Below, one piece after another: positions 1 through 64,000 of a stretch of DNA of 64,000 bases. Position numbers and translations under genes: made by a program. The DNA is taken from positions 3,291,501 through 3,355,500 of the forward strand of contig NZ_CP132311.1 in the NCBI RefSeq assembly GCF_030733845.1, read 5' to 3'. Origin of the DNA: Shinella zoogloeoides. GTDB lineage: Bacteria > Pseudomonadota > Alphaproteobacteria > Rhizobiales > Rhizobiaceae. The notes below the pieces were generated by a model that saw nothing but the letters and a program-made list of their open reading frames with translations, was not told the DNA's origin and did no database searches. Positions within the stretch are counted from its first letter, which is position 1. Each line of letters starts with the position of its first letter.

Positions 1-1
1 T

Positions 2-277
2 GTCGATCTGCCGCGCTGGACAAGCCGCGAAGAGGCGCATGGACTGATCCGCGAGGCGGGGTCGCTCGCTGCGTTGTGGGCCGACGCTCTTTTCGCCTTT
101 GGCCTGGATGAGGCCGGCGTGCCCGACGCGGGCGATGTCGGCATCATCGATACCGGCCGCTTCGGTCAGGTCGGCGGCATCTTTCTTTCCGGGGGGTACT
201 TCGCCTGGCGGGCGGAGCCGCGCGGTATTCTCATTCTTCTGCCCCGCAGCATTGTCAGGGTCTGGTCCATCCGATGA
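2..277 (+). CDS. Partial phage tail-assembly protein, DUF6950/NlpC-like (C-terminal part)
   Basis: The reading frame is open from the window edge to a TGA at 275-277, so only the C-terminal ~91 residues are visible. The piece contains a GDVGIID segment followed by hydrophobic beta-like stretches and ends VRVWSI. This pattern recalls the small DUF6950 or NlpC/P60-related proteins that sit just before the tail-tip gene in alphaproteobacterial phages. The stop overlaps the next start as ATGA, so the two are probably translationally coupled. No catalytic cysteine is visible in this fragment. The family call is inferred from position and the short motif; the existence of a gene is much surer than its name. 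Confidence 0.55.
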   Translation, partial: VDLPRWTSREEAHGLIREAGSLAALWADALFAFGLDEAGVPDAGDVGIIDTGRFGQVGGIFLSGGYFAWRAEPRGILILLPRSIVRVWSIR

Positions 278-2445
278 AATCCGTTCGCCTGCTGTTTGCC
301 TGCGGCGCTTCCTACGTCGCCATGACCGCGCATGCGCATGCGGACCCGGTTTCGCTGCTCGCGACGGCGATCCACGGTTTCCTGCTTTCGAGCACTGCGG
401 TTGCCGCCGCGGCGACGGGAACGATCGCGACGATCGCCGCCAATGTCATCGTCGGCGGCGCGCTAATTGGCATTTCGATCGTCGGCGGGCGACAGCAGCG
501 CTCCGGCGCCGTGAACGCGGCGGATGCGAAGAGCACATTCGAGACCAGCGAGAGCAGCGTCATCGAAGGGCTCGGCCGCGTTCGCGTCGGCGGGATGAAG
601 GCTTTCGGCAATACGGATGGCTCGACACGCTGGCGTCTTGTCTGTCGGCTTCAGGGTCCGATCGACGCCGTGGAGAACTATTATGTCGGCGGGCGCGAGG
701 TCACCATCGACTCCGACGGAAGCGTGACGACACCGCCCTGGGCGCGGCCGGGCGGCGCCTGGATGAAGATCGAGGATAAGAAGGGCGACGGAGCCGAGAC
801 GGCCTGGGGCGTGCTTGTCTCCGCCTTCCCGTCGCTCTGGACCGCCGACCATCAAGTGCGCGGCATCGCGCAGTCGCTGGTGACCTATTACAATCCGGGC
901 CTCAGCGAAGAAAAGTACCTGGCGCTCTATCAGAACGGTGTGCCGGATACCGAAGAGGTGCAGCGCGCCTCCCTGATCTACGATCCACGCACGGGCCTGA
1001 CGGCCTGGAGTGACAACGGCATCATCTGCGCCGCGCACGTCCTACGGCGCGACCCGGCTTTTGTCGCTGATCGGTTCGACTGGAGCCTCATCTCCCAGGA
1101 GGCAGACCGGGCCGACGGGCTTGTCGCCACGAAGACCGGGACGGAAAAGCGGGCGCGATGCTCCGGAATGTGGGCATGGGAAGGTGCGCGCAAGGATACC
1201 ATGGAAGATATTCTGCGCTCGATCGGCGCGGAAATCCGCATGACGACCGAGGGCAGGATATGGTTCGAGCTGATCGACGACGATCCCCTGGCCGAAATCG
1301 CCTTCACACCGCGCGACTTCATCGATTTCGACTGGGCATGCGGGCCGGAGGCGGTAGAGCGGCCGAACATCTGCCGCGTCAGCTACTATGCACCCGAGCG
1401 CAATTACGAGATGGCCGACCTGGACATGACCGGTATTGCATGGGCGCGCGTCGATGACGAGGTCACGCAATACGGGCCGAAGATATTCGACGTCGTGCTG
1501 CCCTTCCAGCCTTCGGCAGCGATCGCGCAGCGCATCGCGCGCCGGCTCTTCCGGCTGGCGCGCGCGGAAAGCGGCATCGCGGTTACGAACATGGCCGGGC
1601 TTGCCGCCTGGGGCAAATATTACGGCACGATGGAACTGCCCGATCTCGGCGACGTAGAGAAGGTCCGCATGCTCTCTCCTCGCGTGGACGACGGGCGCGG
1701 CTCGGTGGAGATACCCTTCTCGGTCTGGCCAGACCTGCCGGCGTGGAACCCGGAAACGGACGAGGCGGATGCGCCTGACCCAATCCCGGAAATGGCCTAT
1801 GAAAGCACGCTTCCGACGCCGGACGCGCCGACGGCGATGGTGCAGATCACCTATCCCGTTTCCGGGGCCAAGGAATTCCGCATTGCTTATGCGCTCCCTG
1901 GCGTTTCCTTCGACACGGCGGAGGCCACATGTCGGGTCTATACGGGTGGTCTGCCGGGGCCCTGGCTACCGATGGCGGAGCAGCCGACCTTTGCCCATAT
2001 CACGGCCGACTTCCTTGGGCAGACCGTGGATGCGCGCGTGCGCATTTTCGCGGGCGACGAAGGCAGTTATTTCTCGCCGGTGTTCAGCCAGACCGGCGTT
2101 GTAGACGACACACCCTGCGGCCTGCCCACCCACATCTCCGGTGATGCAGAGAGCAGCACGACCGGCAACGGAACAATCAACGTGACCGTCGAGGCCAGCG
2201 AGCTTCGCTGTGCCTCCATTCGATTGTCTCGCCGATGGGGCCCGGAAGGCGGCTCGTTCGGCTCCTGGTCGATTATCGACGAGAAAGACCTGCGACCAGG
2301 CGAGGATGCCACCTTTTCCGACACGTACACGAACATGACGGCCGCCGTGCACATCGTGGAATGGAAGCTGACGACAATGACGAGCGGCGGCATCGAGGGG
2401 GCTCCTCTGGTCTACTCAATCGAAGTGTCAAACCCCACCCCGTGA
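274..2445 (+). CDS. Phage tail-tip / host-specificity protein (J-like)
   Basis: A 723-residue protein, probably the central tail-tip attachment protein that contacts the receptor. The N-terminus is hydrophobic (residues ~1-70, Ala/Gly/Ile rich, two membrane-like stretches), as in the first segment of many phage tail-tip proteins. A long middle with segments such as GGREVTID and IYDPRTGL is typical of phage tail protein J relatives, and the C-terminal third (~500-720) looks like fibronectin-type beta domains. It starts at an ATG that overlaps the previous stop and is followed 73 bp later by the tail-fibre gene. It is shorter than lambda J (over 1,100 residues). The tail role is inferred from context and general pattern, not from a diagnostic motif. 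Confidence 0.75.
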   Translation: MKSVRLLFACGASYVAMTAHAHADPVSLLATAIHGFLLSSTAVAAAATGTIATIAANVIVGGALIGISIVGGRQQRSGAVNAADAKSTFETSESSVIEGLGRVRVGGMKAFGNTDGSTRWRLVCRLQGPIDAVENYYVGGREVTIDSDGSVTTPPWARPGGAWMKIEDKKGDGAETAWGVLVSAFPSLWTADHQVRGIAQSLVTYYNPGLSEEKYLALYQNGVPDTEEVQRASLIYDPRTGLTAWSDNGIICAAHVLRRDPAFVADRFDWSLISQEADRADGLVATKTGTEKRARCSGMWAWEGARKDTMEDILRSIGAEIRMTTEGRIWFELIDDDPLAEIAFTPRDFIDFDWACGPEAVERPNICRVSYYAPERNYEMADLDMTGIAWARVDDEVTQYGPKIFDVVLPFQPSAAIAQRIARRLFRLARAESGIAVTNMAGLAAWGKYYGTMELPDLGDVEKVRMLSPRVDDGRGSVEIPFSVWPDLPAWNPETDEADAPDPIPEMAYESTLPTPDAPTAMVQITYPVSGAKEFRIAYALPGVSFDTAEATCRVYTGGLPGPWLPMAEQPTFAHITADFLGQTVDARVRIFAGDEGSYFSPVFSQTGVVDDTPCGLPTHISGDAESSTTGNGTINVTVEASELRCASIRLSRRWGPEGGSFGSWSIIDEKDLRPGEDATFSDTYTNMTAAVHIVEWKLTTMTSGGIEGAPLVYSIEVSNPTP

Positions 2446-2518
2446 CACTCTCCGTCCGGCCTCGCAATCCCGAAGTGACTGCGCAGCGGCGCGCTCATGA
2501 TGATCCCAGGAGAATTTG

Positions 2519-4282
2519 ATGCCTGTGTATACGAAGACGGCAAACGATGTGTTTGCGCCTTATGACGGCGGAGGTGATGCCCGCTCCCCGACTCCCCAAG
2601 ATGCGCAAACTTGGGGAACTGAGGTTGAACGACTTGTAGCGTCGCTGACGATGTCCCTTGGAGCCGCCGTAATCAAGGGTTCGCTTGCCGAACTGGCGGC
2701 AGTAGCTGCGGACTACGAAGACGGCGACATCGGTTTGGTTGTCGTGGATGCGACAGTCATGAACCGCGGCATCTACAAGCTGTCGTCGGGCGCTTGGGCA
2801 AAGCAGGCGGAACTGCCTGCGGATGTCGCTGAGGCCGCGGCGGATGATGCATTGGAAGCCCGTGATGCTGCTGAAACCGCCAAGGCTGATGCAGAAACCG
2901 CCCGAGACATTGCGGCCGGTTATGCCTCCGACGCCGTGAGCCAGGGAAACGTTCCGATCTATGGGACGATCGCAGGCATGGCGGCCATTGAGGTTCCCGC
3001 AGGCATCAACGCAATCCTGGTGAATGGCCGAGCTGCGGCGGGCGATGGCCTCGGCGGTCGCTACACTGACAGTGATAACGGGAGCGTCGACACCTTCGCC
3101 TCCGGCGGCGCTACTACGCGAACGTGGTATCGCGACAACGGCACAGGCCGCGATATCGCCGTGACACTCACCGTTGGGGCCGGCGGCGATTTCGCGACCA
3201 TCAATGAAGCGGTTGTCGCGGCGTCTTTGATGGGGCCCCCACGCTACGTGCTTGCCGGGATTGTCGGGTCTACCAGCTCACAGCCATTGATCGTGATAAA
3301 GCTCCTGTCCGGCTTCGTGATGGCGGAACAGGTCTTGGTTCGCGGCCTCAACCTGTCATTCATTCGCATCGAGGCGGAAGACGCCGAGACCACCATTCAG
3401 CGTTCGGCCCTCACTCAACGGATCGATACGCAACCTCGTATTCCTGCTTTCGGCGTCACCGACGGTGGCTTCCTTCCGATCATTGCGGCGTTGTTCAGCA
3501 TGGACACGAGCGGCACGGCAACGGGACGCGATGGCGTCTACGCAAGCATCGGCTCGCGCGCGATAATTGAGGAAAACCCTAGTGCACCATATGGGGTGAA
3601 GAATGCCGGCGGTGACGGCTGCTCCGCTCAGCGCAACAGCCATATCGTCGCCCACCAGACAAATTTCTCTGGCGCGGGCGAAAATGGCATACATGCCGGC
3701 CGCACGTCGACTATTGACGCATCGCTTTCCGACGTAAGCGGTGCGGCCATCGCAGGCCTGTATGCTTGGCGGTCATCGAAAATCAACGCGTATTCCACGA
3801 CCGACTGCTCTGACTGTGGCTCATATGGGATCTACGCCACGAATGGCGGCGATATAGATGCGCTCCAGCCGGATTGTTCAGGCGCTGGAATCCATGGAAT
3901 CTATGCACTCAACGGCGCGACGATCAACGCTAGCCAAGCAAACTGCGACAATGCCGGGACGGATGGCGTTCGCGCGCACGGCGGGTCGCGGGTCAACGTT
4001 GCTGGCGGGCACGCGAATGGATGCGGGCAGAAGGGGCTCCATGCCCTTTATACCTCCGACATCTCAGCACAGAGCTTCAACGCCAGCGGCAATATCGGAA
4101 ACGGTATCTATGCCCTTTCTGCCACGATCAACATCAACGGCGGCAATGCTCAAATGGGCGGTAGTCCGGCCGCGACGGACATCGTCGTCCAGCAAGGCGG
4201 GATTATCCGTGCATCGACAGCTACGGGCGGCACGAACGTCACGAAAAACATTATGGCCAGCCAAGGCGTCATCTTCGGCTAA
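2519..4282 (+). CDS. Tail fibre / right-handed beta-helix receptor-binding protein
   Basis: A 587-residue protein. ATG 2519 is chosen because AGGAG at 2508-2512 lies six bases upstream. Residues ~1-170 carry an Ala-rich, coiled-coil-like stretch typical of a tail-attachment region. The segment around VTLTVGAGGDFATINEAV resembles the start of pectate-lyase-like beta-helix domains. From ~390 to 530 there are six consecutive coils of 23-24 residues built on GIYAxxGxxIxA with Gly and periodic Cys, followed by a short cap. The fold suggests polysaccharide binding or depolymerisation. Catalytic residues cannot be assigned by eye. It lies directly after the tail-tip gene and before a small gene that could be its chaperone. 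Confidence 0.8.
   Translation: MPVYTKTANDVFAPYDGGGDARSPTPQDAQTWGTEVERLVASLTMSLGAAVIKGSLAELAAVAADYEDGDIGLVVVDATVMNRGIYKLSSGAWAKQAELPADVAEAAADDALEARDAAETAKADAETARDIAAGYASDAVSQGNVPIYGTIAGMAAIEVPAGINAILVNGRAAAGDGLGGRYTDSDNGSVDTFASGGATTRTWYRDNGTGRDIAVTLTVGAGGDFATINEAVVAASLMGPPRYVLAGIVGSTSSQPLIVIKLLSGFVMAEQVLVRGLNLSFIRIEAEDAETTIQRSALTQRIDTQPRIPAFGVTDGGFLPIIAALFSMDTSGTATGRDGVYASIGSRAIIEENPSAPYGVKNAGGDGCSAQRNSHIVAHQTNFSGAGENGIHAGRTSTIDASLSDVSGAAIAGLYAWRSSKINAYSTTDCSDCGSYGIYATNGGDIDALQPDCSGAGIHGIYALNGATINASQANCDNAGTDGVRAHGGSRVNVAGGHANGCGQKGLHALYTSDISAQSFNASGNIGNGIYALSATININGGNAQMGGSPAATDIVVQQGGIIRASTATGGTNVTKNIMASQGVIFG
3686..4102 (+). repeat. Tandem 23-residue beta-helix coil repeat inside the tail fibre gene
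   Basis: Six successive protein repeats of 23, 24, 23, 23, 23 and 23 residues, each opening with G[ILV]xA, then a polar turn, then I-x-A, and several with a single Cys about 17 residues in. A shorter seventh copy starts at 4103. At DNA level the copies have diverged, so this is an old structural repeat rather than a recent duplication. Confidence 0.85.
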
Positions 4283-4293
4283 AGGAGACTGGA

Positions 4294-4617
4294 ATGCTCA
4301 CAGCCCTTCAATCAGGCGCTCAATATCCAAGCATTTCCGACGACATTCTCGCGCACCATAAGGGCGAGACCTTCGCCTGGATCGCAGCGACCGCAGTATT
4401 CGGGGAGGAAGGGCCCACACTTCCGGTCGAGGCTACACAGGAGCAGATCGCGGATGGTTACCGACGCATACGGCAGTATCTTTTCACGTCGAAGACTGAT
4501 CCGATGTTCTTCAAGGTCCAGCGCGGCGAGATTGAGATGTCGGAATATCTCGATGCGGTGGATAGCATCAAGAACGAATGGGCGTGGCGCGGCGATGGGA
4601 CGCCTAGAGACCCCTAG
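4294..4617 (+). CDS. Small phage protein following the tail fibre; possible fibre-assembly factor
   Basis: A 107-residue acidic protein with no recognised family. AAAGGAG at 4281-4287 precedes ATG 4294 by six bases, and the gene starts only 11 bp after the fibre stop, so it is almost certainly co-translated with it. Residues ~45-105 are helical and Trp/Tyr-containing (EQIADGYRRIRQYL, EWAWRGDG). Small genes at this position in tailed phages often encode fibre chaperones; here that is only a positional inference. Its last 14 bases overlap the convergent gene on the other strand. Confidence 0.7.
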   Translation: MLTALQSGAQYPSISDDILAHHKGETFAWIAATAVFGEEGPTLPVEATQEQIADGYRRIRQYLFTSKTDPMFFKVQRGEIEMSEYLDAVDSIKNEWAWRGDGTPRDP

Positions 4618-4870
4618 GTTCCGGGCCCGCGCCATGATAGCCGGCCGCAAGCGTCTCCCACCGGTCCATCGTGGCATCAAGCAATTGGTCGGCTCCCTCT
4701 AGGGGGCTTAGGTATCTCGGCGCGTTCGTTGCCATGTCGGAGCACAGTTTTGCGGCTTCGGACTTCGAGAGAGAGCCGGCCTTGACGAGGGTGCTGATCA
4801 GAAGCTCACGGAAGAGACTTCCGTGGGTCATCTCGTAGATGATCATGCTTTCGGTTGAGACTTTCGCCAC
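4604..4870 (-). CDS. Hypothetical small phage protein
   Basis: An 88-residue protein of unknown function. The start is a GTG at 4870, supported by AGGAG six bases upstream on the minus strand. The protein is helical, without membrane segments or a recognisable motif; it contains SKSEAAKLCSDMA and ends GAGPEPRGL. It lies downstream of the XRE-type regulator gene on the same strand (75 bp gap), so the two may form a short leftward transcript. It converges on and overlaps the post-fibre gene by 14 bases. Confidence 0.6.
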   Translation of the reverse strand: MAKVSTESMIIYEMTHGSLFRELLISTLVKAGSLSKSEAAKLCSDMATNAPRYLSPLEGADQLLDATMDRWETLAAGYHGAGPEPRGL

Positions 4871-4945
4871 CGCGAACTCCTAACTTTATGTCTGCGTATT
4901 CGGTCTTGTCCCGCGGTAGTTACCTAATAGGCTAGAGGTCTGCCC

Positions 4946-5374
4946 TCAATGGTTGGCGGAAGCGTCAGGTGTGTCGTTCCGTGTTTCTATCCGAGAAATG
5001 TAGTAGCTGCCATCTTCGCCCTTCACGATTGAGAGTTGAACGGCAATGCTGTCTTTGTCGAAGAGTTGCACTTTATGTTCGACAAGCTGCTGCAGCTGTG
5101 AGAGCGGTGCCAAGCCACGAGTATCTGCGTTTCCAGACGTTTTCGACCGCCTGTAGCCTTTGCCATCTCGTTCCACGATCTCGTCGTGAGACATGCCAAT
5201 CATATCGGCAATCGCTGCGATCCGGACATCCGTCAGCCAAAGATCGCCCTGGTTTATGTACCGGTTCACGAGAGAGGCGTCTACGCCCCAGCGGGTGGCC
5301 AAGTCGGCTTGGGTGTAGCCATTGTTTCTCAGGGCGCTATGGAGCCAGGCATTTTTTTTGGTGCGATCAGTCAT
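4946..5374 (-). CDS. XRE-type helix-turn-helix transcriptional regulator (phage)
   Basis: A 142-residue protein with an N-terminal HTH at ~residues 12-60: YTQADLATRWGVDASLVNRYI is a classical Cro/C1-like unit, followed by IAAIADMIGMSHDEIVE. The C-terminal ~70 residues have no known domain; no RecA-cleavage peptidase motif is seen, so it is not an obvious LexA/CI-like self-cleaving repressor. It is divergent from the cytidylyltransferase gene, and the 148-bp gap holds a long imperfect palindrome, so it may control the cargo genes, itself, or both. Its place among late tail genes rather than an early module makes a cargo-specific regulator plausible. Confidence 0.8.
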   Translation of the reverse strand: MTDRTKKNAWLHSALRNNGYTQADLATRWGVDASLVNRYINQGDLWLTDVRIAAIADMIGMSHDEIVERDGKGYRRSKTSGNADTRGLAPLSQLQQLVEHKVQLFDKDSIAVQLSIVKGEDGSYYISRIETRNDTPDASANH

Positions 5375-5394
5375 GGCGGACGCCTAGGGATAGG

Positions 5395-5425
5395 CCCTGC
5401 CAGCAGCGATAGCTGCATGGCAGGG
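5395..5425. promoter_or_regulatory. Long imperfect palindrome in the divergent regulator/cargo intergenic region
   Basis: CCCTGCCA and TGGCAGGG enclose an inner GCAGC/GCTGC pair around a GATA loop; the only break is one bulged A at 5417. The element starts 21 bp upstream of the XRE-regulator ATG and about 100 bp before the cytidylyltransferase ATG. It could be an operator or an RNA hairpin in the regulator leader. The symmetry is seen directly; the role is inferred. Confidence 0.6.
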
Positions 5426-5479
5426 ACTCCGCAACGTACTAGCGCTTCGACGCTTTAGAACCTTGCAGAGTTTTACGGT

Positions 5480-5506
5480 TTGTGACAGGTACATGACATT
5501 TAGATA
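5480..5506 (+). promoter_or_regulatory. Weak candidate promoter for the surface-modification cargo
   Basis: TTGTGA at 5480-5485 and TAGATA at 5501-5506 are separated by 15 bases (16 if the first box is read one base earlier). They lie in an AT-rich stretch 17 bp before the cytidylyltransferase start, with AAAGAGG at 5506-5512 as a likely ribosome site. The spacing is shorter than ideal, so this is a tentative call. Confidence 0.3.
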
Positions 5507-5522
5507 AAGAGGTAGCAAGGAT

Positions 5523-5933
5523 ATGAAGCGGTTGGCCACGACGGTGATCACATTTGGGACCTATGATCTGTTTCATATAGGACATCTAAATCTGATCAAC
5601 CGTGCGGCCGCTCTCGGTAGCAGGCTGGTTGTGGGAGTATCAACTGACGACCTCAATTTCAGCAAAAAGGGTAAACGCCCGTTTGTGTCGGAGCAGAATC
5701 GGATCGAGATCATCCGAAACCTCAAGGCTGTCGATGCTGCATTTTACGAAGAAAGCTTGGAACTCAAGGGCGAGTATATAAAAGAGCATAGCGCTGACGT
5801 ACTGGTCATGGGGGACGATTGGAGTGGCCGGTTCGATCACTTCAAGAGCCTGTGCGAAGTCATCTATCTTCCGCGCACCGACGGCATTTCCTCCACCTGG
5901 ATAAAGGCCGAATTGGCTCTGGGCCGCACGTAG
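5523..5933 (+). CDS. Glycerol-3-phosphate cytidylyltransferase-like protein (TagD family)
   Basis: A 136-residue nucleotidyltransferase, the usual size for TagD-type enzymes. The nucleotide-binding motif HIGH is at ~residues 20-23 in the context FGTYDLFHIGHLNLI, and the family signature RTDGISST is near the C-terminus. Known relatives join CTP to glycerol-3-phosphate (or a related phospho-alcohol) to make CDP-glycerol for cell-surface polymers; the true substrate here is unknown. It is followed 9 bp later by a LicD-family transferase, which fits a donor-synthesis plus transfer pair. GC content is clearly lower than in the chromosomal genes. The gene sits inside a prophage, so it is probably cargo altering the host surface. 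Confidence 0.88.
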   Translation: MKRLATTVITFGTYDLFHIGHLNLINRAAALGSRLVVGVSTDDLNFSKKGKRPFVSEQNRIEIIRNLKAVDAAFYEESLELKGEYIKEHSADVLVMGDDWSGRFDHFKSLCEVIYLPRTDGISSTWIKAELALGRT

Positions 5934-5942
5934 TCGTAAATT

Positions 5943-7457
5943 ATGGAGTACCTCGTGACATCAGACGATCTTTGCGACCTTTTGCCCGGACTGGTTCATT
6001 TTGGAACGTATCCGTTCGTCGTCCCTGTTTTTGCGGAAGTGACGCGAGTGACAATCACCGCGAAGGGCCACACATTCCTTAACCTATCTGGGGTCCGATG
6101 GGTTGTGGACGGAATCCAGCATGATTTTCCGGGATCGGCCGAAGCGTCCTCCAAGCATATAAAGAGCCTTCCAGCTGGCAGCCTTGTCAATTTTCGGGGC
6201 TACCACTCCGAACTGGAGACGAATCCAACGTGGACATTCGAGTTCGATCGACCCCAACGCCTCGATGAAATCCATGTCTTCAATAGGAGGGGCATCTACG
6301 CCGCGAGAAGCTACGATCTCGAAGTGATGGTCGAGACCGGAACGGGCGATCGTATAAGTACATCAAACATAGCACATCCAATCTTGGCAGCTCGCGCCGC
6401 AATTTTTGCAGACCGTGCCCGCAGGTTCTACGGTCTGTACCCTGACGATGCTGGGCGGAGGGTTGCAACAGCCGGGGCGGAACTCCAGCACATTTGCGAC
6501 AGGGCAATGATTGGAGGAGCTTGCGATAGCGCTCGATCCGTTCGGCTGAGGTCCGACATCCTTCAGTCTATCCATCACTGCCTCAAGAAGTCGCAGGATA
6601 TACTGGCGGTCAAGGCTCTACCTGTCGCTGCATCGCTGTGTGAGTTTCTCTTGGATCGCCGACCGAAAGATAAGAATTTCATTGCATCCGACGATGAGTT
6701 GTTTGCAGTGAGCGTGATTCTCGTGGATGCTATCGAAAATTTCCGCAAGGCTGATATGATCTATCTGTCAGACTTGGTGATGTACCTCGCTGGAAGAGGT
6801 ACGCCAGAAAGAGTCGAGCGAGAGGTCAACAAACTGTACGCAAGGGTGGGGAATGGAAATGTTCCTCAACCGATCATGTTCCGGTCTCATGCGATGGCAG
6901 GGGCGGACTTGCAAGCGAAGGCCGCTTCTCATCTAAACGCAATTGCGGAGGTGAACCGCGTCTTCGCAAGCATTGGGTACGTCACAGCCATCTGTTATGG
7001 GACTTATCTGGGGGCGATAAGAACCGGTGAGTTTATTCCTCACGATGACGATGTTGATATGGTGGTGGCTTTGGATGTTGTCGGAAGAGACAAGATCAAA
7101 CCTTCGCTAGACGCGATCGTTGCGGCGCTGACGTCTATGGGAGTTCGCGCATCGGTTTTTGGCGAGCACGAATTTCTGAAGGTGATAGCGCCTTCTGCCG
7201 GTCACGAGATCGACGTGTTTCCCATCGCTCATTCTGAGAAAGAGGGTTTCGTCCTCATGCACATGGAGCAGTTGACTATTCGCGAAGTGCGAAAGGATCA
7301 CATCCTTCCCTTCCGCATGATCGATTTCTATGGACGGGCAATGCTGGCACCGTCAACTGATAGCGACTTCCTGGCTGATCGGTATGGCCCCAACTGGATG
7401 GTTCCGATGAGGCCTGTCGCAGGGGAAATGCGGGAGGTGGTGGAGCTTCCCGATTAA
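5943..7457 (+). CDS. LicD-family phosphotransferase with N-terminal discoidin-like module
   Basis: A 504-residue two-part protein. The C-terminal part (~330-490) has the LicD/fukutin nucleotidyltransferase signature: YGTYLGAIRTGEFIPHDDDVDM, where the DDD acidic run binds metal, then EIDVFP. LicD relatives transfer phosphocholine, ribitol-phosphate or similar phospho-alcohols from CDP donors to glycans. Residues ~35-140 resemble an F5/8-type (discoidin) sugar-binding fold (WTFEFDRPQRLDEIHVFNRR). The middle (~150-320) is unrecognised. The start ATG is 9 bp after the cytidylyltransferase stop, with no good Shine-Dalgarno, suggesting coupling. A stem-loop follows the stop. Substrate and acceptor are inferred only from family and pairing. 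Confidence 0.85.
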   Translation: MEYLVTSDDLCDLLPGLVHFGTYPFVVPVFAEVTRVTITAKGHTFLNLSGVRWVVDGIQHDFPGSAEASSKHIKSLPAGSLVNFRGYHSELETNPTWTFEFDRPQRLDEIHVFNRRGIYAARSYDLEVMVETGTGDRISTSNIAHPILAARAAIFADRARRFYGLYPDDAGRRVATAGAELQHICDRAMIGGACDSARSVRLRSDILQSIHHCLKKSQDILAVKALPVAASLCEFLLDRRPKDKNFIASDDELFAVSVILVDAIENFRKADMIYLSDLVMYLAGRGTPERVEREVNKLYARVGNGNVPQPIMFRSHAMAGADLQAKAASHLNAIAEVNRVFASIGYVTAICYGTYLGAIRTGEFIPHDDDVDMVVALDVVGRDKIKPSLDAIVAALTSMGVRASVFGEHEFLKVIAPSAGHEIDVFPIAHSEKEGFVLMHMEQLTIREVRKDHILPFRMIDFYGRAMLAPSTDSDFLADRYGPNWMVPMRPVAGEMREVVELPD

Positions 7458-7465
7458 CGCGAACG

Positions 7466-7495
7466 TGGACCGGCAACCGCCGGTCCAAATTGTTC
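7466..7495. terminator. Bidirectional stem-loop between convergent LicD and methyltransferase genes
   Basis: A 9-bp perfect stem (TGGACCGGC / GCCGGTCCA) with an AACC loop, followed by AATTGTT on the plus strand, lies exactly in the 36-bp gap between two convergent stops. The T tract is modest, so it is a probable but not strong intrinsic terminator for either direction. Confidence 0.65.
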
Positions 7496-8141
7496 ACGCA
7501 GTTACTCTTACCGCTACCTGCATCCACTCTGTTCGCCAGAGATATTCAAAATGGCGCGACTTTTGTGCCGCCCAATCGTAAAGCGCTCGGTGTTCATCGT
7601 CCGAAGTCTCTCCGTCGGCAACCATCATGTACTCATCGAAGAGAAGGATCGTTCCCGGAACGATGAGGTCATCGAGGCCCATGAGGACATCCATAGCCGA
7701 GCTGTAAAGATCGCCGTCAATATGGAGGAACGAAAGAGGTTCTGTTTGAGTGGCGCGAAATGCTGGAACCGTTTGATTGAACCAGCCTTTATGAATCTGA
7801 ATACGGGGATCGCTGAAAGAGGGAATTTCACTCTCGTCCATCTTAAACGCACCCGCTCTCCATTGCCCGATCCAATCGGCTGGCAGCCCTTCGAAGCTGT
7901 CAAACAAATGGAGTTTTCTCTTCCCCGTCAGGAACGATGAAATAAACCGAGCGCAACGTCCCTTGTAGACACCAAACTCCGCCCAATCTCCAGGTAAGGA
8001 AATCGCGCCCATGGCGTGGAACAGTGATACTAGCTTATAGCTGTAGAACCGATCCGCATCATTTTGCAGCGCGGGCGCGTAGACCTTGCGCAAGCGGCTC
8101 ATTACGTCTTTGGCGGATTCGTGTTTCGTCGCTATGTTCAT
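7494..8141 (-). CDS. TylF/MycF-type SAM-dependent methyltransferase
   Basis: A 215-residue class I methyltransferase. WAEFGVYKGRCARFI (residues ~53-67) is the glycine/acidic SAM-binding motif of the TylF (macrocin O-methyltransferase) family. FDSFEGLPADW, HIDGDLYSSAMDVL and LLFDEYM are the other family hallmarks, including acidic residues that bind metal in known members. Family enzymes methylate sugar hydroxyls. In rhizobia related proteins often sit in surface-polysaccharide loci. Here it converges on the TagD/LicD pair inside the prophage and shares their lower GC. I infer O-methylation of a surface glycan. The start ATG has AGGA nine bases upstream. Confidence 0.85.
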   Translation of the reverse strand: MNIATKHESAKDVMSRLRKVYAPALQNDADRFYSYKLVSLFHAMGAISLPGDWAEFGVYKGRCARFISSFLTGKRKLHLFDSFEGLPADWIGQWRAGAFKMDESEIPSFSDPRIQIHKGWFNQTVPAFRATQTEPLSFLHIDGDLYSSAMDVLMGLDDLIVPGTILLFDEYMMVADGETSDDEHRALYDWAAQKSRHFEYLWRTEWMQVAVRVTA

Positions 8142-8277
8142 ATGCGCAGTTCCTGATTTTGGTGACGCCTATTCAGTAACCCTATAGTGAACCCTCAAAG
8201 GTGTGTCCACCAACTTCAACGCCGATCGGCGCGAACCAGCCACTACAAGCAATTGCATAGGAAAAGGGCGATTCTCC

Positions 8278-8382
8278 CTACGCAGGTGGAGGAAGGATTA
8301 TCCATAGCGCGACGATCGCCGCACCGATCAAATACCCGGCGATCTGCAGCCTGCTAGTTTGACGAGATTGATGGTTGCTCAT
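8278..8382 (-). CDS. Candidate 34-residue single-span membrane peptide
   Basis: A short ORF from ATG 8382 to TAG 8278. It has a polar, basic N-terminus (MSNHQSRQTSRL) and one hydrophobic span (IAGYLIGAAIVALWIIL) ending in PPPA. It starts 15 bp after the stop of the preceding minus-strand gene, so it fits a small leftward operon. The ribosome site is weak (GAGAA only). The clean charge/hydrophobic layout favours a real micropeptide, but length alone cannot prove it. Function unknown; a small holin-like or membrane-anchored modulator is possible. Confidence 0.4.
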   Translation of the reverse strand: MSNHQSRQTSRLQIAGYLIGAAIVALWIILPPPA

Positions 8383-8397
8383 TTCTCGCTGCCCAAC

Positions 8398-8613
8398 TCA
8401 AGAAGCTATTGTCAGTGACGACTTCCCCGACAGCTTGCGAAGTACCAGATCAGCCGGCTCCTGGACCTTAAGCGTCTTTCCCACGACTGAATGATGGGTC
8501 AATATTTCGGTGAAATTGTCGCGCTGCCGCACACTTACTACAAAGGCGGGATTCACATACACCCATTCGCCTTTTGGACCTACGAGTGTCAACTGACACA
8601 GTTCAACAGTCAT
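8398..8613 (-). CDS. Small protein with FlbD-like beta layout, function unknown
   Basis: A 71-residue protein. ATG 8613 is preferred over an upstream ATG at 8673 because GGAG lies seven bases before it on the minus strand and the upstream candidate has no ribosome site. The core reads LTLVGPKGEWVYVNPAFVVSV then TLKVQEPADLVLRKL. This layout (short beta strands, VNP, conserved VxE then V..L) is reminiscent of the small FlbD-type fold, but the match is too weak for a name. It follows the 8677-9051 gene and precedes the small membrane peptide on the same strand. Confidence 0.5.
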   Translation of the reverse strand: MTVELCQLTLVGPKGEWVYVNPAFVVSVRQRDNFTEILTHHSVVGKTLKVQEPADLVLRKLSGKSSLTIAS

Positions 8614-8676
8614 GCGTGTTCTCCAAACTTTGTTCCGAAGCTTGATAGGGAAATTCGCATCAACGCGTTGCATTAT

Positions 8677-9051
8677 TTAGCAACGGTGAAGGTTGGGCGG
8701 CGTTACATCTGCACCCTGATCCGCCACGTTTTCCGTAAGGTGGAGCTCGATATCGCCGGAAAAATATAACCCATCCTCCAGAGGAGATATCGTCAGAACA
8801 ATTCTAGGCTTGCCCGGTCCGATGCTCAATGGCGGCCGGAAAAACACTGTTCTGTCGGGATCTAGGGCGCCAGAGAATGTGATGCGTCCGGCAATTTTTA
8901 CTTCAATTTGCGTCCCGTAAAGACCGCTCTCCACCTCCTTAAGGATTGGAGTGGCGGCGTAGATGGAAACCGGCACGGGTATTCCGCGTGACACCTCGAT
9001 CACGAGCCGCCCGTTCTTGGAAACCGCTGAAAAGCTAATCTTGATATTCAA
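8677..9051 (-). CDS. Hypothetical beta-rich protein
   Basis: A 124-residue protein, mostly beta-strand in appearance, without membrane segment or cysteine cluster (apart from the terminal Cys). The start is TTG at 9051, supported by AAGAGG five bases upstream on the minus strand; no ATG in frame gives a comparable context. It contains PVPVSIYAATPILKEV and IVLTISPLEDGLYFSGDIEL, with no family I recognise. It heads a leftward group of three small genes between the methyltransferase and the endolysin and has the lower GC of the cargo region. Confidence 0.5.
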   Translation of the reverse strand: MNIKISFSAVSKNGRLVIEVSRGIPVPVSIYAATPILKEVESGLYGTQIEVKIAGRITFSGALDPDRTVFFRPPLSIGPGKPRIVLTISPLEDGLYFSGDIELHLTENVADQGADVTPPNLHRC

Positions 9052-9192
9052 GACATCCTCTTATGACGTGTTTGTCGCGTACCCGAAGTTCATTCCATCT
9101 TGGTTTATTAGACGCTTTCAGCACAGCCAATTGGAAATTGCAACTAGGCAAGAAACTTAACGTTAACCGTGAAGTTTCGCCGAGGGGCTATC

Positions 9193-9267
9193 ATGCGCGT
9201 CACGCTGTCCCATGTTCACCACCCGCCCATTGCCAATGGGGCGGCAACCCTGCCTGCCCAACCTTGA
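9193..9267 (+). CDS. Candidate 24-residue leader peptide before the endolysin
   Basis: A short ORF (MRVTLSHVHHPPIANGAATL...) with GAGGGG six bases before its ATG, ending 11 bp before the endolysin TTG start. The spacing would allow translational coupling. An imperfect inverted repeat (GCCCATTG / CAATGGGGC) lies inside it at about 9222-9243. It could be a regulatory leader or a chance ORF. Confidence 0.3.
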   Translation: MRVTLSHVHHPPIANGAATLPAQP

Positions 9268-9278
9268 AAGGACTATCA

Positions 9279-10265
9279 TTGATCACCGCAGCACATGTGC
9301 GCGCGGCCGCGAAGGCGCGCGTTAACGACAGCAACCTCAACTCCGTCATGACGGCGCTCGATCGCCACGGCGCGGCGGCCGGCCTCGATCTACCGCACCG
9401 CGCCGTGCACTTCCTCGCGCAGCTCATGCACGAGAGCGGATCTTTCCGCTTCGACCGGGAAATCTGGGGGCCGACGCCGGCGCAAAAGCGGTATGACACG
9501 CGCACCGATCTCGGCAATACGCCGGCGGTGGATGGCGATGGCTTCAAGAACCGGGGGCGCGGCCCGATCCAGGTGACGGGCGGCTATAACATCCGGGCAT
9601 TCCATGCCTGGTGCGTCGCCAAGGGGATGAACCCACCGGATTTTGTCAGCGACCCCGATCTCATCAACACCGATCCATGGGAGGGGCTCTCGGCGATCTG
9701 GTATTGGGATGAGGGCAATCCCGACCGTCGCAGTCTCAACCGCTATGCCGACCGGAACGATCCGGAAATGATCACCCGGCGCATTAATGGCGGATTGAAC
9801 GGCTATCCCGATCGCCTGGACTGCTACACCCGCCTGGGGGTGGTTGTGCTCGGTTATCGCCCCGATGATCTGCGCGGCTTCCAAGGGGCGGCGCGCGCGG
9901 CGGGCAAATATTCCGGCGCGCTCGACGGGCTGGACGGCCCGCAGACGCGGGCGGCGATCCACCTCATGCTCGTCGATCTGGCGCCGCAGAAGGTGCTGGC
10001 CACCAAGGCGGCTCCAGTGACCGAGGAGAAGCCGGTGGCCGTGACGCCGCAGAGCCTCGATGCGCCATGGTGGCAGTCGAAGGAAGTGCTGGGTCCCGCC
10101 GTCGGCGGTGGCGCGGCAACCACGCTGACGGCGCTCGGCTCGATCCCGTGGCAGAACCTGCTTCTCATCCTTGCCGCCTTCGGCGCCGTTGCTGGCTTCC
10201 TCTATTGGCGCAAGCGTCTCGATGCGCGTGACGTGCGCAGCCGCGCGGCCGAGGTGGAGGCATGA
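9279..10265 (+). CDS. Phage endolysin: GH19 lysozyme/chitinase with peptidoglycan-binding and C-terminal membrane segment
   Basis: A 328-residue protein. The TTG at 9279 is chosen because AAAGGA at 9267-9272 is six bases upstream; longer versions add a non-matching N-terminus. Residues ~1-190 form a GH19 domain: AQLMHESGSF carries the catalytic Glu, followed by KRYDTRTDLGNT, FKNRGRGPIQVTGGYN and WEGLSAIWYW. Residues ~195-240 (GFQGAARAAGKYSGALDG...GPQTRAAI) look like a peptidoglycan-binding domain. Near the C-terminus a hydrophobic span (NLLLILAAFGAVAGFLYW) is followed by basic residues. It degrades host peptidoglycan at lysis. Its stop overlaps the next start (ATGA), heading the lysis cassette. 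Confidence 0.88.
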   Translation: MITAAHVRAAAKARVNDSNLNSVMTALDRHGAAAGLDLPHRAVHFLAQLMHESGSFRFDREIWGPTPAQKRYDTRTDLGNTPAVDGDGFKNRGRGPIQVTGGYNIRAFHAWCVAKGMNPPDFVSDPDLINTDPWEGLSAIWYWDEGNPDRRSLNRYADRNDPEMITRRINGGLNGYPDRLDCYTRLGVVVLGYRPDDLRGFQGAARAAGKYSGALDGLDGPQTRAAIHLMLVDLAPQKVLATKAAPVTEEKPVAVTPQSLDAPWWQSKEVLGPAVGGGAATTLTALGSIPWQNLLLILAAFGAVAGFLYWRKRLDARDVRSRAAEVEA

Positions 10266-10504
10266 TCCCCTGGCCGAAGATCCTGCTGGGCACCGTCGTC
10301 GCCGGCGGCCTCATCTGGCTCTATGCCGAGATCCGCGGCGAGGGCGCCCGGTCCGTCACCTCAAAGATCGAAAGGCAGAACAATGAAGCAAGAAACGCGG
10401 CTGACGATGCTCGCAGCGCTTATGACCGTTGCCTTGACGGCGGCGGGCTGTGGAATTTCGGGGCCAGTAGATGTGACGGGCCTGCGCCGCGTCGTGGGCA
10501 CTGA
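10262..10504 (+). CDS. Candidate inner-membrane spanin (Rz-like)
   Basis: An 80-residue protein with one N-terminal transmembrane segment (ILLGTVVAGGLIWLYAEI, residues ~7-24) and a short helical, charged periplasmic part (KIERQNNEARNAADDARSAYDRCL). It overlaps the endolysin stop and contains the start of a lipoprotein gene in another frame. This nested arrangement is the hallmark of Rz/Rz1 spanin pairs, which fuse inner and outer membranes at the last lysis step. It is shorter than typical i-spanins (100-150 residues). The call rests on topology and layout, not on sequence identity. Confidence 0.6.
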   Translation: MIPWPKILLGTVVAGGLIWLYAEIRGEGARSVTSKIERQNNEARNAADDARSAYDRCLDGGGLWNFGASRCDGPAPRRGH

Positions 10505-10634
10505 TCTTGTCGGCGCGCGCGGGGCGAACCCGGCCGATCAGCGGAAGATCGACAGAACCGTCGTCGGCTTGTGCGCCGGCAAGGTGTGGACGGATGCGGA
10601 ATGCCGGCGCCACGGCGAAATGGCGGTCCCTTGA
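10383..10634 (+). CDS. Candidate outer-membrane spanin lipoprotein (Rz1-like), overlapping frame
   Basis: An 83-residue protein starting at ATG 10383 (AAAGG at 10371-10375, seven bases upstream), inside the preceding gene in a different frame. It has a short basic N-terminus, a hydrophobic stretch and a lipobox LTAAGC with Cys at ~23, so it should be processed by signal peptidase II and anchored in the outer membrane. The mature part has two further Cys. Known o-spanins are often Pro-rich; this one is not, so it could instead be another phage lipoprotein. Its stop overlaps an in-frame start of the next gene (ATG 10634). Confidence 0.6.
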   Translation: MKQETRLTMLAALMTVALTAAGCGISGPVDVTGLRRVVGTDLVGARGANPADQRKIDRTVVGLCAGKVWTDAECRRHGEMAVP

Positions 10635-10648
10635 TGGAGGAAAAGACC

Positions 10649-11077
10649 ATGGGCATCACCCGCGCGCCGAAGCTTGAGGTCAACCTCAACACCTTCATCC
10701 AAATATTCACCCTCGCCAGCATGATCATCGGCGGCGTGGTAATCTGGGTCGATAAGAGCCGCGATATTGAAGACCTGCAGGCGTGGCGCTCCGGACATGA
10801 GACCTTGCACAAGGATCGTCTCGCGGAGGTTAAGGCTACGGAAGCTCGCGTCGAAGAGCGGTTCCGGGGGCTTGAAGCCGATAGCCGAAAGGTCGCGTCT
10901 CAGGTCGATAACCTATCGTATCGCGTCACGGTGACGGAGCAGACGACAACCTCTACCGCAATGGCGATCAAGGAACTGCAGAGCCTCGTCAGCCAGCAGG
11001 CGGGTGACATCAAGGTCGTACGCGAAATCCTTCAGCGGATCGAGGCGGGGCAACGGCGAGGGAGTGAACGGCAGTAG
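10649..11077 (+). CDS. Phage membrane coiled-coil protein, possible holin or lysis accessory
   Basis: A 142-residue protein. ATG 10649 has GGAGG at 10636-10640, eight bases upstream; an alternative ATG at 10634 overlaps the previous stop and adds five residues. One transmembrane span (FIQIFTLASMIIGGVVIWV, residues ~14-32) is followed by a long heptad-like coiled coil (KATEARVEERFRGLEADSRKV...). No enzyme motif is present. One N-terminal span with a large C-terminal domain is compatible with a T4-type holin, but such proteins are also found in phage morphogenesis. It is the last rightward gene of the lysis block. Confidence 0.6.
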   Translation: MGITRAPKLEVNLNTFIQIFTLASMIIGGVVIWVDKSRDIEDLQAWRSGHETLHKDRLAEVKATEARVEERFRGLEADSRKVASQVDNLSYRVTVTEQTTTSTAMAIKELQSLVSQQAGDIKVVREILQRIEAGQRRGSERQ

Positions 11078-11080
11078 CCG

Positions 11081-11332
11081 TCACGCGTCCCTAATAAACA
11101 CGTTTGCCTCGTCGGCCGCTCTCAGAAATGCCGATCGAGCGACTTCCGGGTCACCCCGGCCTTCCAGTGCATCGAGGCACGCCTCGCATGCCGCGCGTAG
11201 GGCGCTGCCATCCTCGATGGGCCATTCTCCCATCAGGATGCCGGCCGCCTCTTCCGCGCTGATAATTGTGCGATATTGGCCAAGGCGTTGCGTCTCGAAC
11301 GTGACGGGCTCGCTCCATGCACCGCGTCTCAT
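11081..11332 (-). CDS. DUF982 family protein
   Basis: An 83-residue protein of the DUF982 family, common in Rhizobiaceae and of unknown function. Hallmarks: WSEPVTFE near the N-terminus, then RTIISAEEAAGILMGEWP, ALRAACEACLDAL and ARSAFLRAADEANVFI. ATG 11332 is chosen over 11356 because AAGGAGG lies just upstream on the minus strand and because it overlaps the preceding gene's TGA as ATGA. It is the last of three leftward small genes next to the integrase and converges on the lysis block with a 3-bp gap. In phages this family may be host-derived cargo; no function can be given. Confidence 0.8.
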   Translation of the reverse strand: MRRGAWSEPVTFETQRLGQYRTIISAEEAAGILMGEWPIEDGSALRAACEACLDALEGRGDPEVARSAFLRAADEANVFIRDA

Positions 11333-11724
11333 CGCGCCTCCCTCCTTTCCCACCATCCAAACCTTCGGCCGCGCTCCTTCAGGTCTGCTATCCGCCTCGA
11401 AAGGGCCGCGGGCTTCGGGCCTGTCCGCGCGGCTCCCTCATCGTACCACTCTTCCACGCGCTTGGCAGCTTGCCATGCCTCGGCCTCGTGCCCGGAATGC
11501 GGCATTGGGCGTTGGAACTCCCACCAACTGGAGCATCCGCCGGCCCAGATGAACATGCCGGATTTGAGGCTGGTTTTGTCGCGATGGATGCGGCCAATGA
11601 ACAGGTCGTCGTCGTAGGCTAACCAGTCTTCCAGTTCCTCACCAGGCCATGTCAGCCTCCAGCGATACTTTTTCCGCCATCTCCTTGCGTCCGCGGTCAA
11701 CGCGGCAGCTTGGCTGTTATCCAT
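11329..11724 (-). CDS. Hypothetical phage early-type protein
   Basis: A 131-residue, Trp- and Arg-rich soluble protein without a recognised domain. It contains KKYRWRLTWPGEELEDWLAY and a middle with FIWAGGCSSWWEFQ. Its stop overlaps the DUF982 start by four bases, and its start lies inside the end of the upstream 86-residue gene (28-bp overlap), so the three form a tightly packed leftward operon. This compact overlap is typical of phage early regions. Function unknown. Confidence 0.65.
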   Translation of the reverse strand: MDNSQAAALTADARRWRKKYRWRLTWPGEELEDWLAYDDDLFIGRIHRDKTSLKSGMFIWAGGCSSWWEFQRPMPHSGHEAEAWQAAKRVEEWYDEGAARTGPKPAALSRRIADLKERGRRFGWWERREAR

Positions 11725-11957
11725 GTGTTCGATCCCTTATTGCCGCACTTCAGGCAGCGCAACCACGGGCGCAGCTCGTAGAGATAGACGTCGCCGCCCA
11801 CCTCGCGTTGCAGCTCCCACCGGTTAATCCAGCCCTCCCGTTCGCAATTCGAGCAATGTCCACCAAGGGCATACCAATCGGGTAGGCTCGACAGTGTCGG
11901 ACGGTCACGGCCGAACAGCGATTCCAGATCAAGCGGAACTAGATTGTCGTGGCGCAT
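11697..11957 (-). CDS. Small zinc-ribbon-like phage protein
   Basis: An 86-residue protein with two Cys pairs, CSNC (~35-38) and CLKC (~68-71), spaced as in a zinc ribbon. The rest is mixed, with PDWYALGG and GGDVYLYELRPWLRC. This suggests a small nucleic-acid- or protein-binding zinc protein; no exact family is recognised. It is the first gene of the three-gene leftward operon and lies 39 bp downstream of the integrase stop on the same strand. Its ribosome site is weak (AAAGAA). Confidence 0.65.
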   Translation of the reverse strand: MRHDNLVPLDLESLFGRDRPTLSSLPDWYALGGHCSNCEREGWINRWELQREVGGDVYLYELRPWLRCLKCGNKGSNTWITAKLPR

Positions 11958-11996
11958 GTTCTTTTTTCGTTCCGCCAGAACGAAGAGTCAATGGCC

Positions 11997-12839
11997 TTAT
12001 AAATCGGGATCGAATTGGTAGCGGCCAAGGGTGTCGGCAACGATCCTGCCGGCGTTTGGGTTGGCATGAACGTAGGTCCCGAGGAATACTTCGACGCTGC
12101 GCCAGTCGCCAGCCATCATCGTCGTACGGATGTCGATGCCAAGGCTTATGGCCGTCGTCGCAAAAGTGTGTCGTCCACATGCGTGGCTGGATTTGTAGCT
12201 TATGCCGGCACGCTCGCAGACCGCACGGATTCTTGCGTTGACGGCCTGTCTGCCGGAGTAGCCGAAAACCTTATCGTTCAGCCCGGCGTCGCCCCTTATC
12301 TCGGCGAGGCGGGCGGACACTTCCTTACTGAAATCCCGTCGCGAGTTTCTGCCGGTCTTCGTTTTTAGCAGCAATGCAGAACACCGTGCCAGGTCCACCT
12401 CATTCCAGCGTAGATTTATCGCCTCCGTCACCCGCGCGGCTGTTGTGGCCATAAAAAGCACCAGGGCTGCGAGATGCGGCAACCCGTCCTTCTGGCATTG
12501 CCTGACGAAGGCATGCAGCCATGTCTGTGACGCCGGACTCTTACGCTTCGGCGCCTCCTCTTTTAGGCGACGGATAGGACGTGACGGGCACCATCCCCGA
12601 TCGGCCGCATGGCGCAAAACTGCCTTGGCCGGAGAGATGGCCTGACGATTTCGCGTCGAGTTCTTTTGGCTTGGATAAAGACACGCCGCCATCTCATGCA
12701 CGTCAAAGGGGTAGATTTTGCCCAGAGGTCGCTTGCCGAAGTGCGAAATAATCAAGGGCAGGTAACGACCGTCGCCGCCATGCTGGATGAAGCTTTCCGC
12801 CGCGTCGGCGAACGTGCGCGAGTTCTTCGCTGCCATCAT
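11997..12839 (-). CDS. Prophage tyrosine integrase
   Basis: A 280-residue site-specific recombinase that integrates and excises the phage by a covalent tyrosine intermediate. The N-terminal ~100 residues are a SAM-like core-binding domain. Catalytic elements are R136 (TTAARVTEAINLRW), Lys near 159-161 (LLKTKTGR), H219...R223 (SSHACGRHTFAT), W246 (AGDW, replacing the usual GH) and nucleophile Y256 (LGTYVH). The HxxxRH spacing is one residue longer than the canonical HxLRH. AGGAG precedes tandem ATG codons at 12839/12836. Its place at the end of the phage genes and next to chromosomal genes marks the attachment side of the prophage. Confidence 0.92.
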   Translation of the reverse strand: MMAAKNSRTFADAAESFIQHGGDGRYLPLIISHFGKRPLGKIYPFDVHEMAACLYPSQKNSTRNRQAISPAKAVLRHAADRGWCPSRPIRRLKEEAPKRKSPASQTWLHAFVRQCQKDGLPHLAALVLFMATTAARVTEAINLRWNEVDLARCSALLLKTKTGRNSRRDFSKEVSARLAEIRGDAGLNDKVFGYSGRQAVNARIRAVCERAGISYKSSHACGRHTFATTAISLGIDIRTTMMAGDWRSVEVFLGTYVHANPNAGRIVADTLGRYQFDPDL

Positions 12840-13030
12840 TCTACTCCTGCCAGCAGCACACCGGCCGACCGTTGTGCGACACTCGAAAGGCGTTGGACAC
12901 TCTTCAAAATTCGTTTGTAAAAACAGCGGGACGTTTCTGGGTCCAGCTTTTTTGCAACTATCGGAAAACGCTCAATTTACGCTGCCCGGCATGGGGCACC
13001 AAAATCCAGACCGATCGCTATTGTTCGACA

Positions 13031-13048
13031 CGCGTTCTGCTGAACGCG
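13031..13048. repeat. Inverted repeat CGCGTTC-TGCT-GAACGCG
   Basis: Perfect 7-bp arms with a 4-base loop in the integrase-side intergenic region. It may be a recombinase/excisionase arm site or a small hairpin; only the symmetry is certain. Confidence 0.5.
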
Positions 13049-13060
13049 CGGCCATCACAT

Positions 13061-13095
13061 TTCCCGCCGATCCAAAATTCACATTTTAGCGGGAA
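13061..13095. repeat. Nested inverted repeat (TTCCCGC...GCGGGAA with inner AAAAT/ATTTT)
   Basis: Outer 7-bp arms at 13061-13067 and 13089-13095 and inner 5-bp arms at 13074-13078 and 13083-13087. The AT-rich centre resembles sites bound by integration host factor or recombinases, but this is not specific. Confidence 0.45.
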
Positions 13096-13160
13096 CAAAT
13101 TTTGCAGAGCGGCATTTCTTGGGTGCAACTGCTGACACCCCCGGATGCGGTTGTGAGGGG

Positions 13161-13191
13161 GACCCAAGAGCGATGTGCACGCTCTTGGGTC
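13161..13191. terminator. Strong 12-bp stem-loop near the prophage edge
   Basis: GACCCAAGAGCG at 13161-13172 and its exact complement at 13180-13191 enclose a 7-base loop. There is no T tract on either side, so it is not a classical intrinsic terminator; it may insulate the prophage or be part of a small RNA. The symmetry is perfect and unlikely to be chance. Confidence 0.5.
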
Positions 13192-13230
13192 TCAACCATT
13201 TCGGGGATGCCTCTTCACAAGCCGTAAGCA

Positions 13231-13256
13231 TTGTTCGCCCTGCGAGGAGCGAACAA
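13231..13256. repeat. Inverted repeat TTGTTCGC...GCGAACAA upstream of the BON gene
   Basis: Perfect 8-bp arms with a 10-base spacer, 47 bp before the BON-domain ATG. An operator or 5'-leader hairpin for that gene is plausible. Confidence 0.5.
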
Positions 13257-13303
13257 AATCGCTTCTCCTGCATTTCCTTGCAGCAAGAGCAAAGGAGCGC
13301 GTC

Positions 13304-13567
13304 ATGGTCTTCAAGGAAGGTACGTTCAAAGGCGAACCGCCGGAACATTTCGATGGTCCGCATCCCGCCTGGCTGGAAACCGCGGTGGCGGATGCGCTTT
13401 CGGTGGCCGGCGACGTGGATGCTTCGGACATCACCGTGACCTGCAAGGGCACCCGCATCATCCTCTCCGGGAGCATCGGCTCCGCTGAGGAGGCGAGCCG
13501 CGCCACGGAGATCGCCGCGTCGGTGAAGGAGGTCAGCGAAGTCGACAACCGGCTCTCCTGGCTCTGA
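13304..13567 (+). CDS. Small BON-domain protein
   Basis: An 87-residue protein starting at ATG 13304 with AAAGGAG six bases upstream. Residues ~25-85 match the BON fold: VADALSVAGDVDASDITVTCKGTRIILSG then A..IAASVKEVSEVDNRLSWL, the usual hydrophobic pattern ending in a conserved asparagine. BON domains bind phospholipids or act in envelope stress. There is no signal peptide, so it is likely cytosolic or peripherally membrane-bound. It is the first chromosomal gene after the prophage, 76 bp before the acyl-CoA synthetase gene. Confidence 0.8.
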   Translation: MVFKEGTFKGEPPEHFDGPHPAWLETAVADALSVAGDVDASDITVTCKGTRIILSGSIGSAEEASRATEIAASVKEVSEVDNRLSWL

Positions 13568-13643
13568 CCCCCGCAAAAAGCCGCCATTGCAGGCAGGCCC
13601 TTCAGAATGCTAGGTGCAATGCAGCAAACTGGAGTGACGCCGG

Positions 13644-15287
13644 ATGCTCGCCGAGAGACCCACCTTTGACGCGCTGTACCGGGATTTCCGCTGGCAGATC
13701 CCGGATCGTTTCAACATCGGCACCGCCGTTTCCAACGCGTGGGCGGCACGCGAGCCCGATCGTATCTGTCTCCAGCATTTCCTCCCGGATGCCCCGCCGC
13801 TCTCGATGACCTATGGCGAGCTTGCCGCCCGGTCCGACGCCTTCGCAGCGGCGCTGGTCGCTGAAGGCGTCGCGAAAGGCGACCGCGTGGCGATCCTCTT
13901 GCCGCAGGGCTTCGAGACGGTGATCGCCCATCTCGCCATCTACAAGCTCGGCGCCATCGCCCTGCCGCTCGCGCTGCTCTTCGGTGCGGATGCCCTGCTC
14001 TTCCGGCTTCGGAATGCCGAGGCGAAGGCGATCGTCACCAACCGGTTCGGCGCGGAACGGCTGCAGCCGATCCGCGCGGATCTCCCCACGCTCGATCTCG
14101 TGATCACGACCGAGCCTGCCGCCGATCCCGCGGTAAGGTCCTTTCACGACCTGATTGCGCAGCATGCCGGGCCCTTCGAGGCCGCCGACAGCGGCCCGGA
14201 CGATCCGGCGATGATGATCTACACCTCCGGCACCACCGGGCCTCCGAAGGGCGCGCTGCATGGCCACCGGGTGCTGCTCGGCCACGTGCCGGGCTTCCAG
14301 ATGCACCATGAATTCCTGCCGCAGCCCGGCGACCGCATCTGGACACCCTCCGACTGGGCTTGGGCGGGCGGGCTGTTGAACGTGCTCCTGCCGGCGCTGC
14401 TGCTCGGCGTGCCGGTCGTCTCCTCGCCCGGCCAGAAGTTCGACCCCGACATGGCCTATCGCATCATGCAGGACATGGATGTGCGCAATGCCTTCATTCC
14501 GCCGACGGCGCTGCGCCTGATGAAGACGGTCGCCAACCCGCGGGACAAGTACCGGCTGAACCTGCGCACCATCGGCTCCGCCGGCGAATCGCTCGGCCGC
14601 GAGACCTGGGAATGGGTGAAGGACACGCTCGGCATCACCATCAATGAGTTCTACGGCCAGACCGAATGCAACATCGTGCTCGGCTCGATCGGCAAGCTCG
14701 GCGTGTCGCGGCCGGGGCCGATCGGCAAGGCGGTGCCGGGCCATGTGGTCGCCATAATCGACGCCAGGGGCAACGAAGTGTCGCGCGGCACGGTGGGGCA
14801 GGTGGCGGTGAAGCGCCCCGATCCCGTGATGTTCCTCGGCTATTGGAAGAACGAGAAGGCAACGGCGGAAAAGTTCATCGGCGACTGGATGATGACCGGC
14901 GATCTCGGCCGCATGGACGAGGAGGGCTACGTCACTTTCTTCGGCCGCGACGACGACGTGATCACCTCCTCGGGCTACCGCATCGGGCCGAGCGAGATCG
15001 AGGATTGCCTTGCCGGCCACCCCGCCGTGCAGCTTGCCGCCGCGGTGGGCAAGCCCGATCCGGTGCGCACGGAAATCGTCAAGGCCTATGTGATGCTGCG
15101 CCCCGGCCATGCACCGTCGGAGGCGCTGGCGATCGACATCCGCGAATGGGTGAAGTCGCGGCTCTCCATGCACGAATATCCGCGCGAGGTGGAGTTCGTC
15201 GACGCGCTGCCGCTGACGACCTCCGGCAAGGTCATCCGCCATCTGCTGCGCAAGCGCGCGGCGGAGGAAACGTCTTTTGCGGCTTAA
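13644..15287 (+). CDS. AMP-forming acyl-CoA synthetase (acetyl/medium-chain type)
   Basis: A 547-residue ANL-superfamily enzyme that activates a carboxylic acid with ATP, then CoA. Motifs: the P-loop YTSGTTGPPKGALHG (~193-207), YGQTE (~338), TGDLGRMDEEGY (~420) and the C-terminal catalytic lysine region LPLTTSGKVIRH (~525). The organisation resembles acetyl-/propionyl-CoA or medium-chain acyl-CoA synthetases; the substrate cannot be told by eye. GGAG lies nine bases before the ATG. Its stop overlaps the convergent acetyltransferase stop within TTAA. Confidence 0.88.
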   Translation: MLAERPTFDALYRDFRWQIPDRFNIGTAVSNAWAAREPDRICLQHFLPDAPPLSMTYGELAARSDAFAAALVAEGVAKGDRVAILLPQGFETVIAHLAIYKLGAIALPLALLFGADALLFRLRNAEAKAIVTNRFGAERLQPIRADLPTLDLVITTEPAADPAVRSFHDLIAQHAGPFEAADSGPDDPAMMIYTSGTTGPPKGALHGHRVLLGHVPGFQMHHEFLPQPGDRIWTPSDWAWAGGLLNVLLPALLLGVPVVSSPGQKFDPDMAYRIMQDMDVRNAFIPPTALRLMKTVANPRDKYRLNLRTIGSAGESLGRETWEWVKDTLGITINEFYGQTECNIVLGSIGKLGVSRPGPIGKAVPGHVVAIIDARGNEVSRGTVGQVAVKRPDPVMFLGYWKNEKATAEKFIGDWMMTGDLGRMDEEGYVTFFGRDDDVITSSGYRIGPSEIEDCLAGHPAVQLAAAVGKPDPVRTEIVKAYVMLRPGHAPSEALAIDIREWVKSRLSMHEYPREVEFVDALPLTTSGKVIRHLLRKRAAEETSFAA

Positions 15288-16555
15288 CGCCGCGCGAGCG
15301 ACCTGATCTTCTCGCGCAGCAGCCGCGCCACGTTGCGGGTGTTGCGGTAGAGGTGAAGCTGGGTCGCCACCTGCCGCACGTCGCGGTCGCGATTCTGCTG
15401 CAGGCCGACGACGAGCGTTCCCATGTCCTCGCGCTCCTCCCAGAACCGGCTCATCACCGGATGATCCGGCACCGCGCAGGAATCTGACCGTGCGATATTG
15501 GCGTCGTCGAGGTGCCATTCGGTGAGCTCGGCCACCAGCAGCTTGCCCGGCGAGTATTTCGCGAATTCCTCATCATAGGCGGTCTTCCAAGTATACGCCT
15601 CGCCGCCGGTCAGGAAGACCACCATGGAGGCGATGGCGCGGCCGTCGAGGTCGAGCGTGTGGATGCGCACGCCGTCGGTCTCGGCGAGGTTGGAGATCGC
15701 CTCGCGGGCGAAGGCCGCGCGGTAGCGGTCGTTGATCATCGCGGTGCGGCCGCGACCCTTCCAGCCCGCCGCTTCCAGCAACAGGAATTCTTCCATGCGC
15801 AGGCGGATGTCGGCCGGCTGGCGGGCGACGTTGTAGCTGAGCGCGCCGAGCTGATCGAGCCTGCGCCACTGCCGGCGCAGCTCGCGGAAATGCTCGGGCG
15901 AGATGGCGTGCTGGAGATAGCTCTGGCCGTCGAGCAGGCTTTCCAGCATCGGCCGGCGATAGGTGTCGGTGACCGTGACGGGCAGGTTGCGGCCGATCGC
16001 GACGGCGCGCATCAACTGCGCGAAGGGCCCGTTGAGACGCAGATCCGGCAGGACGAGGATCGGCGGCAGGCCGGAGCCCGCGCTGCCGAGCGCCTCCAGG
16101 AGGTTGTCGAGCGTTTCGGCCGCATCCTCGGCGTCGACGAGCGGCGTGCCGAGCGGGCCGAACGGGTTCGACCAGGCACGCAGGATGCTGGAGCCGATGG
16201 AAAAGCCCGGCTTCTCGATGGAGAAGGGCATGAGGAAGCGCATGCGGCTGCGCCCGTCGCTCTCGTCGCGGATGACGGAGAGGCGCACGGTGCGGTCTTC
16301 GAGCCGTGGCATGGCGGGCGCGAGGAAGCGGCCGGTGAAGAAGACGTTCGGCTCCATGACGCGGTTGGACAGGAAGTCGAGCTCCTGCTGCAACTCATAG
16401 CCGGCCGTCGCCGGATAGAGCGCCAGCGAACGGCCCGGACGGCCGGTCGCGATACGCTGGTCGGCCGGCGGCTGCGCCAGCGGGGCGGCCGGGGGAACGG
16501 CGGCCTGGGCACGCCCTGCCGCGATCGCATGGTCGAAGCCGTGGCTATCGGTCAT
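15284..16555 (-). CDS. GNAT acetyltransferase of the BcsL/CelD type (Acetyltransf_6), envelope polysaccharide
   Basis: A 423-residue protein. Residues ~225-365 contain the CelD-type GNAT fold seen in cellulose/exopolysaccharide proteins: EEFLLLEAAGWKGRGRTA, then RIHTLDLDGRAIASMVVFLTGGEAYTWKTAYDEEFAKYSPG. The N-terminal half is variable, with a Pro/Ala-rich start. It probably acylates a glycan precursor in the cytoplasm. It overlaps the upstream flippase gene by 11 bases, which points to a joint role in surface polysaccharide export and modification. The specific polymer is unknown. Confidence 0.8.
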   Translation of the reverse strand: MTDSHGFDHAIAAGRAQAAVPPAAPLAQPPADQRIATGRPGRSLALYPATAGYELQQELDFLSNRVMEPNVFFTGRFLAPAMPRLEDRTVRLSVIRDESDGRSRMRFLMPFSIEKPGFSIGSSILRAWSNPFGPLGTPLVDAEDAAETLDNLLEALGSAGSGLPPILVLPDLRLNGPFAQLMRAVAIGRNLPVTVTDTYRRPMLESLLDGQSYLQHAISPEHFRELRRQWRRLDQLGALSYNVARQPADIRLRMEEFLLLEAAGWKGRGRTAMINDRYRAAFAREAISNLAETDGVRIHTLDLDGRAIASMVVFLTGGEAYTWKTAYDEEFAKYSPGKLLVAELTEWHLDDANIARSDSCAVPDHPVMSRFWEEREDMGTLVVGLQQNRDRDVRQVATQLHLYRNTRNVARLLREKIRSLARR

Positions 16556-17972
16556 GGTGGTCCATCCCGTTGATGAGGCTTGCCTTCACCGGATTGGCGA
16601 AGGCGAAGAGAATGATCGAGAGTTTTCCGCGCACGGCGAGGTGCAGCAGCATCGCTTCCAGCACCATGGCGCTGGCCGTGGCGACGGCCGCGCCCGTCAC
16701 GCCGAAGAGCGGGATGAGCGTGACGTTGAGGCCGATATTGGCCGCGAGCGCCACGGCATAGACGAGCGCGCACAGCCGCTGCTCGCCGGACATGGTGAGC
16801 AGCACCTCGCCGGGGCCGACCAGCGCCTTGGCGAGAATGCCGGCGAAGAGGATGGCCATCAGGCCGTGGCCGGCCGTGAAGGCCGGCCCGAAGAGCGACA
16901 GCAGCACATGGCCGAGCGCGAGCACGCCGAGCCCGACGGCAAGCGACGGCCAGAAGCTCCAGCGCACCGTCTCGCCGGCAAAGCGCGCGAGCGCTATCCG
17001 GTCCCCGGAGGCGAAGAGCGCGGAAAAGCGGGGGGCGGCAGCCGCCTTCACCGAGAAGAAGACGAAATGCACCAGCGCCATGGTCTTGGCCGCCGCAAAA
17101 TAGATCGCCACGCTTTCCGGATCGAGGAACAGGCCGACGACAATGACGTCGGAATTTGTGAGCAGAAAGCTGAAGCCCTCGATGACGAAGATCGGCAGCG
17201 CCGCCTTGATCCACAGGGCGAATTCCAGCTTGCGCGGCCCGGCGACATAGCGTTTTCCGAGCCGCCGCACGATGCTGACGAACTGCACGACCGTGGTGAG
17301 GTAGGTGGCGGCCAGCGCGGCGACCATGGCGGTCAGCGCGGTGTGCGGCTCGTCCAGCCACACCGCCAGAACCATGAAGACGAGGATCAGCAGCGGGCGG
17401 ATGATATAGGTCGGACTGAGCGCGGCCAGCGCCCAGCTATGGGCGCGCGCCGTGCTGTCCAGCACGTCGCCGAGCGCGATCATCGGCATGCAGAAGAGGC
17501 CGACGAACAGCGGCACGACATAGTAGTCGGCGAAGGCCTCGTGGAACATCCAGAGGCAGAGGAAGCCGAGCAGTGCCAGCGCCGTCGAGGACAGCATGGC
17601 GAAGACGCGGGCCGTCGAGGTAAGGCCGCGGATCTCCGCATGGGCGCTGCGGCCGGCATAATCCGGCAGGAAGCGCACGACGGTGGTGTGAAAGCCGAGA
17701 CAGGAAAGGTCGCCGCAGATCACGACGAGCGCCCAGACGAAGACGAAGATGCCGTATTCGAACTCGCCCATCACGCGGGCAAGGATGATCTGCGAGATGA
17801 AGGCGATGGCCGCACTGATGACGCGGATGGCAAAGGTGATGAGCGCCATGCGCTGGGCGAGGTTGCGCGGATCGTCGCTGGCGAAGATCGTGGCGAGTGA
17901 CCGCGTGAACGGTTCCGCCTTGCCGCGCAGGCCCGCTGGCAGCAACCTTTCCGCCGACTGAATGACCGCCAT
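16545..17972 (-). CDS. Polysaccharide flippase (Wzx/MurJ-like, MOP superfamily)
   Basis: A ~475-residue integral membrane protein with about 12-14 hydrophobic spans beginning near residue 45 (FAIRVISAAIAFISQIILARVMG, typical of the polysaccharide-transport family) and containing charged loops such as RLGKRYVAGPRKLEF. It is likely to move lipid-linked glycans across the inner membrane. The ATG at 17972 is chosen; a TTG at 17999 would add nine residues, and neither has a good ribosome site. It is followed by an overlapping acetyltransferase gene. It lies downstream of the secA terminator, so it needs its own promoter in 17,973-18,060. Confidence 0.88.
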   Translation of the reverse strand: MAVIQSAERLLPAGLRGKAEPFTRSLATIFASDDPRNLAQRMALITFAIRVISAAIAFISQIILARVMGEFEYGIFVFVWALVVICGDLSCLGFHTTVVRFLPDYAGRSAHAEIRGLTSTARVFAMLSSTALALLGFLCLWMFHEAFADYYVVPLFVGLFCMPMIALGDVLDSTARAHSWALAALSPTYIIRPLLILVFMVLAVWLDEPHTALTAMVAALAATYLTTVVQFVSIVRRLGKRYVAGPRKLEFALWIKAALPIFVIEGFSFLLTNSDVIVVGLFLDPESVAIYFAAAKTMALVHFVFFSVKAAAAPRFSALFASGDRIALARFAGETVRWSFWPSLAVGLGVLALGHVLLSLFGPAFTAGHGLMAILFAGILAKALVGPGEVLLTMSGEQRLCALVYAVALAANIGLNVTLIPLFGVTGAAVATASAMVLEAMLLHLAVRGKLSIILFAFANPVKASLINGMDHHDR

Positions 17973-18061
17973 CAACACAGGAACCCGAACGCCACGCAAA
18001 ACTGAACGAAAGCCAGTCTTGTCAGATCAGGGTTAACAAACGGTTGGGTAAGACCCTCTCA

Positions 18062-18094
18062 TCCCCAAAAGAAAATGCCGCCCGGAGGCGGCAT
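18062..18094 (-). terminator. Intrinsic terminator of secA
   Basis: ATGCCGCC / GGCGGCAT stem with a 4-base loop at 18075-18094. Read on the minus strand it is followed by TTTTCTTTT, a classic Rho-independent layout, 20 bp after the secA stop. Confidence 0.88.
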
Positions 18095-18114
18095 CATCGC
18101 TTTTTCTCAAGCCT

Positions 18115-20829
18115 TCAAGCCTGCTCGAAAGCACCGTGGCAATGCTTGTACTTCTTGCCCGAGCCGCAGGGGCAGGGTTCGTTGCGGGCGATACGGCCCC
18201 AGGTCGACGGGTCGTTCGGATCGCGGTCTTCGACGGCCACGGCCATGAAGCCGCCGCCTTCGTTGAAATCGTCCTCGCCGGTCGTGCCGTCGATGTGATG
18301 GCCTTCCATTGTCGGCGGCACCGGCGCCGGAGCATCGGCGGCCTGGCGCACCAGTTCGACGCGCATGAGCTGCGCGGTGACGGTCTGGCGCAGGTTCGCC
18401 AGCAGCGCCTGGAAGAGTTCGAAGGCCTCGGCCTTGTATTCCTGCAGCGGGTCGCGCTGGGCATAGCCGCGGAAGCCGATGACGGAGCGCAGGTGATCGA
18501 GATTGACGATGTGCTCGCGCCACAGATGGTCCAGCGTCTGCAGCAGGACCGAACGCTCGACATAGGTCATGATCTCGGGGCCGAAGCGTTCCGCGCGATC
18601 CCGTGCCGCTAGGTCGGTGGCCGTGCGCAGGCGCTCCAGGATATCCTTTTCGTCGATGCCTTCCTCAGCCGCCCAGGCGTCGATCGGCAGGTCGAGGTTG
18701 AGCTGCTCCAGAACGCCCGTCTTCAGGCCGGCAACGTCCCATTGTTCGGCATAGGCGTTTTCCGGAATGTGCAGGCGCACGAGGTTCTCGACGACTTCGT
18801 GGCGCATGTCCGCGACGATTTCGGAGAGGTTCTCGCTGTCCATCAGCTCGATGCGCTGCTCGAAGATGACCTTGCGCTGGTCGTTCAGCACATCGTCATA
18901 TTTCAGCAGGTTCTTGCGGATATCGAAGTTGCGGGCCTCGACCTTCTTCTGCGCCCTTTCGAGCGCCTTGTTGATCCAGGGATGGACGATCGCCTCGCCT
19001 TCCTTGAGGCCGAGCTTCTGGAGCATGGAATCCATGCGCTCGGAGCCGAAGATGCGCATCAGGTCGTCCTGCAGCGACAGGAAGAACTTCGAGCGGCCCG
19101 GGTCACCCTGGCGGCCGGATCGGCCACGGAGCTGGTTGTCGATGCGGCGGCTTTCGTGGCGCTCGGTGGCTAGGACGTAGAGGCCCCCGGCGGCAAGCGC
19201 CTTTTCCTTCAATTGCTTGACTTCGGCGATGATCGCCGCGCGCTTGGCGTCACGCTCCGCCCCCGGCTCCATTTCGGCAAGCTCGCGCTCGAGCCGCATG
19301 TCGACATTGCCACCGAGCTGGATGTCGGTGCCGCGGCCGGCCATGTTGGTTGCGATGGTGACCGCGCCCGGCACGCCGGCCTGCGCCACGATATAGGCTT
19401 CCTGCTCGTGGTAGCGGGCGTTCAGCACCTGGAAGTCCTTGAAGCCGGACTTCTTCAGGATGTCGGCAAGATGTTCGGACTTCTCGATCGAGGTCGTGCC
19501 GACGAGGACCGGCTGGCCCTTCTCGCTCGCCGCCTTGATCTCCTCGATGATCGCCTTGTACTTCTCTTCCGCCGTCCGGTAGACCTCGTCGTCCTCATCG
19601 AGGCGCTGAATGGGCAGGTTGGTCGGCACTTCCACGACTTCGAGGCCATAGATGTTGCCGAATTCCTCGGCTTCCGTCGAGGCCGTGCCGGTCATGCCGC
19701 CGAGCTTGGAATACATGCGGAAATAGTTCTGGAAGGTGATCGAGGCCAGCGTCTGGTTTTCCGGCTGGATCGTGACCTTTTCCTTGGCTTCGAGTGCCTG
19801 GTGCTGGCCTTCCGAATAGCGGCGGCCCGGCATCATGCGCCCGGTGAATTCGTCGATGATGACGATCTCGTCGTTGCGGACGATGTAGTCCTTGTCGCGC
19901 GTGAAGAGCTTGTGGGCCTTCAGCGCGTTGTTGATGTGATGGACGATCGCGACGTTCTCGACGTCATACAGCGATTCGCCCTTGAGCAGCCCGGCCTGGC
20001 GCAGCAGGTTTTCCAGCTTTTCCGTGCCGACTTCGGAGAAGTTGGCGGAACGCTGCTTCTCGTCGATCTCGTAGTCCGCCTCGTCCAGCATGGGGATGAA
20101 GGCGTCGATCGTCGTGTAGAGGTCGGAGCGGTCGTCGAGGGGACCCGAAATGATCAGCGGCGTGCGCGCCTCGTCGACGAGGATCGAGTCCACTTCGTCG
20201 ACGATGGCGAAGAAGTGGCCGCGCTGGACCATCTGGCCACGCTCGTACTTCATGTTGTCGCGCAGATAGTCGAAGCCGAGTTCGTTGTTCGTCGCGTAGG
20301 TGATGTCGCAGGCATAGGCGGCGCGGCGCTGGTCGTCGTCGAGACCATGCACGATGACGCCGGTTGTGAGGCCGAGGAAGCTATAGATCCGGCCCATCTG
20401 CGCGCTGTCGCGGCTGGCGAGGTAGTCGTTGACGGTGACGACGTGCACGCCCTTGCCGGCGAGCGCGTTGAGATAGACGGGCAGCGTCGCGACGAGCGTC
20501 TTGCCTTCGCCGGTCTTCATCTCGGCGATGGATTTCTCGTGCAGGATCATGCCGCCGATGAGCTGGACGTCGAAGGGCCGGAGGCCGAGGACGCGGAAAG
20601 CCGCCTCGCGGGCGACGGCGAAGGCCGGCACCAGAATGTCGTCCAGCGTCTTGCCCGCGGCGAGCTGTTCACGGAATTCCACGGTCTTGGCGCGCAACGC
20701 CTCGTCCGAGAGCGCCTTGATCTCGGGCTCCAGCGCATTGATGGCATCGACGCGGGGATTGTAGGAACGGACACGGCGATCGTTGGAAGAGCCGAACAAC
20801 TTGCGGGCGATGCCGCCGAGGCTGACCAT
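18115..20829 (-). CDS. secA: Preprotein translocase ATPase SecA
   Basis: A 904-residue ATPase that drives Sec-dependent protein export through SecYEG. Walker A is MKTGEGKT (~104-111), Walker B is VDEVDSIL (~210-217, DEVD), and the second nucleotide-binding fold has [14 protein letters not shown] and [11 protein letters not shown]. The C-terminus carries the zinc/SecB-binding motif [12 protein letters not shown], so the tail is complete. Length is typical of the alphaproteobacterial protein. It is divergent from a parvulin-type foldase gene, which acts on exported proteins, and ends with a clear terminator. Confidence 0.98.
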
Positions 20830-21066
20830 CAGAATGGTCCTTTCTTTATGGGCGCCCGGCGCGTGACAGGTCGCACGATAATTGCGCGCAAAGCCGTGAA
20901 ACGCCCGGAAACTGTTCTGGACGCGGGATTGCGTGACAGATAAGAGGGGGGTCGAATGATGTCAACGGCTCTGGCGGTTGCACAACTGCCACATTCTGGT
21001 GGTGTTGAGCCGTCTGGCACCGGATATCGGCCCGATTCCGGCGAGGATGTGAAAGGTCTTTTCAAT
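20830..21066. promoter_or_regulatory. Divergent promoter region between secA and the parvulin gene
   Basis: This 237-bp intergenic stretch separates two divergent genes and must hold both promoters. I see no convincing -35/-10 pair or long symmetry. A longer in-frame version of the parvulin gene would start at 20956 but would place a non-signal-like extension before the signal peptide. Confidence 0.4.
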
Positions 21067-21966
21067 ATGTTCAAGTACAGCAAGCTCGCGGCAGTCGCCC
21101 TCATCGCGATCGCCGCCGCCAGCGGCAGCGCCCGCGCGCAGGACGCCGCGGCCGATCCGGTCGTCGCCAAGGTCGGCGCGGTCGAGATCCACGAATCGGA
21201 GCTGAAGCTGGCGATCGCCGGCCTCGACCCGCAGCTCGCCAACCTGCCCGACGACCAGAAGCGCGTCGCCGCCCTCTCCTCGATCATCGACGTCAAGCTG
21301 CTTGCGGCCGACGCCGACAAGGAAGGCCTGAAGGACAGCGCCGACTTCAAGCAGCGCCTCGCCTTCCTGACGGATCGCGAACTGCACAATGCCTATTTCA
21401 AGAAGCACGTCGTCGATGCCGTCACCCCGGAAGAGGTGAAGGCGCGCTACGAGAAGGAAGTCGCGGCCATCACGCCGGAAGACGAGATCCGCGCCCGCCA
21501 CATCCTCGTCAAGACCGAGGAAGAGGCCAAGGCCGTCATCAAGGATCTCGACGCCGGCAAGGATTTCGTCGAGATCGCCAAGGAGAAGTCGACCGACCCG
21601 AACAAGTCGGAAGGCGGCGACCTCGGCTATTTCGCCAAGGGCCGCATGGTTCCGGAATTCGAGAACGCCGCCTTCGCACTGGAAAAGGGCGCCTATTCCA
21701 AGGAGCCGGTGAAGACGCAGTTCGGCTTCCACGTCATCAAGGTGGAAGACAAGCGCAAGCAGCAGCCCCCGGCGCTCGACCAGGTCGAAGCCCAGGTTCG
21801 TCAGCTCGTCATGCGCGACAAGTATCTGGAGCTTCTGGAAAAGGCCAAGGCCGCGGCGCCCGTCGATATCCAGGACGCCGCACTGAAGACCGCCTATGAC
21901 GCGGTCAACAAGCCGGCAGCCGAGGGTGAGGGCGAAGCCGCACCGGCCATCGAAGGCCAGCAGTAA
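21067..21966 (+). CDS. Periplasmic parvulin-type peptidyl-prolyl cis-trans isomerase
   Basis: A 299-residue foldase. ATG 21067 is chosen because it gives a clean signal peptide ([20 protein letters not shown], cut near SARA-QD). Residues ~30-130 form a SurA-like helical chaperone part, and ~141-230 the PpiC/rotamase domain ([46 protein letters not shown]). It catalyses proline isomerisation in the periplasm and probably assists outer-membrane or secreted proteins. Its tail is Ala/Glu-rich. It is divergent from secA and followed by argJ after a hairpin. Confidence 0.92.
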
Positions 21967-21975
21967 AACGGCAAT

Positions 21976-22001
21976 GGCCCGGCGTTTTCACCGGGCCTCT
22001 T
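21976..22001 (+). terminator. Hairpin between the parvulin gene and argJ
   Basis: GGCCCGG / CCGGGCC stem (7 bp) with an 8-base loop, followed by TCTTT. It starts 9 bp after the parvulin stop and could terminate part of the transcription before argJ. The T tract is short. Confidence 0.6.
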
Positions 22002-22018
22002 TCACGCAGGAAAACAAG

Positions 22019-23257
22019 ATGTCCGGTTCCGTCTCCCCGCTCGCTCCGAAAACCTATGCCGACATGCCGCCGCTGCGCGGCGTGCGCATGGCGACCGCCG
22101 CCGCCGGGATCAAGTACAAGAACCGGACGGACGTGCTGATGATGGTCTTCGACCGTCCGGCAGCGGTCGCGGGCGTCTTCACCCGCTCCAAGTGCCCCTC
22201 GGCCCCGGTCGATTTCTGCCGCGCGAACCTGGCGCACGGCGTTGCCCGCGCCGTCGTCGTCAATTCCGGCAATGCCAATGCCTTCACCGGCCGCAAGGGC
22301 CGCGAATCGACGCGGATGACCGCTGAAGCCGCCGCCAAAGCGGTCGGCTGCCGCGAAGACGAGGTTTTCCTCGCCTCGACGGGCGTGATCGGCGAGCCGC
22401 TAGACGCAACGAAATTCTCCGGCGTGCTCGATGGCCTCGCCGCCGCCGGCACGGAGGATTTCTGGTTCGAAGCCGCCAAGGCGATCATGACGACCGACAC
22501 CTATCCGAAGGTCGCCACCCGCACCGCCGAGCTCGGCGGCGTTAAGGTCACCATCAACGGCATGGCCAAGGGCGCCGGCATGATCGCGCCCGACATGGCG
22601 ACCATGCTCTCCTTCGTCGTGACCGACGCGGATATCCCGGCCACCGTGCTGCAATCCCTGCTCTCGGCCGGCGTCGGCCCGACCTTCAATTCCGTCACGG
22701 TCGACAGCGACACCTCGACCTCCGACACGCTCATGCTGTTTGCGACCGGCGCGGCCGCCACCGACGGCCAGGCGCCCGTCACGGCCGACGACGCCACGCT
22801 CGACGGCTTCCGCGCCGCCCTGAACGACCTCCTGCGAGACCTCGCGCTCCAGGTGGTGCGCGATGGCGAAGGCGCCCGCAAGATGGTGGCCGTCACCGTC
22901 GAGGGCGCGGAAAACGACGACGCCGCCAAGCGTATCGCGCTCTCCATCGCCAACTCGCCGCTGGTCAAGACCGCGGTCGCCGGCGAGGACGCCAACTGGG
23001 GCCGCATCGTCATGGCCGTCGGCAAGTCCGGCGAGATGGCCGACCGAGACCGCCTCGCCATCTGGTTCGGCGACGTACGCGTCGCCGTCGACGGCGAACG
23101 GGACCCGACCTATTCCGAAGCGGCGGCGACGGCCGTCATGAAGCAGGAGGATATCCCGGTCCGCGTCGAGATCGGCCTCGGCAACGGCCGGGCGACGGTC
23201 TGGACCTGCGACCTCACCAAGGAATATGTCGAGATCAACGGCGACTACCGCAGCTGA
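22019..23257 (+). CDS. argJ: Bifunctional ornithine acetyltransferase / N-acetylglutamate synthase ArgJ
   Basis: A 412-residue enzyme of arginine synthesis that moves acetyl from N-acetylornithine to glutamate. It is made as a proenzyme and cuts itself before a conserved threonine: the motif [14 protein letters not shown] places nucleophile T195. Other signatures: [13 protein letters not shown] (~79-91), [11 protein letters not shown] and [17 protein letters not shown]. The ATG at 22019 follows AGGA closely and gives the family's usual length; longer in-frame starts enter the hairpin region. It is followed by a GNAT gene and mutT, a conserved rhizobial order. Confidence 0.97.
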
Positions 23258-23293
23258 GGCCCGGACAGCGTGCCCCTTTCCGGACAGAACACG

Positions 23294-24052
23294 ATGAGCG
23301 ATCTTCCCAAAGTGCGGCGGCTGGAAGCCGTCGGGTTCCGGGCATGGCCCGCGGCAACGGTCCAGTATGACGGAAGCTGGCTCTGCCGGCTGACCGCCGG
23401 CCACCCCTCGCGCCGGCTGAATTCCGTCAATCCGCTCGACCCGTCCGATATCCGCGACATCGACATCCGCCTGGAGAAGGCGGCGAAGCGCTTTGCCGAC
23501 TACGGCCGCCCGCTGCTCGTGCGCCAGACGCCACTCGCCTCGCCGCAGCTCGTCGCCTTCATGGACGAAGCCGGCTGGGCCGATATCGGCCGCACCGTGG
23601 TCATGATGGCCGACCTTGCCACCCTTCCGCGCGACGAAGGCCTCGATCATCTGCCGAGCCGCGATGTCGGCCGCTTCGTCGATGCACGCATCCGCGTCGC
23701 CGGCGACGATCCTGCGCTGAAGCCCGGCCTCACCGAGATCATCAACGCCATCAAGCCGGAAGCCGGCCTCTTCATCGTCGAGGAGCCCGACTTCGGCCCG
23801 ACCGCCGTGACGATCGCCGTGCAGGACAACGACCTCGCCGGCATCCTCCAGCTCGGGGTTGCCGGGGAGCGCCGCGGTCGGGGCCTCGGCACCGCCATCC
23901 TGCATGCGAGCCTGCGCTGGGCGAAACTCAAGGGCGCCCGCCAGGCCTGGGTACAGGTCGAGGCCGACAATGCCGCCGCCCTTGCGCTCTACCGCCGCGC
24001 CGGCTTCCATGACGTCTACGAATACAGCTATCGGGGGCCCGACGCGGCATGA
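23294..24052 (+). CDS. GNAT-family N-acetyltransferase
   Basis: A 252-residue protein whose C-terminal third has the GNAT acetyl-CoA motif: LAGILQLGVAGERRGRGLGTAILHASLRWAKLKGA then VQVEADNAAALALYRRAGFHDVYEYSYR. The N-terminal part (LEAVGFRAWPAATVQYDGSWLCRLTAGHPSRRLNSVNPL) is characteristic of a rhizobial subgroup found next to argJ. The substrate is unknown; a small molecule or amino acid is likely. ATG 23294 is preferred; a GTG at 23270 would add eight residues. Its stop overlaps the mutT start (ATGA). Confidence 0.85.
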   Translation: MSDLPKVRRLEAVGFRAWPAATVQYDGSWLCRLTAGHPSRRLNSVNPLDPSDIRDIDIRLEKAAKRFADYGRPLLVRQTPLASPQLVAFMDEAGWADIGRTVVMMADLATLPRDEGLDHLPSRDVGRFVDARIRVAGDDPALKPGLTEIINAIKPEAGLFIVEEPDFGPTAVTIAVQDNDLAGILQLGVAGERRGRGLGTAILHASLRWAKLKGARQAWVQVEADNAAALALYRRAGFHDVYEYSYRGPDAA

Positions 24053-24471
24053 CCGAGACCGTCACCAAGCCACACCCCATCCTGCTCGTCGCCGCCTGCG
24101 CGCTCGTCGATGCGGATGGCCGTATCCTTCTGGCACAGCGCCCGGAGGGAAAATCGCTCGCCGGCCTCTGGGAGTTTCCGGGCGGCAAGGTGGAGCCCGG
24201 CGAGACACCCGAGGAAACGCTGATCCGCGAGCTGGACGAGGAACTCGGCATCAAGACGAAGATCCCGTGCCTTGCACCGCTCACCTTCGCCAGCCATACC
24301 TATGACGATTTCCATCTTCTTATGCCGCTCTACGTCTGCCGGCGCTTCGAGGGAACGGCGCACGGCCGCGAGGGTCAGGCGATCAAGTGGGTACGCTCGA
24401 AGGCGCTGCGCGACTATCCCATGCCGCCCGCCGACGAACCCCTCATTCCCTTCCTGATGGACCTGCTCTGA
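24049..24471 (+). CDS. mutT: 8-oxo-dGTP diphosphatase MutT
   Basis: A 140-residue Nudix hydrolase that removes oxidised dGTP from the nucleotide pool. The Nudix box runs from G46 to I68 (GKVEPGETPEETL..., then RELDEELGI) with all catalytic Glu residues present. WEFPGGK and the C-terminal PADEPLIPFL are typical of MutT. Its ATG overlaps the GNAT stop by four bases. The GNAT-mutT order is common in rhizobia, though the functional link is not obvious. Confidence 0.92.
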   Translation: MTETVTKPHPILLVAACALVDADGRILLAQRPEGKSLAGLWEFPGGKVEPGETPEETLIRELDEELGIKTKIPCLAPLTFASHTYDDFHLLMPLYVCRRFEGTAHGREGQAIKWVRSKALRDYPMPPADEPLIPFLMDLL

Positions 24472-24585
24472 GCATCCTCCGGCAGGAAATTGCCTCGAAT
24501 TTTTCGGTCCTCGTTAAGCAATCCTTTAGCACCATCGTTCAAAGATTGGGCCTAACGTTGCAATGAATGCTTACGAGACCCTGTT

Positions 24586-24903
24586 ATGCGTGACGAAGAC
24601 TTCTGGAAAACCGTTCAGGAGAAGGATTTCACGCCGGCCGGCGATACCCGGACCGGTGCGCTCAACCTCGCCCTGCTCTTCGGCACCGCCGTGATCGCCC
24701 TTGCCCTGGTCCTGACCCCGGTTCTTTCCGCAAAGACCGACAAGCGCATGATCGCGAACGTGCCGGATGATTTCGACATGATCTCGACCGGCTCGATCCC
24801 GACGGAAGGCGCCAAGCGCTACACCGTGCGCCGCAGCGTGTTGCAGGAAATGCCCGGCGCCGTCTGCATCGTCAACGGCAATGGAACGAGCAGCGGCTGC
24901 TGA
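24586..24903 (+). CDS. Conserved rhizobial single-span membrane protein
   Basis: A 105-residue protein with one transmembrane segment (LALLFGTAVIALALVLTPVL, ~28-47) and a mostly periplasmic tail ending with CIVNGNGTSSGC. No enzyme motif is seen. The starting ATG follows an AT-rich leader. It is followed after 42 bp by a small Flp-type pilin gene on the same strand, and the pair may be co-transcribed. I recognise the pattern as common in Rhizobiaceae but know no function. Confidence 0.75.
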   Translation: MRDEDFWKTVQEKDFTPAGDTRTGALNLALLFGTAVIALALVLTPVLSAKTDKRMIANVPDDFDMISTGSIPTEGAKRYTVRRSVLQEMPGAVCIVNGNGTSSGC

Positions 24904-24945
24904 GACGGCAAACAATCTGGTGCAAACGGCACCCTGGAGAGTGGA

Positions 24946-25119
24946 ATGATTGCAAGATTGCTGACGTCATTCCTCTCCGATGAGAAGGGCGCGACGGCCG
25001 TGGAATACGGCCTTCTCGCCGCGCTCATCTCGGTCGGCATGATCGTCGGTCTGACGAATTTCGGCGGCGCGCTGAACAACACGTTCGTCACGCTCAGCAA
25101 CACGATCGAGCAGAAATAG
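24946..25119 (+). CDS. Flp/Fap-type pilin subunit, small ORF
   Basis: A 57-residue protein with a type IVb pilin layout: a basic leader (MIARLLTSFLSDEKG), then ATAVEYGLLAALISVGMIVGL, the classical GATAxEYGL processing region cut after the Gly by the prepilin peptidase TadV/CpaA, and a short helical hydrophobic tail. GGAG lies six bases before the ATG. Flp pilins polymerise into adhesive tight-adherence pili. No assembly genes (cpa/tad) are nearby, so this copy is an orphan that would rely on a distant tad locus. Confidence 0.88.
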   Translation: MIARLLTSFLSDEKGATAVEYGLLAALISVGMIVGLTNFGGALNNTFVTLSNTIEQK

Positions 25120-25122
25120 ACC

Positions 25123-25992
25123 TCACTCGCGTCCGGTCTGCTTCAGCGCATCGGCAAGCCGCATCGTCGCCGATCCCGGCTTCAGCGGCTTCTGCTGGCT
25201 TTCGTGCGGCGCCCATCCGGAAACATAGATGACGGAGAACGTCGCGCGGATGCGCCCGTCCGGGTCGGAAAAACGTTCCGCGTAAAGCTCCGCCGCCCTG
25301 AGCAGGATGCCGCGCGTCAGCGGACGGCGGCTGCGGCCGGTCAGCGGATTGGCCATGCCCATGGCGCGCAGGTCCTTCATCAGCGGGAAGATCGAATCGT
25401 AGCGGACCGTGTAGCTCTCCTTGTCCGTCACCGGCAGGGCGAAGCCGCCGCGCTGGAGAAGCGCCCCGACATCGCGCACGTCCGGGAACGGAATGACCCG
25501 TGGGCTCGCCCCGCCCGTCATCTCGCTTTCGGCCGCCAGCAGCACCTCGCGTAATTCCTGCAGCGTACCGCTGCCCGGAATAGCCGCCAGGAACAGGCCA
25601 TCCGGCTTCAGCGCGCGGCGGATTTGCACGAAGACGCCGGGCGTGTCGTTGGTCAGGTGCAGTGCGAGCGGCGAGATGATGAGGTTTGCCGATTGCGGCT
25701 CCAGCGGCACCGTCTCGAGCGGCGAGACGGTCAGCGCCTCGCCCGGCGCCGCAAAGCGTCCGTCGCTCTCCACACGCTCCATGGCGTCCACCTTGCCCGT
25801 CTCAGTGATCGCCCGCGCCACGGCGCCGGTATGGCCATGCAGCTCGACGGCTCGCTCGAAGCGGCGCTCGATAACGCTGAGCCGTTCGGCCAGTTCCCGC
25901 GCCACTACGTCGAGCAGGAAATCCGCCGGGCCGGTGCGAAGGGCCCGCAGCCGGTTGGTGTCGATCAGGGCGTGGTCGAAGAGCGTTTCCAT
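25123..25992 (-). CDS. SAM-dependent methyltransferase, BioC/NDUFAF5-like
   Basis: A 289-residue protein with the class I methyltransferase core LITSPL-type segment (SANLIISPLALHLTNDTPGVFVQIRRALKPDGLFLAAIPG) typical of the NDUFAF5/BioC branch. It begins with METLFDHALIDTNRLRALR, matching alphaproteobacterial homologues of human NDUFAF5, which acts in respiratory complex I assembly. The usual GxGxG SAM loop is degenerate (VELHGHTGAVARAI), so activity by eye is less sure. It is divergent from comF across a 62-bp gap, and its stop nearly touches the pilin stop. Confidence 0.85.
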   Translation of the reverse strand: METLFDHALIDTNRLRALRTGPADFLLDVVARELAERLSVIERRFERAVELHGHTGAVARAITETGKVDAMERVESDGRFAAPGEALTVSPLETVPLEPQSANLIISPLALHLTNDTPGVFVQIRRALKPDGLFLAAIPGSGTLQELREVLLAAESEMTGGASPRVIPFPDVRDVGALLQRGGFALPVTDKESYTVRYDSIFPLMKDLRAMGMANPLTGRSRRPLTRGILLRAAELYAERFSDPDGRIRATFSVIYVSGWAPHESQQKPLKPGSATMRLADALKQTGRE

Positions 25993-26054
25993 GGGCAGAT
26001 ATCCAGTTCGGAATTCCTTCGCTTTGGCCGCTAACTACGACTATTGTCAACCGC

Positions 26055-26846
26055 ATGGGCGAAATCGAGGCGGAGAGCATGCCGGCAATCCCGCTCCGGC
26101 AGGCGCTTGCCCGCCGGCTGCGCGGCCTTGCGGGCGCGGCGCTCGACGTGGTCTATCCGCCCGCCTGCGCCGGCTGCGGCGTGCTGCTCGGCAGCCGCGC
26201 CAGCCTCTGCCCGCAATGCTGGGGCAAGCTCGCCTTCATCGAACGCCCCTATTGCGAGGTGCTTGGCACCCCCTTCTCGCATGATCTCGGCCCCGGCATC
26301 CTCAGCGCCGACGCCATCGCAAACCCGCCGCCCTTCGACCGGCTGCGCTCCGTCGCGCTCTACGACGATCTCGCCCGCGGGCTCGTTCATGCGCTGAAAT
26401 ACCGCGACCGCACCGACCTTGCGCCGATGATGGCGGGTTGGATGCTGCGGGCCGGCGACGGCGCCGTGCAGGCGGCGGACCTGATCGTGCCGGTGCCGCT
26501 CCACCGCTTCCGCCTGCTCTGGCGCAAGTTCAACCAGTCGGCCGAGCTTGCCCGCGCCCTCGGCACGCTTTCTGCGACGCCCGTTCTGATCGACGCCGTA
26601 CGCCGCACGAAACGCACCCGCCGCCAGATCGGCCTTGGCCCGCGGGCGCGCGAGGAGAACGTGCGCGGCGCCTTCTCCATCACGCCCGCCGGACGGGAAG
26701 CCCTGTTCGGCCGCCGCGTGGTTCTCGTCGACGACGTCTACACGACTGGCGCCACGGTCGCGGCCGTCGCCCGTGCGCTGAAACGCGCCGGCGTGGCGGA
26801 CGTCACCGTTTTGACCTTTGCAAGGGCACTTCCCGGACCTATATGA
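26055..26846 (+). CDS. comF: ComF-family phosphoribosyltransferase-like protein
   Basis: A 263-residue protein. The N-terminal CxxC pairs (PACAGCG, LCPQCW) form a zinc knuckle, and the C-terminal PRPP-binding loop is VLVDDVYTTGATV (~224-236). ComF proteins assist DNA uptake in competent bacteria, perhaps by an accessory role in nucleotide or ssDNA handling; in this lineage the role is not established. It is followed after 81 bp by a glutaredoxin gene on the same strand, a conserved pairing in rhizobia. Confidence 0.9.
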   Translation: MGEIEAESMPAIPLRQALARRLRGLAGAALDVVYPPACAGCGVLLGSRASLCPQCWGKLAFIERPYCEVLGTPFSHDLGPGILSADAIANPPPFDRLRSVALYDDLARGLVHALKYRDRTDLAPMMAGWMLRAGDGAVQAADLIVPVPLHRFRLLWRKFNQSAELARALGTLSATPVLIDAVRRTKRTRRQIGLGPRAREENVRGAFSITPAGREALFGRRVVLVDDVYTTGATVAAVARALKRAGVADVTVLTFARALPGPI

Positions 26847-26927
26847 AAGACATGGCAATTCCAGCGAAAGTGCACAGCGGTTTTACGTGCGGAATTGCAC
26901 AAGAACAACAAGTTGGAGCAGTATCGC

Positions 26928-27182
26928 ATGGCTTCGGTCGTCATCTATACGCGTCAGTTCTGCGGCTATTGCAGCGCCGCCAAGAAACTCCTGGAGACGA
27001 AGGGCGTCACCTTCGAGGAACACGACGCGACCTATGCGCCCGAGCTTCGCCAGGAGATGATCAAGCGCGCCGGCCGCAGCACCTTCCCGCAGATATTCAT
27101 CGGCGAGCGCCATATCGGCGGCTGCGACGATCTGCATGCGCTGGAGCGTGCCGGCGAACTCGACGCGCTGCTGGCGGCATAG
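26928..27182 (+). CDS. grxC: Glutaredoxin (Grx3-type)
   Basis: An 84-residue dithiol glutaredoxin with active site CGYC at 12-15, the TFPQIFIG glutathione-binding segment and GGCDDL. It reduces disulfides and glutathionylated proteins using glutathione. ATG 26928 has GGAG nine bases upstream. It is followed 9 bp later by a nitrilase-family amidase that in related organisms clears deaminated glutathione, so the pair fits glutathione chemistry. Confidence 0.95.
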   Translation: MASVVIYTRQFCGYCSAAKKLLETKGVTFEEHDATYAPELRQEMIKRAGRSTFPQIFIGERHIGGCDDLHALERAGELDALLAA

Positions 27183-27191
27183 GGGTACACG

Positions 27192-28049
27192 ATGACCGTC
27201 ACGATCGCCGCCCTCCAGATGTGCTCAGGGACCGATCCCGTCCGCAACGTGGAGACGATGCGGCGCCTCGTGCGCGAGGCGGCCGCCAAAGGCGCCACCT
27301 ATGTCCAGACGCCGGAAATGACCGGCGCTCTCCAGCGTGATCGCGCCGGCCTTCGCTCCATCCTGCGCGCGGAAGCCGACGACCTCGTCGTTGCCGCCGC
27401 CTCGCAGCTTGCCGGCGAACTCGGCATCCACGTGCATGTCGGCTCCACCGCCATCGCGCTCGACGACGGCAAGGTCGCCAACCGCGGCTTCCTGTTCGGC
27501 CCGGACGGCGGCAAGATCTGCAGCTACGACAAGATCCACATGTTCGACGTCGATCTCGACAATGGCGAAAGCTGGCGCGAGAGCGCGGTCTATTCGCCGG
27601 GCACCGTGGCGCGCGTGGCGGACCTCCCATTCGCCAAACTCGGCTTTGCCATCTGCTACGACGTGCGCTTTCCCGAACTCTTCAGGACGGAAGCCGTGGC
27701 CGGCGCCGAGATCATTTCCGTCCCCGCCGCCTTCACACGCCAGACCGGCGAAGCCCACTGGGAAATATTGCTGCGCGCCCGCGCCATCGAGAACGGCGTC
27801 TACATCATCGCCGCCGCGCAGGCCGGCATGCACGAGGACGGCCGCGAGACCTTCGGCCATTCGATGATCATCGACCCCTGGGGCCGCGTGCTCGCCTCCG
27901 CCGGCGGCACCGGCGAGGCCGTCGTGCTTGCCGAGATCGACATCGCCGCGGTGAAATCCGCACACGACAAGATCCCCAACCTGCGCAACGGGCGCGCCTT
28001 CACCCTCGAAATGTCCGGCGAGCCCGCGAAGGGAGGCGTTGCCGCTTGA
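27192..28049 (+). CDS. Nitrilase-superfamily amidase, probably deaminated glutathione amidase
   Basis: A 285-residue carbon-nitrogen hydrolase with the full catalytic triad: E42 (QTPEMTG), K114 (YDKIHMFDVDL) and C155 (GFAICYDVRFPELFR). The Nit1-like pattern and length suit enzymes that hydrolyse deaminated glutathione, a metabolite repair reaction; other omega-amidase roles are possible. Its place directly after grxC supports the glutathione role. The stop overlaps the TTG start of the next gene. Confidence 0.88.
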   Translation: MTVTIAALQMCSGTDPVRNVETMRRLVREAAAKGATYVQTPEMTGALQRDRAGLRSILRAEADDLVVAAASQLAGELGIHVHVGSTAIALDDGKVANRGFLFGPDGGKICSYDKIHMFDVDLDNGESWRESAVYSPGTVARVADLPFAKLGFAICYDVRFPELFRTEAVAGAEIISVPAAFTRQTGEAHWEILLRARAIENGVYIIAAAQAGMHEDGRETFGHSMIIDPWGRVLASAGGTGEAVVLAEIDIAAVKSAHDKIPNLRNGRAFTLEMSGEPAKGGVAA

Positions 28050-28474
28050 TCCGCTACGAACTCTCCTGCGACAACGGGCACGCCTTCGAAGGGTGGTTCG
28101 GCTCGGCGGACGATTTCGACCGCCAGCAGAAGATGACGCTCGTCTCCTGTCCGTCCTGCGGCTCGACCCACGTCGCCAAGCGTCTGATGGCGCCGTCCGT
28201 CTCGACCGCGCGCAAGAAACAGCAGCGCCAGGAGCTTGCCGTGCAGACCGGCCAGAAGGAGATGATGGCGAAGATCCGCGAGATCGTCTCGACCATCCGC
28301 GCCAATTCCGAAGACGTCGGCGAACGCTTCCCCGAGGAGGCGCGCAAGATCCACTACGGCGAGAGCGAGCAGCGCGGCCTGATCGGCAAGGCGACCGCGG
28401 ACGAGGTACGCGATCTGCTCGACGAAGGCGTCGAGGTGGCGCCCCTGCCCACCCTGCCCGACGATACGAACTGA
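28046..28474 (+). CDS. DUF1178 family protein
   Basis: A 142-residue protein of unknown function, conserved across alphaproteobacteria. It opens IRYELSCDNGHAFEGWF and has a zinc-ribbon-like CPSCGS pair near residue 36; the C-terminal half is helical with GKATADEVRDLLDEGVEVAPLP. The start is TTG 28046, overlapping the previous stop, with GGGAGG at 28031-28036. It is the last gene of the comF-grxC-amidase run and converges on ubiG. Confidence 0.9.
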   Translation: MIRYELSCDNGHAFEGWFGSADDFDRQQKMTLVSCPSCGSTHVAKRLMAPSVSTARKKQQRQELAVQTGQKEMMAKIREIVSTIRANSEDVGERFPEEARKIHYGESEQRGLIGKATADEVRDLLDEGVEVAPLPTLPDDTN

Positions 28475-28483
28475 AGCCCTCGA

Positions 28484-29233
28484 TCAGGCCGAGGCGCGGC
28501 GCGCCACCAGCATGTAGTTCACGTCCATATCCTTCGACAGGTTCCACTGGTTGAGCAGCGGATTGAAGAACACGCCCGTCCGGTCGGTGACCGTCAGGCC
28601 GGACGCCGTGAGCGGCTTTTCGATCTCTTCCGGACGCACCAGCTTCTCATATTGATGGGTGCCGCGCGGCAGCCAGCGCAGCACGTTCTCCGCCGCGAAG
28701 ATGGCGAGCGCGGCCGCCTTCATGGTGCGGTTGATCGTGGCGACGAACGTCATGCCGCCGGGGCGCACCATGGAAGCGCAGGTAGTTAGGAAGAAATCGA
28801 CGTCCGAGACGTGCTCGACCACTTCCATGTTGAGCACCACGTCGAAGGTCTCGCCGGCTTCCGCCAGCGCCTCGGCCGTCACGGCGCGGTAATCGACCGC
28901 AACGCCGCTGCCGGCCGCATGGGCCTTCGCGATGCCGATGTTCTTTTCGGATGCGTCCGCGCCGAGCACCTCCGCCCCCATGCGCGCCATCGGCTCGGAA
29001 AGCAAGCCACCGCCGCAGCCGATGTCGAGGATGCGCAGACCCTCCAGCGGCCGGTGCGCCTTCGGATCGCGGCCGAACTGGGCCGAGACGAGATCGCGGA
29101 TATAGGTGAGGCGGACGGGGTTGAACTTGTGCAGCGGGCGGAATTTTCCGGTCGGATCCCACCATTCGGCGGCCATCGCCGAAAAGCGGTCGACTTCCGC
29201 CTGGTCGATCGTCGTGCGGGCTGCCTCGCTCAT
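28484..29233 (-). CDS. ubiG: Ubiquinone biosynthesis O-methyltransferase UbiG
   Basis: A 249-residue SAM enzyme performing both O-methylations in ubiquinone synthesis. Motif I is [19 protein letters not shown] (~69-87), followed by [11 protein letters not shown] and the family's TINRTMKA region. The N-terminus ([31 protein letters not shown]) is diagnostic. It converges on DUF1178 with a 9-bp gap and has no close same-strand neighbour upstream; the enolase-superfamily gene ends 80 bp upstream on the same strand. Confidence 0.96.
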
Positions 29234-29313
29234 GGCTCGTCTCCTTCGCGTCCGTATACCCCCGTGAAGTCGGCCTCTACGGGGCGGATGTCAAGTAGGC
29301 GAAGTGAAGCGGC

Positions 29314-30438
29314 TCACTTGATGCGGGTCGCTTCAAGCCTCTCTTCGTCCAGTAGAATGCCGAGGCCGGGCGCCTCGCCCAGCACCAGCCAGCCGTTTTC
29401 ATGCCGCAAGGGAGAGACCAGCGGATAGTCGCGACGCTCCTCGCTCCATTCCGGCGCATCATAGGGATATTCGAGGAAGGGCGCGTCTCCCGCGCCGGCC
29501 GTCAGATGCGCATTGGCAAGCACGCCGATGCCGTTCGTCCAGGAATGCGGGGTGAAGGTGACGCCCGCCTCGCGCGCCTGGAAGGCAAGCCGCCGACAGC
29601 CCGTAATCCCGCCGACCAGCGCCACGTCCGGCTGGATGACGTCGAAGGCGCGCTCTTCGATGATGTCGCGGAACTCGTAAAGCTCGCGCGTCATCTCGCC
29701 GCCCGCGATGCGGATATCCGTCGCCTCCTTCAAGGCCTTCATGCCCTTGCGGTCGGAGCGGTGCAGCGGCTCCTCCATCCAGTAGATGCCGAGCCGTTCC
29801 AGTTCCCGCGCGACGGCGAGCGCGTCCTTGAAGGTCCAGGGCACCGTCGTGTCCCAGGGCATGCGCCAACCCTGGTTGCAGTCGACCATCAGCTCCAGCC
29901 GGTCGCCGACGCGCGCGCGGATTGCCTCCAGCGCCCTGACGTCCTCCCGCCAGCCATTGCGGCCGCCGGCGGAGGAGGAAAAACGCACCTTCATCGCCGG
30001 GAAACCCTCCGCGATGTAGCGCTCCGCCTGCTCGGCCATGGCCGAGGGATCACGCAACACGCCGGAGGATGCGTAGAGCCGCACACGGTCTGCCCGTCCG
30101 CCGAGCATGCGCCAGACCGGCTCGCTCGTCACCTTGCCGGCGAGGTCCCAGAGCGCGAGATCGAGCGGCCAGCAGCGGCCGTAATGAAAGTTGATATGGG
30201 AGAGCACTTCATAGTGCCGCTCGATATGGCGCGGGTCCTGCCCGACGAACAGGTCCTCGTGCCCCTCGAAGCCCTTCATCAGGTCGCCCGAACCGATGCC
30301 CTCGCGGCCCTCGTCGTCACGCACGCGCACGATCGTCGCGTCGAAATGCCGGCGCGGACGGCCGTCCCAGCTGGCCTTGAACGGCGGATCGAGCGGCAGC
30401 CGGTGATGACTTATCCCGATGGAAACGATCCTGCTCAT
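29314..30438 (-). CDS. Enolase-superfamily dehydratase/racemase (mandelate racemase-like)
   Basis: A 374-residue protein. Start ATG 30438 has AGGAGGAG upstream; longer frames are non-matching. Catalytic pattern of the mandelate racemase/muconate-lactonising group: K150-V-R152, metal ligands D186, E222 (YWMEEPL) and E248 (GGEMT), and base H298 (PHSW). These enzymes abstract a proton alpha to a carboxylate, commonly in acid-sugar dehydration. Third gene of a leftward operon with an alcohol and an aldehyde dehydrogenase, so an acid-sugar or polyol route is likely. The substrate cannot be read from sequence. Confidence 0.88.
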   Translation of the reverse strand: MSRIVSIGISHHRLPLDPPFKASWDGRPRRHFDATIVRVRDDEGREGIGSGDLMKGFEGHEDLFVGQDPRHIERHYEVLSHINFHYGRCWPLDLALWDLAGKVTSEPVWRMLGGRADRVRLYASSGVLRDPSAMAEQAERYIAEGFPAMKVRFSSSAGGRNGWREDVRALEAIRARVGDRLELMVDCNQGWRMPWDTTVPWTFKDALAVARELERLGIYWMEEPLHRSDRKGMKALKEATDIRIAGGEMTRELYEFRDIIEERAFDVIQPDVALVGGITGCRRLAFQAREAGVTFTPHSWTNGIGVLANAHLTAGAGDAPFLEYPYDAPEWSEERRDYPLVSPLRHENGWLVLGEAPGLGILLDEERLEATRIK

Positions 30439-30451
30439 GCGCTCCTCCTCC

Positions 30452-31951
30452 TCAGCCGAACTGCTGCCAGATCGTCTTGTAGTCGCAATATTTGTCGATC
30501 GCGTGCACCGATCGGTCACGCCCGAAGCCGGATTGCTTGAAGCCGCCGAAGGGCGTCGCGAAATTCGACATGTCGTAGGTGTTGATCCAGACCGTGCCGG
30601 CATGGACCGCTTCGGAGAAGCGATGCGCCCGGTCCATGTCGCGGGTGAAGACAGCCCCGGCAAGGCCGTAGATCGTGTCGTTGGCGATCCGCAGCGCCTC
30701 CTCCTCCGTGTCGAAGGCGATCGCCGCCAGAACGGGGCCGAAAATCTCCTGCCGCGCGATGCGCATGTCGTTCGTCACATCCGTGATGACGCCCGGCGAG
30801 ACATAGTAGCCGCCGGTCTCCGCCAGCACCCGCTCCGCACCGAAGACGCGCCGTCCGCCATCCCTCTCGCCCGCGGCGACAAGGCCGAGCACCTTGTCCA
30901 TATGCTCCGCCTCGATCAACGCGCCGATCTGCGCCGAGGGCTCGAAGGGATGCGCCAGCATGATCTCGCGCTTCACCACCGCCTCGATCTTCGCGATCAG
31001 CATCTCCGCGACCGGGCGCTGCACGACGAGGCGCGTTGCGGCATGGCAGGTCTCGCCAGCATTGTAGAAGCAGCCCCAGGCGGCGGCGCTGGCGGCGGCA
31101 TCGAGATCGGCATCCTCGAAGACGACGAGCGGCGACTTGCCACCCAGTTCCAGCGCCACGCGCTTGAGGTTCGATTGCGCCGCATAGCCCATGATCAGCT
31201 TGCCGACCTCGGTGGAGCCGGTGAAGGCCACCATGTCGACATCCATGTGCAGGGCGAGCGGCTTGCCGACCTCCTCGCCGAAGCCCGTCACCACATTGAA
31301 GACGCCGGCGGGAAGGCCCGCCTCGACGGCGAGTTCCGCAAGCCGCAGGGCCGAAAGCGAGGACTGTTCGGCCGGTTTCAACACGACGGAATTGCCGGCC
31401 GCGATCGCCGGCCCGAGCTTCCAGGCATCGATGATCATCGGATAGTTCCAGGGCGTGATCGCCGCGACCACACCGAGCGGCACCTTCCTGACCAGCGCGC
31501 GTGCCTTCGGCCCGGTCGGCGCGATCTCGTCGTAGAGCTTGTCGATCATCTCGCCGTAATACTGAATGCCATCCGCGCAGAGCCGCACGTCGATGCCGAG
31601 CGAGGCCTGCACCGGCTTGCCGACATCGAGCGTCTCCAGAAGCGCCAGTTCCTCGCGATGGGCGCGGATCAGCTCCGCCCAGCGCAGCATGATCTTCTTC
31701 TTCTCCATCGGCTCCTTGCCGCGCCAGACGCCGCTTTCGAACGCCGTGCGGGCGGAGACCACCGCCCGGTCGACATCCGTCGCATCGCCCCGCGCGAGCA
31801 CGGCGCCCGGCTGGCCATCCATCGGCCTGGTGCGGGTGAAGGTCCGGCCGGACGCCGCCGGCTGCACCCTGCCATCAATGAAGTGTCCGCGTTCGAGCGA
31901 AAGGCCGGAAAGACGTTCTTCCCAAAAGGCGCGGCTGTACTGTTCGGTCAT
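30452..31951 (-). CDS. NAD(P)-dependent aldehyde dehydrogenase
   Basis: A 499-residue ALDH-superfamily enzyme. Catalytic C302 (NAGETCHA) and general base E268 (LELGGKSP) are present, with FTGSTEVG and the PWNYP nucleotide-binding segment. The C-terminus (HAIDKYCDYKTIW) resembles the betaine-aldehyde/PuuC branch, but substrate class is uncertain. It is the middle gene of the leftward operon, 9 bp after the alcohol dehydrogenase and 13 bp before the enolase-superfamily gene, consistent with alcohol to aldehyde to acid oxidation. Confidence 0.9.
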   Translation of the reverse strand: MTEQYSRAFWEERLSGLSLERGHFIDGRVQPAASGRTFTRTRPMDGQPGAVLARGDATDVDRAVVSARTAFESGVWRGKEPMEKKKIMLRWAELIRAHREELALLETLDVGKPVQASLGIDVRLCADGIQYYGEMIDKLYDEIAPTGPKARALVRKVPLGVVAAITPWNYPMIIDAWKLGPAIAAGNSVVLKPAEQSSLSALRLAELAVEAGLPAGVFNVVTGFGEEVGKPLALHMDVDMVAFTGSTEVGKLIMGYAAQSNLKRVALELGGKSPLVVFEDADLDAAASAAAWGCFYNAGETCHAATRLVVQRPVAEMLIAKIEAVVKREIMLAHPFEPSAQIGALIEAEHMDKVLGLVAAGERDGGRRVFGAERVLAETGGYYVSPGVITDVTNDMRIARQEIFGPVLAAIAFDTEEEALRIANDTIYGLAGAVFTRDMDRAHRFSEAVHAGTVWINTYDMSNFATPFGGFKQSGFGRDRSVHAIDKYCDYKTIWQQFG

Positions 31952-31960
31952 GGTCGGTCC

Positions 31961-33103
31961 TCAGAGCGTCCGGGGCAGCGCCATCATCGCCGCCGCGAAG
32001 GCATCGATATCGGCATCGGAAACGTCGCGGATCGTCGAGCGGCGCATCGGCTGGTTCTCCGGCGCGCGCATCTCGCGGGCGAGGTCATCGGCGGTGAAGC
32101 CGGCGAAGGATTTCGGCAGTGCGCGCACAATGGCGCAGCGATCCATGAGATCGCTGACGAAGCCCGGCAGCATCGCCGCATCGGAAAGCCCGCAGACGCG
32201 CGCCGCCGCCGCAAGAGCGTCCGTATCCGCCTCGATGAGCCAGGCAAGCGTCGCCTCGAAGCCGAGCACTGTCGCAAGCCCGTGATGCACCGGGGCGAGG
32301 CCGGCAAGTGCGTGGCTTATATTGTGGGCGATCGCCGTGCCGCAATTGTCGATGGCGATGCCCGCATAGCATGAGCCGAGCAGCACCTTGCCGCGGGCCG
32401 CCATATCCGCCGGGCTCCTTACCGCCGTTTCCAGCGCCTCCGTCAGCAGGCGAAGCGCGGCATGGGCATAGAGGGCGGCTCCCGCGTGGGCATTGCGGTT
32501 GGTCGCCGTCTCGAAGGCATGCACGAAGGCATCAAGCCCGCACCAGGCGGTCAGGTTCGCCGGCAGCGTCACCGTCAGTGCCGGATCGAGCAGCACGAGG
32601 TCGGCCTTGGTCTCGCGTCCCCAGATCCAGAGCTTTTTGCCTTCCGGCCCGGCAAAGATCGTCGTCGCCGAGGTTTCCGAGCCGGTGCCCGCGGTGGTCG
32701 GCACCAGGATCTTCTTCAGCGGCGCCTTCGGCAGCGGATTGGCGGCAAGCGCATAGTGCATCGGGTCCTCATGCGCCGCCGCCGCGCAGGCCGCGATCTT
32801 GGCAATGTCGAGGGCCGACCCGCCGCCGATGCCGACGACAAGATCCCTGCCGCGCGCCGCTTGCGTTGCCGCCTGGACATGGGAAAGCTTCGGCTCGCCC
32901 GCAAAGCCGGAGAAAAACTCCGCCGCGATCCCCGCCGCCGCGAACTGCGTGGCAAGCCGCTCACCCAGTCCGCTTGTGGCGAGAAAGCCGTCGATCACGA
33001 CGAGCACGCTCCGGGCTTCCAGCGCGCCGGCAGAGGCGGCGATGTCGGCGTGAACGCCTTCGCCGAAACGGATATCGGGCACGAACGATGTTGCGAATGT
33101 CAC
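31961..33103 (-). CDS. Iron-containing alcohol dehydrogenase
   Basis: A 380-residue group III alcohol dehydrogenase. GGGSALD (93-99) is the NAD-binding loop and PTTAGTGSETSATTIF is the family signature. Metal ligands fit GLDAFVHAFE, HNISHALAG and PVHHG. It has GTG as start at 33103. It heads the leftward operon and is divergent from a LysR regulator over a 92-bp gap. In this context it would oxidise an alcohol that the next enzyme oxidises further; maleylacetate reductase-type activity is an alternative. Confidence 0.9.
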   Translation of the reverse strand: MTFATSFVPDIRFGEGVHADIAASAGALEARSVLVVIDGFLATSGLGERLATQFAAAGIAAEFFSGFAGEPKLSHVQAATQAARGRDLVVGIGGGSALDIAKIAACAAAAHEDPMHYALAANPLPKAPLKKILVPTTAGTGSETSATTIFAGPEGKKLWIWGRETKADLVLLDPALTVTLPANLTAWCGLDAFVHAFETATNRNAHAGAALYAHAALRLLTEALETAVRSPADMAARGKVLLGSCYAGIAIDNCGTAIAHNISHALAGLAPVHHGLATVLGFEATLAWLIEADTDALAAAARVCGLSDAAMLPGFVSDLMDRCAIVRALPKSFAGFTADDLAREMRAPENQPMRRSTIRDVSDADIDAFAAAMMALPRTL

Positions 33104-33148
33104 GAAGATTCCCCGGAAAGACCTGCCGAACCGTGCATCACGATTTCA

Positions 33149-33169
33149 GATTTTCAAATCCTTGGATTT
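33149..33169. promoter_or_regulatory. Three overlapping GATTT/AAATCC half-sites in the LysR divergent promoter
   Basis: GATTT-TC-AAATC at 33149-33160 and AAATCC-TT-GGATTT at 33156-33169 share their middle half-site. They lie in the 92-bp gap between the operon and the divergent LysR gene, where the regulator's operator is expected. The symmetry is direct; binding is inferred. Confidence 0.6.
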
Positions 33170-33195
33170 TTCGGGCTTTTTGATAACTTCAGATC

Positions 33196-34122
33196 ATGAA
33201 AGCCACGATGCTCGCCCATATCCCGCTCGAAGCCTTCCGCGTCTTCGATGCGGCCTGCCGGCACATGAACTTTTCCCGCGCCGGGCGCGAACTGAACATC
33301 ACCCAGGCCGCCGTCAGCCGCCGCATCAAGGGGCTGGAGGACCATCTCGGCGCACAGCTTTTCGCCCGCAGCGGCAAGAACCTGACGCTCACCGCCCGCG
33401 GCGAGCGGCTGTTCCAGCGCGTGCGCGCCTCGCTGGATTATCTGGAGGAGAGCCTGGAGCCCTTTCGCACCGGGGCCGGCCAGAGCATATCGCTCGCCGC
33501 CAGCGGTTCGGTCTCCCATCTCTGGCTCGGCCCGCGGCTGCGTGATTTCGCGCGCGAAAACCCCGATATCGCCATCCGCCTCACCACCTCCGACAGCCCC
33601 GCGGACCTTTCCTCGGAGAGCAACGACCTCGTGATCCTCTATTCGGCCGGTGAGCACCCGCGCTGGGAACTGACGCCCTTGCTCGCCGAGGAACTGGCCC
33701 CGGTCGCTGCACCCGCCTATCTCGCCCTCAAGGGGCTCGATGCGGCAGCCGTCCGTCCGGCTGATCTCGCCGGCCTCGACCTCATCGACTACGAGCGCTT
33801 CAACGCCAACTGGATCTCCTTCCGGCCCTGGCTGGAGCGCGTTGCACCCGAAGCCTTGCGGCGCGCACCGCTGCCGCGGCCGCATCTCACCTTTTCCACC
33901 TATGCGCTGGCGATCGATGCGGCGCTGAGCGGCGATGGCGTGGCGCTCGGCAGTCTCGGCCTTGTCGCCGCCCATCTTGCAAACGGCACGCTGGTGCAGC
34001 TCGGCAAGGCGAGCCTCGTGACAGGCTACGGCTACCACCTCGGCCTGCCGAAATTCCGCAGCGTGCCGCCGGAAGTCCGCAGGCTGCATGACAGCCTGCG
34101 GACCGTCCAGCCCGGGGCATGA
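33196..34122 (+). CDS. LysR-family transcriptional regulator (GcvA-type)
   Basis: A 308-residue regulator with a winged HTH at ~10-68 (EAFRVFDAACRHMNFSRAGRELNITQAAVSRRIKGLEDHLG) and the GcvA-type LFxRSGKNLTLTARGE motif. The C-terminal co-inducer domain follows (~95-300). It is divergent from the Fe-alcohol dehydrogenase operon and probably controls it in response to a pathway metabolite. Typical LysR proteins act at their divergent promoter, where half-sites are visible. Confidence 0.93.
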   Translation: MKATMLAHIPLEAFRVFDAACRHMNFSRAGRELNITQAAVSRRIKGLEDHLGAQLFARSGKNLTLTARGERLFQRVRASLDYLEESLEPFRTGAGQSISLAASGSVSHLWLGPRLRDFARENPDIAIRLTTSDSPADLSSESNDLVILYSAGEHPRWELTPLLAEELAPVAAPAYLALKGLDAAAVRPADLAGLDLIDYERFNANWISFRPWLERVAPEALRRAPLPRPHLTFSTYALAIDAALSGDGVALGSLGLVAAHLANGTLVQLGKASLVTGYGYHLGLPKFRSVPPEVRRLHDSLRTVQPGA

Positions 34123-34242
34123 TAGAGCCGTGACGGCACGCCGCTTGCAGGCCTTCCGCTTGTGGCCTATCAGATGCGGAAGAACGGCGGAACGGCAGGG
34201 TCTTCCTGTCCTAGAAAACCCGCCGCAACAGCACGGTTCGGC

Positions 34243-35037
34243 ATGAGGGAGCGCAGGCAAAGCAGATCCGGCTTGGTTGTCTTCGGGCTCTTCGCATTCG
34301 TGCTGCTCGGCGGCATCGGCGCGACCGTGCTTCTGGCCAACGACTACCGCAATCTCAACCTTCTGCTTGCCCGCTTCGGCTATGATCCCATCTCGGCGGG
34401 TGGGCACGAGCGCGAATTGCGGCCCTATGAATTGAAGGGCGAGCGCCTGCCGCGCCCCGAAGGACTGATCCCCGAACGGCTGCTCACCCCGGTCACCCCG
34501 AACCAGACCCAGTTCGTGCGCACCATCCGCCGGGAGCCTGAGGCGCTTTGCGAGGCGCTGCGCCAGGGCGGTTTCGAGACGGGGGGGTGGAAGGCCGCGC
34601 TCTACGACAAGCGTAGCTGGGAATGCCAGTCCTACCGCACCTTCGCCGATCCACGCGATGGCGAGAATGGCCCCTCTTCGGCCTTCGTCTCGATCAGAGG
34701 CAATGCCGAAACGCGCGTTTCCTCCTTCCGCGTCAAGCTCAACATCGAGAACGTCGCCACGCAGAACCTCGTGACGGACGCCGTCATCCACGCCATCGAG
34801 GTCTTCCTTGACGAGGTGCGCTGGCAGGAGGCGCCCGACATCCTCGCCGATATCCGCGCGCTGAAGGAGTTCGATATCATCCGTTTCGGCAACCGCCTCC
34901 AGCTCAGAAGGGAAAGGCTCGATGTGACACCGCGCTACAACTTCATCATCACGCCGGACCGCACACAGACCCGCAATCCCTACCTGCCGGACTACTTCGA
35001 CCGCGCCCGCTGGCTGCCGCTGCCGGAGAAACTTTGA
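34243..35037 (+). CDS. Membrane-anchored exported protein, DUF6030-like
   Basis: A 264-residue protein with an N-terminal span (GLVVFGLFAFVLLGGIGATVLLA) and a large periplasmic part containing two Cys. It is similar in layout to rhizobial DUF6030 proteins, though I am not certain. No enzymatic motif is apparent. ATG 34243 is preferred because it leaves a short basic N-terminus; an earlier ATG at 34162 would add 27 residues. Its stop overlaps the TTG start of the next gene. Confidence 0.6.
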   Translation: MRERRQSRSGLVVFGLFAFVLLGGIGATVLLANDYRNLNLLLARFGYDPISAGGHERELRPYELKGERLPRPEGLIPERLLTPVTPNQTQFVRTIRREPEALCEALRQGGFETGGWKAALYDKRSWECQSYRTFADPRDGENGPSSAFVSIRGNAETRVSSFRVKLNIENVATQNLVTDAVIHAIEVFLDEVRWQEAPDILADIRALKEFDIIRFGNRLQLRRERLDVTPRYNFIITPDRTQTRNPYLPDYFDRARWLPLPEKL

Positions 35038-35693
35038 CCCAGACTGTCGAAGATAAAGGCATTCCCGGCGGGAAGGTGAAAGTTGCCGGCTGGCGGATCG
35101 GTTGTTTTGCGGCAACGCTCACCTTGATGCTGCTTCCCGCCCTGCCAGCGAGAGCGACGGAACTGCATCACGGCGCGACGACAGGTGATCCCGTCTGGAC
35201 CGACAGGCCCGTCCGCATCGACCGCCGGAAGCAGACCTACGAAAGGCTCGCCGTCGCCACCATCCCCATTCCGTTGCGCATCCGCGTGACCAGTCGCGCC
35301 ACCGTCTTCGACAGCGGCTCCTTTTCGGAAGGCGGGCGTTTCTACGTGCTGACCGATATCGTGCCCGTCGATCCCGGCCGGGTTTGCCGAGACGCACCCG
35401 GCACCATCGCGATTTGCGGCCAGCAGGCGCGGGTCGCGCTGCGCCGCCGCATCGCCAACCGTACCCTTTCCTGTCTGGAGGACTCTCGCAGCGGCCGCGT
35501 GTCCTTCGTCACCTGCAGGCTTGACGGCAAGGATCTGGCCGAAGCGCTCGTTGCCGCCGGCGCAGGCTGGGCCGGAACATCGCGCCTTCAAGCGGCCGAG
35601 AAAAAGGCGGTGCAGCAGAAGCTCGGCATCTGGCGGGATCCGGAATGCCGGCAGTTCCGCCGGTGCCCGCCACAGAGCGGGCTGAAGCCCTGA
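35034..35693 (+). CDS. Exported staphylococcal nuclease-like (SNase) protein
   Basis: A 219-residue protein with a signal peptide-like hydrophobic stretch (CFAATLTLMLLPALPARA, ~24-41). The C-terminal ~100 residues show the SNase fold pattern: ICGQQARVALRRRIANRTLSC, VTCRLDGKDLAEALVAAGAGWA and EKKAVQQKLGIWRDPEC. The canonical catalytic Asp/Arg/Glu set is not clearly complete, so activity is uncertain. The TTG start overlaps the previous stop. It is followed by a phosphatase gene. Confidence 0.72.
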   Translation: MTQTVEDKGIPGGKVKVAGWRIGCFAATLTLMLLPALPARATELHHGATTGDPVWTDRPVRIDRRKQTYERLAVATIPIPLRIRVTSRATVFDSGSFSEGGRFYVLTDIVPVDPGRVCRDAPGTIAICGQQARVALRRRIANRTLSCLEDSRSGRVSFVTCRLDGKDLAEALVAAGAGWAGTSRLQAAEKKAVQQKLGIWRDPECRQFRRCPPQSGLKP

Positions 35694-35756
35694 AGAACGT
35701 TTGAATGCGCCACTTTGCCGGTTCCCGCCAGCGCGCTGTCCCGGTAGAAACGAACG

Positions 35757-36506
35757 ATGATCGTTTCCCCGCCCGCCCTTCGCCGCAAGCGCCTCACCCT
35801 TCCGGCCGATCGGCCGCTTATCTACGCCATCGGCGACGTGCATGGCTGCCAGGACGCGCTCCTGGCACTGGAGGCGCGCATCCGCGCCGATGCCGCTGAA
35901 CATCCGGGCCAGCCGCCGCTCATCCTTTATCTCGGCGACTATGTGGACCGGGGCCCGGCCTCCAGCGCCGTGATCGAACATCTCGCGAGGGGAAACCATG
36001 CCGACGGCATCGAGCGCATCGCTCTCTGCGGCAATCACGACGACACGTTCCTGAAGTTCATCTCCGATCCTGAGCAGCACCGCCGCTGGCTGGATGTCGG
36101 CGGGGATGCGACCCTGCGATCCTACGGGCTGGAGCTTGCGGACTATCTCGGCCGGACGGATGCGCTGCGGTTGCTTGCGCAAGACATGCGCGCCCGCATC
36201 CCCGCCCATCACGTCGCCTTTCTGGAACACCTGCCGGTCGCGGCTCTCAGCGGCCGGCGCCTGTTCGTGCATGCCGGCATCCGGCCCGGTCTGCCGCTCT
36301 GGCAGCAGGAAGACCACGACATGCTCTGGATTCGCGAACCCTTCCTCAGCGAAGGTCCGGGACTGCCGCTCATCGTCATTCACGGCCATACCGCCGGCGC
36401 CGAGCCGGTCTTCGGCAAGGACCGCATCTGCATCGACACCACCTGCTATGCGAGCGGCCGATTGACGGCCCTCAAGGTGACGCCCGAAGGCGCGTCCCTG
36501 CTGTAA
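35757..36506 (+). CDS. PPP-family serine/threonine phosphatase (metallophosphoesterase)
   Basis: A 249-residue phosphoesterase with all PPP motifs: GDVHG (~26-30), GDYVDRG (~60-66), GNHDD (~92), HAG in FVHAGI and the final GHT. The dinuclear metal centre is therefore complete. Bacterial relatives hydrolyse phosphoserine/threonine or Ap4A-like nucleotides; the substrate is unknown. It is followed by a bidirectional terminator shared with the convergent atp operon. Confidence 0.9.
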   Translation: MIVSPPALRRKRLTLPADRPLIYAIGDVHGCQDALLALEARIRADAAEHPGQPPLILYLGDYVDRGPASSAVIEHLARGNHADGIERIALCGNHDDTFLKFISDPEQHRRWLDVGGDATLRSYGLELADYLGRTDALRLLAQDMRARIPAHHVAFLEHLPVAALSGRRLFVHAGIRPGLPLWQQEDHDMLWIREPFLSEGPGLPLIVIHGHTAGAEPVFGKDRICIDTTCYASGRLTALKVTPEGASLL

Positions 36507-36533
36507 TTGTCAGCCGTCTCCTTGTCGGAGGAC

Positions 36534-36559
36534 AACAAAAAACCCGCCGGAGGCGGGTT
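36534..36559 (-). terminator. Intrinsic terminator of the atp operon
   Basis: AACCCGCC / GGCGGGTT stem with a 3-base loop at 36541-36559, followed on the minus strand by TTTTGTTGT. It lies 28 bp after the atpC stop and between convergent genes, so it may serve both. Confidence 0.88.
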
Positions 36560-36587
36560 CGATGTTTCGCAGCGCGGGGTCTGGCGA

Positions 36588-36995
36588 TCAGACCGGCATG
36601 ACGATACCCTGGAGCGTCGTCAGTTCCGCGAGGTAGGTCTCGATGCCGAACTTCTGATCGTCCGACTTCACGTGATCGAGCTCCTTGCGGGCGGTCTCGA
36701 TACGGCGGCTGATGTCGTCGCGGTTGAAGTCATCGACATGGACGGCCGATTCGGCCAGCAGCGTGCAGCCGGTCGGGATGATATCGGCGAAACCGCCGAA
36801 GACCACGTAGCGGTCCTTCTTGCCGTCGGCGAACTTCACGGTGACGATGCCCGGCTTGATCGTCGTCATGGTCGGCGCATGGTTGGCCATGACGGTCATC
36901 TCGCCCTCGGTCGCCGGAATGACGACTTCGCTGACGCTGCCGGAAACCAGCAGGCGCTCGGGGGAAACGAGTTCAAAGTTGAAACTGTCGGCCAT
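36588..36995 (-). CDS. atpC: ATP synthase F1 subunit epsilon
   Basis: A 135-residue epsilon subunit, part of the rotating central stalk that also restrains ATP hydrolysis. It opens MADSFNFELVSPERLLVSGSVSEVVIPATEGEMTVMANHAPTMT, the family signature. ATG 36995 is preferred to 37001 by spacing of the ribosome site. It is the last gene of atpHAGDC, 120 bp downstream of atpD with a hairpin in between. Confidence 0.97.
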   Translation of the reverse strand: MADSFNFELVSPERLLVSGSVSEVVIPATEGEMTVMANHAPTMTTIKPGIVTVKFADGKKDRYVVFGGFADIIPTGCTLLAESAVHVDDFNRDDISRRIETARKELDHVKSDDQKFGIETYLAELTTLQGIVMPV

Positions 36996-37087
36996 GACCA
37001 TTCACTTCTTTTGACTAATCCGGTCAGCGGAGCAATTCCAAGGAAAATACCAGGCGGTTTTCCATCCGGAATTGCGGGAATATCAGA

Positions 37088-37107
37088 GGGCGCCCTTGCG
37101 GGCGCCC
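37088..37107 (-). promoter_or_regulatory. Intercistronic stem-loop between atpD and atpC
   Basis: GGGCGCCC / GGGCGCCC perfect 8-bp stem with a TTGC loop (self-complementary arms). It lies just after the atpD stop. It lacks a strong T tract on the minus strand, so it may be a processing or partial termination site. Confidence 0.55.
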
Positions 37108-37115
37108 CAACTTCA

Positions 37116-39634
<2,519 letters not shown>

Positions 39635-39710
39635 CCGTTTTCCGTCCTGTAACACGATCCCGGAGCGTCAGGCTCCTGCGGTCATGCGTCAATCCAAAAT
39701 TCGTGGGCCG

Positions 39711-39733
39711 CCTGCGCGCCGGTGGCGCGCAGG
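39711..39733 (-). promoter_or_regulatory. Intercistronic stem-loop between atpA and atpG
   Basis: CCTGCGCGCC / GGCGCGCAGG, a perfect 10-bp stem with a 3-base loop in the atpA-atpG gap. No T tract. It could protect or define the atpA transcript end and tune subunit ratios. Confidence 0.55.
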
Positions 39734-39749
39734 GCGTGAACCGTCAGCC

Positions 39750-41279
39750 TCAGCCGAACGACTTGGCGAACGAGTCCAGAGCAGCCTTGAGCTTGCCCTT
39801 GGTGTCGTCGCTGATCGCCTTGTCGGTGCGGATCTTGTCGAGGATGTCCTTGCCCTCGGAGCGCATGTAGCCGAGCAGGCCCTGCTCGAACTTGCCGACC
39901 TGGGCAACGGCGATCTTGTCGAGGTAGCCGTTGACGCCGGCGAAGATCACGACGACCTGCTCTTCCGTCTTCAGCGGCGAGAACTGCGGCTGCTTCAGGA
40001 GTTCGGTCAGGCGTGCACCGCGGTTGAGCAGGCGCTGCGTTGCGGCATCGAGGTCCGAGCCGAACTGGGCGAAGGCTGCCATTTCGCGATACTGGGCAAG
40101 TTCGCCCTTGATCGAGCCGGCGACCTGCTTCATCGCCTTGATCTGAGCGGAAGAGCCCACGCGGGAAACCGACAGACCGACGTTAACGGCCGGGCGGATA
40201 CCCTGGTAGAACAGGTCCGTTTCAAGGAAGATCTGGCCGTCGGTGATCGAGATCACGTTGGTCGGAATGAACGCCGAAACGTCGTTGCCCTGGGTTTCGA
40301 TGACCGGCAGAGCCGTCAGCGAGCCAGCGCCCATCTCGTCGTTGAGCTTTGCAGCGCGCTCGAGGAGACGCGAATGCAGGTAGAAGACGTCGCCCGGATA
40401 GGCTTCGCGGCCCGGCGGGCGGCGCAGCAGCAGCGACATCTGGCGGTAGGAAACGGCCTGCTTGGAAAGGTCGTCGTAGCCGATGAGGGCGTGCTTGCCG
40501 TTGTCGCGGAAGTATTCGCCCATCGCGCAGCCGGCGAACGGTGCGAGATACTGCATCGGCGCCGGGTCGGAGGCGGTTGCAGCAACGATGATCGAGTACT
40601 GGAGAGCGCCGCGCTCTTCGAGAACCTTCACGAACTGGGCGACGGTCGAACGCTTCTGGCCGATAGCGACGTAGACGCAGTACAGCTTGTCGCCGTCCGG
40701 GCCGTTGTCGTGGATCGCCTTCTGGTTCAGGATCGTGTCCAGGATGATGGCGGTCTTGCCGGTCTGGCGGTCGCCGATGACCAGCTCGCGCTGGCCGCGG
40801 CCGACCGGGATGAGGGCGTCGATGGCCTTGAGGCCGGTCGACATCGGCTCATGCACCGACTTGCGCGGGATGATGCCCGGAGCCTTGACGTCAACGCGGG
40901 CGCGCTGCTTGGCATTGATCGGGCCCTTGCCGTCGATCGGGTTGCCGAGCGCGTCGACGACGCGGCCGAGCAGTTCCGGACCGACCGGCACGTCCACGAT
41001 AGCGCCCGTACGCTTGACGGTGTCGCCTTCCTTGATGTCGCGGTCGGAACCGAAGATAACGACACCGACATTGTCGCTTTCCAGGTTCAGCGCCATCCCG
41101 CGGATGCCACCGGGGAACTCCACCATTTCGCCGGCCTGGACATTGTCGAGGCCGTAAACGCGGGCGATACCGTCACCGACGGAGAGCACCTGGCCGACTT
41201 CCGAGACTTCCGCCTCTTTGCCGAAATTTTTGATCTGATCTTTGAGAATTGCGGAAATTTCCGCGGCGCGGATATCCAT
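39750..41279 (-). CDS. atpA: ATP synthase F1 subunit alpha
   Basis: A 509-residue alpha subunit with the nucleotide-binding P-loop GDRQTGKT and the family's [23 protein letters not shown] signature. It forms the alpha3beta3 head with beta. Its start shares one base with the atpH stop (TGATG), so the two are translationally coupled. The spacer to atpG carries a strong hairpin. Confidence 0.98.
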
Positions 41280-41845
41280 CAGCCGACCTCTTTCAGTGCA
41301 AGCTTAAGGGTAGAGAGTTTGGTGCGAAGGGAGGTGTCGATCTGGCGGGACCCGACCTTGACGATCAGACCACCGAGAATGGACGGGTCGACAGTGACGG
41401 CAACCGCCACGTCTTTGCCGGTGACGCCTTTCAGCGCCGCCTTCAATTCGTTTTCCTGCGCTGCGGTGAGCGCATGGGCCGAGGTGACGTCGGCCGTGAT
41501 TTCGCCGCGGGCGCGGGCCGCGATGACGCGGTATGCCTTGATCATGCCGGGAACGGCGAAGAGGCGGCGATTCGACGCAACCACCTTGAGGAAGTTCGCC
41601 ACGAGGCCCGTGATGCCGGCCTTGGCGGCAACGGCGGCGATAGCCTTGGTCTGATCTTCGGCGGAGAAGACGGGGCTGAGGATCAGCCGCCTCAGGTCTT
41701 CGCTCTCGTCGATCATGGCCCGGAAACGGGCGAGATCGGCACCGACACTGTCAGCCGAGCCGGCTTCCTGCGCGAGGTCGAAAAGCGAAGACGCGTATCT
41801 TTCTGCAACACCGGAAACAAGCTGGGATGTGTCTGCCACGGGCAC
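41279..41845 (-). CDS. atpH: ATP synthase F1 subunit delta
   Basis: A 188-residue delta subunit, the peripheral stalk cap joining F1 to F0. The pattern [15 protein letters not shown] at the start and [28 protein letters not shown] near the end is diagnostic. It begins with GTG at 41845 (AAGAAGAG upstream). First gene of the F1 operon; the F0 genes are not in this window, as is usual for alphaproteobacteria. Confidence 0.95.
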
Positions 41846-41973
41846 AAGCTTCTCTTCTTTTCATCCAGAATGCAGGGCGGTAGCATAGCTACAGTCCTAA
41901 CCATCTGAAATCGTTGCGGTAATCTTCAGCTCCCACAGGCTTTTCCGCCCGCTTTTTCTGAATTTCGCGGTTC

Positions 41974-42001
41974 GTCTAGCATACGAAACCGGGACTCGCA
42001 A
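41974..42001 (-). promoter_or_regulatory. Weak candidate promoter of the atp operon
   Basis: On the minus strand TTGCGA and CTAGAC are separated by 16 bases, at about 130 bp before atpH. They fit rhizobial promoter spacing loosely (TTGAC-N17-CTATAT type). A tentative call; the 261-bp region 41,846-42,106 otherwise holds no gene. Confidence 0.3.
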
Positions 42002-42106
42002 CACGCGCAGCGCAGGAATGCGCCATAAGTCGGCCATAGTCGGAGCAAAAGTTGACTGCGCGCACTATGTTCTGCTGCTGATAAACGCCGGAAGCCGGTT
42101 TTCCGC

Positions 42107-42490
42107 TCAGAGGAAGCCGAAAGCGTAGCCGAGCGGAAGGCCGGCGAGAACCGCCTGCACGGCGAGCACGAGCAGGTTCTTCGACGTGAAGGAGCCGTCC
42201 GACATCAGCGAGAGGATGCGGCCGAAAGCGGCGAGCGCGAAGCCGCCGCCGATGGCCATGTAGATCCAGCTCTGCGCCATCATCAGCGCGACGATGGCAA
42301 GCCCCGCATAGAAACCGCCGGCAGACCGGGCGAAGGCAAGACCCTCGCGGCTGTTCTCCCGGGTCTGGAGCCCGGCAAGCTTCAGTGCCGTGCCGGGCGC
42401 GAAAAGCGCGAACAGGCCGAAGAGCCCCGTTACCACGGCCGCGCAGAAAGCAAGGAACTCGCCCGTCTCGGTGGGGATGTAGAATTCCAT
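42107..42490 (-). CDS. Small four-span membrane protein, family not recognised
   Basis: A 127-residue membrane protein with about four hydrophobic segments (FLAFCAAVVTGLFGLFALFAPG; GGFYAGLAIVALMM; WIYMAIGGGFALAAFGRIL; LLVLAVQAVLAGLPLGYAFGFL). The order resembles DUF4345-like proteins but this is uncertain. It lies between priA and atpH on the same strand. No catalytic motifs; a housekeeping membrane role cannot be specified. Confidence 0.75.
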   Translation of the reverse strand: MEFYIPTETGEFLAFCAAVVTGLFGLFALFAPGTALKLAGLQTRENSREGLAFARSAGGFYAGLAIVALMMAQSWIYMAIGGGFALAAFGRILSLMSDGSFTSKNLLVLAVQAVLAGLPLGYAFGFL

Positions 42491-42594
42491 CTCGGCGTCT
42501 CTCCGTCAGTGCCTATCGGCCCTCTATCGCACAGGCGTCCGTATGGCTAAAGCCGGCGCCCGGAATTCACACAACTCTTTGTTAACCATGAAGG

Positions 42595-44799
42595 TCACAG
42601 GAAGCTCTGCGGATCGATATCGAGCTGCACCTGCAGCGACGCACGCTCCTTCGGCCCGTTGGCCAGCATGGCGCGCAGGAAGGTCTGCATGTCGCTGCCC
42701 CGCCGGCCGTGCACCAGCAGGCGAAAACGATGGCGGCCGCGCACGAGCGCCAGCGGTGCCTCGGCGGGGCCGAGGATCGAGATGCCGTCGACATGCGGCG
42801 CCGCCTGGCGCAGGCCCCGCGCATGCGCCTCCGCCTCGCCGCGGCTGTCGGCCGAGACGATGACCGAGGCGAGCCGGCCGAACGGCGGCAGCAGCGCCTT
42901 CTCGCGCTCGCCGATCTCGCGGTCGTAGAAGGCCTCCGCATCGCCGGACACGATGGCCTGCATGACGGGATGGGTCGGCTGGTAGGTCTGGATGAGGCCG
43001 TGGCTCTTGAGGCCGGAGCGCCCGGCGCGGCCCGTCACCTGGGAGAGAAGCTGGAAGGTCCGCTCGGCCGCGCGCGGATCGCCGTTGGAAAGGCCGAGAT
43101 CGGCATCCACCACGCCGACCAGCGACATCAGCGGGAAATTGTGCCCCTTGGCGACGAGCTGCGTGCCGATGACGATATCCGCCTCGCCGCGCGCGATGGC
43201 CTCCAGCTCCAGGCGCAGGCGCTTCACGCCCATGAGGTCGGAGGAAAGCACGATGGTCCGCGCCTCCGGGAAATGCCGCTCCACCTCCTCCGCGATGCGC
43301 TCGACGCCGGGGCCGCAGGCGGCGAGATGATCGAACGTGCCGCATTCCGGGCAGGCCTCCGGCGTGCGCTCGGCATAGCCGCAATGATGGCACTGGATCT
43401 GCCCGCGGAACCGGTGCTCGACCAGCCAGCTCGAACATTGCGGGCACTGGAAGCGATGGCCGCAGACCCGGCACAGCGTCAGCGGCGCATAGCCGCGGCG
43501 GTTGAGGAAGAGCAGCGCCTGCTCCTCCTTCTCGATGGTGCGGGCGATGCCGCGTAGGAGGATTGGTGAAAGGAAGCCGCCGCGCGCCGGCGGATGCCGC
43601 CGCATGTCGACGAGGTGCAGGTCCGGCAGCGCCGCATCGCCATAGCGCGTCGGCAGATGCAGCTTGCGGTAGCGCCCGACATCGCTGTTGACCCGGCTTT
43701 CGACCGAGGGCGTCGCCGAGACGAGCACGGCCGGAAAATCGCCGATGCGCGCGCGCACCACCGCCATGTCGCGCGCATTGTAGAAGACGCGGTCCTCCTG
43801 CTTGTAGGCCGGGTCGTGCTCCTCGTCGACGATGACGAGGCCTAGATTCTCGAAGGGCAGGAACAGCGCCGAGCGCGCGCCGGCGACCACCCGCACATCC
43901 CCCGTCGTCACCTGCCGCCAGACCTTTTCGCGGGTGCGCGGTGCTAGATCGGAATGCCATTCGGCCGGCTTGGCGCCGAAGCGGTCGTGGAAGCGCTCCA
44001 AAAAACTCGCTGTCAGCGCGATCTCCGGCAGCAGGATGAGCACCTGCTTGCCCTGCCGCAGCGTTTCGGCGATCGCCTCGAAATAGACCTCCGTCTTGCC
44101 GGAGCCGGTGATGCCGTCGATCAGCGAGACGGAAAAGGCTCCCTTCCTCACGCTCTCGACCAGTTCTGCCGCACTCTCCGTCTGCGGTCCTTCCAGCCTT
44201 GGCGCGACATAGTCGGGATCGGGCGCGGCGACGACGGGCGGCGGCGGCAGGAAGACCGTCTCGAAACTGCCCTGCTTCACCAATCCGTCGACGACGCTCG
44301 TCGAGGTGCCCGAGGCATGGGCAAGGCCGGAGCGCGTCCAGGGAATGCCGTCCTCGACCAGTTCCAGCACCCGCTCGCGTGCGCTCGTCAGCCGCTCAGG
44401 CCGGTGGCCGGTGAAGCGCAGGCCCTCGATCATCGGTTCGGGATCGAAGGCTGCCGGCGCGCGCAGCGCCATGCGGGCGACGAGCCCCGGCGGCGTCACG
44501 GTATAGGCCGAGACCCAGTCGAGGAAATCGCGCATCTCCTTGGAAAGCGGCGGGCAGTCGAAGACCTTCTCGATGGGGCGCAGCTTCTTCGGATCGACCC
44601 TGCCGTCATCGCCGCCATCCCAGACCACGCCGGGGACCAGCCGGGGGCCAAGCGGTACCTGCACGATGGAGCCCGGCTGGACCGCCATGTCCCCCGGCAC
44701 GGTATAGGAATAGGGCACGGGCGTCGGCACCGGCACCAGCACGGGCACGGTGCGCGGAAAGAGTTTCTCCCCGAAAAGGTTGGTCGAATCGCTGCTCAT
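42595..44799 (-). CDS. priA: Primosomal helicase PriA
   Basis: A 734-residue superfamily 2 helicase that restarts stalled replication forks. Motifs: Walker A GITGSGKTEVY, DEEH box VIVDEEHDPAYKQED, GSATPS-like VSATPSVESRV, a zinc-binding insertion (CRVCGHRFQCPQC, CHHCGY, CPECG) and TGRAGRSG. The N-terminal DNA-binding 3'BD domain is at ~1-105. Length is usual. It is upstream of the small membrane gene and atpH on the same strand, a conserved rhizobial order. Confidence 0.96.
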   Translation of the reverse strand: MSSDSTNLFGEKLFPRTVPVLVPVPTPVPYSYTVPGDMAVQPGSIVQVPLGPRLVPGVVWDGGDDGRVDPKKLRPIEKVFDCPPLSKEMRDFLDWVSAYTVTPPGLVARMALRAPAAFDPEPMIEGLRFTGHRPERLTSARERVLELVEDGIPWTRSGLAHASGTSTSVVDGLVKQGSFETVFLPPPPVVAAPDPDYVAPRLEGPQTESAAELVESVRKGAFSVSLIDGITGSGKTEVYFEAIAETLRQGKQVLILLPEIALTASFLERFHDRFGAKPAEWHSDLAPRTREKVWRQVTTGDVRVVAGARSALFLPFENLGLVIVDEEHDPAYKQEDRVFYNARDMAVVRARIGDFPAVLVSATPSVESRVNSDVGRYRKLHLPTRYGDAALPDLHLVDMRRHPPARGGFLSPILLRGIARTIEKEEQALLFLNRRGYAPLTLCRVCGHRFQCPQCSSWLVEHRFRGQIQCHHCGYAERTPEACPECGTFDHLAACGPGVERIAEEVERHFPEARTIVLSSDLMGVKRLRLELEAIARGEADIVIGTQLVAKGHNFPLMSLVGVVDADLGLSNGDPRAAERTFQLLSQVTGRAGRSGLKSHGLIQTYQPTHPVMQAIVSGDAEAFYDREIGEREKALLPPFGRLASVIVSADSRGEAEAHARGLRQAAPHVDGISILGPAEAPLALVRGRHRFRLLVHGRRGSDMQTFLRAMLANGPKERASLQVQLDIDPQSFL

Positions 44800-44857
44800 C
44801 GCCCGCGAAGATGCCCCCGCGACCGCGGGAAGAAAACCGCAAAGATCGCCGGCCCCT

Positions 44858-45994
44858 TCATTCGTCGTCGTCTTCCATCGCGCCGGTCAGCCGCATACCG
44901 TCGATCCACGTCGCGCCGTCATTGCGGATCACCCGTTTCGCCCGCACGCCGCAGCGCGTCTCGACCTCCTGCGCCAGCCGCTCGGAATGGGTCACGATCC
45001 AGAGCTGGCTCGATTGCGCGGCCCGCGCGATCATCTCGGCCAGCGGCGGCAGCATGTCCGGGTGGAGGCTCGCCTCCGGCTCGTTGAGCGCGATCAGCGG
45101 CGGCGTGCGATAGGAGAGCAGCGCGGCAGCAAGCGCCAGAAAGCGGATCTGCCCATCGGAAAGCTCGCGCGGCTGGAAGACGCGCTGCGGAAACTGCGGA
45201 AAGATGAGGCCATAGGAGGCGAATTCCTCCGGCTCCGGCACGAACAGTCTTGCGCCGCCGAAGGCGTCCGCCACGGCGCGGTCGAGATCGAGTGTATCCT
45301 CCCGCGTCCAGGTCAACGTGGCGAACACCGCCGCCATGTTGGCGCCGTCCTGGTCGAGCAGCGGCGCGGTCACCGCAAGGCAGGGCTGGCGGAGCGCCGA
45401 ATCGCGATCCGAGCGGAAGCCGTGGAAGAAGCGCCATTGCGAGACCGCCCGGCGGAAGGTGCCGATTTCCGGATAGTGGCCGGCATCGCCGAGAAGCGCG
45501 ATAGATGTTTCCGAGGTCAGCGCCTGTTCGGGATATTCCACCATGCGGCCGGTCTCGTCGCGCACCATGATACCCGGCCCGGCGCGCTTCATCACGGTCA
45601 CCGGCCGGCGTCCGGTCTCGATGGAAAGCTCCTCTGCCTTGACCTGCGGCTCGAAGGCGAAGCCCGCCGCCGCCTTCGGCGGCCTCAGCCCCGCCTCGAC
45701 GCGGTAGCGGAAGGTGATCGCGCGTTCCTCGTCCAGAAGCTCGGTTTCGAGCCGGATGCGCACCGGTTCGTTCGCCCGCCGCTTGCCCGTCCACAGCGCC
45801 GAGGCCATGCCGCCCTCCGCCGCGATCTCGTGGGCGAAGCTGCCGCGCACCGCCGCCTGCACAAGCTGCAGCGAGCGATAGAGGTTCGACTTGCCCGCCC
45901 CGTTCTCGCCGACGAACAGGTTCACCCGCCCGAGATCCATGCGGATCGAGCGCAGCGAGCGGTAGTTTTCGGCGGACATGGAACGCAGCAGCAT
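44858..45994 (-). CDS. SMC/RecF-like AAA ATPase (AAA_21 type)
   Basis: A 378-residue ABC-type ATPase. Walker A is GENGAGKSNLYRSL (~29-42); the signature-like segment LSDGQIRFLALAAALLS and Walker B LIALNEPEASLHPDML are near the C-terminus, with a His-loop THSERLA. Start ATG 45994 is chosen as the first codon near the MSAENYRSLRSI conserved start. Related proteins include OLD/RecF-like ATPases; function unknown, possibly DNA repair or defence. It is divergent from xerC. Confidence 0.8.
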   Translation of the reverse strand: MLLRSMSAENYRSLRSIRMDLGRVNLFVGENGAGKSNLYRSLQLVQAAVRGSFAHEIAAEGGMASALWTGKRRANEPVRIRLETELLDEERAITFRYRVEAGLRPPKAAAGFAFEPQVKAEELSIETGRRPVTVMKRAGPGIMVRDETGRMVEYPEQALTSETSIALLGDAGHYPEIGTFRRAVSQWRFFHGFRSDRDSALRQPCLAVTAPLLDQDGANMAAVFATLTWTREDTLDLDRAVADAFGGARLFVPEPEEFASYGLIFPQFPQRVFQPRELSDGQIRFLALAAALLSYRTPPLIALNEPEASLHPDMLPPLAEMIARAAQSSQLWIVTHSERLAQEVETRCGVRAKRVIRNDGATWIDGMRLTGAMEDDDE

Positions 45995-46114
45995 GAACGG
46001 ATCCGGATTCGATCGGAGCCCGTTATAGCCGGCCGCCACGCGGAGCGTTAGCGAATCCCTAACGCAATTCACCGATCCTGCCACGAACGACAAGGCTACC
46101 GCCAAGAGCAGGAC

Positions 46115-47050
46115 ATGACCGAACTTCTCATCATCGCCGATCCGGCGCTCATGGCCGAGCGGCAGGGCTGGCTTGCGGCCCTTGCCGAGGAGCGCCGCCT
46201 CTCGGACAACACGCTGGAAGCCTATGAGCGCGACACGCGCCAGTTCCTCGCGTTCCTCACCGGGCATCTCGCAGCCCCGGCCCGCCTCAAGGACATCGGC
46301 GACCTGCGCCCGGCGGACCTGCGCGGCTTCCTGGCCGCACGGCGCCGCGACGGCGCGGGCGCCCGCACGCTCGGCCGCGGCCTTGCGGGCCTTCGCTCGT
46401 TCCTGCGCCACCTGGAGCGCAAGGGCCTTGCCAATGCGGCGGGCGCGGCGGCCGTACGCTCGCCGAAACAGCCCAAATCCCTGCCGAAGCCACTCTCCGA
46501 CCGGCAGGCCATCGCCGTCGTCGATGCGCACGAACAGTTGGCCGAGGAACCTTGGATCCGCGCGCGCAACGCCGCGGTCCTCACGCTTCTCTACGGCTGC
46601 GGCCTGCGCATTTCCGAAGCGCTGTCGCTGACACCGGCCGATTTCGCCGGCAGCCCCACCTCGCTGCGCATCAACGGTAAGGGCGGCAAGACGCGCATCG
46701 TGCCGCTGATCGCGCCGGCCCGCTCGGGCGTCGAGGATTACATCAAGCTCTGCCCAATTCCGCTTGCCGATGACAAGCCGCTCTTTCGCGGTGCGCGCGG
46801 CGGGCCGCTGCAGCCGGCCATCATCCAGCGTGAAATGCAGAAGCTGCGCGGCGCGCTCGGCCTGCCGGACAGCGCAACGCCCCATGCGCTGCGCCATTCC
46901 TTCGCCACCCATCTTCTGGCCGGCGGCGGGGACCTGCGCACCATCCAGGAACTTCTCGGCCATGCCAGCCTTTCCACCACGCAGGTCTATACCGGCGTCG
47001 ATTCGGCCCGGCTGCTGGAAATCTACGACCGCGCCCATCCCCGCGCCTGA
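46115..47050 (+). CDS. xerC: Tyrosine recombinase XerC
   Basis: A 311-residue recombinase that resolves chromosome dimers with XerD at dif. Catalytic set is complete: R165 (GLRISEAL), K189 (GKGGK), H257-x-x-R260 (HALRHSFATHLL), H283 (LGHASLSTTQVY) and Y292. N-terminal core-binding domain at ~10-110. It is a host recombinase, distinct from the prophage integrase. It is divergent from the AAA ATPase across a 120-bp gap and followed by a TraB/GumN gene. Confidence 0.95.
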   Translation: MTELLIIADPALMAERQGWLAALAEERRLSDNTLEAYERDTRQFLAFLTGHLAAPARLKDIGDLRPADLRGFLAARRRDGAGARTLGRGLAGLRSFLRHLERKGLANAAGAAAVRSPKQPKSLPKPLSDRQAIAVVDAHEQLAEEPWIRARNAAVLTLLYGCGLRISEALSLTPADFAGSPTSLRINGKGGKTRIVPLIAPARSGVEDYIKLCPIPLADDKPLFRGARGGPLQPAIIQREMQKLRGALGLPDSATPHALRHSFATHLLAGGGDLRTIQELLGHASLSTTQVYTGVDSARLLEIYDRAHPRA

Positions 47051-47138
47051 CCGTATTAGGGCCTGCGTTAAGGGCCCGTGTTAATGGATTATGAGGGAGA
47101 GAAGGCTAGGGTCCGCCCAAAATGCAGGGAGTTCGACC

Positions 47139-48221
47139 ATGATAGTCCTTCTTCAGAAGAGCCGCCTGGCGCTTGCCGACCGGCTGGCCGATGCCGGCCT
47201 CTGGCTCCTGGCCGCCATCCATGTGCTCGTCGCCCTCTCCTTCCTCGCCGTACTCGCGACGCTTTCGCCCGCCCATGCCCAGGAGCCGCCGGTCTGCGGC
47301 GGCGAAGACCTCCTTGCGAAATACGAGAAGGACGATCCGGCGGGCTTTGCCAGACTGCGCGCCGAGGCGGATGCCGTGCCGAACGGCAAGGGCATCTTCT
47401 GGAAGATCGAGAAGGACGGCCAGCCGGCTTCCTGGCTGCTCGGCACCATGCACGTGACCGACCCGCGCGTGCTCGCCATGCCGGAAGCCGCCCGCACGGC
47501 CTATGCCGGGGCTGCGACGGTCATCGTCGAATCCGACGAGATCGCCGACGAGAAGAAGGCCGGCGCCGCGATCATGGCCCGCCCGGACCTCACCATGTTC
47601 ACCGACGGCAAGTCCATCACCGACTTCCTCGACAAGGAAGACACCGAGAAGCTGACGGAAGGCCTGAAGAGCCGGGGCCTGTCGCTCGCAGCGGTGGGGC
47701 GCATGAAGCCGTGGATGATCGCCAGCTTCGTGGCGCTTCCCGCCTGCGAGATCGCCCGCAAGGCCGCTGGCGCCGCCTTTCTCGACCAGCGCCTCGCCAG
47801 GGACGCGCTTGCCGGCGGCAAGACGCTGAAGGGTCTCGAAACGCTTATCGAGCAGATTTCCGCCCTCGATTCCCTTCCCGTGGAGCCGCAGATCCAGGGA
47901 CTGGTGCAGACCGTGGAGCTCGGCGATACGCTGAAGGACGTCATCGAAACGATGAGCCTGCTCTACCTCTCGGGCGAAACCGGCATGATCATGCCGATGA
48001 TGCGCGCGGCAGCGCCGGAGACGGACGAGGACGCCGCGGCCTATGCCGATTTCGAGCAACGCATCATCGTCGATCGCAACCACATCATGGCGGAGCGCGC
48101 CGCGCCGATCCTTGCGGGCGGCAATGTCTTCATGGCGGTCGGCGCGCTGCACCTGCCCGGCCCGGAAGGCGTCGTCGAACTCCTGCGCAAGCAGGGCTTT
48201 ACGGTCACGGCCGCGAATTGA
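47139..48221 (+). CDS. TraB/GumN-family exported protein
   Basis: A 360-residue protein of the TraB/GumN family. ATG 47139 has AGGGA eight bases upstream and gives a signal-anchor (AAIHVLVALSFLAVLATLSPAHAQ). The signature WLLGTMHVTDPRVL and the C-terminal ERAAPILAGGNVFMAVGALHLPG are typical; relatives are proposed metallopeptidase-like. Function in this lineage is not known. Its end overlaps the convergent DUF2867 gene by 17 bases. Confidence 0.88.
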   Translation: MIVLLQKSRLALADRLADAGLWLLAAIHVLVALSFLAVLATLSPAHAQEPPVCGGEDLLAKYEKDDPAGFARLRAEADAVPNGKGIFWKIEKDGQPASWLLGTMHVTDPRVLAMPEAARTAYAGAATVIVESDEIADEKKAGAAIMARPDLTMFTDGKSITDFLDKEDTEKLTEGLKSRGLSLAAVGRMKPWMIASFVALPACEIARKAAGAAFLDQRLARDALAGGKTLKGLETLIEQISALDSLPVEPQIQGLVQTVELGDTLKDVIETMSLLYLSGETGMIMPMMRAAAPETDEDAAAYADFEQRIIVDRNHIMAERAAPILAGGNVFMAVGALHLPGPEGVVELLRKQGFTVTAAN

Positions 48222-48699
48222 CGACCCGTTCGCCGATGCCCGACAGCATCGTACGCACGATCAGCTTGTGGAACGGCATGACGGCGGCAAGATAGAGCCG
48301 TCCCAGCAGGTTGTTGCGGTGGACGAGCGTCATCACGCTCAGGGTCTGGCCGCTTGGCCGGTCCTGCCGCACGTCGATGACGATGCGGAAATCGAGATGC
48401 CGGTCGTTGAAGCCGAGCACCACGCGGTCGTCGCTGACGCTCACCACCGGAAAGCCGCCGATCTCGGTATCCGACGTCCTCACCTCCGCCGCCGCCCCCT
48501 TGAGGCCGAACGGCGCGACCAGCGCGTTGCGCAGCACCATGAGCCTGCGCACCCAGCCCGGCGGATGTTCGAGCGCCAGCCGCGCCGCCTCCCGCGCCGT
48601 CAGGTTGTCGACAGGCAGGCCGAGCGTGAAACGGTCCGCCCAGTCGGCAGCGGGGAGAAGCGGGTGGGGAAGCGAAACGGGTCTCGACACGGGCGACAT
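48205..48699 (-). CDS. DUF2867 family protein
   Basis: A 164-residue protein of the DUF2867 family, function unknown. ATG 48699 follows AAGGAGG by five bases; upstream frames are non-matching. It contains ADWADRFTLGLP, LGFNDRHLDFRIVIDV and LVHRNNLLGRLYLAAVMPFHKLIV, the typical conserved C-terminal end. Same-strand neighbour lpdA ends 82 bp upstream, with a strong stem-loop between them. Confidence 0.88.
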   Translation of the reverse strand: MSPVSRPVSLPHPLLPAADWADRFTLGLPVDNLTAREAARLALEHPPGWVRRLMVLRNALVAPFGLKGAAAEVRTSDTEIGGFPVVSVSDDRVVLGFNDRHLDFRIVIDVRQDRPSGQTLSVMTLVHRNNLLGRLYLAAVMPFHKLIVRTMLSGIGERVVNSRP

Positions 48700-48748
48700 G
48701 AAGGCCTCCTTGCAGGCCTCCATACTGCCCTTCATCGCAGGCGGAAGA

Positions 48749-48775
48749 CAGGCGGCCGGTTGTCGCGGCCGCCTG
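48749..48775 (-). terminator. Stem-loop downstream of lpdA
   Basis: CAGGCGGCCG / CGGCCGCCTG, a perfect 10-bp stem with a 7-base loop, lies 7 bp after the lpdA stop at the end of the TCA block. Minus-strand sequence after it is TCTTCC, a weak T tract. Confidence 0.6.
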
Positions 48776-48781
48776 ACCAGA

Positions 48782-50188
48782 TCACATATGGATCGGCTTG
48801 GCGAAAGTCGCGAGCGCGGCTTCCTTGACGGCTTCCGACATCGTGGGATGCGCGTGGCAGGTGCGGCCGAGGTCTTCGGAGGAGCCGCCGAATTCCATCA
48901 GCACGGCGGCCTCGTGGATCATCTCGCCGGCGCCGAAGCCGACGATGTGAACGCCGAGCACGCGGTCGGTCTCCTTGTCGGCGAGCACCTTCACGAAGCC
49001 GTCCGTCGCCAGCATGGCGCGGGCGCGGCCGTTAGCGGTGAAGGGGAACTTGCCGGCCTTGTAAGCGATGCCCGCGGCCTTCAGTTCCTCCTCCGTCTTG
49101 CCGACGGAGGCGACTTCCGGCTGGGTGTAGACGACGCCGGGGATGACGTCATAGTTCACGTGGCCGGCCTGACCGGCGAGGATCTCGGCGACGGCGACGC
49201 CCTCGTCTTCCGCCTTGTGGGCGAGCATCGGGCCGCGCACCACGTCGCCAATGGCGTAGATGCCGGGAACGTTGGTCTGGAAATGCTTGTCGATCTCGAC
49301 GCGGCCGCGGTTGTCGAGGGCGACGCCGGCTTCTGCAAGGCCGAGGCCTTCGGTATAGGGCTTGCGGCCCGTCGCGATGAGCACGACGTCGGCGTCGATC
49401 GTGGTGGCCTCGCCGCCCTTGACGGGCTCGAAGGTCACCTTGGCGCCGGAACCGGCCTTCTCGACGCCCGTCACCTTGGCGCCGAGCTTGAAGTCCATGC
49501 CCTGCTTGGCGAGCATGCGCTGGAACTGCTTGGAAACGTCGCCATCCATGCCGCCGAGGATCGTATCGAGATATTCGACGACCGTGACCGTGGCGCCGAG
49601 GCGTGCCCAGACGGAGCCGAGCTCGAGGCCGATCACACCGCCGCCGACGACGATGAGATGGCCCGGCACCTTGTCGAGCGCGATGCCGCCCGTCGAGGAG
49701 ACGATGACCTTCTCGTCGATATCGACCGGAACGCCCGGAATGCCGGCGACGTCGGAACCCGTGGCGATCACGATGTTCTTCGTCTCCAGCACCTGCTCCT
49801 CGCCCTTGTCGCCGGTGACGGAGACCTTGCCGGCGCCCAGCACCTTGCCGGTGCCCTGGATGCCGTCGATCTTGTTCTTCTTGAAGAGGAAGGCGACGCC
49901 GTCGACATTCGACTTCACCGTCGCATCCTTGTGCGCCATCATCTTCGACAGGTTGAGCGTCGGCTTGACGCCCTCGATGCCGAGCGCGTCCATGCCGTGG
50001 GCGGCGTGGCTATAGGTCTCGGAGGCGTGCAGCAGCGCCTTGGACGGGATGCAGCCGACATTGAGGCAGGTGCCGCCATAGGTCGCGCGCTTCTCGACGA
50101 CCGCGACCTTCAGGCCGAGCTGGGCCGCCTTGATGGCGCAGACATAGCCGCCGGGACCGGAACCGATAACGATGAGATCATATGCCAT
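48782..50188 (-). CDS. lpdA: Dihydrolipoyl dehydrogenase (E3)
   Basis: A 468-residue flavoprotein that reoxidises the lipoyl arm of 2-oxoglutarate dehydrogenase and related complexes. FAD loop GSGPGGYVCAIKAAQLG (9-25), redox-active C41/C46 in GGTCLNVGCIPSK, NAD-binding GGGVIGLELGSVW, and the C-terminal active base HAHPTMSEA. Complete. It ends the mdh-suc cluster on the same strand but is separated from sucB by five accessory genes. Confidence 0.97.
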   Translation of the reverse strand: MAYDLIVIGSGPGGYVCAIKAAQLGLKVAVVEKRATYGGTCLNVGCIPSKALLHASETYSHAAHGMDALGIEGVKPTLNLSKMMAHKDATVKSNVDGVAFLFKKNKIDGIQGTGKVLGAGKVSVTGDKGEEQVLETKNIVIATGSDVAGIPGVPVDIDEKVIVSSTGGIALDKVPGHLIVVGGGVIGLELGSVWARLGATVTVVEYLDTILGGMDGDVSKQFQRMLAKQGMDFKLGAKVTGVEKAGSGAKVTFEPVKGGEATTIDADVVLIATGRKPYTEGLGLAEAGVALDNRGRVEIDKHFQTNVPGIYAIGDVVRGPMLAHKAEDEGVAVAEILAGQAGHVNYDVIPGVVYTQPEVASVGKTEEELKAAGIAYKAGKFPFTANGRARAMLATDGFVKVLADKETDRVLGVHIVGFGAGEMIHEAAVLMEFGGSSEDLGRTCHAHPTMSEAVKEAALATFAKPIHM

Positions 50189-50211
50189 GACAAGTCCTTC
50201 CTGCGCGGGGC

Positions 50212-50964
50212 CTAGCGGCCGCCGCTGACGTTGAGGGCGGCACCCGTCACATAGGATGCCGCGTCGGAGAGAAGATAGAGAATGGAATGGGCGACTTCGT
50301 CGGCCGTGCCCGGCCGCTGCATCGGGATAAGCGATGCCATGTCGCGCGCACGATCCGGCAGCCCGCCGGACGCGTGGATTTCGGTGTCGATGATGCCGGG
50401 GCGCACGAGGTTTACCCGCACGCCCTCCGCCGCCACCTCGCGGGCAAGGCCGATGGTGAAGCTTTCGATCGCGCCCTTGCTGGCGGCGTAGTCGACATAT
50501 TGCCCGGCCGCGCCGAGCTGCGCCGCGACGGAGGAGAGGTTGACGATCGAGCCGCCCTTCCCGCCATGGCGCGTCGACATGCGGCGCACGGCCTCCTGGG
50601 CTGAGCGTATCGAGCCCATGACATTGACGGCGAACATGCGCTCCAGCCGCTCGGCGGACATCTCGTCGACGCGCTGCGGCAAGGCGACGATGCCGGCATT
50701 GTTGACCAGCCCGTCGAGCCGGCCGAAGGTGCCGTCGATGGTCGAGAAGATCGAGGCGAGGCCAAGCTCGCTGCCGACGTCGCCCTGAACCGGGATCGCC
50801 GAACCGCCGGCATCGCGGATATCGGCCACCACGGCCTCGGCCGCTTCGAGATTGGAGACATAGTTCACCGCGACCTGCCAGCCGGCCGCACCCGCCAGGC
50901 GGCAGACGCTCGCGCCGATGCCGCGGCTGCCGCCGGTGACGAGAAGAACGGGAGCCTCGCTCAT
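50212..50964 (-). CDS. SDR-family oxidoreductase
   Basis: A 250-residue short-chain dehydrogenase with TGGSRGIG cofactor loop (~9-16), NNAG, catalytic S/Y/K set (SSVAAQ, YVDYAASK) and the C-terminal YVTGAALNVSGGR. ATG 50964 overlaps the previous gene stop as ATGA. Substrate unknown; NADPH-type 3-oxoacyl or glucose dehydrogenase-like. It is the last of five accessory genes between sucB and lpdA. Confidence 0.92.
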   Translation of the reverse strand: MSEAPVLLVTGGSRGIGASVCRLAGAAGWQVAVNYVSNLEAAEAVVADIRDAGGSAIPVQGDVGSELGLASIFSTIDGTFGRLDGLVNNAGIVALPQRVDEMSAERLERMFAVNVMGSIRSAQEAVRRMSTRHGGKGGSIVNLSSVAAQLGAAGQYVDYAASKGAIESFTIGLAREVAAEGVRVNLVRPGIIDTEIHASGGLPDRARDMASLIPMQRPGTADEVAHSILYLLSDAASYVTGAALNVSGGR

Positions 50965-51446
50965 GCGGCGCATCCCTTTTTCTTCAGGACGTCCCACGGC
51001 ACGACGCTCGCCTTGCCTTCCTCCCACAGGGTGGAATAGCGCAGCGACGCACCGAAACCCGCGAGAAGCAGGCTTTTCGCCGCCTTGCCGCCCTCGTCGG
51101 GCAGGAGCGCCGCATCGCCGCCGTCGAGTGCGTAGATCACGCCTTCCCAGACGGTGCAGGCGGCGATCTCCTCGCCCGTCACGTCTCCCTCGCGGCAATT
51201 GTGCATGACCATGCCGTTGGAGCGCTCGGGATCGCCCGGCATGACGATGCCGTCGAGCACCAGGCCGCTGGCCAGTATCTTCAGCTTGAAATGATGGCTC
51301 GTCGCGGCGGCCTTCGATCCGACCGGCTCGAAGGTCAGCTCATAGCCCCCGTCGCGATCCGCATAGATCGCGCGGTCCTGCCGGCACTCCGCCGCAGGGG
51401 CGGCGGTTGCGGCGAGCAATCCGGCAAGGACGAGGACGGCGCGCAT
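50961..51446 (-). CDS. Exported hypothetical protein
   Basis: A 161-residue protein with a clear signal peptide (MRAVLVLAGLLAATAAPAA, cut before ECRQD). The mature part has four Cys residues and no recognised domain. It overlaps the SDR start by four bases and follows the LysE-type transporter closely, so it is translated within the accessory group. Function unknown. Confidence 0.75.
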   Translation of the reverse strand: MRAVLVLAGLLAATAAPAAECRQDRAIYADRDGGYELTFEPVGSKAAATSHHFKLKILASGLVLDGIVMPGDPERSNGMVMHNCREGDVTGEEIAACTVWEGVIYALDGGDAALLPDEGGKAAKSLLLAGFGASLRYSTLWEEGKASVVPWDVLKKKGCAA

Positions 51447-51449
51447 CGC

Positions 51450-52094
51450 TCAGTGCGCCTTTTCCGTGGCGAGCTTGATGCCGAGCGCGATGAAGACGAG
51501 GCCGCTCGCCCGGTCGATCCACTGGCTCATGCGGCCGAAGGCGGCGCGCATCTTCGGCGTCGTCATGAACAGCGAGACACCGACGAACCAGGCGATGAGG
51601 CAGGACGCCATGACGAGGCCGTAGCCGAACTTGACGGCGATGGGCGTATGGGCGCTGACGACCGTCGAGAAAATCGACAGGAAAAAGAAGACGGGCTTCG
51701 GGTTCAACGCATTGGCGAGGAAGCCGAGACCGAAGGCGCGAAGCATCGACTGGCCGCCTTTGCCCTCTTCGCCACTCTTCACCGCCTCGACGGAAAGATC
51801 GGCCTTGCCGGCACGCAGCGCCTTTATGCCGATATAGACGAGGTAGGCGACGCCGCACCACTTCACGATGTTGAAGAGATAGATGGACTGGGAAATGATG
51901 AGACCGAGGCCGAGGATCGTATAGGTGACGTGGAACATCAGCGACGTGCCGATGCCGAAGGACGTGACGATCGCCGCGCGCCGTCCATGCACGATCGACT
52001 GGCGCATGACCATGGCAAGGTCTGCGCCGGGGGAAACGATGGCGAAGGCGAAGATCGCCATCAGCGAGGCGAGTTCCAGAAGGTAGGTACTCAT
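51450..52094 (-). CDS. LysE/RhtB-family exporter
   Basis: A 214-residue membrane protein with about six spans. The family signature FAIVSPGADLAMVMRQSIVHGRRA (~17-40) and GLGFLANALNPKPVFFFLS are typical of amino-acid/amine efflux proteins. Substrate unknown. Its start overlaps the VOC gene stop (ATGA). It lies in the accessory group inside the TCA block. Confidence 0.9.
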   Translation of the reverse strand: MSTYLLELASLMAIFAFAIVSPGADLAMVMRQSIVHGRRAAIVTSFGIGTSLMFHVTYTILGLGLIISQSIYLFNIVKWCGVAYLVYIGIKALRAGKADLSVEAVKSGEEGKGGQSMLRAFGLGFLANALNPKPVFFFLSIFSTVVSAHTPIAVKFGYGLVMASCLIAWFVGVSLFMTTPKMRAAFGRMSQWIDRASGLVFIALGIKLATEKAH

Positions 52095-52513
52095 TTCTGC
52101 TCCAGCGGCGCGTTGAAGGCCCAGACATGGCCGAAGGGATCGGTGATGCGGGCATAGCGCGCGCCCCAGAACACGTCCGCGGGCGGCATCAGGCCATGCG
52201 CGCCGGCCTCCACCGCCTTGGCATAGGCGGCATCGACGGCCCCCGAATCCGACAGGTTGATGCTGATGGCGACCGACGCGCCGCCGAGTGTCGTCGGCGC
52301 GCTGACGGACATGTCAAATTCCGGGAACTCGTCATGCAGCATCACCTCGCCGCCATAAATGGCGAGATTGGCATGCATGACGCGCCGGCCGTCCTCGGCA
52401 AGCTGGTGGAACGTATTTTCAGCGCCGAGCGCCCGTTCATAGAAGGCGATCGCCTCCTGGCCACCCTTCACGCAGATATGCGGCTGGAGCGGGGGAACAT
52501 TGGTGAATGCCAT
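52091..52513 (-). CDS. VOC-superfamily (PhnB-like) protein
   Basis: A 140-residue glyoxalase/VOC-fold protein. It begins PPLQPHICVKGGQEAIAFYERALGAE and ends with ARITDPFGHVWAF, the PhnB-type pattern with metal-binding His/Glu candidates. The reaction is unknown; small electrophile or antibiotic handling is possible. Start ATG 52513 is 9 bp after the MAPEG stop. Confidence 0.88.
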   Translation of the reverse strand: MAFTNVPPLQPHICVKGGQEAIAFYERALGAENTFHQLAEDGRRVMHANLAIYGGEVMLHDEFPEFDMSVSAPTTLGGASVAISINLSDSGAVDAAYAKAVEAGAHGLMPPADVFWGARYARITDPFGHVWAFNAPLEQK

Positions 52514-52522
52514 GCCTGCCTC

Positions 52523-52936
52523 CTAGACGATGAGAACGCCCGCCATCACCGCAAGCCCCGCCAGCGCGACGAGCCAGACGAGCGAGCGGATATAGGGAAC
52601 GCCTGCCAGATAGAGCGGGATATAGACGAGGCGGGCGACAAACCACCACCACGCGCCGATCAGCCCCCAGCCCGTCGGATCGCCCGCGACGGCGAGCGCC
52701 AGCGCGAGGGCGACGAAGGCGGGATAGGTTTCCCGGTAGTTTGCGGACGCGCGGGCGGCGCGTCCGGCAAGTTTGCCCGCCGGCTCCCGCGCATCGTCGC
52801 GCGGACCCGCGTTCCAGGCGGAGCCAAGCTCCCGCGTGGCGAGCATGCCCTGGAGCCCGATATGGAAGACGAGCAGCGCCACGCTCAGTGCCACAAGCAC
52901 GAGGATGGGCGAAGACGCCGCTGCTGCCGCCTCCAT
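52523..52936 (-). CDS. MAPEG-family membrane protein
   Basis: A 137-residue, four-span membrane protein of the MAPEG family. The ANYRETYPAFVALALALAVAG segment and Arg-rich loop (AGRAARASANYRE) are typical. Eukaryotic members use glutathione; bacterial function is usually unknown. It lies 11 bp after the sucB stop and heads the accessory genes, so it is probably on the suc transcript. Confidence 0.88.
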   Translation of the reverse strand: MEAAAAASSPILVLVALSVALLVFHIGLQGMLATRELGSAWNAGPRDDAREPAGKLAGRAARASANYRETYPAFVALALALAVAGDPTGWGLIGAWWWFVARLVYIPLYLAGVPYIRSLVWLVALAGLAVMAGVLIV

Positions 52937-52947
52937 CGGAACCTCCC

Positions 52948-54186
52948 TTAGAGATCGAGAACGAGACGTTCCGGATTTTCCAGGCTGTCCTTGACGCGCA
53001 CGAGGAAGGTCACGGCCTCCTTGCCGTCGACCATGCGGTGGTCATAGGACAGCGCCAGATACATCATCGGACGGATGACAATCTGGCCCCCGACGACGAC
53101 CGGACGCTCCTGGATCTTGTGCATGCCGAGGATGCCGGACTGCGGGGCGTTGAGGATCGGCGAGGACATCAGCGAGCCGTAGACGCCGCCGTTCGAGATG
53201 GTGAACGTGCCGCCCTGCATGTCGGCCATGGAGAGCGCGCCGTCACGGGCGAGCTTGCCGAGGCGGCCGATATCCTTTTCGATTTCGGCGATCGACATCT
53301 GGTCGGCATCGCGCACGACCGGGACCACGAGGCCCTTGTCCGTGCCGACGGCGACGCCGATGTGGCAGTAGTTCTTGTAGATGATGTCGGTGCCGTCGAT
53401 CTCGGCATTGACGGCCGGCAGTTCCTTCAGCGCGTGCGTGACGGCCTTGGTGAAGAAGCCCATGAAGCCGAGCTTCACGCCGTGCTTCTTCTCGAAGAGG
53501 TCCTTGTAGCGGTTGCGCAGGTCCATGACGGCCGACATGTCCACCTCGTTGTAGGTGGTCAGCATGGCCGCCGTGTTCTGCGCATCCTTGAGGCGCTTGG
53601 CGATGGTCTGGCGCAGGCGCGTCATCTTCACGCGCTCTTCGCGCGGCGCATCGGCTTCGGAGGACGGCGCGCGGGCGGCGACCTTGACCGGCTCGGCGGC
53701 AGCAGCCGGCGTTGCCGTGATGCCCTTGGCGACGGCGGCGATGACATCGCCCTTCAGCACCTGGCCGCGCTTGCCGGAACCGTCGACCTGATCGGCCGAG
53801 AGGTTGTTCTCGGCGAGCAGCTTGGCCGCGGACGGTGCGGCCGGCATGGCGGAGGAGGCGGCAGCCGGCTTGGCTTCGGCGGCCGGCGCTGCGGCTGCAA
53901 CCTTTTCGACCTTCTCGGCAGCGGCCGGGGCGGCCGCACCGGCGGAAGCGCCTTCCGAGATCTGGCCGAGCAGGCCGCCCGGCTCCACAGTGTCGCCGGC
54001 ATTGGCGGTGATTTCGGAGAGAACGCCGGAGGCCGGTGCCGGCACTTCGATCGTCACCTTGTCGGTTTCCAGCTCACAGAGCGGCTCGTCCGCCTTCACG
54101 GTGTCGCCGACCTTCTTGAACCAGGTGCCGACGGTCGCTTCGCTGACGGATTCGCCCAAAGTCGGGACGCGGATTTCGGTAGCCAT
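52948..54186 (-). CDS. sucB: 2-oxoglutarate dehydrogenase E2, dihydrolipoyl succinyltransferase
   Basis: A 412-residue E2. The lipoyl domain (1-75) carries the lipoyl lysine K43 ([11 protein letters not shown]). An Ala/Pro linker leads to the peripheral E1/E3-binding domain (~115-155: [23 protein letters not shown]) and the catalytic domain, with [14 protein letters not shown] near the C-terminus (catalytic His). Separated from sucA by 54 bp. Confidence 0.97.
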
Positions 54187-54240
54187 GAGTAAAGTTCCGT
54201 TCGTTTTGTCTTTGTCGCGGTTACGGGAAAACTGGGCGGA

Positions 54241-57237
54241 TCAACCGCCCAGCGCGTCCTCGAGGAAGGCAGCGAGCTGCGCGAGATGCTTGGACATCAG
54301 ACCCGTCGCCGGCGAGGCCGCGGCCGGGCGGCCGGTATAGCGCACGCGCTGGTACTTGGCGTCGATATGGGCAAGAACCCATTCGAGGTAGGGGTCGATG
54401 AAGGCCCAGCCGCCCATGTTCTTGGGCTCTTCCTGGCACCAGACCATCTCGGCATTGCGGAAGCGGCTGAGCTCGTTGATCAGCGCCTTGGCCGGGAACG
54501 GGTAGAGCTGTTCCAGGCGCAAGAGGTAGACGTCGTCGATGCCGCGCTTCTCGCGCTCTTCCAGAAGGTCGTAATAGACCTTGCCCGAGCACATCACGAC
54601 GCGGCGGATCTTGGCGTCCTTCTGAAGCTTGATCGGGCCGTCCTTGATGACCTCGGCGTCGTCCCACAGCAGGCGGTGGAACGAGCTTTCGCCCGCCATC
54701 TCCGACAGCGAGGAGACCGCGCGCTTGTGGCGCAGCAGGGACTTCGGCGTCATCATGATCAGCGGCTTGCGGAAGTCGCGCTTCACCTGGCGGCGCAGGA
54801 TGTGGAAGTAGTTCGCCGGCGTCGTGACGTTGGCGACCTGCATGTTGTCCTCGGCGCACATCTGCAGCCAGCGTTCGAGGCGGGCGGAGGAGTGCTCCGG
54901 ACCCTGGCCCTCATAGCCGTGCGGCAGCAGGCAGACGAGGCCGGACATGCGCAGCCACTTGCGTTCGCCCGACGAGATGAACTGGTCGAAGACGACCTGC
55001 GCGCCGTTTGCGAAGTCGCCGAACTGGGCTTCCCACAGCGTCAGCGCGTTCGGGCGGGCGAGCGAATAGCCGTATTCGAAGCCGAGAACCGCTTCTTCCG
55101 AGAGCATCGAGTTGATGACCTCGTAGCGGGCCTGCGTCGGCGAAAGGTTGGCGAGCGGGATGTAGCGGTCTTCGGTCTCCTGATCGTAGAGGACCGTGTG
55201 GCGCTGCGAGAAGGTGCCGCGCTCGCAATCCTGGCCGGACAGGCGGATCTTCGTGCCCTCGACGCAGAGCGTGCCGAAGGCAAGCGCTTCCGCCATCGCC
55301 CAGTCGATGCCCTCGCCCGTCTCGATCATCTGCGCGCGGTTGTCCATGAAGCGCTGAATGGTCTTGTGGGCCTTGAAGCCTTCCGGAATGGTCGAGATCT
55401 TGCGGCCGATTTCCTTCAGCTGCTTCATCGGCACGGAGGTCTTGCCGCGGCGCTGTTCGTCCTGGTTGTCGGCCGAGCGCAGGCCCGACCAGGCGCCGTC
55501 CAGCCAGTCGGCCTTGTTCGGCTTGTAGGACTGGCCGGCCTCGAATTCCTGCTCGAGATTGGCGCGCCAATCGGCCTTCATCTTCTCGAATTCGCCCTCG
55601 CTGATCACGCCCTCGGCAATGAGGCGCGAACCGTAGAGGTTGACGACCGTCTTGTGGGCGCGGATCGCCTTGTACATCTTCGGCTGCGTGAACGCGGGCT
55701 CGTCGCCTTCGTTATGGCCGAAGCGGCGATAGCAGAACATGTCCAGCACGACCGGCTTGTGGAACTTCATGCGGAATTCGGTCGCGATCTTGGCGGCATA
55801 GGTCACCGCTTCCGGATCGTCGCCGTTCACATGGAAGATCGGCGCCTCGATCATCTTCGCGACATCCGACGGATAGGGCGAGGAGCGCGAGAAGGCCGGG
55901 TTCGTGGTGAAACCGATCTGGTTGTTGATGATGACGTGGACCGTGCCGGCGACGCGATGGCCGCGCAGGCCCGACAAGCCGAGGATTTCGGCCGTCACGC
56001 CCTGGCCGGCAAAGGCCGCGTCGCCATGCAGAAGCAGCGGCATGACCTGTGCCCGCTCGAACAGCGGAATGATGTCGCCCTCGAAGACCTTCGCCATCTG
56101 GTCCTGCTTGGCGCGGGCCTTGCCCATGACGACAGGGTTGACGATTTCGAGGTGCGAAGGGTTGGCGGTCAGCGACAGGTGCACCTTGTTGCCGTCGAAC
56201 TCGCGGTCCGAGGAAGCGCCGAGGTGGTACTTCACGTCGCCCGAACCTTCCACCTCGTCCGGCGCGTAGGAGCCGCCCTTGAACTCGTGGAAGACGGCAC
56301 GGTGAGGCTTGGCCATCACGTTGGTCAGAACGTTGAGACGGCCGCGATGGGCCATGCCGAGCACGATTTCCTTGAGGCCGAGCTGGCCGCCGCGCTTGAT
56401 GATCTGCTCCAGCGCCGGGATCAGCGATTCGCCGCCGTCGAGGCCGAAGCGCTTGGTGCCCTTGTACTTGACGTCGATGAACTGCTCGAAGCCTTCCGCC
56501 TCGATCAGCTTCTGCAGGATCGCCTTTTTGCCCTCGGGCGTGAAGTCGACGCCCTTGTCCGGGCCTTCGATGCGCTCCTGGATCCAGCCCTTCTCTTCCG
56601 GGTTGGAGATATGCATGAACTCGACGCCGATCGTCGAGCAGTAGGTGCGCTCGAGGATTTCGACCATCTCGCGCACGGTCGCGTATTCGAGGCCGAGCAC
56701 GTTGTCGATGAAGATCTTGCGGTCGAGATCCTTGTCCTCGAAACCGTAGTTCGAGGGCGAAAGCTCATGGTAGTCCTCGACCGGGGCGGCGATGCCCAGC
56801 GGGTCGAGCTTGGCGTGCAGGTGGCCGCGGGCGCGGTAGGCGCGGATCATCATGATGGCGCGCACGCTGTCGCGCGTCGCCTGGTTGACGTCGGCCTGGT
56901 TGACGGGCGCGCCGGTCTGGGCGGCGACGGCCTCGGCCTTCGCCTGTACCTTCTTCTCGAGAACCTTCTCGACGACGCCCCAGTTGCCGTCGAGCGCCGA
57001 GACGAGTTCGCCATTGGCGACGATCGGCCAGTTCGCGCGCTTCCAGGAGGCGCCCTTGGCCGCCTTCACGATGTCGGAGGGCTGGTCTTCGAGGGCCCTG
57101 AAGAAGGCCTGCCATTCCTCGCCGACAGAGGCGGGGTCCGCCTCGTACCGGGCATAGAGCTGTTCGATATAGGCTGCGTTCGCCCCGTCGAGGAAGGACG
57201 TGGCCAGAAATTGTTCGTTGGCGTCTTGCCGTGCCAT
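54241..57237 (-). CDS. sucA: 2-oxoglutarate dehydrogenase E1
   Basis: A 998-residue thiamine diphosphate decarboxylase. ATG 57237 gives the family start MARQDANEQFLATSFLDGANAAYIEQLYARYE; a longer frame is unsupported. TPP-binding region HGDAAFAGQGV and the transketolase-like C-terminal part (NSMLSEEAVLGFEYGYS, PHGYEGQGPEHSSARLERWL) are present. It follows sucD after 120 bp that include a strong hairpin. Confidence 0.97.
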   Translation of the reverse strand: MARQDANEQFLATSFLDGANAAYIEQLYARYEADPASVGEEWQAFFRALEDQPSDIVKAAKGASWKRANWPIVANGELVSALDGNWGVVEKVLEKKVQAKAEAVAAQTGAPVNQADVNQATRDSVRAIMMIRAYRARGHLHAKLDPLGIAAPVEDYHELSPSNYGFEDKDLDRKIFIDNVLGLEYATVREMVEILERTYCSTIGVEFMHISNPEEKGWIQERIEGPDKGVDFTPEGKKAILQKLIEAEGFEQFIDVKYKGTKRFGLDGGESLIPALEQIIKRGGQLGLKEIVLGMAHRGRLNVLTNVMAKPHRAVFHEFKGGSYAPDEVEGSGDVKYHLGASSDREFDGNKVHLSLTANPSHLEIVNPVVMGKARAKQDQMAKVFEGDIIPLFERAQVMPLLLHGDAAFAGQGVTAEILGLSGLRGHRVAGTVHVIINNQIGFTTNPAFSRSSPYPSDVAKMIEAPIFHVNGDDPEAVTYAAKIATEFRMKFHKPVVLDMFCYRRFGHNEGDEPAFTQPKMYKAIRAHKTVVNLYGSRLIAEGVISEGEFEKMKADWRANLEQEFEAGQSYKPNKADWLDGAWSGLRSADNQDEQRRGKTSVPMKQLKEIGRKISTIPEGFKAHKTIQRFMDNRAQMIETGEGIDWAMAEALAFGTLCVEGTKIRLSGQDCERGTFSQRHTVLYDQETEDRYIPLANLSPTQARYEVINSMLSEEAVLGFEYGYSLARPNALTLWEAQFGDFANGAQVVFDQFISSGERKWLRMSGLVCLLPHGYEGQGPEHSSARLERWLQMCAEDNMQVANVTTPANYFHILRRQVKRDFRKPLIMMTPKSLLRHKRAVSSLSEMAGESSFHRLLWDDAEVIKDGPIKLQKDAKIRRVVMCSGKVYYDLLEEREKRGIDDVYLLRLEQLYPFPAKALINELSRFRNAEMVWCQEEPKNMGGWAFIDPYLEWVLAHIDAKYQRVRYTGRPAAASPATGLMSKHLAQLAAFLEDALGG

Positions 57238-57314
57238 GGTGTTTTTGCGGGCGTGCGGCCCGCCTCCCGAACGATCGTGTTGTTGCCACCCGGCGAGCCT
57301 CACCGGGAAGAGAC

Positions 57315-57346
57315 GGTCCGGCCGGCAATTTTCAGCCGGCCGGACC
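57315..57346. promoter_or_regulatory. Strong intercistronic hairpin between sucD and sucA
   Basis: GGTCCGGCCGGC / GCCGGCCGGACC, a perfect 12-bp stem with an 8-base loop. The T-rich tail (TCTTTTGTTT) is on the plus strand, opposite to the direction of suc transcription; on the minus strand the stem is followed by GTCTCTTCC. It may be a processing or partial termination element. Confidence 0.6.
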
Positions 57347-57357
57347 TCTTTTGTTTC

Positions 57358-58260
57358 TCAGCCCTTGAGGACTTCGACCAGGGTCTTGCCGAGACGTGCC
57401 GGCGAGGGCGAGACGCGGATGCCTGCGGCTTCCATCGCCGCGATCTTGGATTCAGCATCGCCCTTGCCGCCGGAAACGACCGCGCCGGCATGGCCCATGG
57501 TGCGGCCCTTCGGCGCGGTGCGGCCCGCGATGAAGCCGGCCATCGGCTTCTTGCGGCCCTTCTTGGCCTCGTCGATGAGGAACTGCGCCGCATCTTCTTC
57601 CGCCGAGCCGCCGATTTCGCCGATCATGATGATCGAGGTCGTGGCGTCGTCGGCAAGGAACATCTCAAGCACGTCGATGAACTCGGTGCCCTTGACCGGG
57701 TCGCCGCCGATGCCGACGGCCGTCGTCTGGCCGAGGCCCTCGTTGGAGGTCTGGAAAACGGCTTCATAGGTCAGCGTGCCGGAGCGCGAGACGATGCCGA
57801 CCGAACCCTTGCGGAAGATCGAGCCCGGCATGATGCCGATCTTGCATTCTTCCGGCGTCAGGATGCCGGGGCAGTTGGGCCCAAGCAGGCGCGAGGAGGA
57901 GCGGTCGAGGCGGGCCTTGACGCGCACCATGTCGGCCACCGGGATGCCTTCGGTGATGCAGGTGATGAACGGGATCTCGGCGTCGATCGCCTCGATGATC
58001 GCGTCCGCGGCGCCGGCCGGCGGAACGTAGATCACGGATGCGTCGGCACCGGTCTTTTCGCGGCCTTCGGCGACGGAGGCGAAGATCGGCAGGCTTTCGC
58101 CCTTCGAGCCGGTCCAGGTTTCGCCGCCCTTCTTCGGGTGGATGCCGCCGACCATCTGCGTGCCGTAATAGGCGAGCGCCTGTTCGGTATGGAAGGTGCC
58201 GGTCTTGCCGGTCAGGCCCTGAACGAGGACCTTGGTGTTCTTGTTGACGAGAATCGACAT
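57358..58260 (-). CDS. sucD: Succinyl-CoA synthetase subunit alpha
   Basis: A 300-residue alpha subunit. [15 protein letters not shown] (~14-28) is the CoA-binding loop and [11 protein letters not shown] carries the phosphorylated His (~247). It pairs with the beta subunit encoded immediately upstream (17-bp gap) to make ATP/GTP from succinyl-CoA. The sequence is complete and typical. Confidence 0.97.
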
Positions 58261-58277
58261 TAGGTCAGGTCCTTCAG

Positions 58278-59471
<1,194 letters not shown>

Positions 59472-59498
59472 GGGGATGATCCTGTCTGGATTCCGGGA

Positions 59499-60482
<984 letters not shown>

Positions 60483-60571
60483 TCAACAGGCCCCGAATGT
60501 CGCAATTGCAGGACCTTTCGGCGCAAGGGCTTACGCTTCCTGGGTTAAAAATTCAACACATACTTTTGGAC

Positions 60572-60583
60572 TGAAATATTTCA
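60572..60583. promoter_or_regulatory. Perfect palindrome TGAAATATTTCA upstream of mdh
   Basis: A 12-bp perfect palindrome about 110 bp before the mdh start. On the minus strand it overlaps a possible -35 (TTGAAA) with TATGTG 16 bases further. Operator role is inferred from position and symmetry. Confidence 0.5.
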
Positions 60584-60603
60584 ATCGGTTAGATGACAAA
60601 ATT

Positions 60604-60619
60604 CTTACGTAAACGTAAG
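60604..60619. promoter_or_regulatory. Palindrome CTTACGT-AA-ACGTAAG upstream of mdh
   Basis: Perfect 7-bp arms with a 2-base centre about 143 bp before the mdh start. It resembles a dimeric regulator site. No factor can be named. Confidence 0.55.
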
Positions 60620-60622
60620 TAT

Positions 60623-60643
60623 TTCCGTCACGCTTCCGTCACG
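60623..60643. repeat. Tandem TTCCGTCACG repeats at 11-bp spacing
   Basis: Two identical 10-mers at 60623-60632 and 60634-60643, one helical turn apart, reaching over the zapE stop. Same-face repeats are typical of activator sites; role inferred. Confidence 0.5.
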
Positions 60644-61820
60644 TTTCACCATACCGTGCCTCGTGGTCGTCGAGATACTCCGTGCTGCGGATCTCGATGA
60701 GGCGCGAAACCGTGCGGTCGAACTCGAAGCCTTCCGTGCCCTTGCGGGTGACGAGCAGGTTCTCCGGCGCCGCGGCTGCGGAGGCGAAAAGGCGCGCCCG
60801 GTGGTCATAGATCGTATCGACGAGATTGATGAAACGCTTGGTCTCGTTGCGCTTTTCCGCACCGAGAAGGGGCACGTGGTCTATGAAGAGCGTGTCGTAA
60901 TGCGCGAGGATTTCGAGATAGTCGGCAGCGCCCAGCGGCCGCTCGCAAAGGTCGGCAAAGGAAAAGCGCGCTACGCGCCCCGCCGCCCGCGGCACCGCGA
61001 TCCTGCGCCCGCGGAAGGAGATCGTCTGCGCGGTCACGGCCTTGCCCGCCGTCTCGCGCCGCCAGGCCGCATCCATCGCCATGTCGGCTTCATCGCCGAG
61101 CGGATGGCGGAAGACCGGCAGGCCGCTGTCCTTCTCCAGGCGATAGTCCGTCAGGGAATCGAGCGGCATGATCTCGACATGCTGCTTCAGCAGATCGACG
61201 AAGGGCAGGAAGAGGCCGCGATTGAGGCCGTCCTTGTAGAGATTATCCGGCTCGACGTTCGACGTCGCCACGAGAATGCAGCCGCGCTGGAACAGCTCAC
61301 CGAAAAGCCGCGACAGGATCATCGCATCGGCAATGTCCGTCACGGAAAACTCGTCGAAGCAGAGAAGCCGCGCCTCTTCGATCAGGCTTGCCGCCACCGG
61401 CGGCACGGGATCGGCCTGCTTCGTCTCCCCCGCCTTCAGCTTCTGCCGGTGCTTGTGGATGCGGTCATGCACATCCGCCATGAATTCATGGAAATGCGCC
61501 CGGCGCTTGCGCTTGATGGGCGAAAGCTCGAAGAACATGTCCATGAGCATGGTCTTGCCGCGCCCGACGCCGCCATGGATGTAGAGGCCCTTCGGAGCAC
61601 CTGCGGTCTCGGGCTTGCGGGAAGCGAAGAGCCAGCCGAGCGCGCTGGACTTGCGCGCCGGCCGCTGGGCATGGACCGCGCCGAGCAGCCGGTCGAACCG
61701 CGCCGCCATCGCCTTCTGGGCCGGGTCGGGTTGTAGCGCGCCGCTGGCGACGAGGTCCGCCAGCCTATCCGAAACGCCACGGTCCGGATGTGTCGAGACC
61801 CTGTCCCAGTCCTTGGCCAT
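60639..61820 (-). CDS. zapE: Cell-division ATPase ZapE (AFG1-like)
   Basis: A 393-residue AAA-type ATPase. Walker A is GGVGRGKTMLMD and Walker B is LLCFDEFSVTDIADAMIL, both diagnostic of ZapE/AFG1. It influences FtsZ ring stability and, in mitochondria, respiratory complex turnover. It lies 177 bp upstream of mdh on the same strand; the gap carries symmetric elements. Confidence 0.93.
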   Translation of the reverse strand: MAKDWDRVSTHPDRGVSDRLADLVASGALQPDPAQKAMAARFDRLLGAVHAQRPARKSSALGWLFASRKPETAGAPKGLYIHGGVGRGKTMLMDMFFELSPIKRKRRAHFHEFMADVHDRIHKHRQKLKAGETKQADPVPPVAASLIEEARLLCFDEFSVTDIADAMILSRLFGELFQRGCILVATSNVEPDNLYKDGLNRGLFLPFVDLLKQHVEIMPLDSLTDYRLEKDSGLPVFRHPLGDEADMAMDAAWRRETAGKAVTAQTISFRGRRIAVPRAAGRVARFSFADLCERPLGAADYLEILAHYDTLFIDHVPLLGAEKRNETKRFINLVDTIYDHRARLFASAAAAPENLLVTRKGTEGFEFDRTVSRLIEIRSTEYLDDHEARYGET

Positions 61821-61857
61821 GGGAGGAAATTATCCGTGTCTTTTCAGGAAGGCGGGA

Positions 61858-62400
61858 TCAGCGCGAGAGGCTGACGGGCTGGCCGGAATTGGTCGAGCCG
61901 TCGAAGCGGGAATCGGCCGTCTTGTAGAGGCGCGCGATCGGATTGCCGCCACGGTCCTTCAGCACGACCTGCTTGCCGGCGACTTCCCAGGAGCCCATCG
62001 CGGTCAGTTCGCCCGCGCAGCCACGCGTGCCGCCGCGCGAACCGCTGCCGAGATTGGTGAGCGTCAGGAACATGTCGCAGGAGGATGGGCCGCTCGCCAC
62101 GCGCCAGTTGCCGACCATGGCTTCCTTCTTGACGTCGAGCGCGCTTGCCGCCGCAGCCGTGTCCGTTCCAGTGCCGGTTCCCGTCGCCATCGCCGTGTCG
62201 GTCGCCGGCTTTTCCGGGAACTGGCCGCTGGTATCGGTCGTCGGGTCGGGAAGCTGGCTCGAGGAGACAGTACCGATCGGCTGGGCTTCGAGCGGCGTGA
62301 TGTTCTGCTGCGTATTGACGCTGCCCATCGACCCGGTCCGCTGGCAACCGGCCAGAGCAAGCGCCATCATCAGTCCGCCCGCTACCTGTACAATCCGCAT
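61858..62400 (-). CDS. AprI/Inh-type outer-membrane lipoprotein, Omp19-like
   Basis: A 180-residue lipoprotein. ATG 62400 has GGGAG eight bases upstream. Lipobox LALAGC with Cys at 19, followed by a Thr/Pro-rich linker and a C-terminal AprI/Inh protease-inhibitor domain (VGNWRVASGPSSCDM, GCAGELTAMGSWEV). The C-terminus (RFDGSTNSGQPVSLSR) closely resembles Brucella Omp19. It probably protects the cell surface from proteases. Confidence 0.9.
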   Translation of the reverse strand: MRIVQVAGGLMMALALAGCQRTGSMGSVNTQQNITPLEAQPIGTVSSSQLPDPTTDTSGQFPEKPATDTAMATGTGTGTDTAAAASALDVKKEAMVGNWRVASGPSSCDMFLTLTNLGSGSRGGTRGCAGELTAMGSWEVAGKQVVLKDRGGNPIARLYKTADSRFDGSTNSGQPVSLSR

Positions 62401-62544
62401 GTCGATACTCCCGATATCTGCCCAGACACTGCTGCCGTGCAGCAATTCACGCCGAATTAACGTGAATCGCCCGCGCGAATCAAGATGAAACGGCCCGATT
62501 GTCCAGACCACTTCCTCACGTTTCGTAAACGCCGCTTATCTAGG

Positions 62545-63324
62545 TCAGAGACGGCGCTCGACCATCATCTTCTTGATTTCGCCGATCGCCTTGGCCGGGT
62601 TGAGGCCCTTCGGGCAGGCCTGGGCGCAGTTCATGATCGTGTGGCAGCGATAGAGGCGGAAGGGATCTTCCAGATTGTCGAGGCGTTCCCCGGTCGCTTC
62701 GTCACGGCTGTCGATGAGCCAGCGGTAGGCCTGGAGCAGGACGGCGGGACCGAGGTACCGATCGCCGTTCCACCAGTAGCTCGGACAGGAGGTCGAGCAG
62801 CAGGCGCACAGGATGCACTCGTAGAGGCCGTCGAGCTTCAGGCGGTCCTCGTGGCTCTGCTTCCATTCCTTGGCCGGCGTCGGCGACACGGTTTTCAGCC
62901 ACGGCTCGATGGAGCGGTGCTGGGCGTAGAAGTTGGTCAGATCCGGAACGAGGTCCTTCACGACGGGCATATGCGGCAGCGGGTAGACCTTCACGGTGCC
63001 ATTCACCTCGTCCAGGCCCTTGGTGCAGGCGAGCGTGTTGGTGCCGTCGATGTTCATGGCGCAGGAGCCGCAGATGCCTTCGCGGCAGGAGCGGCGCAGC
63101 GTCAGCGTCGGGTCGATGTTGTTCTTGATGTAGAGGAGCGCGTCCAGAACCATCGGGCCGCAATCGTCGACGTCGATGTAGAACGTGTCGATCGACGGGT
63201 TCTTCCCGTCGTCGGGATTCCAGCGGTAGATGCGCAGCTCGCGGGTGTTGGTGGCCCCGGCCGGCTTCGGCCAGACCTTGCCCTCGGTCATCTGCGAGTT
63301 CTTCGGGAGAGCGAGTTCAACCAT
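62545..63324 (-). CDS. sdhB: Succinate dehydrogenase iron-sulfur subunit
   Basis: A 259-residue subunit with all three cluster motifs: 2Fe-2S ([13 protein letters not shown]...C), 4Fe-4S ([12 protein letters not shown]) and 3Fe-4S ([17 protein letters not shown]). It passes electrons from the flavoprotein to quinone in complex II. The sdhA stop lies 18 bp upstream on the same strand. Confidence 0.98.
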
Positions 63325-63342
63325 GTCCTGTTCTCCTCGGGA

Positions 63343-64000
63343 TCAGTAGACGCGAGCCTTGGGCTCGATCTTCTTGGGATCGATCCCGTCAGCGATGAGG
63401 TCGGTGTGCACCGGGCGATAGTCGAGCTTCACGTCGCCCGCCTCGTTCACCCAGGCCAGTGTGTGCTTGCGCCAGTTGACGTCGTCGCGGCCGGCAAAGG
63501 GGCCGTCGACATAGTCTTCGCGGGCATGCGAGCCGCGGCTTTCCTTGCGAGCCTCGGCGCCGTAGACCGTGGTGATGGCGTTGGCCATCAGGTTTTCCAG
63601 CTCCAGCGTCTCGACGAGGTCGGAGTTCCAGATCATCGAGCGGTCGGTGACCTTGATGTCGGGCATTTCCTGCCAGATGGCGGTCATGCGCCTGCAGCCG
63701 CTTTCCAGCGATTCCTGCGTGCGGAACACCGCCGCGTCTTCCTGCATGGTGCGCTGCATCTTGTCGCGCAGGATCGCCGTCGGCGTGCCGCCGTTGGCGT
63801 TCCGGAGGCGATCGAAGCGGTCCATGATCTTGTCGCAGGCGGCGATGTCGAGCGCCGGGATCGGGCCGGCGCGGTCGATCACCTGGCCGGCGCGGATCGC
63901 GGCCGCGCGACCGAAGACAACGAGGTCGATCAGCGAGTTGGAGCCGAGGCGGTTCGCGCCGTGCACCGAGGCGCAGCCGGCTTCGCCGACCGCCATCAGG
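63343..64000 (-). CDS. sdhA: Succinate dehydrogenase flavoprotein subunit, C-terminal part (partial)
   Basis: The frame runs off the window edge, so only the last ~218 residues are visible. They include [29 protein letters not shown], the Arg/Gly substrate-binding and FAD-contact region, and the C-terminal [30 protein letters not shown] diagnostic of SdhA. The gene continues upstream beyond 64000. It precedes sdhB with an 18-bp gap. Confidence 0.97.

Follow-up and report, generated by a model that had tools for sequence, protein, structure and literature searches.

A prophage-borne TagD-, LicD- and TylF-type gene set predicted to add glycerol-phosphate to a host surface glycan

What would a prophage do with a predicted cytidylyltransferase, a LicD-type phosphotransferase and an O-methyltransferase lying together between its tail and lysis genes? 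The question is raised by a stretch of 64,000 nucleotides (hereafter, the window) containing the following features.

274..2445, + strand: J-like tail protein (phrog_5616, 4.7e-134; 68.7% identical to phi3LM21 p47)
2516..4282, + strand: tail fibre, left border of the slot (phrog_38233, 3e-9)
4620..9060: low-GC island of cargo, within the tail-fibre-to-endolysin slot
4946..5374, − strand: HTH regulator, divergent from the tagD-like gene (HTH_3, 1.6e-4, slightly under the cut-off)
5523..5933, + strand: tagD-like gene, 136 aa, predicted glycerol-3-phosphate cytidylyltransferase
5943..7457, + strand: licD-like gene, 504 aa, LicD/FKRP-type phosphotransferase with a lectin-like (F5/8 type C-like) N-terminal part
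7467..7486: GC-rich hairpin, possible terminator, lying where licD and tylF converge
7494..8141, − strand: tylF-like gene, 215 aa, TylF-type O-methyltransferase
9063..10265, + strand: endolysin/chitinase, right border of the slot (phrog_14712, 2.9e-135; phrog_9506, 3.3e-47; 57% identical to phi3LM21 p51)
11997..12839, − strand: phage integrase of 280 aa, close to the right end of the prophage (PF00589, 4.7e-16)
12986..13001: attR, a 16-bp copy of the tRNA-Leu(CAA) 3' end, right end of the prophage

The three ORFs of the trio are intact and open where a preliminary description of this DNA had placed them, and the families named there were recovered in Pfam: CTP_transf_like (PF01467, 6.2e-23), LicD (PF04991, 1.2e-07) and TylF (PF05711, 1e-19). 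The position was likewise as described, with the J-like protein and the tail fibre before the trio and the endolysin/chitinase after it. The tagD- and licD-like genes form a + strand pair 9 bases apart. Since the methyltransferase gene is convergent on the − strand, the trio is a neighbourhood and not one operon.

The prophage is 42.3 kb long, and its ends are marked by a 16-bp repeat from tRNA-Leu(CAA) (C2:3262113-3262197), with attL at C2:3262182-3262197, outside the window. Two of 20 further genomes from the genus (G075 and G315) showed the empty site, as a single continuous gapped match (81%) across the joined flanks. The att repeat, the empty site and the phage gene order confirm that the trio is prophage-borne, and they rule out that these are chromosomal genes with no link to phage ends. 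The closest known counterpart is the Sinorhizobium prophage phi3LM21 (MF614628), in agreement with the earlier word "rhizobial": 26 of 57 compared proteins match with their order kept, and identity is 55-91% for the proteins of packaging, head and tail. The attachment site of phi3LM21 is tRNA-Pro, whereas that used here is tRNA-Leu. The tail fibres share only their first ~100 aa (45% identity over 104 aa). At the position of the trio, between tail fibre and chitinase, phi3LM21 carries different cargo, an FkbM methyltransferase, which the 2017 paper on this phage places among auxiliary metabolism genes (PMC5537653). According to the same paper, mitomycin C induced only another LM21 phage.

We consider it probable that the trio is an imported lysogenic-conversion cassette with which CDP-glycerol is made and glycerol-phosphate is put on a surface glycan of the host. 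The TagD-like enzyme would convert host glycerol-3-phosphate and CTP to CDP-glycerol. From this donor the LicD/FKRP-type enzyme, whose lectin-like N-terminal part may help to guide it, would transfer glycerol-phosphate onto a sugar in a polysaccharide of the host surface, whether O-antigen, capsule or exopolysaccharide. O-methylation of a sugar or of the added glycerol may be the contribution of the TylF-type enzyme. The surface of the lysogen would thereby be altered, most likely at the receptor of this phage or its kin, as with known serotype-converting phages. The GC content falls from 0.656 in window positions 14000-64000 to 0.611 in the prophage and 0.53 in the island, and the gene set was probably imported; a search for DNA repeats at the island edges gave nothing convincing.

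The slot was then compared with those of related viral loci. The census covered 62 loci (59 of 77 plus L021-L023) and used mechanically chosen ORFs of at least 170 aa, the slot ORFs coming from 48 loci and the control ORFs, past the endolysin, from 21. Left out of the 77 were L085, L094 and L122, which lie on the contigs of L021-L023; L135, in which the tail protein is cut; and L139-L152, which are distant or partial. Some redundancy is present, L086 and L104 being near-copies, while L048/L109, L052/L132 and L056/L131 each seem to be one sequence that occurs in two sets. The Pfam census lists 25 of 64 slot families and 25 of 27 control families, with matches not assigned to ORFs; for 14 of the 48 loci, the ORFs were also typed individually.

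At least 16 of the 48 related loci carry a specific glycan enzyme in the slot. No specific glycan family was found in the 45 control ORFs, among the matches listed (25 of 27 families). A Fisher test of slot against control gave p 0.0014, a guide only, as it assumes that the 17 matches lie on different ORFs and that relatives are independent. A phmmer search with example glycan enzymes found 14 matches in 104 slot ORFs and 0 in the 45 control ORFs, the examples being mostly slot-derived and so favouring the slot. Some slots hold membrane acyltransferases, a polysialyltransferase-type enzyme or an ABC-2 permease. Because different sugar-changing genes occupy this position in some relatives, the slot looks like a place where coat-changing genes are exchanged, and these varied glycan enzymes, together with a Chelatococcus trio described below, support the earlier proposal that surface-glycan change, or lysogenic conversion, is the likely purpose. 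It counts against this reading that 32 of the 48 slot loci are without a confirmed specific glycan family, part of their ORFs having been typed individually, and that some slots hold other cargo (DarT, resolvase, AMP-binding). In the individual typing, L078, L107 and L116 gave no family, and L076 and L080 gave class-I methyltransferases only.

The non-glycan cargo lends some weight to an alternative with the same chemistry and a different purpose, namely that the surface is changed and the genes are kept for host fitness, or as neutral cargo, rather than for phage exclusion. We regard this as rather unlikely, since within a single phage group several surface chemistries recur beside the tail fibre gene, which is the expectation if receptor change matters.

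The TagD-like protein gives an indication of the transferred group. Its top PDB matches, 1coz and 2b7l, are both glycerol-3-phosphate cytidylyltransferases. In the alignment with 1coz it shows HIGH at positions 18-21 and RTDGISST at positions 118-125; these correspond to HxGH and RTxGIS[ST]T, the motifs of glycerol-3-phosphate cytidylyltransferase (TagD). The best NCBIfam model is TIGR01518, matched over model positions 1-125 of 125 with 124.7 bits; this lies under the cut-off of 165.4 and counts against the assignment. The protein is predicted to form CDP-glycerol from CTP and glycerol-3-phosphate.

The LicD-like protein exceeded the Pfam cut-off (32.6 against 22.6 bits), with a match that covers residues 349-374 only, that is, the catalytic motif, a further point against. 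A family profile of the protein matched FKRP (6kaj, 4.9e-6) and a fucolectin (3cqo, 2.1e-5). In the profile alignment to FKRP, in which the aspartates were counted by hand, D368, D370, D372 and D424 align with D360, D362, D364 and D416. The three catalytic aspartates (D370, D372 and D424, equivalent to FKRP D362, D364 and D416) are present and are invariant in all six rows of alignment A6. The family matches and catalytic residues support the donor-maker and transferase roles assigned earlier.

As to the alcohol transferred, PMC11666461 describes a LicD-family enzyme of capsule synthesis, CpsC, as a polyol-phosphate polymerase. The founding LicD members are phosphocholine transferases, as is generally known and as PMC11982090 states, and licD appears among the choline genes of streptococci, with no prophage link in the available portion of PMC2828477. 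The product of the TagD-like enzyme might accordingly be CDP-choline or CDP-ethanolamine, with phosphocholine or phosphoethanolamine added by the LicD-like enzyme, as classic LicD does. Consistent with this, and counting against glycerol-phosphate, the LicD-like protein matches a single NCBIfam model, that of a cholinephosphotransferase (NF045866), at 40.8 bits far below its cut-off of 225, and limited substrate flexibility has been reported for mf1 of the same family. The TagD-like protein, however, fits glycerol-3-phosphate cytidylyltransferases (1.6e-35) far better than ethanolamine-phosphate (5.6e-15) or choline-phosphate (1e-7) enzymes, and gpsA and GDPD genes adjoin the pair in relatives. 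A Chelatococcus contig holds, within ~7 kb, gpsA, TagD (55% identical), a LicD-like protein (32%), GDPD and TylF (49%, over 207 aa), and this similar trio beside gpsA and GDPD points to glycerol-phosphate. In Litoreibacter, TagD adjoins a LicD-GDPD fusion amid frames that read like polysaccharide genes. A choline- or ethanolamine-type group is thus distinctly improbable. That the enzymes act on sugars of the phage itself, on its tail fibre or virion, rather than on the host surface is highly improbable: the slot does adjoin the tail fibre, and the distal part of this fibre departs likewise from that of phi3LM21, but the acyltransferases, polysialyltransferase-type enzyme and permease of relatives fit polysaccharide change or export, and the Chelatococcus homologues have no phage neighbours by eye.

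The preliminary description had called the combination unusual in a rhizobial phage and had suggested a search of phage genomes for TagD next to LicD. For the exact trio the claim held, as tblastn with the three proteins gave 0 matches for all three in the 62 related loci, and the trio DNA had no match of more than 131 bases in the 20 further genomes from the genus. For its parts the claim did not hold. Among 50,697 deposited phage records, TagD-like proteins occur in 94 and TylF-like proteins in 110. The 504-aa LicD-like protein found no match by tblastn in the same records or in a single-sequence scan of IMG/VR; a LicD family profile later gave four loci on viral contigs, three of them found again with a second profile, and the early negatives are thus attributed to search sensitivity. 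TagD directly adjoins LicD in all four loci, so the pair is not unique to this prophage, and no TylF was detected in these loci (L153-L156) at 1e-2. The idea that the other TagD-LicD contigs are phi3LM21-like was weakened by the lack of a J match in five of five records, which was obtained without a positive control on records that may be fragments; terminase (0/6) and phrog_2 (1/6) were little informative. The host genome gave neither a further LicD match nor one of TagF type, and its three other CTP_transf_like genes did not match the prophage TagD at 1e-3, so the phage would bring this chemistry to its host.

Glycerol-phosphate transfer would be a new chemistry within a known strategy. Serotype-converting phages (epsilon15, D3 and the gtr/oac phages) likewise alter host surface sugars with prophage genes. 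They do so by glucosylation, acetylation or polymerase swaps, whereas the present set combines CDP-glycerol-type donor synthesis with LicD transfer. Epsilon15 is named as changing host surface sugars in PMC5537653. B. subtilis TagD and the capsule enzyme CpsC represent the same donor-maker family and a LicD-family polyol-phosphate transferase, but serve cellular polymer synthesis, whereas here the genes are prophage cargo and the transferase has a lectin-like part. FKRP, the human ribitol-phosphate transferase, shares the family and the catalytic aspartates; it uses CDP-ribitol on a protein glycan, and only ~146 profile positions align with the LicD-like protein. If our reading is true, glycerol-phosphate, a teichoic-acid-like group, joins the means by which temperate phages re-coat O-antigen or capsule hosts. 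It is quite possible, if short of probable, that the CDP-glycerol/LicD module has been domesticated by phages as a mobile means of masking receptors, TagD-LicD having been put by tail or lysis genes in more than one phage lineage, and that the phi3LM21-like slot beside the tail fibre is a general exchange site where variants in receptor binding are paired with fitting chemistries of receptor modification, in this case glycerol-phosphate with possible O-methylation. The slot also offers a genomic position from which new surface-sugar enzymes can be gathered by simple search, and so makes the link between binding protein and imposed receptor change testable over many strains.

The TylF-type protein scored 71.3 bits against a cut-off of 23. 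The region between its gene and the licD-like gene (7458-7500) has a folding energy of -24.2 kcal/mol; the hairpin at 7467-7486 has no T-run and is absent from the terminator scan list. A promoter and terminator scan of the cassette gave sites no more numerous than in shuffles, which also counts against the cassette reading. The HTH protein encoded at 4946..5374 matched phage-repressor PHROGs (from 1.7e-5) and, judging from its position, is a possible control gene of the island.

The preliminary description had reported a trio of TagD-like, LicD and TylF-like genes within a prophage. All three open frames were confirmed, matching the CTP_transf_like, LicD and TylF families, respectively. These genes and the other features considered here are as follows.

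5523-5933, + strand: TagD-like cytidylyltransferase, 136 aa (CTP_transf_like match, 6.2e-23)
5943-7457, + strand: LicD/FKRP-type protein, 504 aa (LicD cut-off passed), starting 9 bases after the TagD-like frame
7494-8141, - strand: TylF-type methyltransferase, 215 aa (71.3 bits), convergent with the TagD-LicD pair
8398-9051, - strand: two small frames, 91 and 124 aa, completing the low-GC island
11997-12839: phage integrase, 280 aa, at the right end of the prophage

A tRNA-Leu(CAA) gene lies about 29 kb to the left of the window, and its final 16 bases are repeated at 12986-13001, giving a prophage of 42,320 bases from repeat to repeat; a 379-aa frame adjoins the left repeat. When the prophage flanks were joined, two (G075 and G315) of the 20 further genomes from the genus gave a single continuous gapped match (81%) across the joint, and an empty attachment site therefore exists. 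Among the 57 proteins compared from phi3LM21, a Sinorhizobium prophage, 26 matched the prophage region with their order kept; identity is 82-91% for terminase, portal, protease, decoration, and capsid proteins and 55-87% for the remaining head and tail proteins. The label 'rhizobial' for this phage is based on such phage relatives. The att repeat, the empty site, and the phi3LM21-like gene order bear out the described prophage location of the trio. A second place in the same genome (locus L018, near C2:1558388) resembles a small frame at 10571-11077 (64% over 64 aa) and may belong to a further prophage or a prophage remnant.

The trio is cargo rather than a set of core phage genes. At a GC content of 0.53, positions 4620-9060 fall below both the prophage (0.611) and the chromosomal sequence from 14000 onwards (0.656). 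The similarity of the tail fibre to that of phi3LM21 is limited to the first ~100 aa, and an FkbM methyltransferase of phi3LM21 fills the gap where the present prophage has the trio. None of the trio proteins was detected in the 62 related loci searched, and the DNA of 4600-8700 found a match in one of the 20 other genus genomes, covering 131 bases within tagD.

The contents of this slot, read from tail fibre to endolysin, were surveyed in related prophages using J-type tail proteins as the entry point. Matches were found in 18 of 394 family genomes (the present genome counted) and at 77 loci in viral contigs. Eighteen genome stretches were taken, leaving aside a match interrupted by an internal stop, and slot ORFs were typed for nine stretches. 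Glycan-type genes exceeded the cut-off in four of the nine (L051, L053, L058, and L061), which together hold Stealth-type proteins, UDP-GlcNAc 2-epimerase, FkbM, acyltransferase-3 with SGNH, and glycosyltransferase 25. The L056 slot holds a class-I methyltransferase and that of L050 a Wzy_C match below the cut-off; the typed ORFs of L047, L054, and L060 showed no glycan-type gene. In the viral contigs, at least 16 of the 48 loci having slot ORFs carry a specific glycan enzyme, including the following.

L021: sulfotransferase
L023: glycerophosphotransferase-glycosyltransferase fusion
L079, L081, L086, L095, L130: specific glycan enzyme
L083 (15139-18139): polysialyltransferase-type gene and ABC-2 permease, consistent with a partial capsule pathway carried by a phage
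L089: MBOAT
L082, L087, L097, L104, L106, L108, L111: glycan enzyme by phmmer against typed examples

Among the 25 of 64 Pfam families listed for 104 slot ORFs were FkbM (6), acyltransferase-3 (5), glycosyltransferase-2 (3), capsule synthesis (2), polysialyltransferase (1), and glycerophosphotransferase (1); class-I methyltransferases (up to seven per model), which may or may not act on glycans, were also among them. The control set, 45 ORFs beyond the endolysin at 21 loci, contained DNA ligase, SRAP, regulators, TIR, RelA/SpoT, and others, with no glycan family among the 25 of 27 listed. The difference (17 of 104 versus 0 of 45) gives p = 0.0014, as a rough guide only. Against the idea of a glycan slot, a specific glycan gene was not confirmed at 32 of the 48 viral loci, and part of the cargo belongs to different classes (DarT, resolvase). 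Locus L102 apparently holds a DarT-type pair at 15332-17047 (assigned by eye; a DarT match is present in the Pfam census), and the slot therefore also accepts non-glycan cargo.

The best named model for the TagD-like protein is glycerol-3-phosphate cytidylyltransferase, covered over its whole length at 124.7 bits, below the curated cut-off of 165.4. Its two top solved relatives, 1coz (1.6e-35) and 2b7l (4.7e-30), are both glycerol-3-phosphate cytidylyltransferases, whereas the matches to ethanolamine-phosphate (5.6e-15) and choline-phosphate enzymes (1e-7) are far weaker. The host's three other CTP_transf_like genes did not match the prophage TagD at 1e-3. The 504-aa protein clears the LicD cut-off through its catalytic motif only; with a four-row family profile, its C-terminal part resembled FKRP (4.9e-6) and its N-terminal part fucolectin-type domains (2.1e-5). 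D368, D370, D372, and D424 correspond to FKRP D360, D362, D364, and D416 (positions counted in the profile alignment), and the columns of the last three are invariant in all six aligned rows; these three FKRP residues are reported to be essential (PMC6965139). Matches to the LicD-like protein occur in three of 394 family genomes (its own and two weak partial ones), and its profile matched three of 397 order genomes, its own counted. The prophage copy is the single LicD match in the host genome, which has no TagF-type match. Another paper describes a LicD-family enzyme that acts as polyol-phosphate polymerase during capsule synthesis (PMC11666461).

Among 50,697 deposited phage records, TagD-like matches occurred in 94 and TylF-like matches in 110, with no LicD-like match at 1e-5. 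A profile search of viral contigs found four LicD relatives, all directly adjacent to TagD, so that the proposed search for this pair in phage genomes shows that it recurs. The gene order in L154 is endolysin, LicD, TagD, tail fibre, and in L155 the pair is flanked by integrase and terminase. In the best 80 of 250 TagD loci, a LicD-like frame lay in the flanks of 16 (12 by tblastn, four by motif only), and L157 was a 17th by Pfam; within these 17, L168, L173, and L174 repeat L154, L153, and L155, and L160 and L161 are near-copies. In L157, TagD (65% identical) and LicD are accompanied by a glycerophosphotransferase and a pyruvyl transferase, all preceding an M15 peptidase, and frames further upstream look by eye like tape-measure, J, and fibre proteins. 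L158 combines LicD (below the cut-off) with TagD and a GH19 endolysin. The J type of the present prophage was matched in none of five TagD-LicD records, which are perhaps fragments, in a search run without a positive control; these contigs are likely, not proven, to represent separate lineages.

Gene families, catalytic residues, location in a prophage, atypical base composition, a slot with exchangeable contents, and recurrence of the pair are observed; we consider it fairly probable that the cassette puts glycerol-phosphate on the host surface. The TagD-like enzyme would form CDP-glycerol, the LicD-like enzyme would transfer glycerol-phosphate to a host surface sugar, and the TylF-type enzyme may methylate a sugar or the glycerol. 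Such a surface change might affect phage receptors; that the cassette serves receptor masking ranks below the surface glycerol-phosphate reading and is proposed tentatively. Host-surface change driven by prophages has long been known, and our literature search, with subscription journals mostly outside its reach, found no report of a TagD-LicD cassette in a prophage. The authors of the LM21 paper already liken a prophage glycosyltransferase to epsilon15 (PMC5537653).

Relatives of the trio also lie on contigs of other bacteria. A 319-kb Chelatococcus contig carries gpsA, TagD (55% identical), a LicD-like gene (32%), GDPD, and TylF (49%) inside ~7 kb, and inspection by eye showed no phage genes around the cluster; gpsA lies near TagD-LicD in the viral locus L160 too. 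Since GpsA makes glycerol-3-phosphate and GDPDs cleave glycerophosphodiesters, the gene setting points to glycerol-phosphate. In Litoreibacter, TagD adjoins a LicD-GDPD fusion (L010:7638-9926), perhaps a combined add-and-remove enzyme, amid frames reading like polysaccharide genes. The flanking stretch examined around a Hansschlegelia LicD-like protein contained neither TagD nor TylF. Within the same genus, genome G398 has two TagD frames, one next to a LicD-like match (L242:7565-14698), and this locus is a possible source for such prophage cargo. Each of two family genomes has a distant LicD relative (L243:421-2375 and L244:3349-5817) near a methyltransferase-like frame, and the two methyltransferase-like frames resemble each other by eye.
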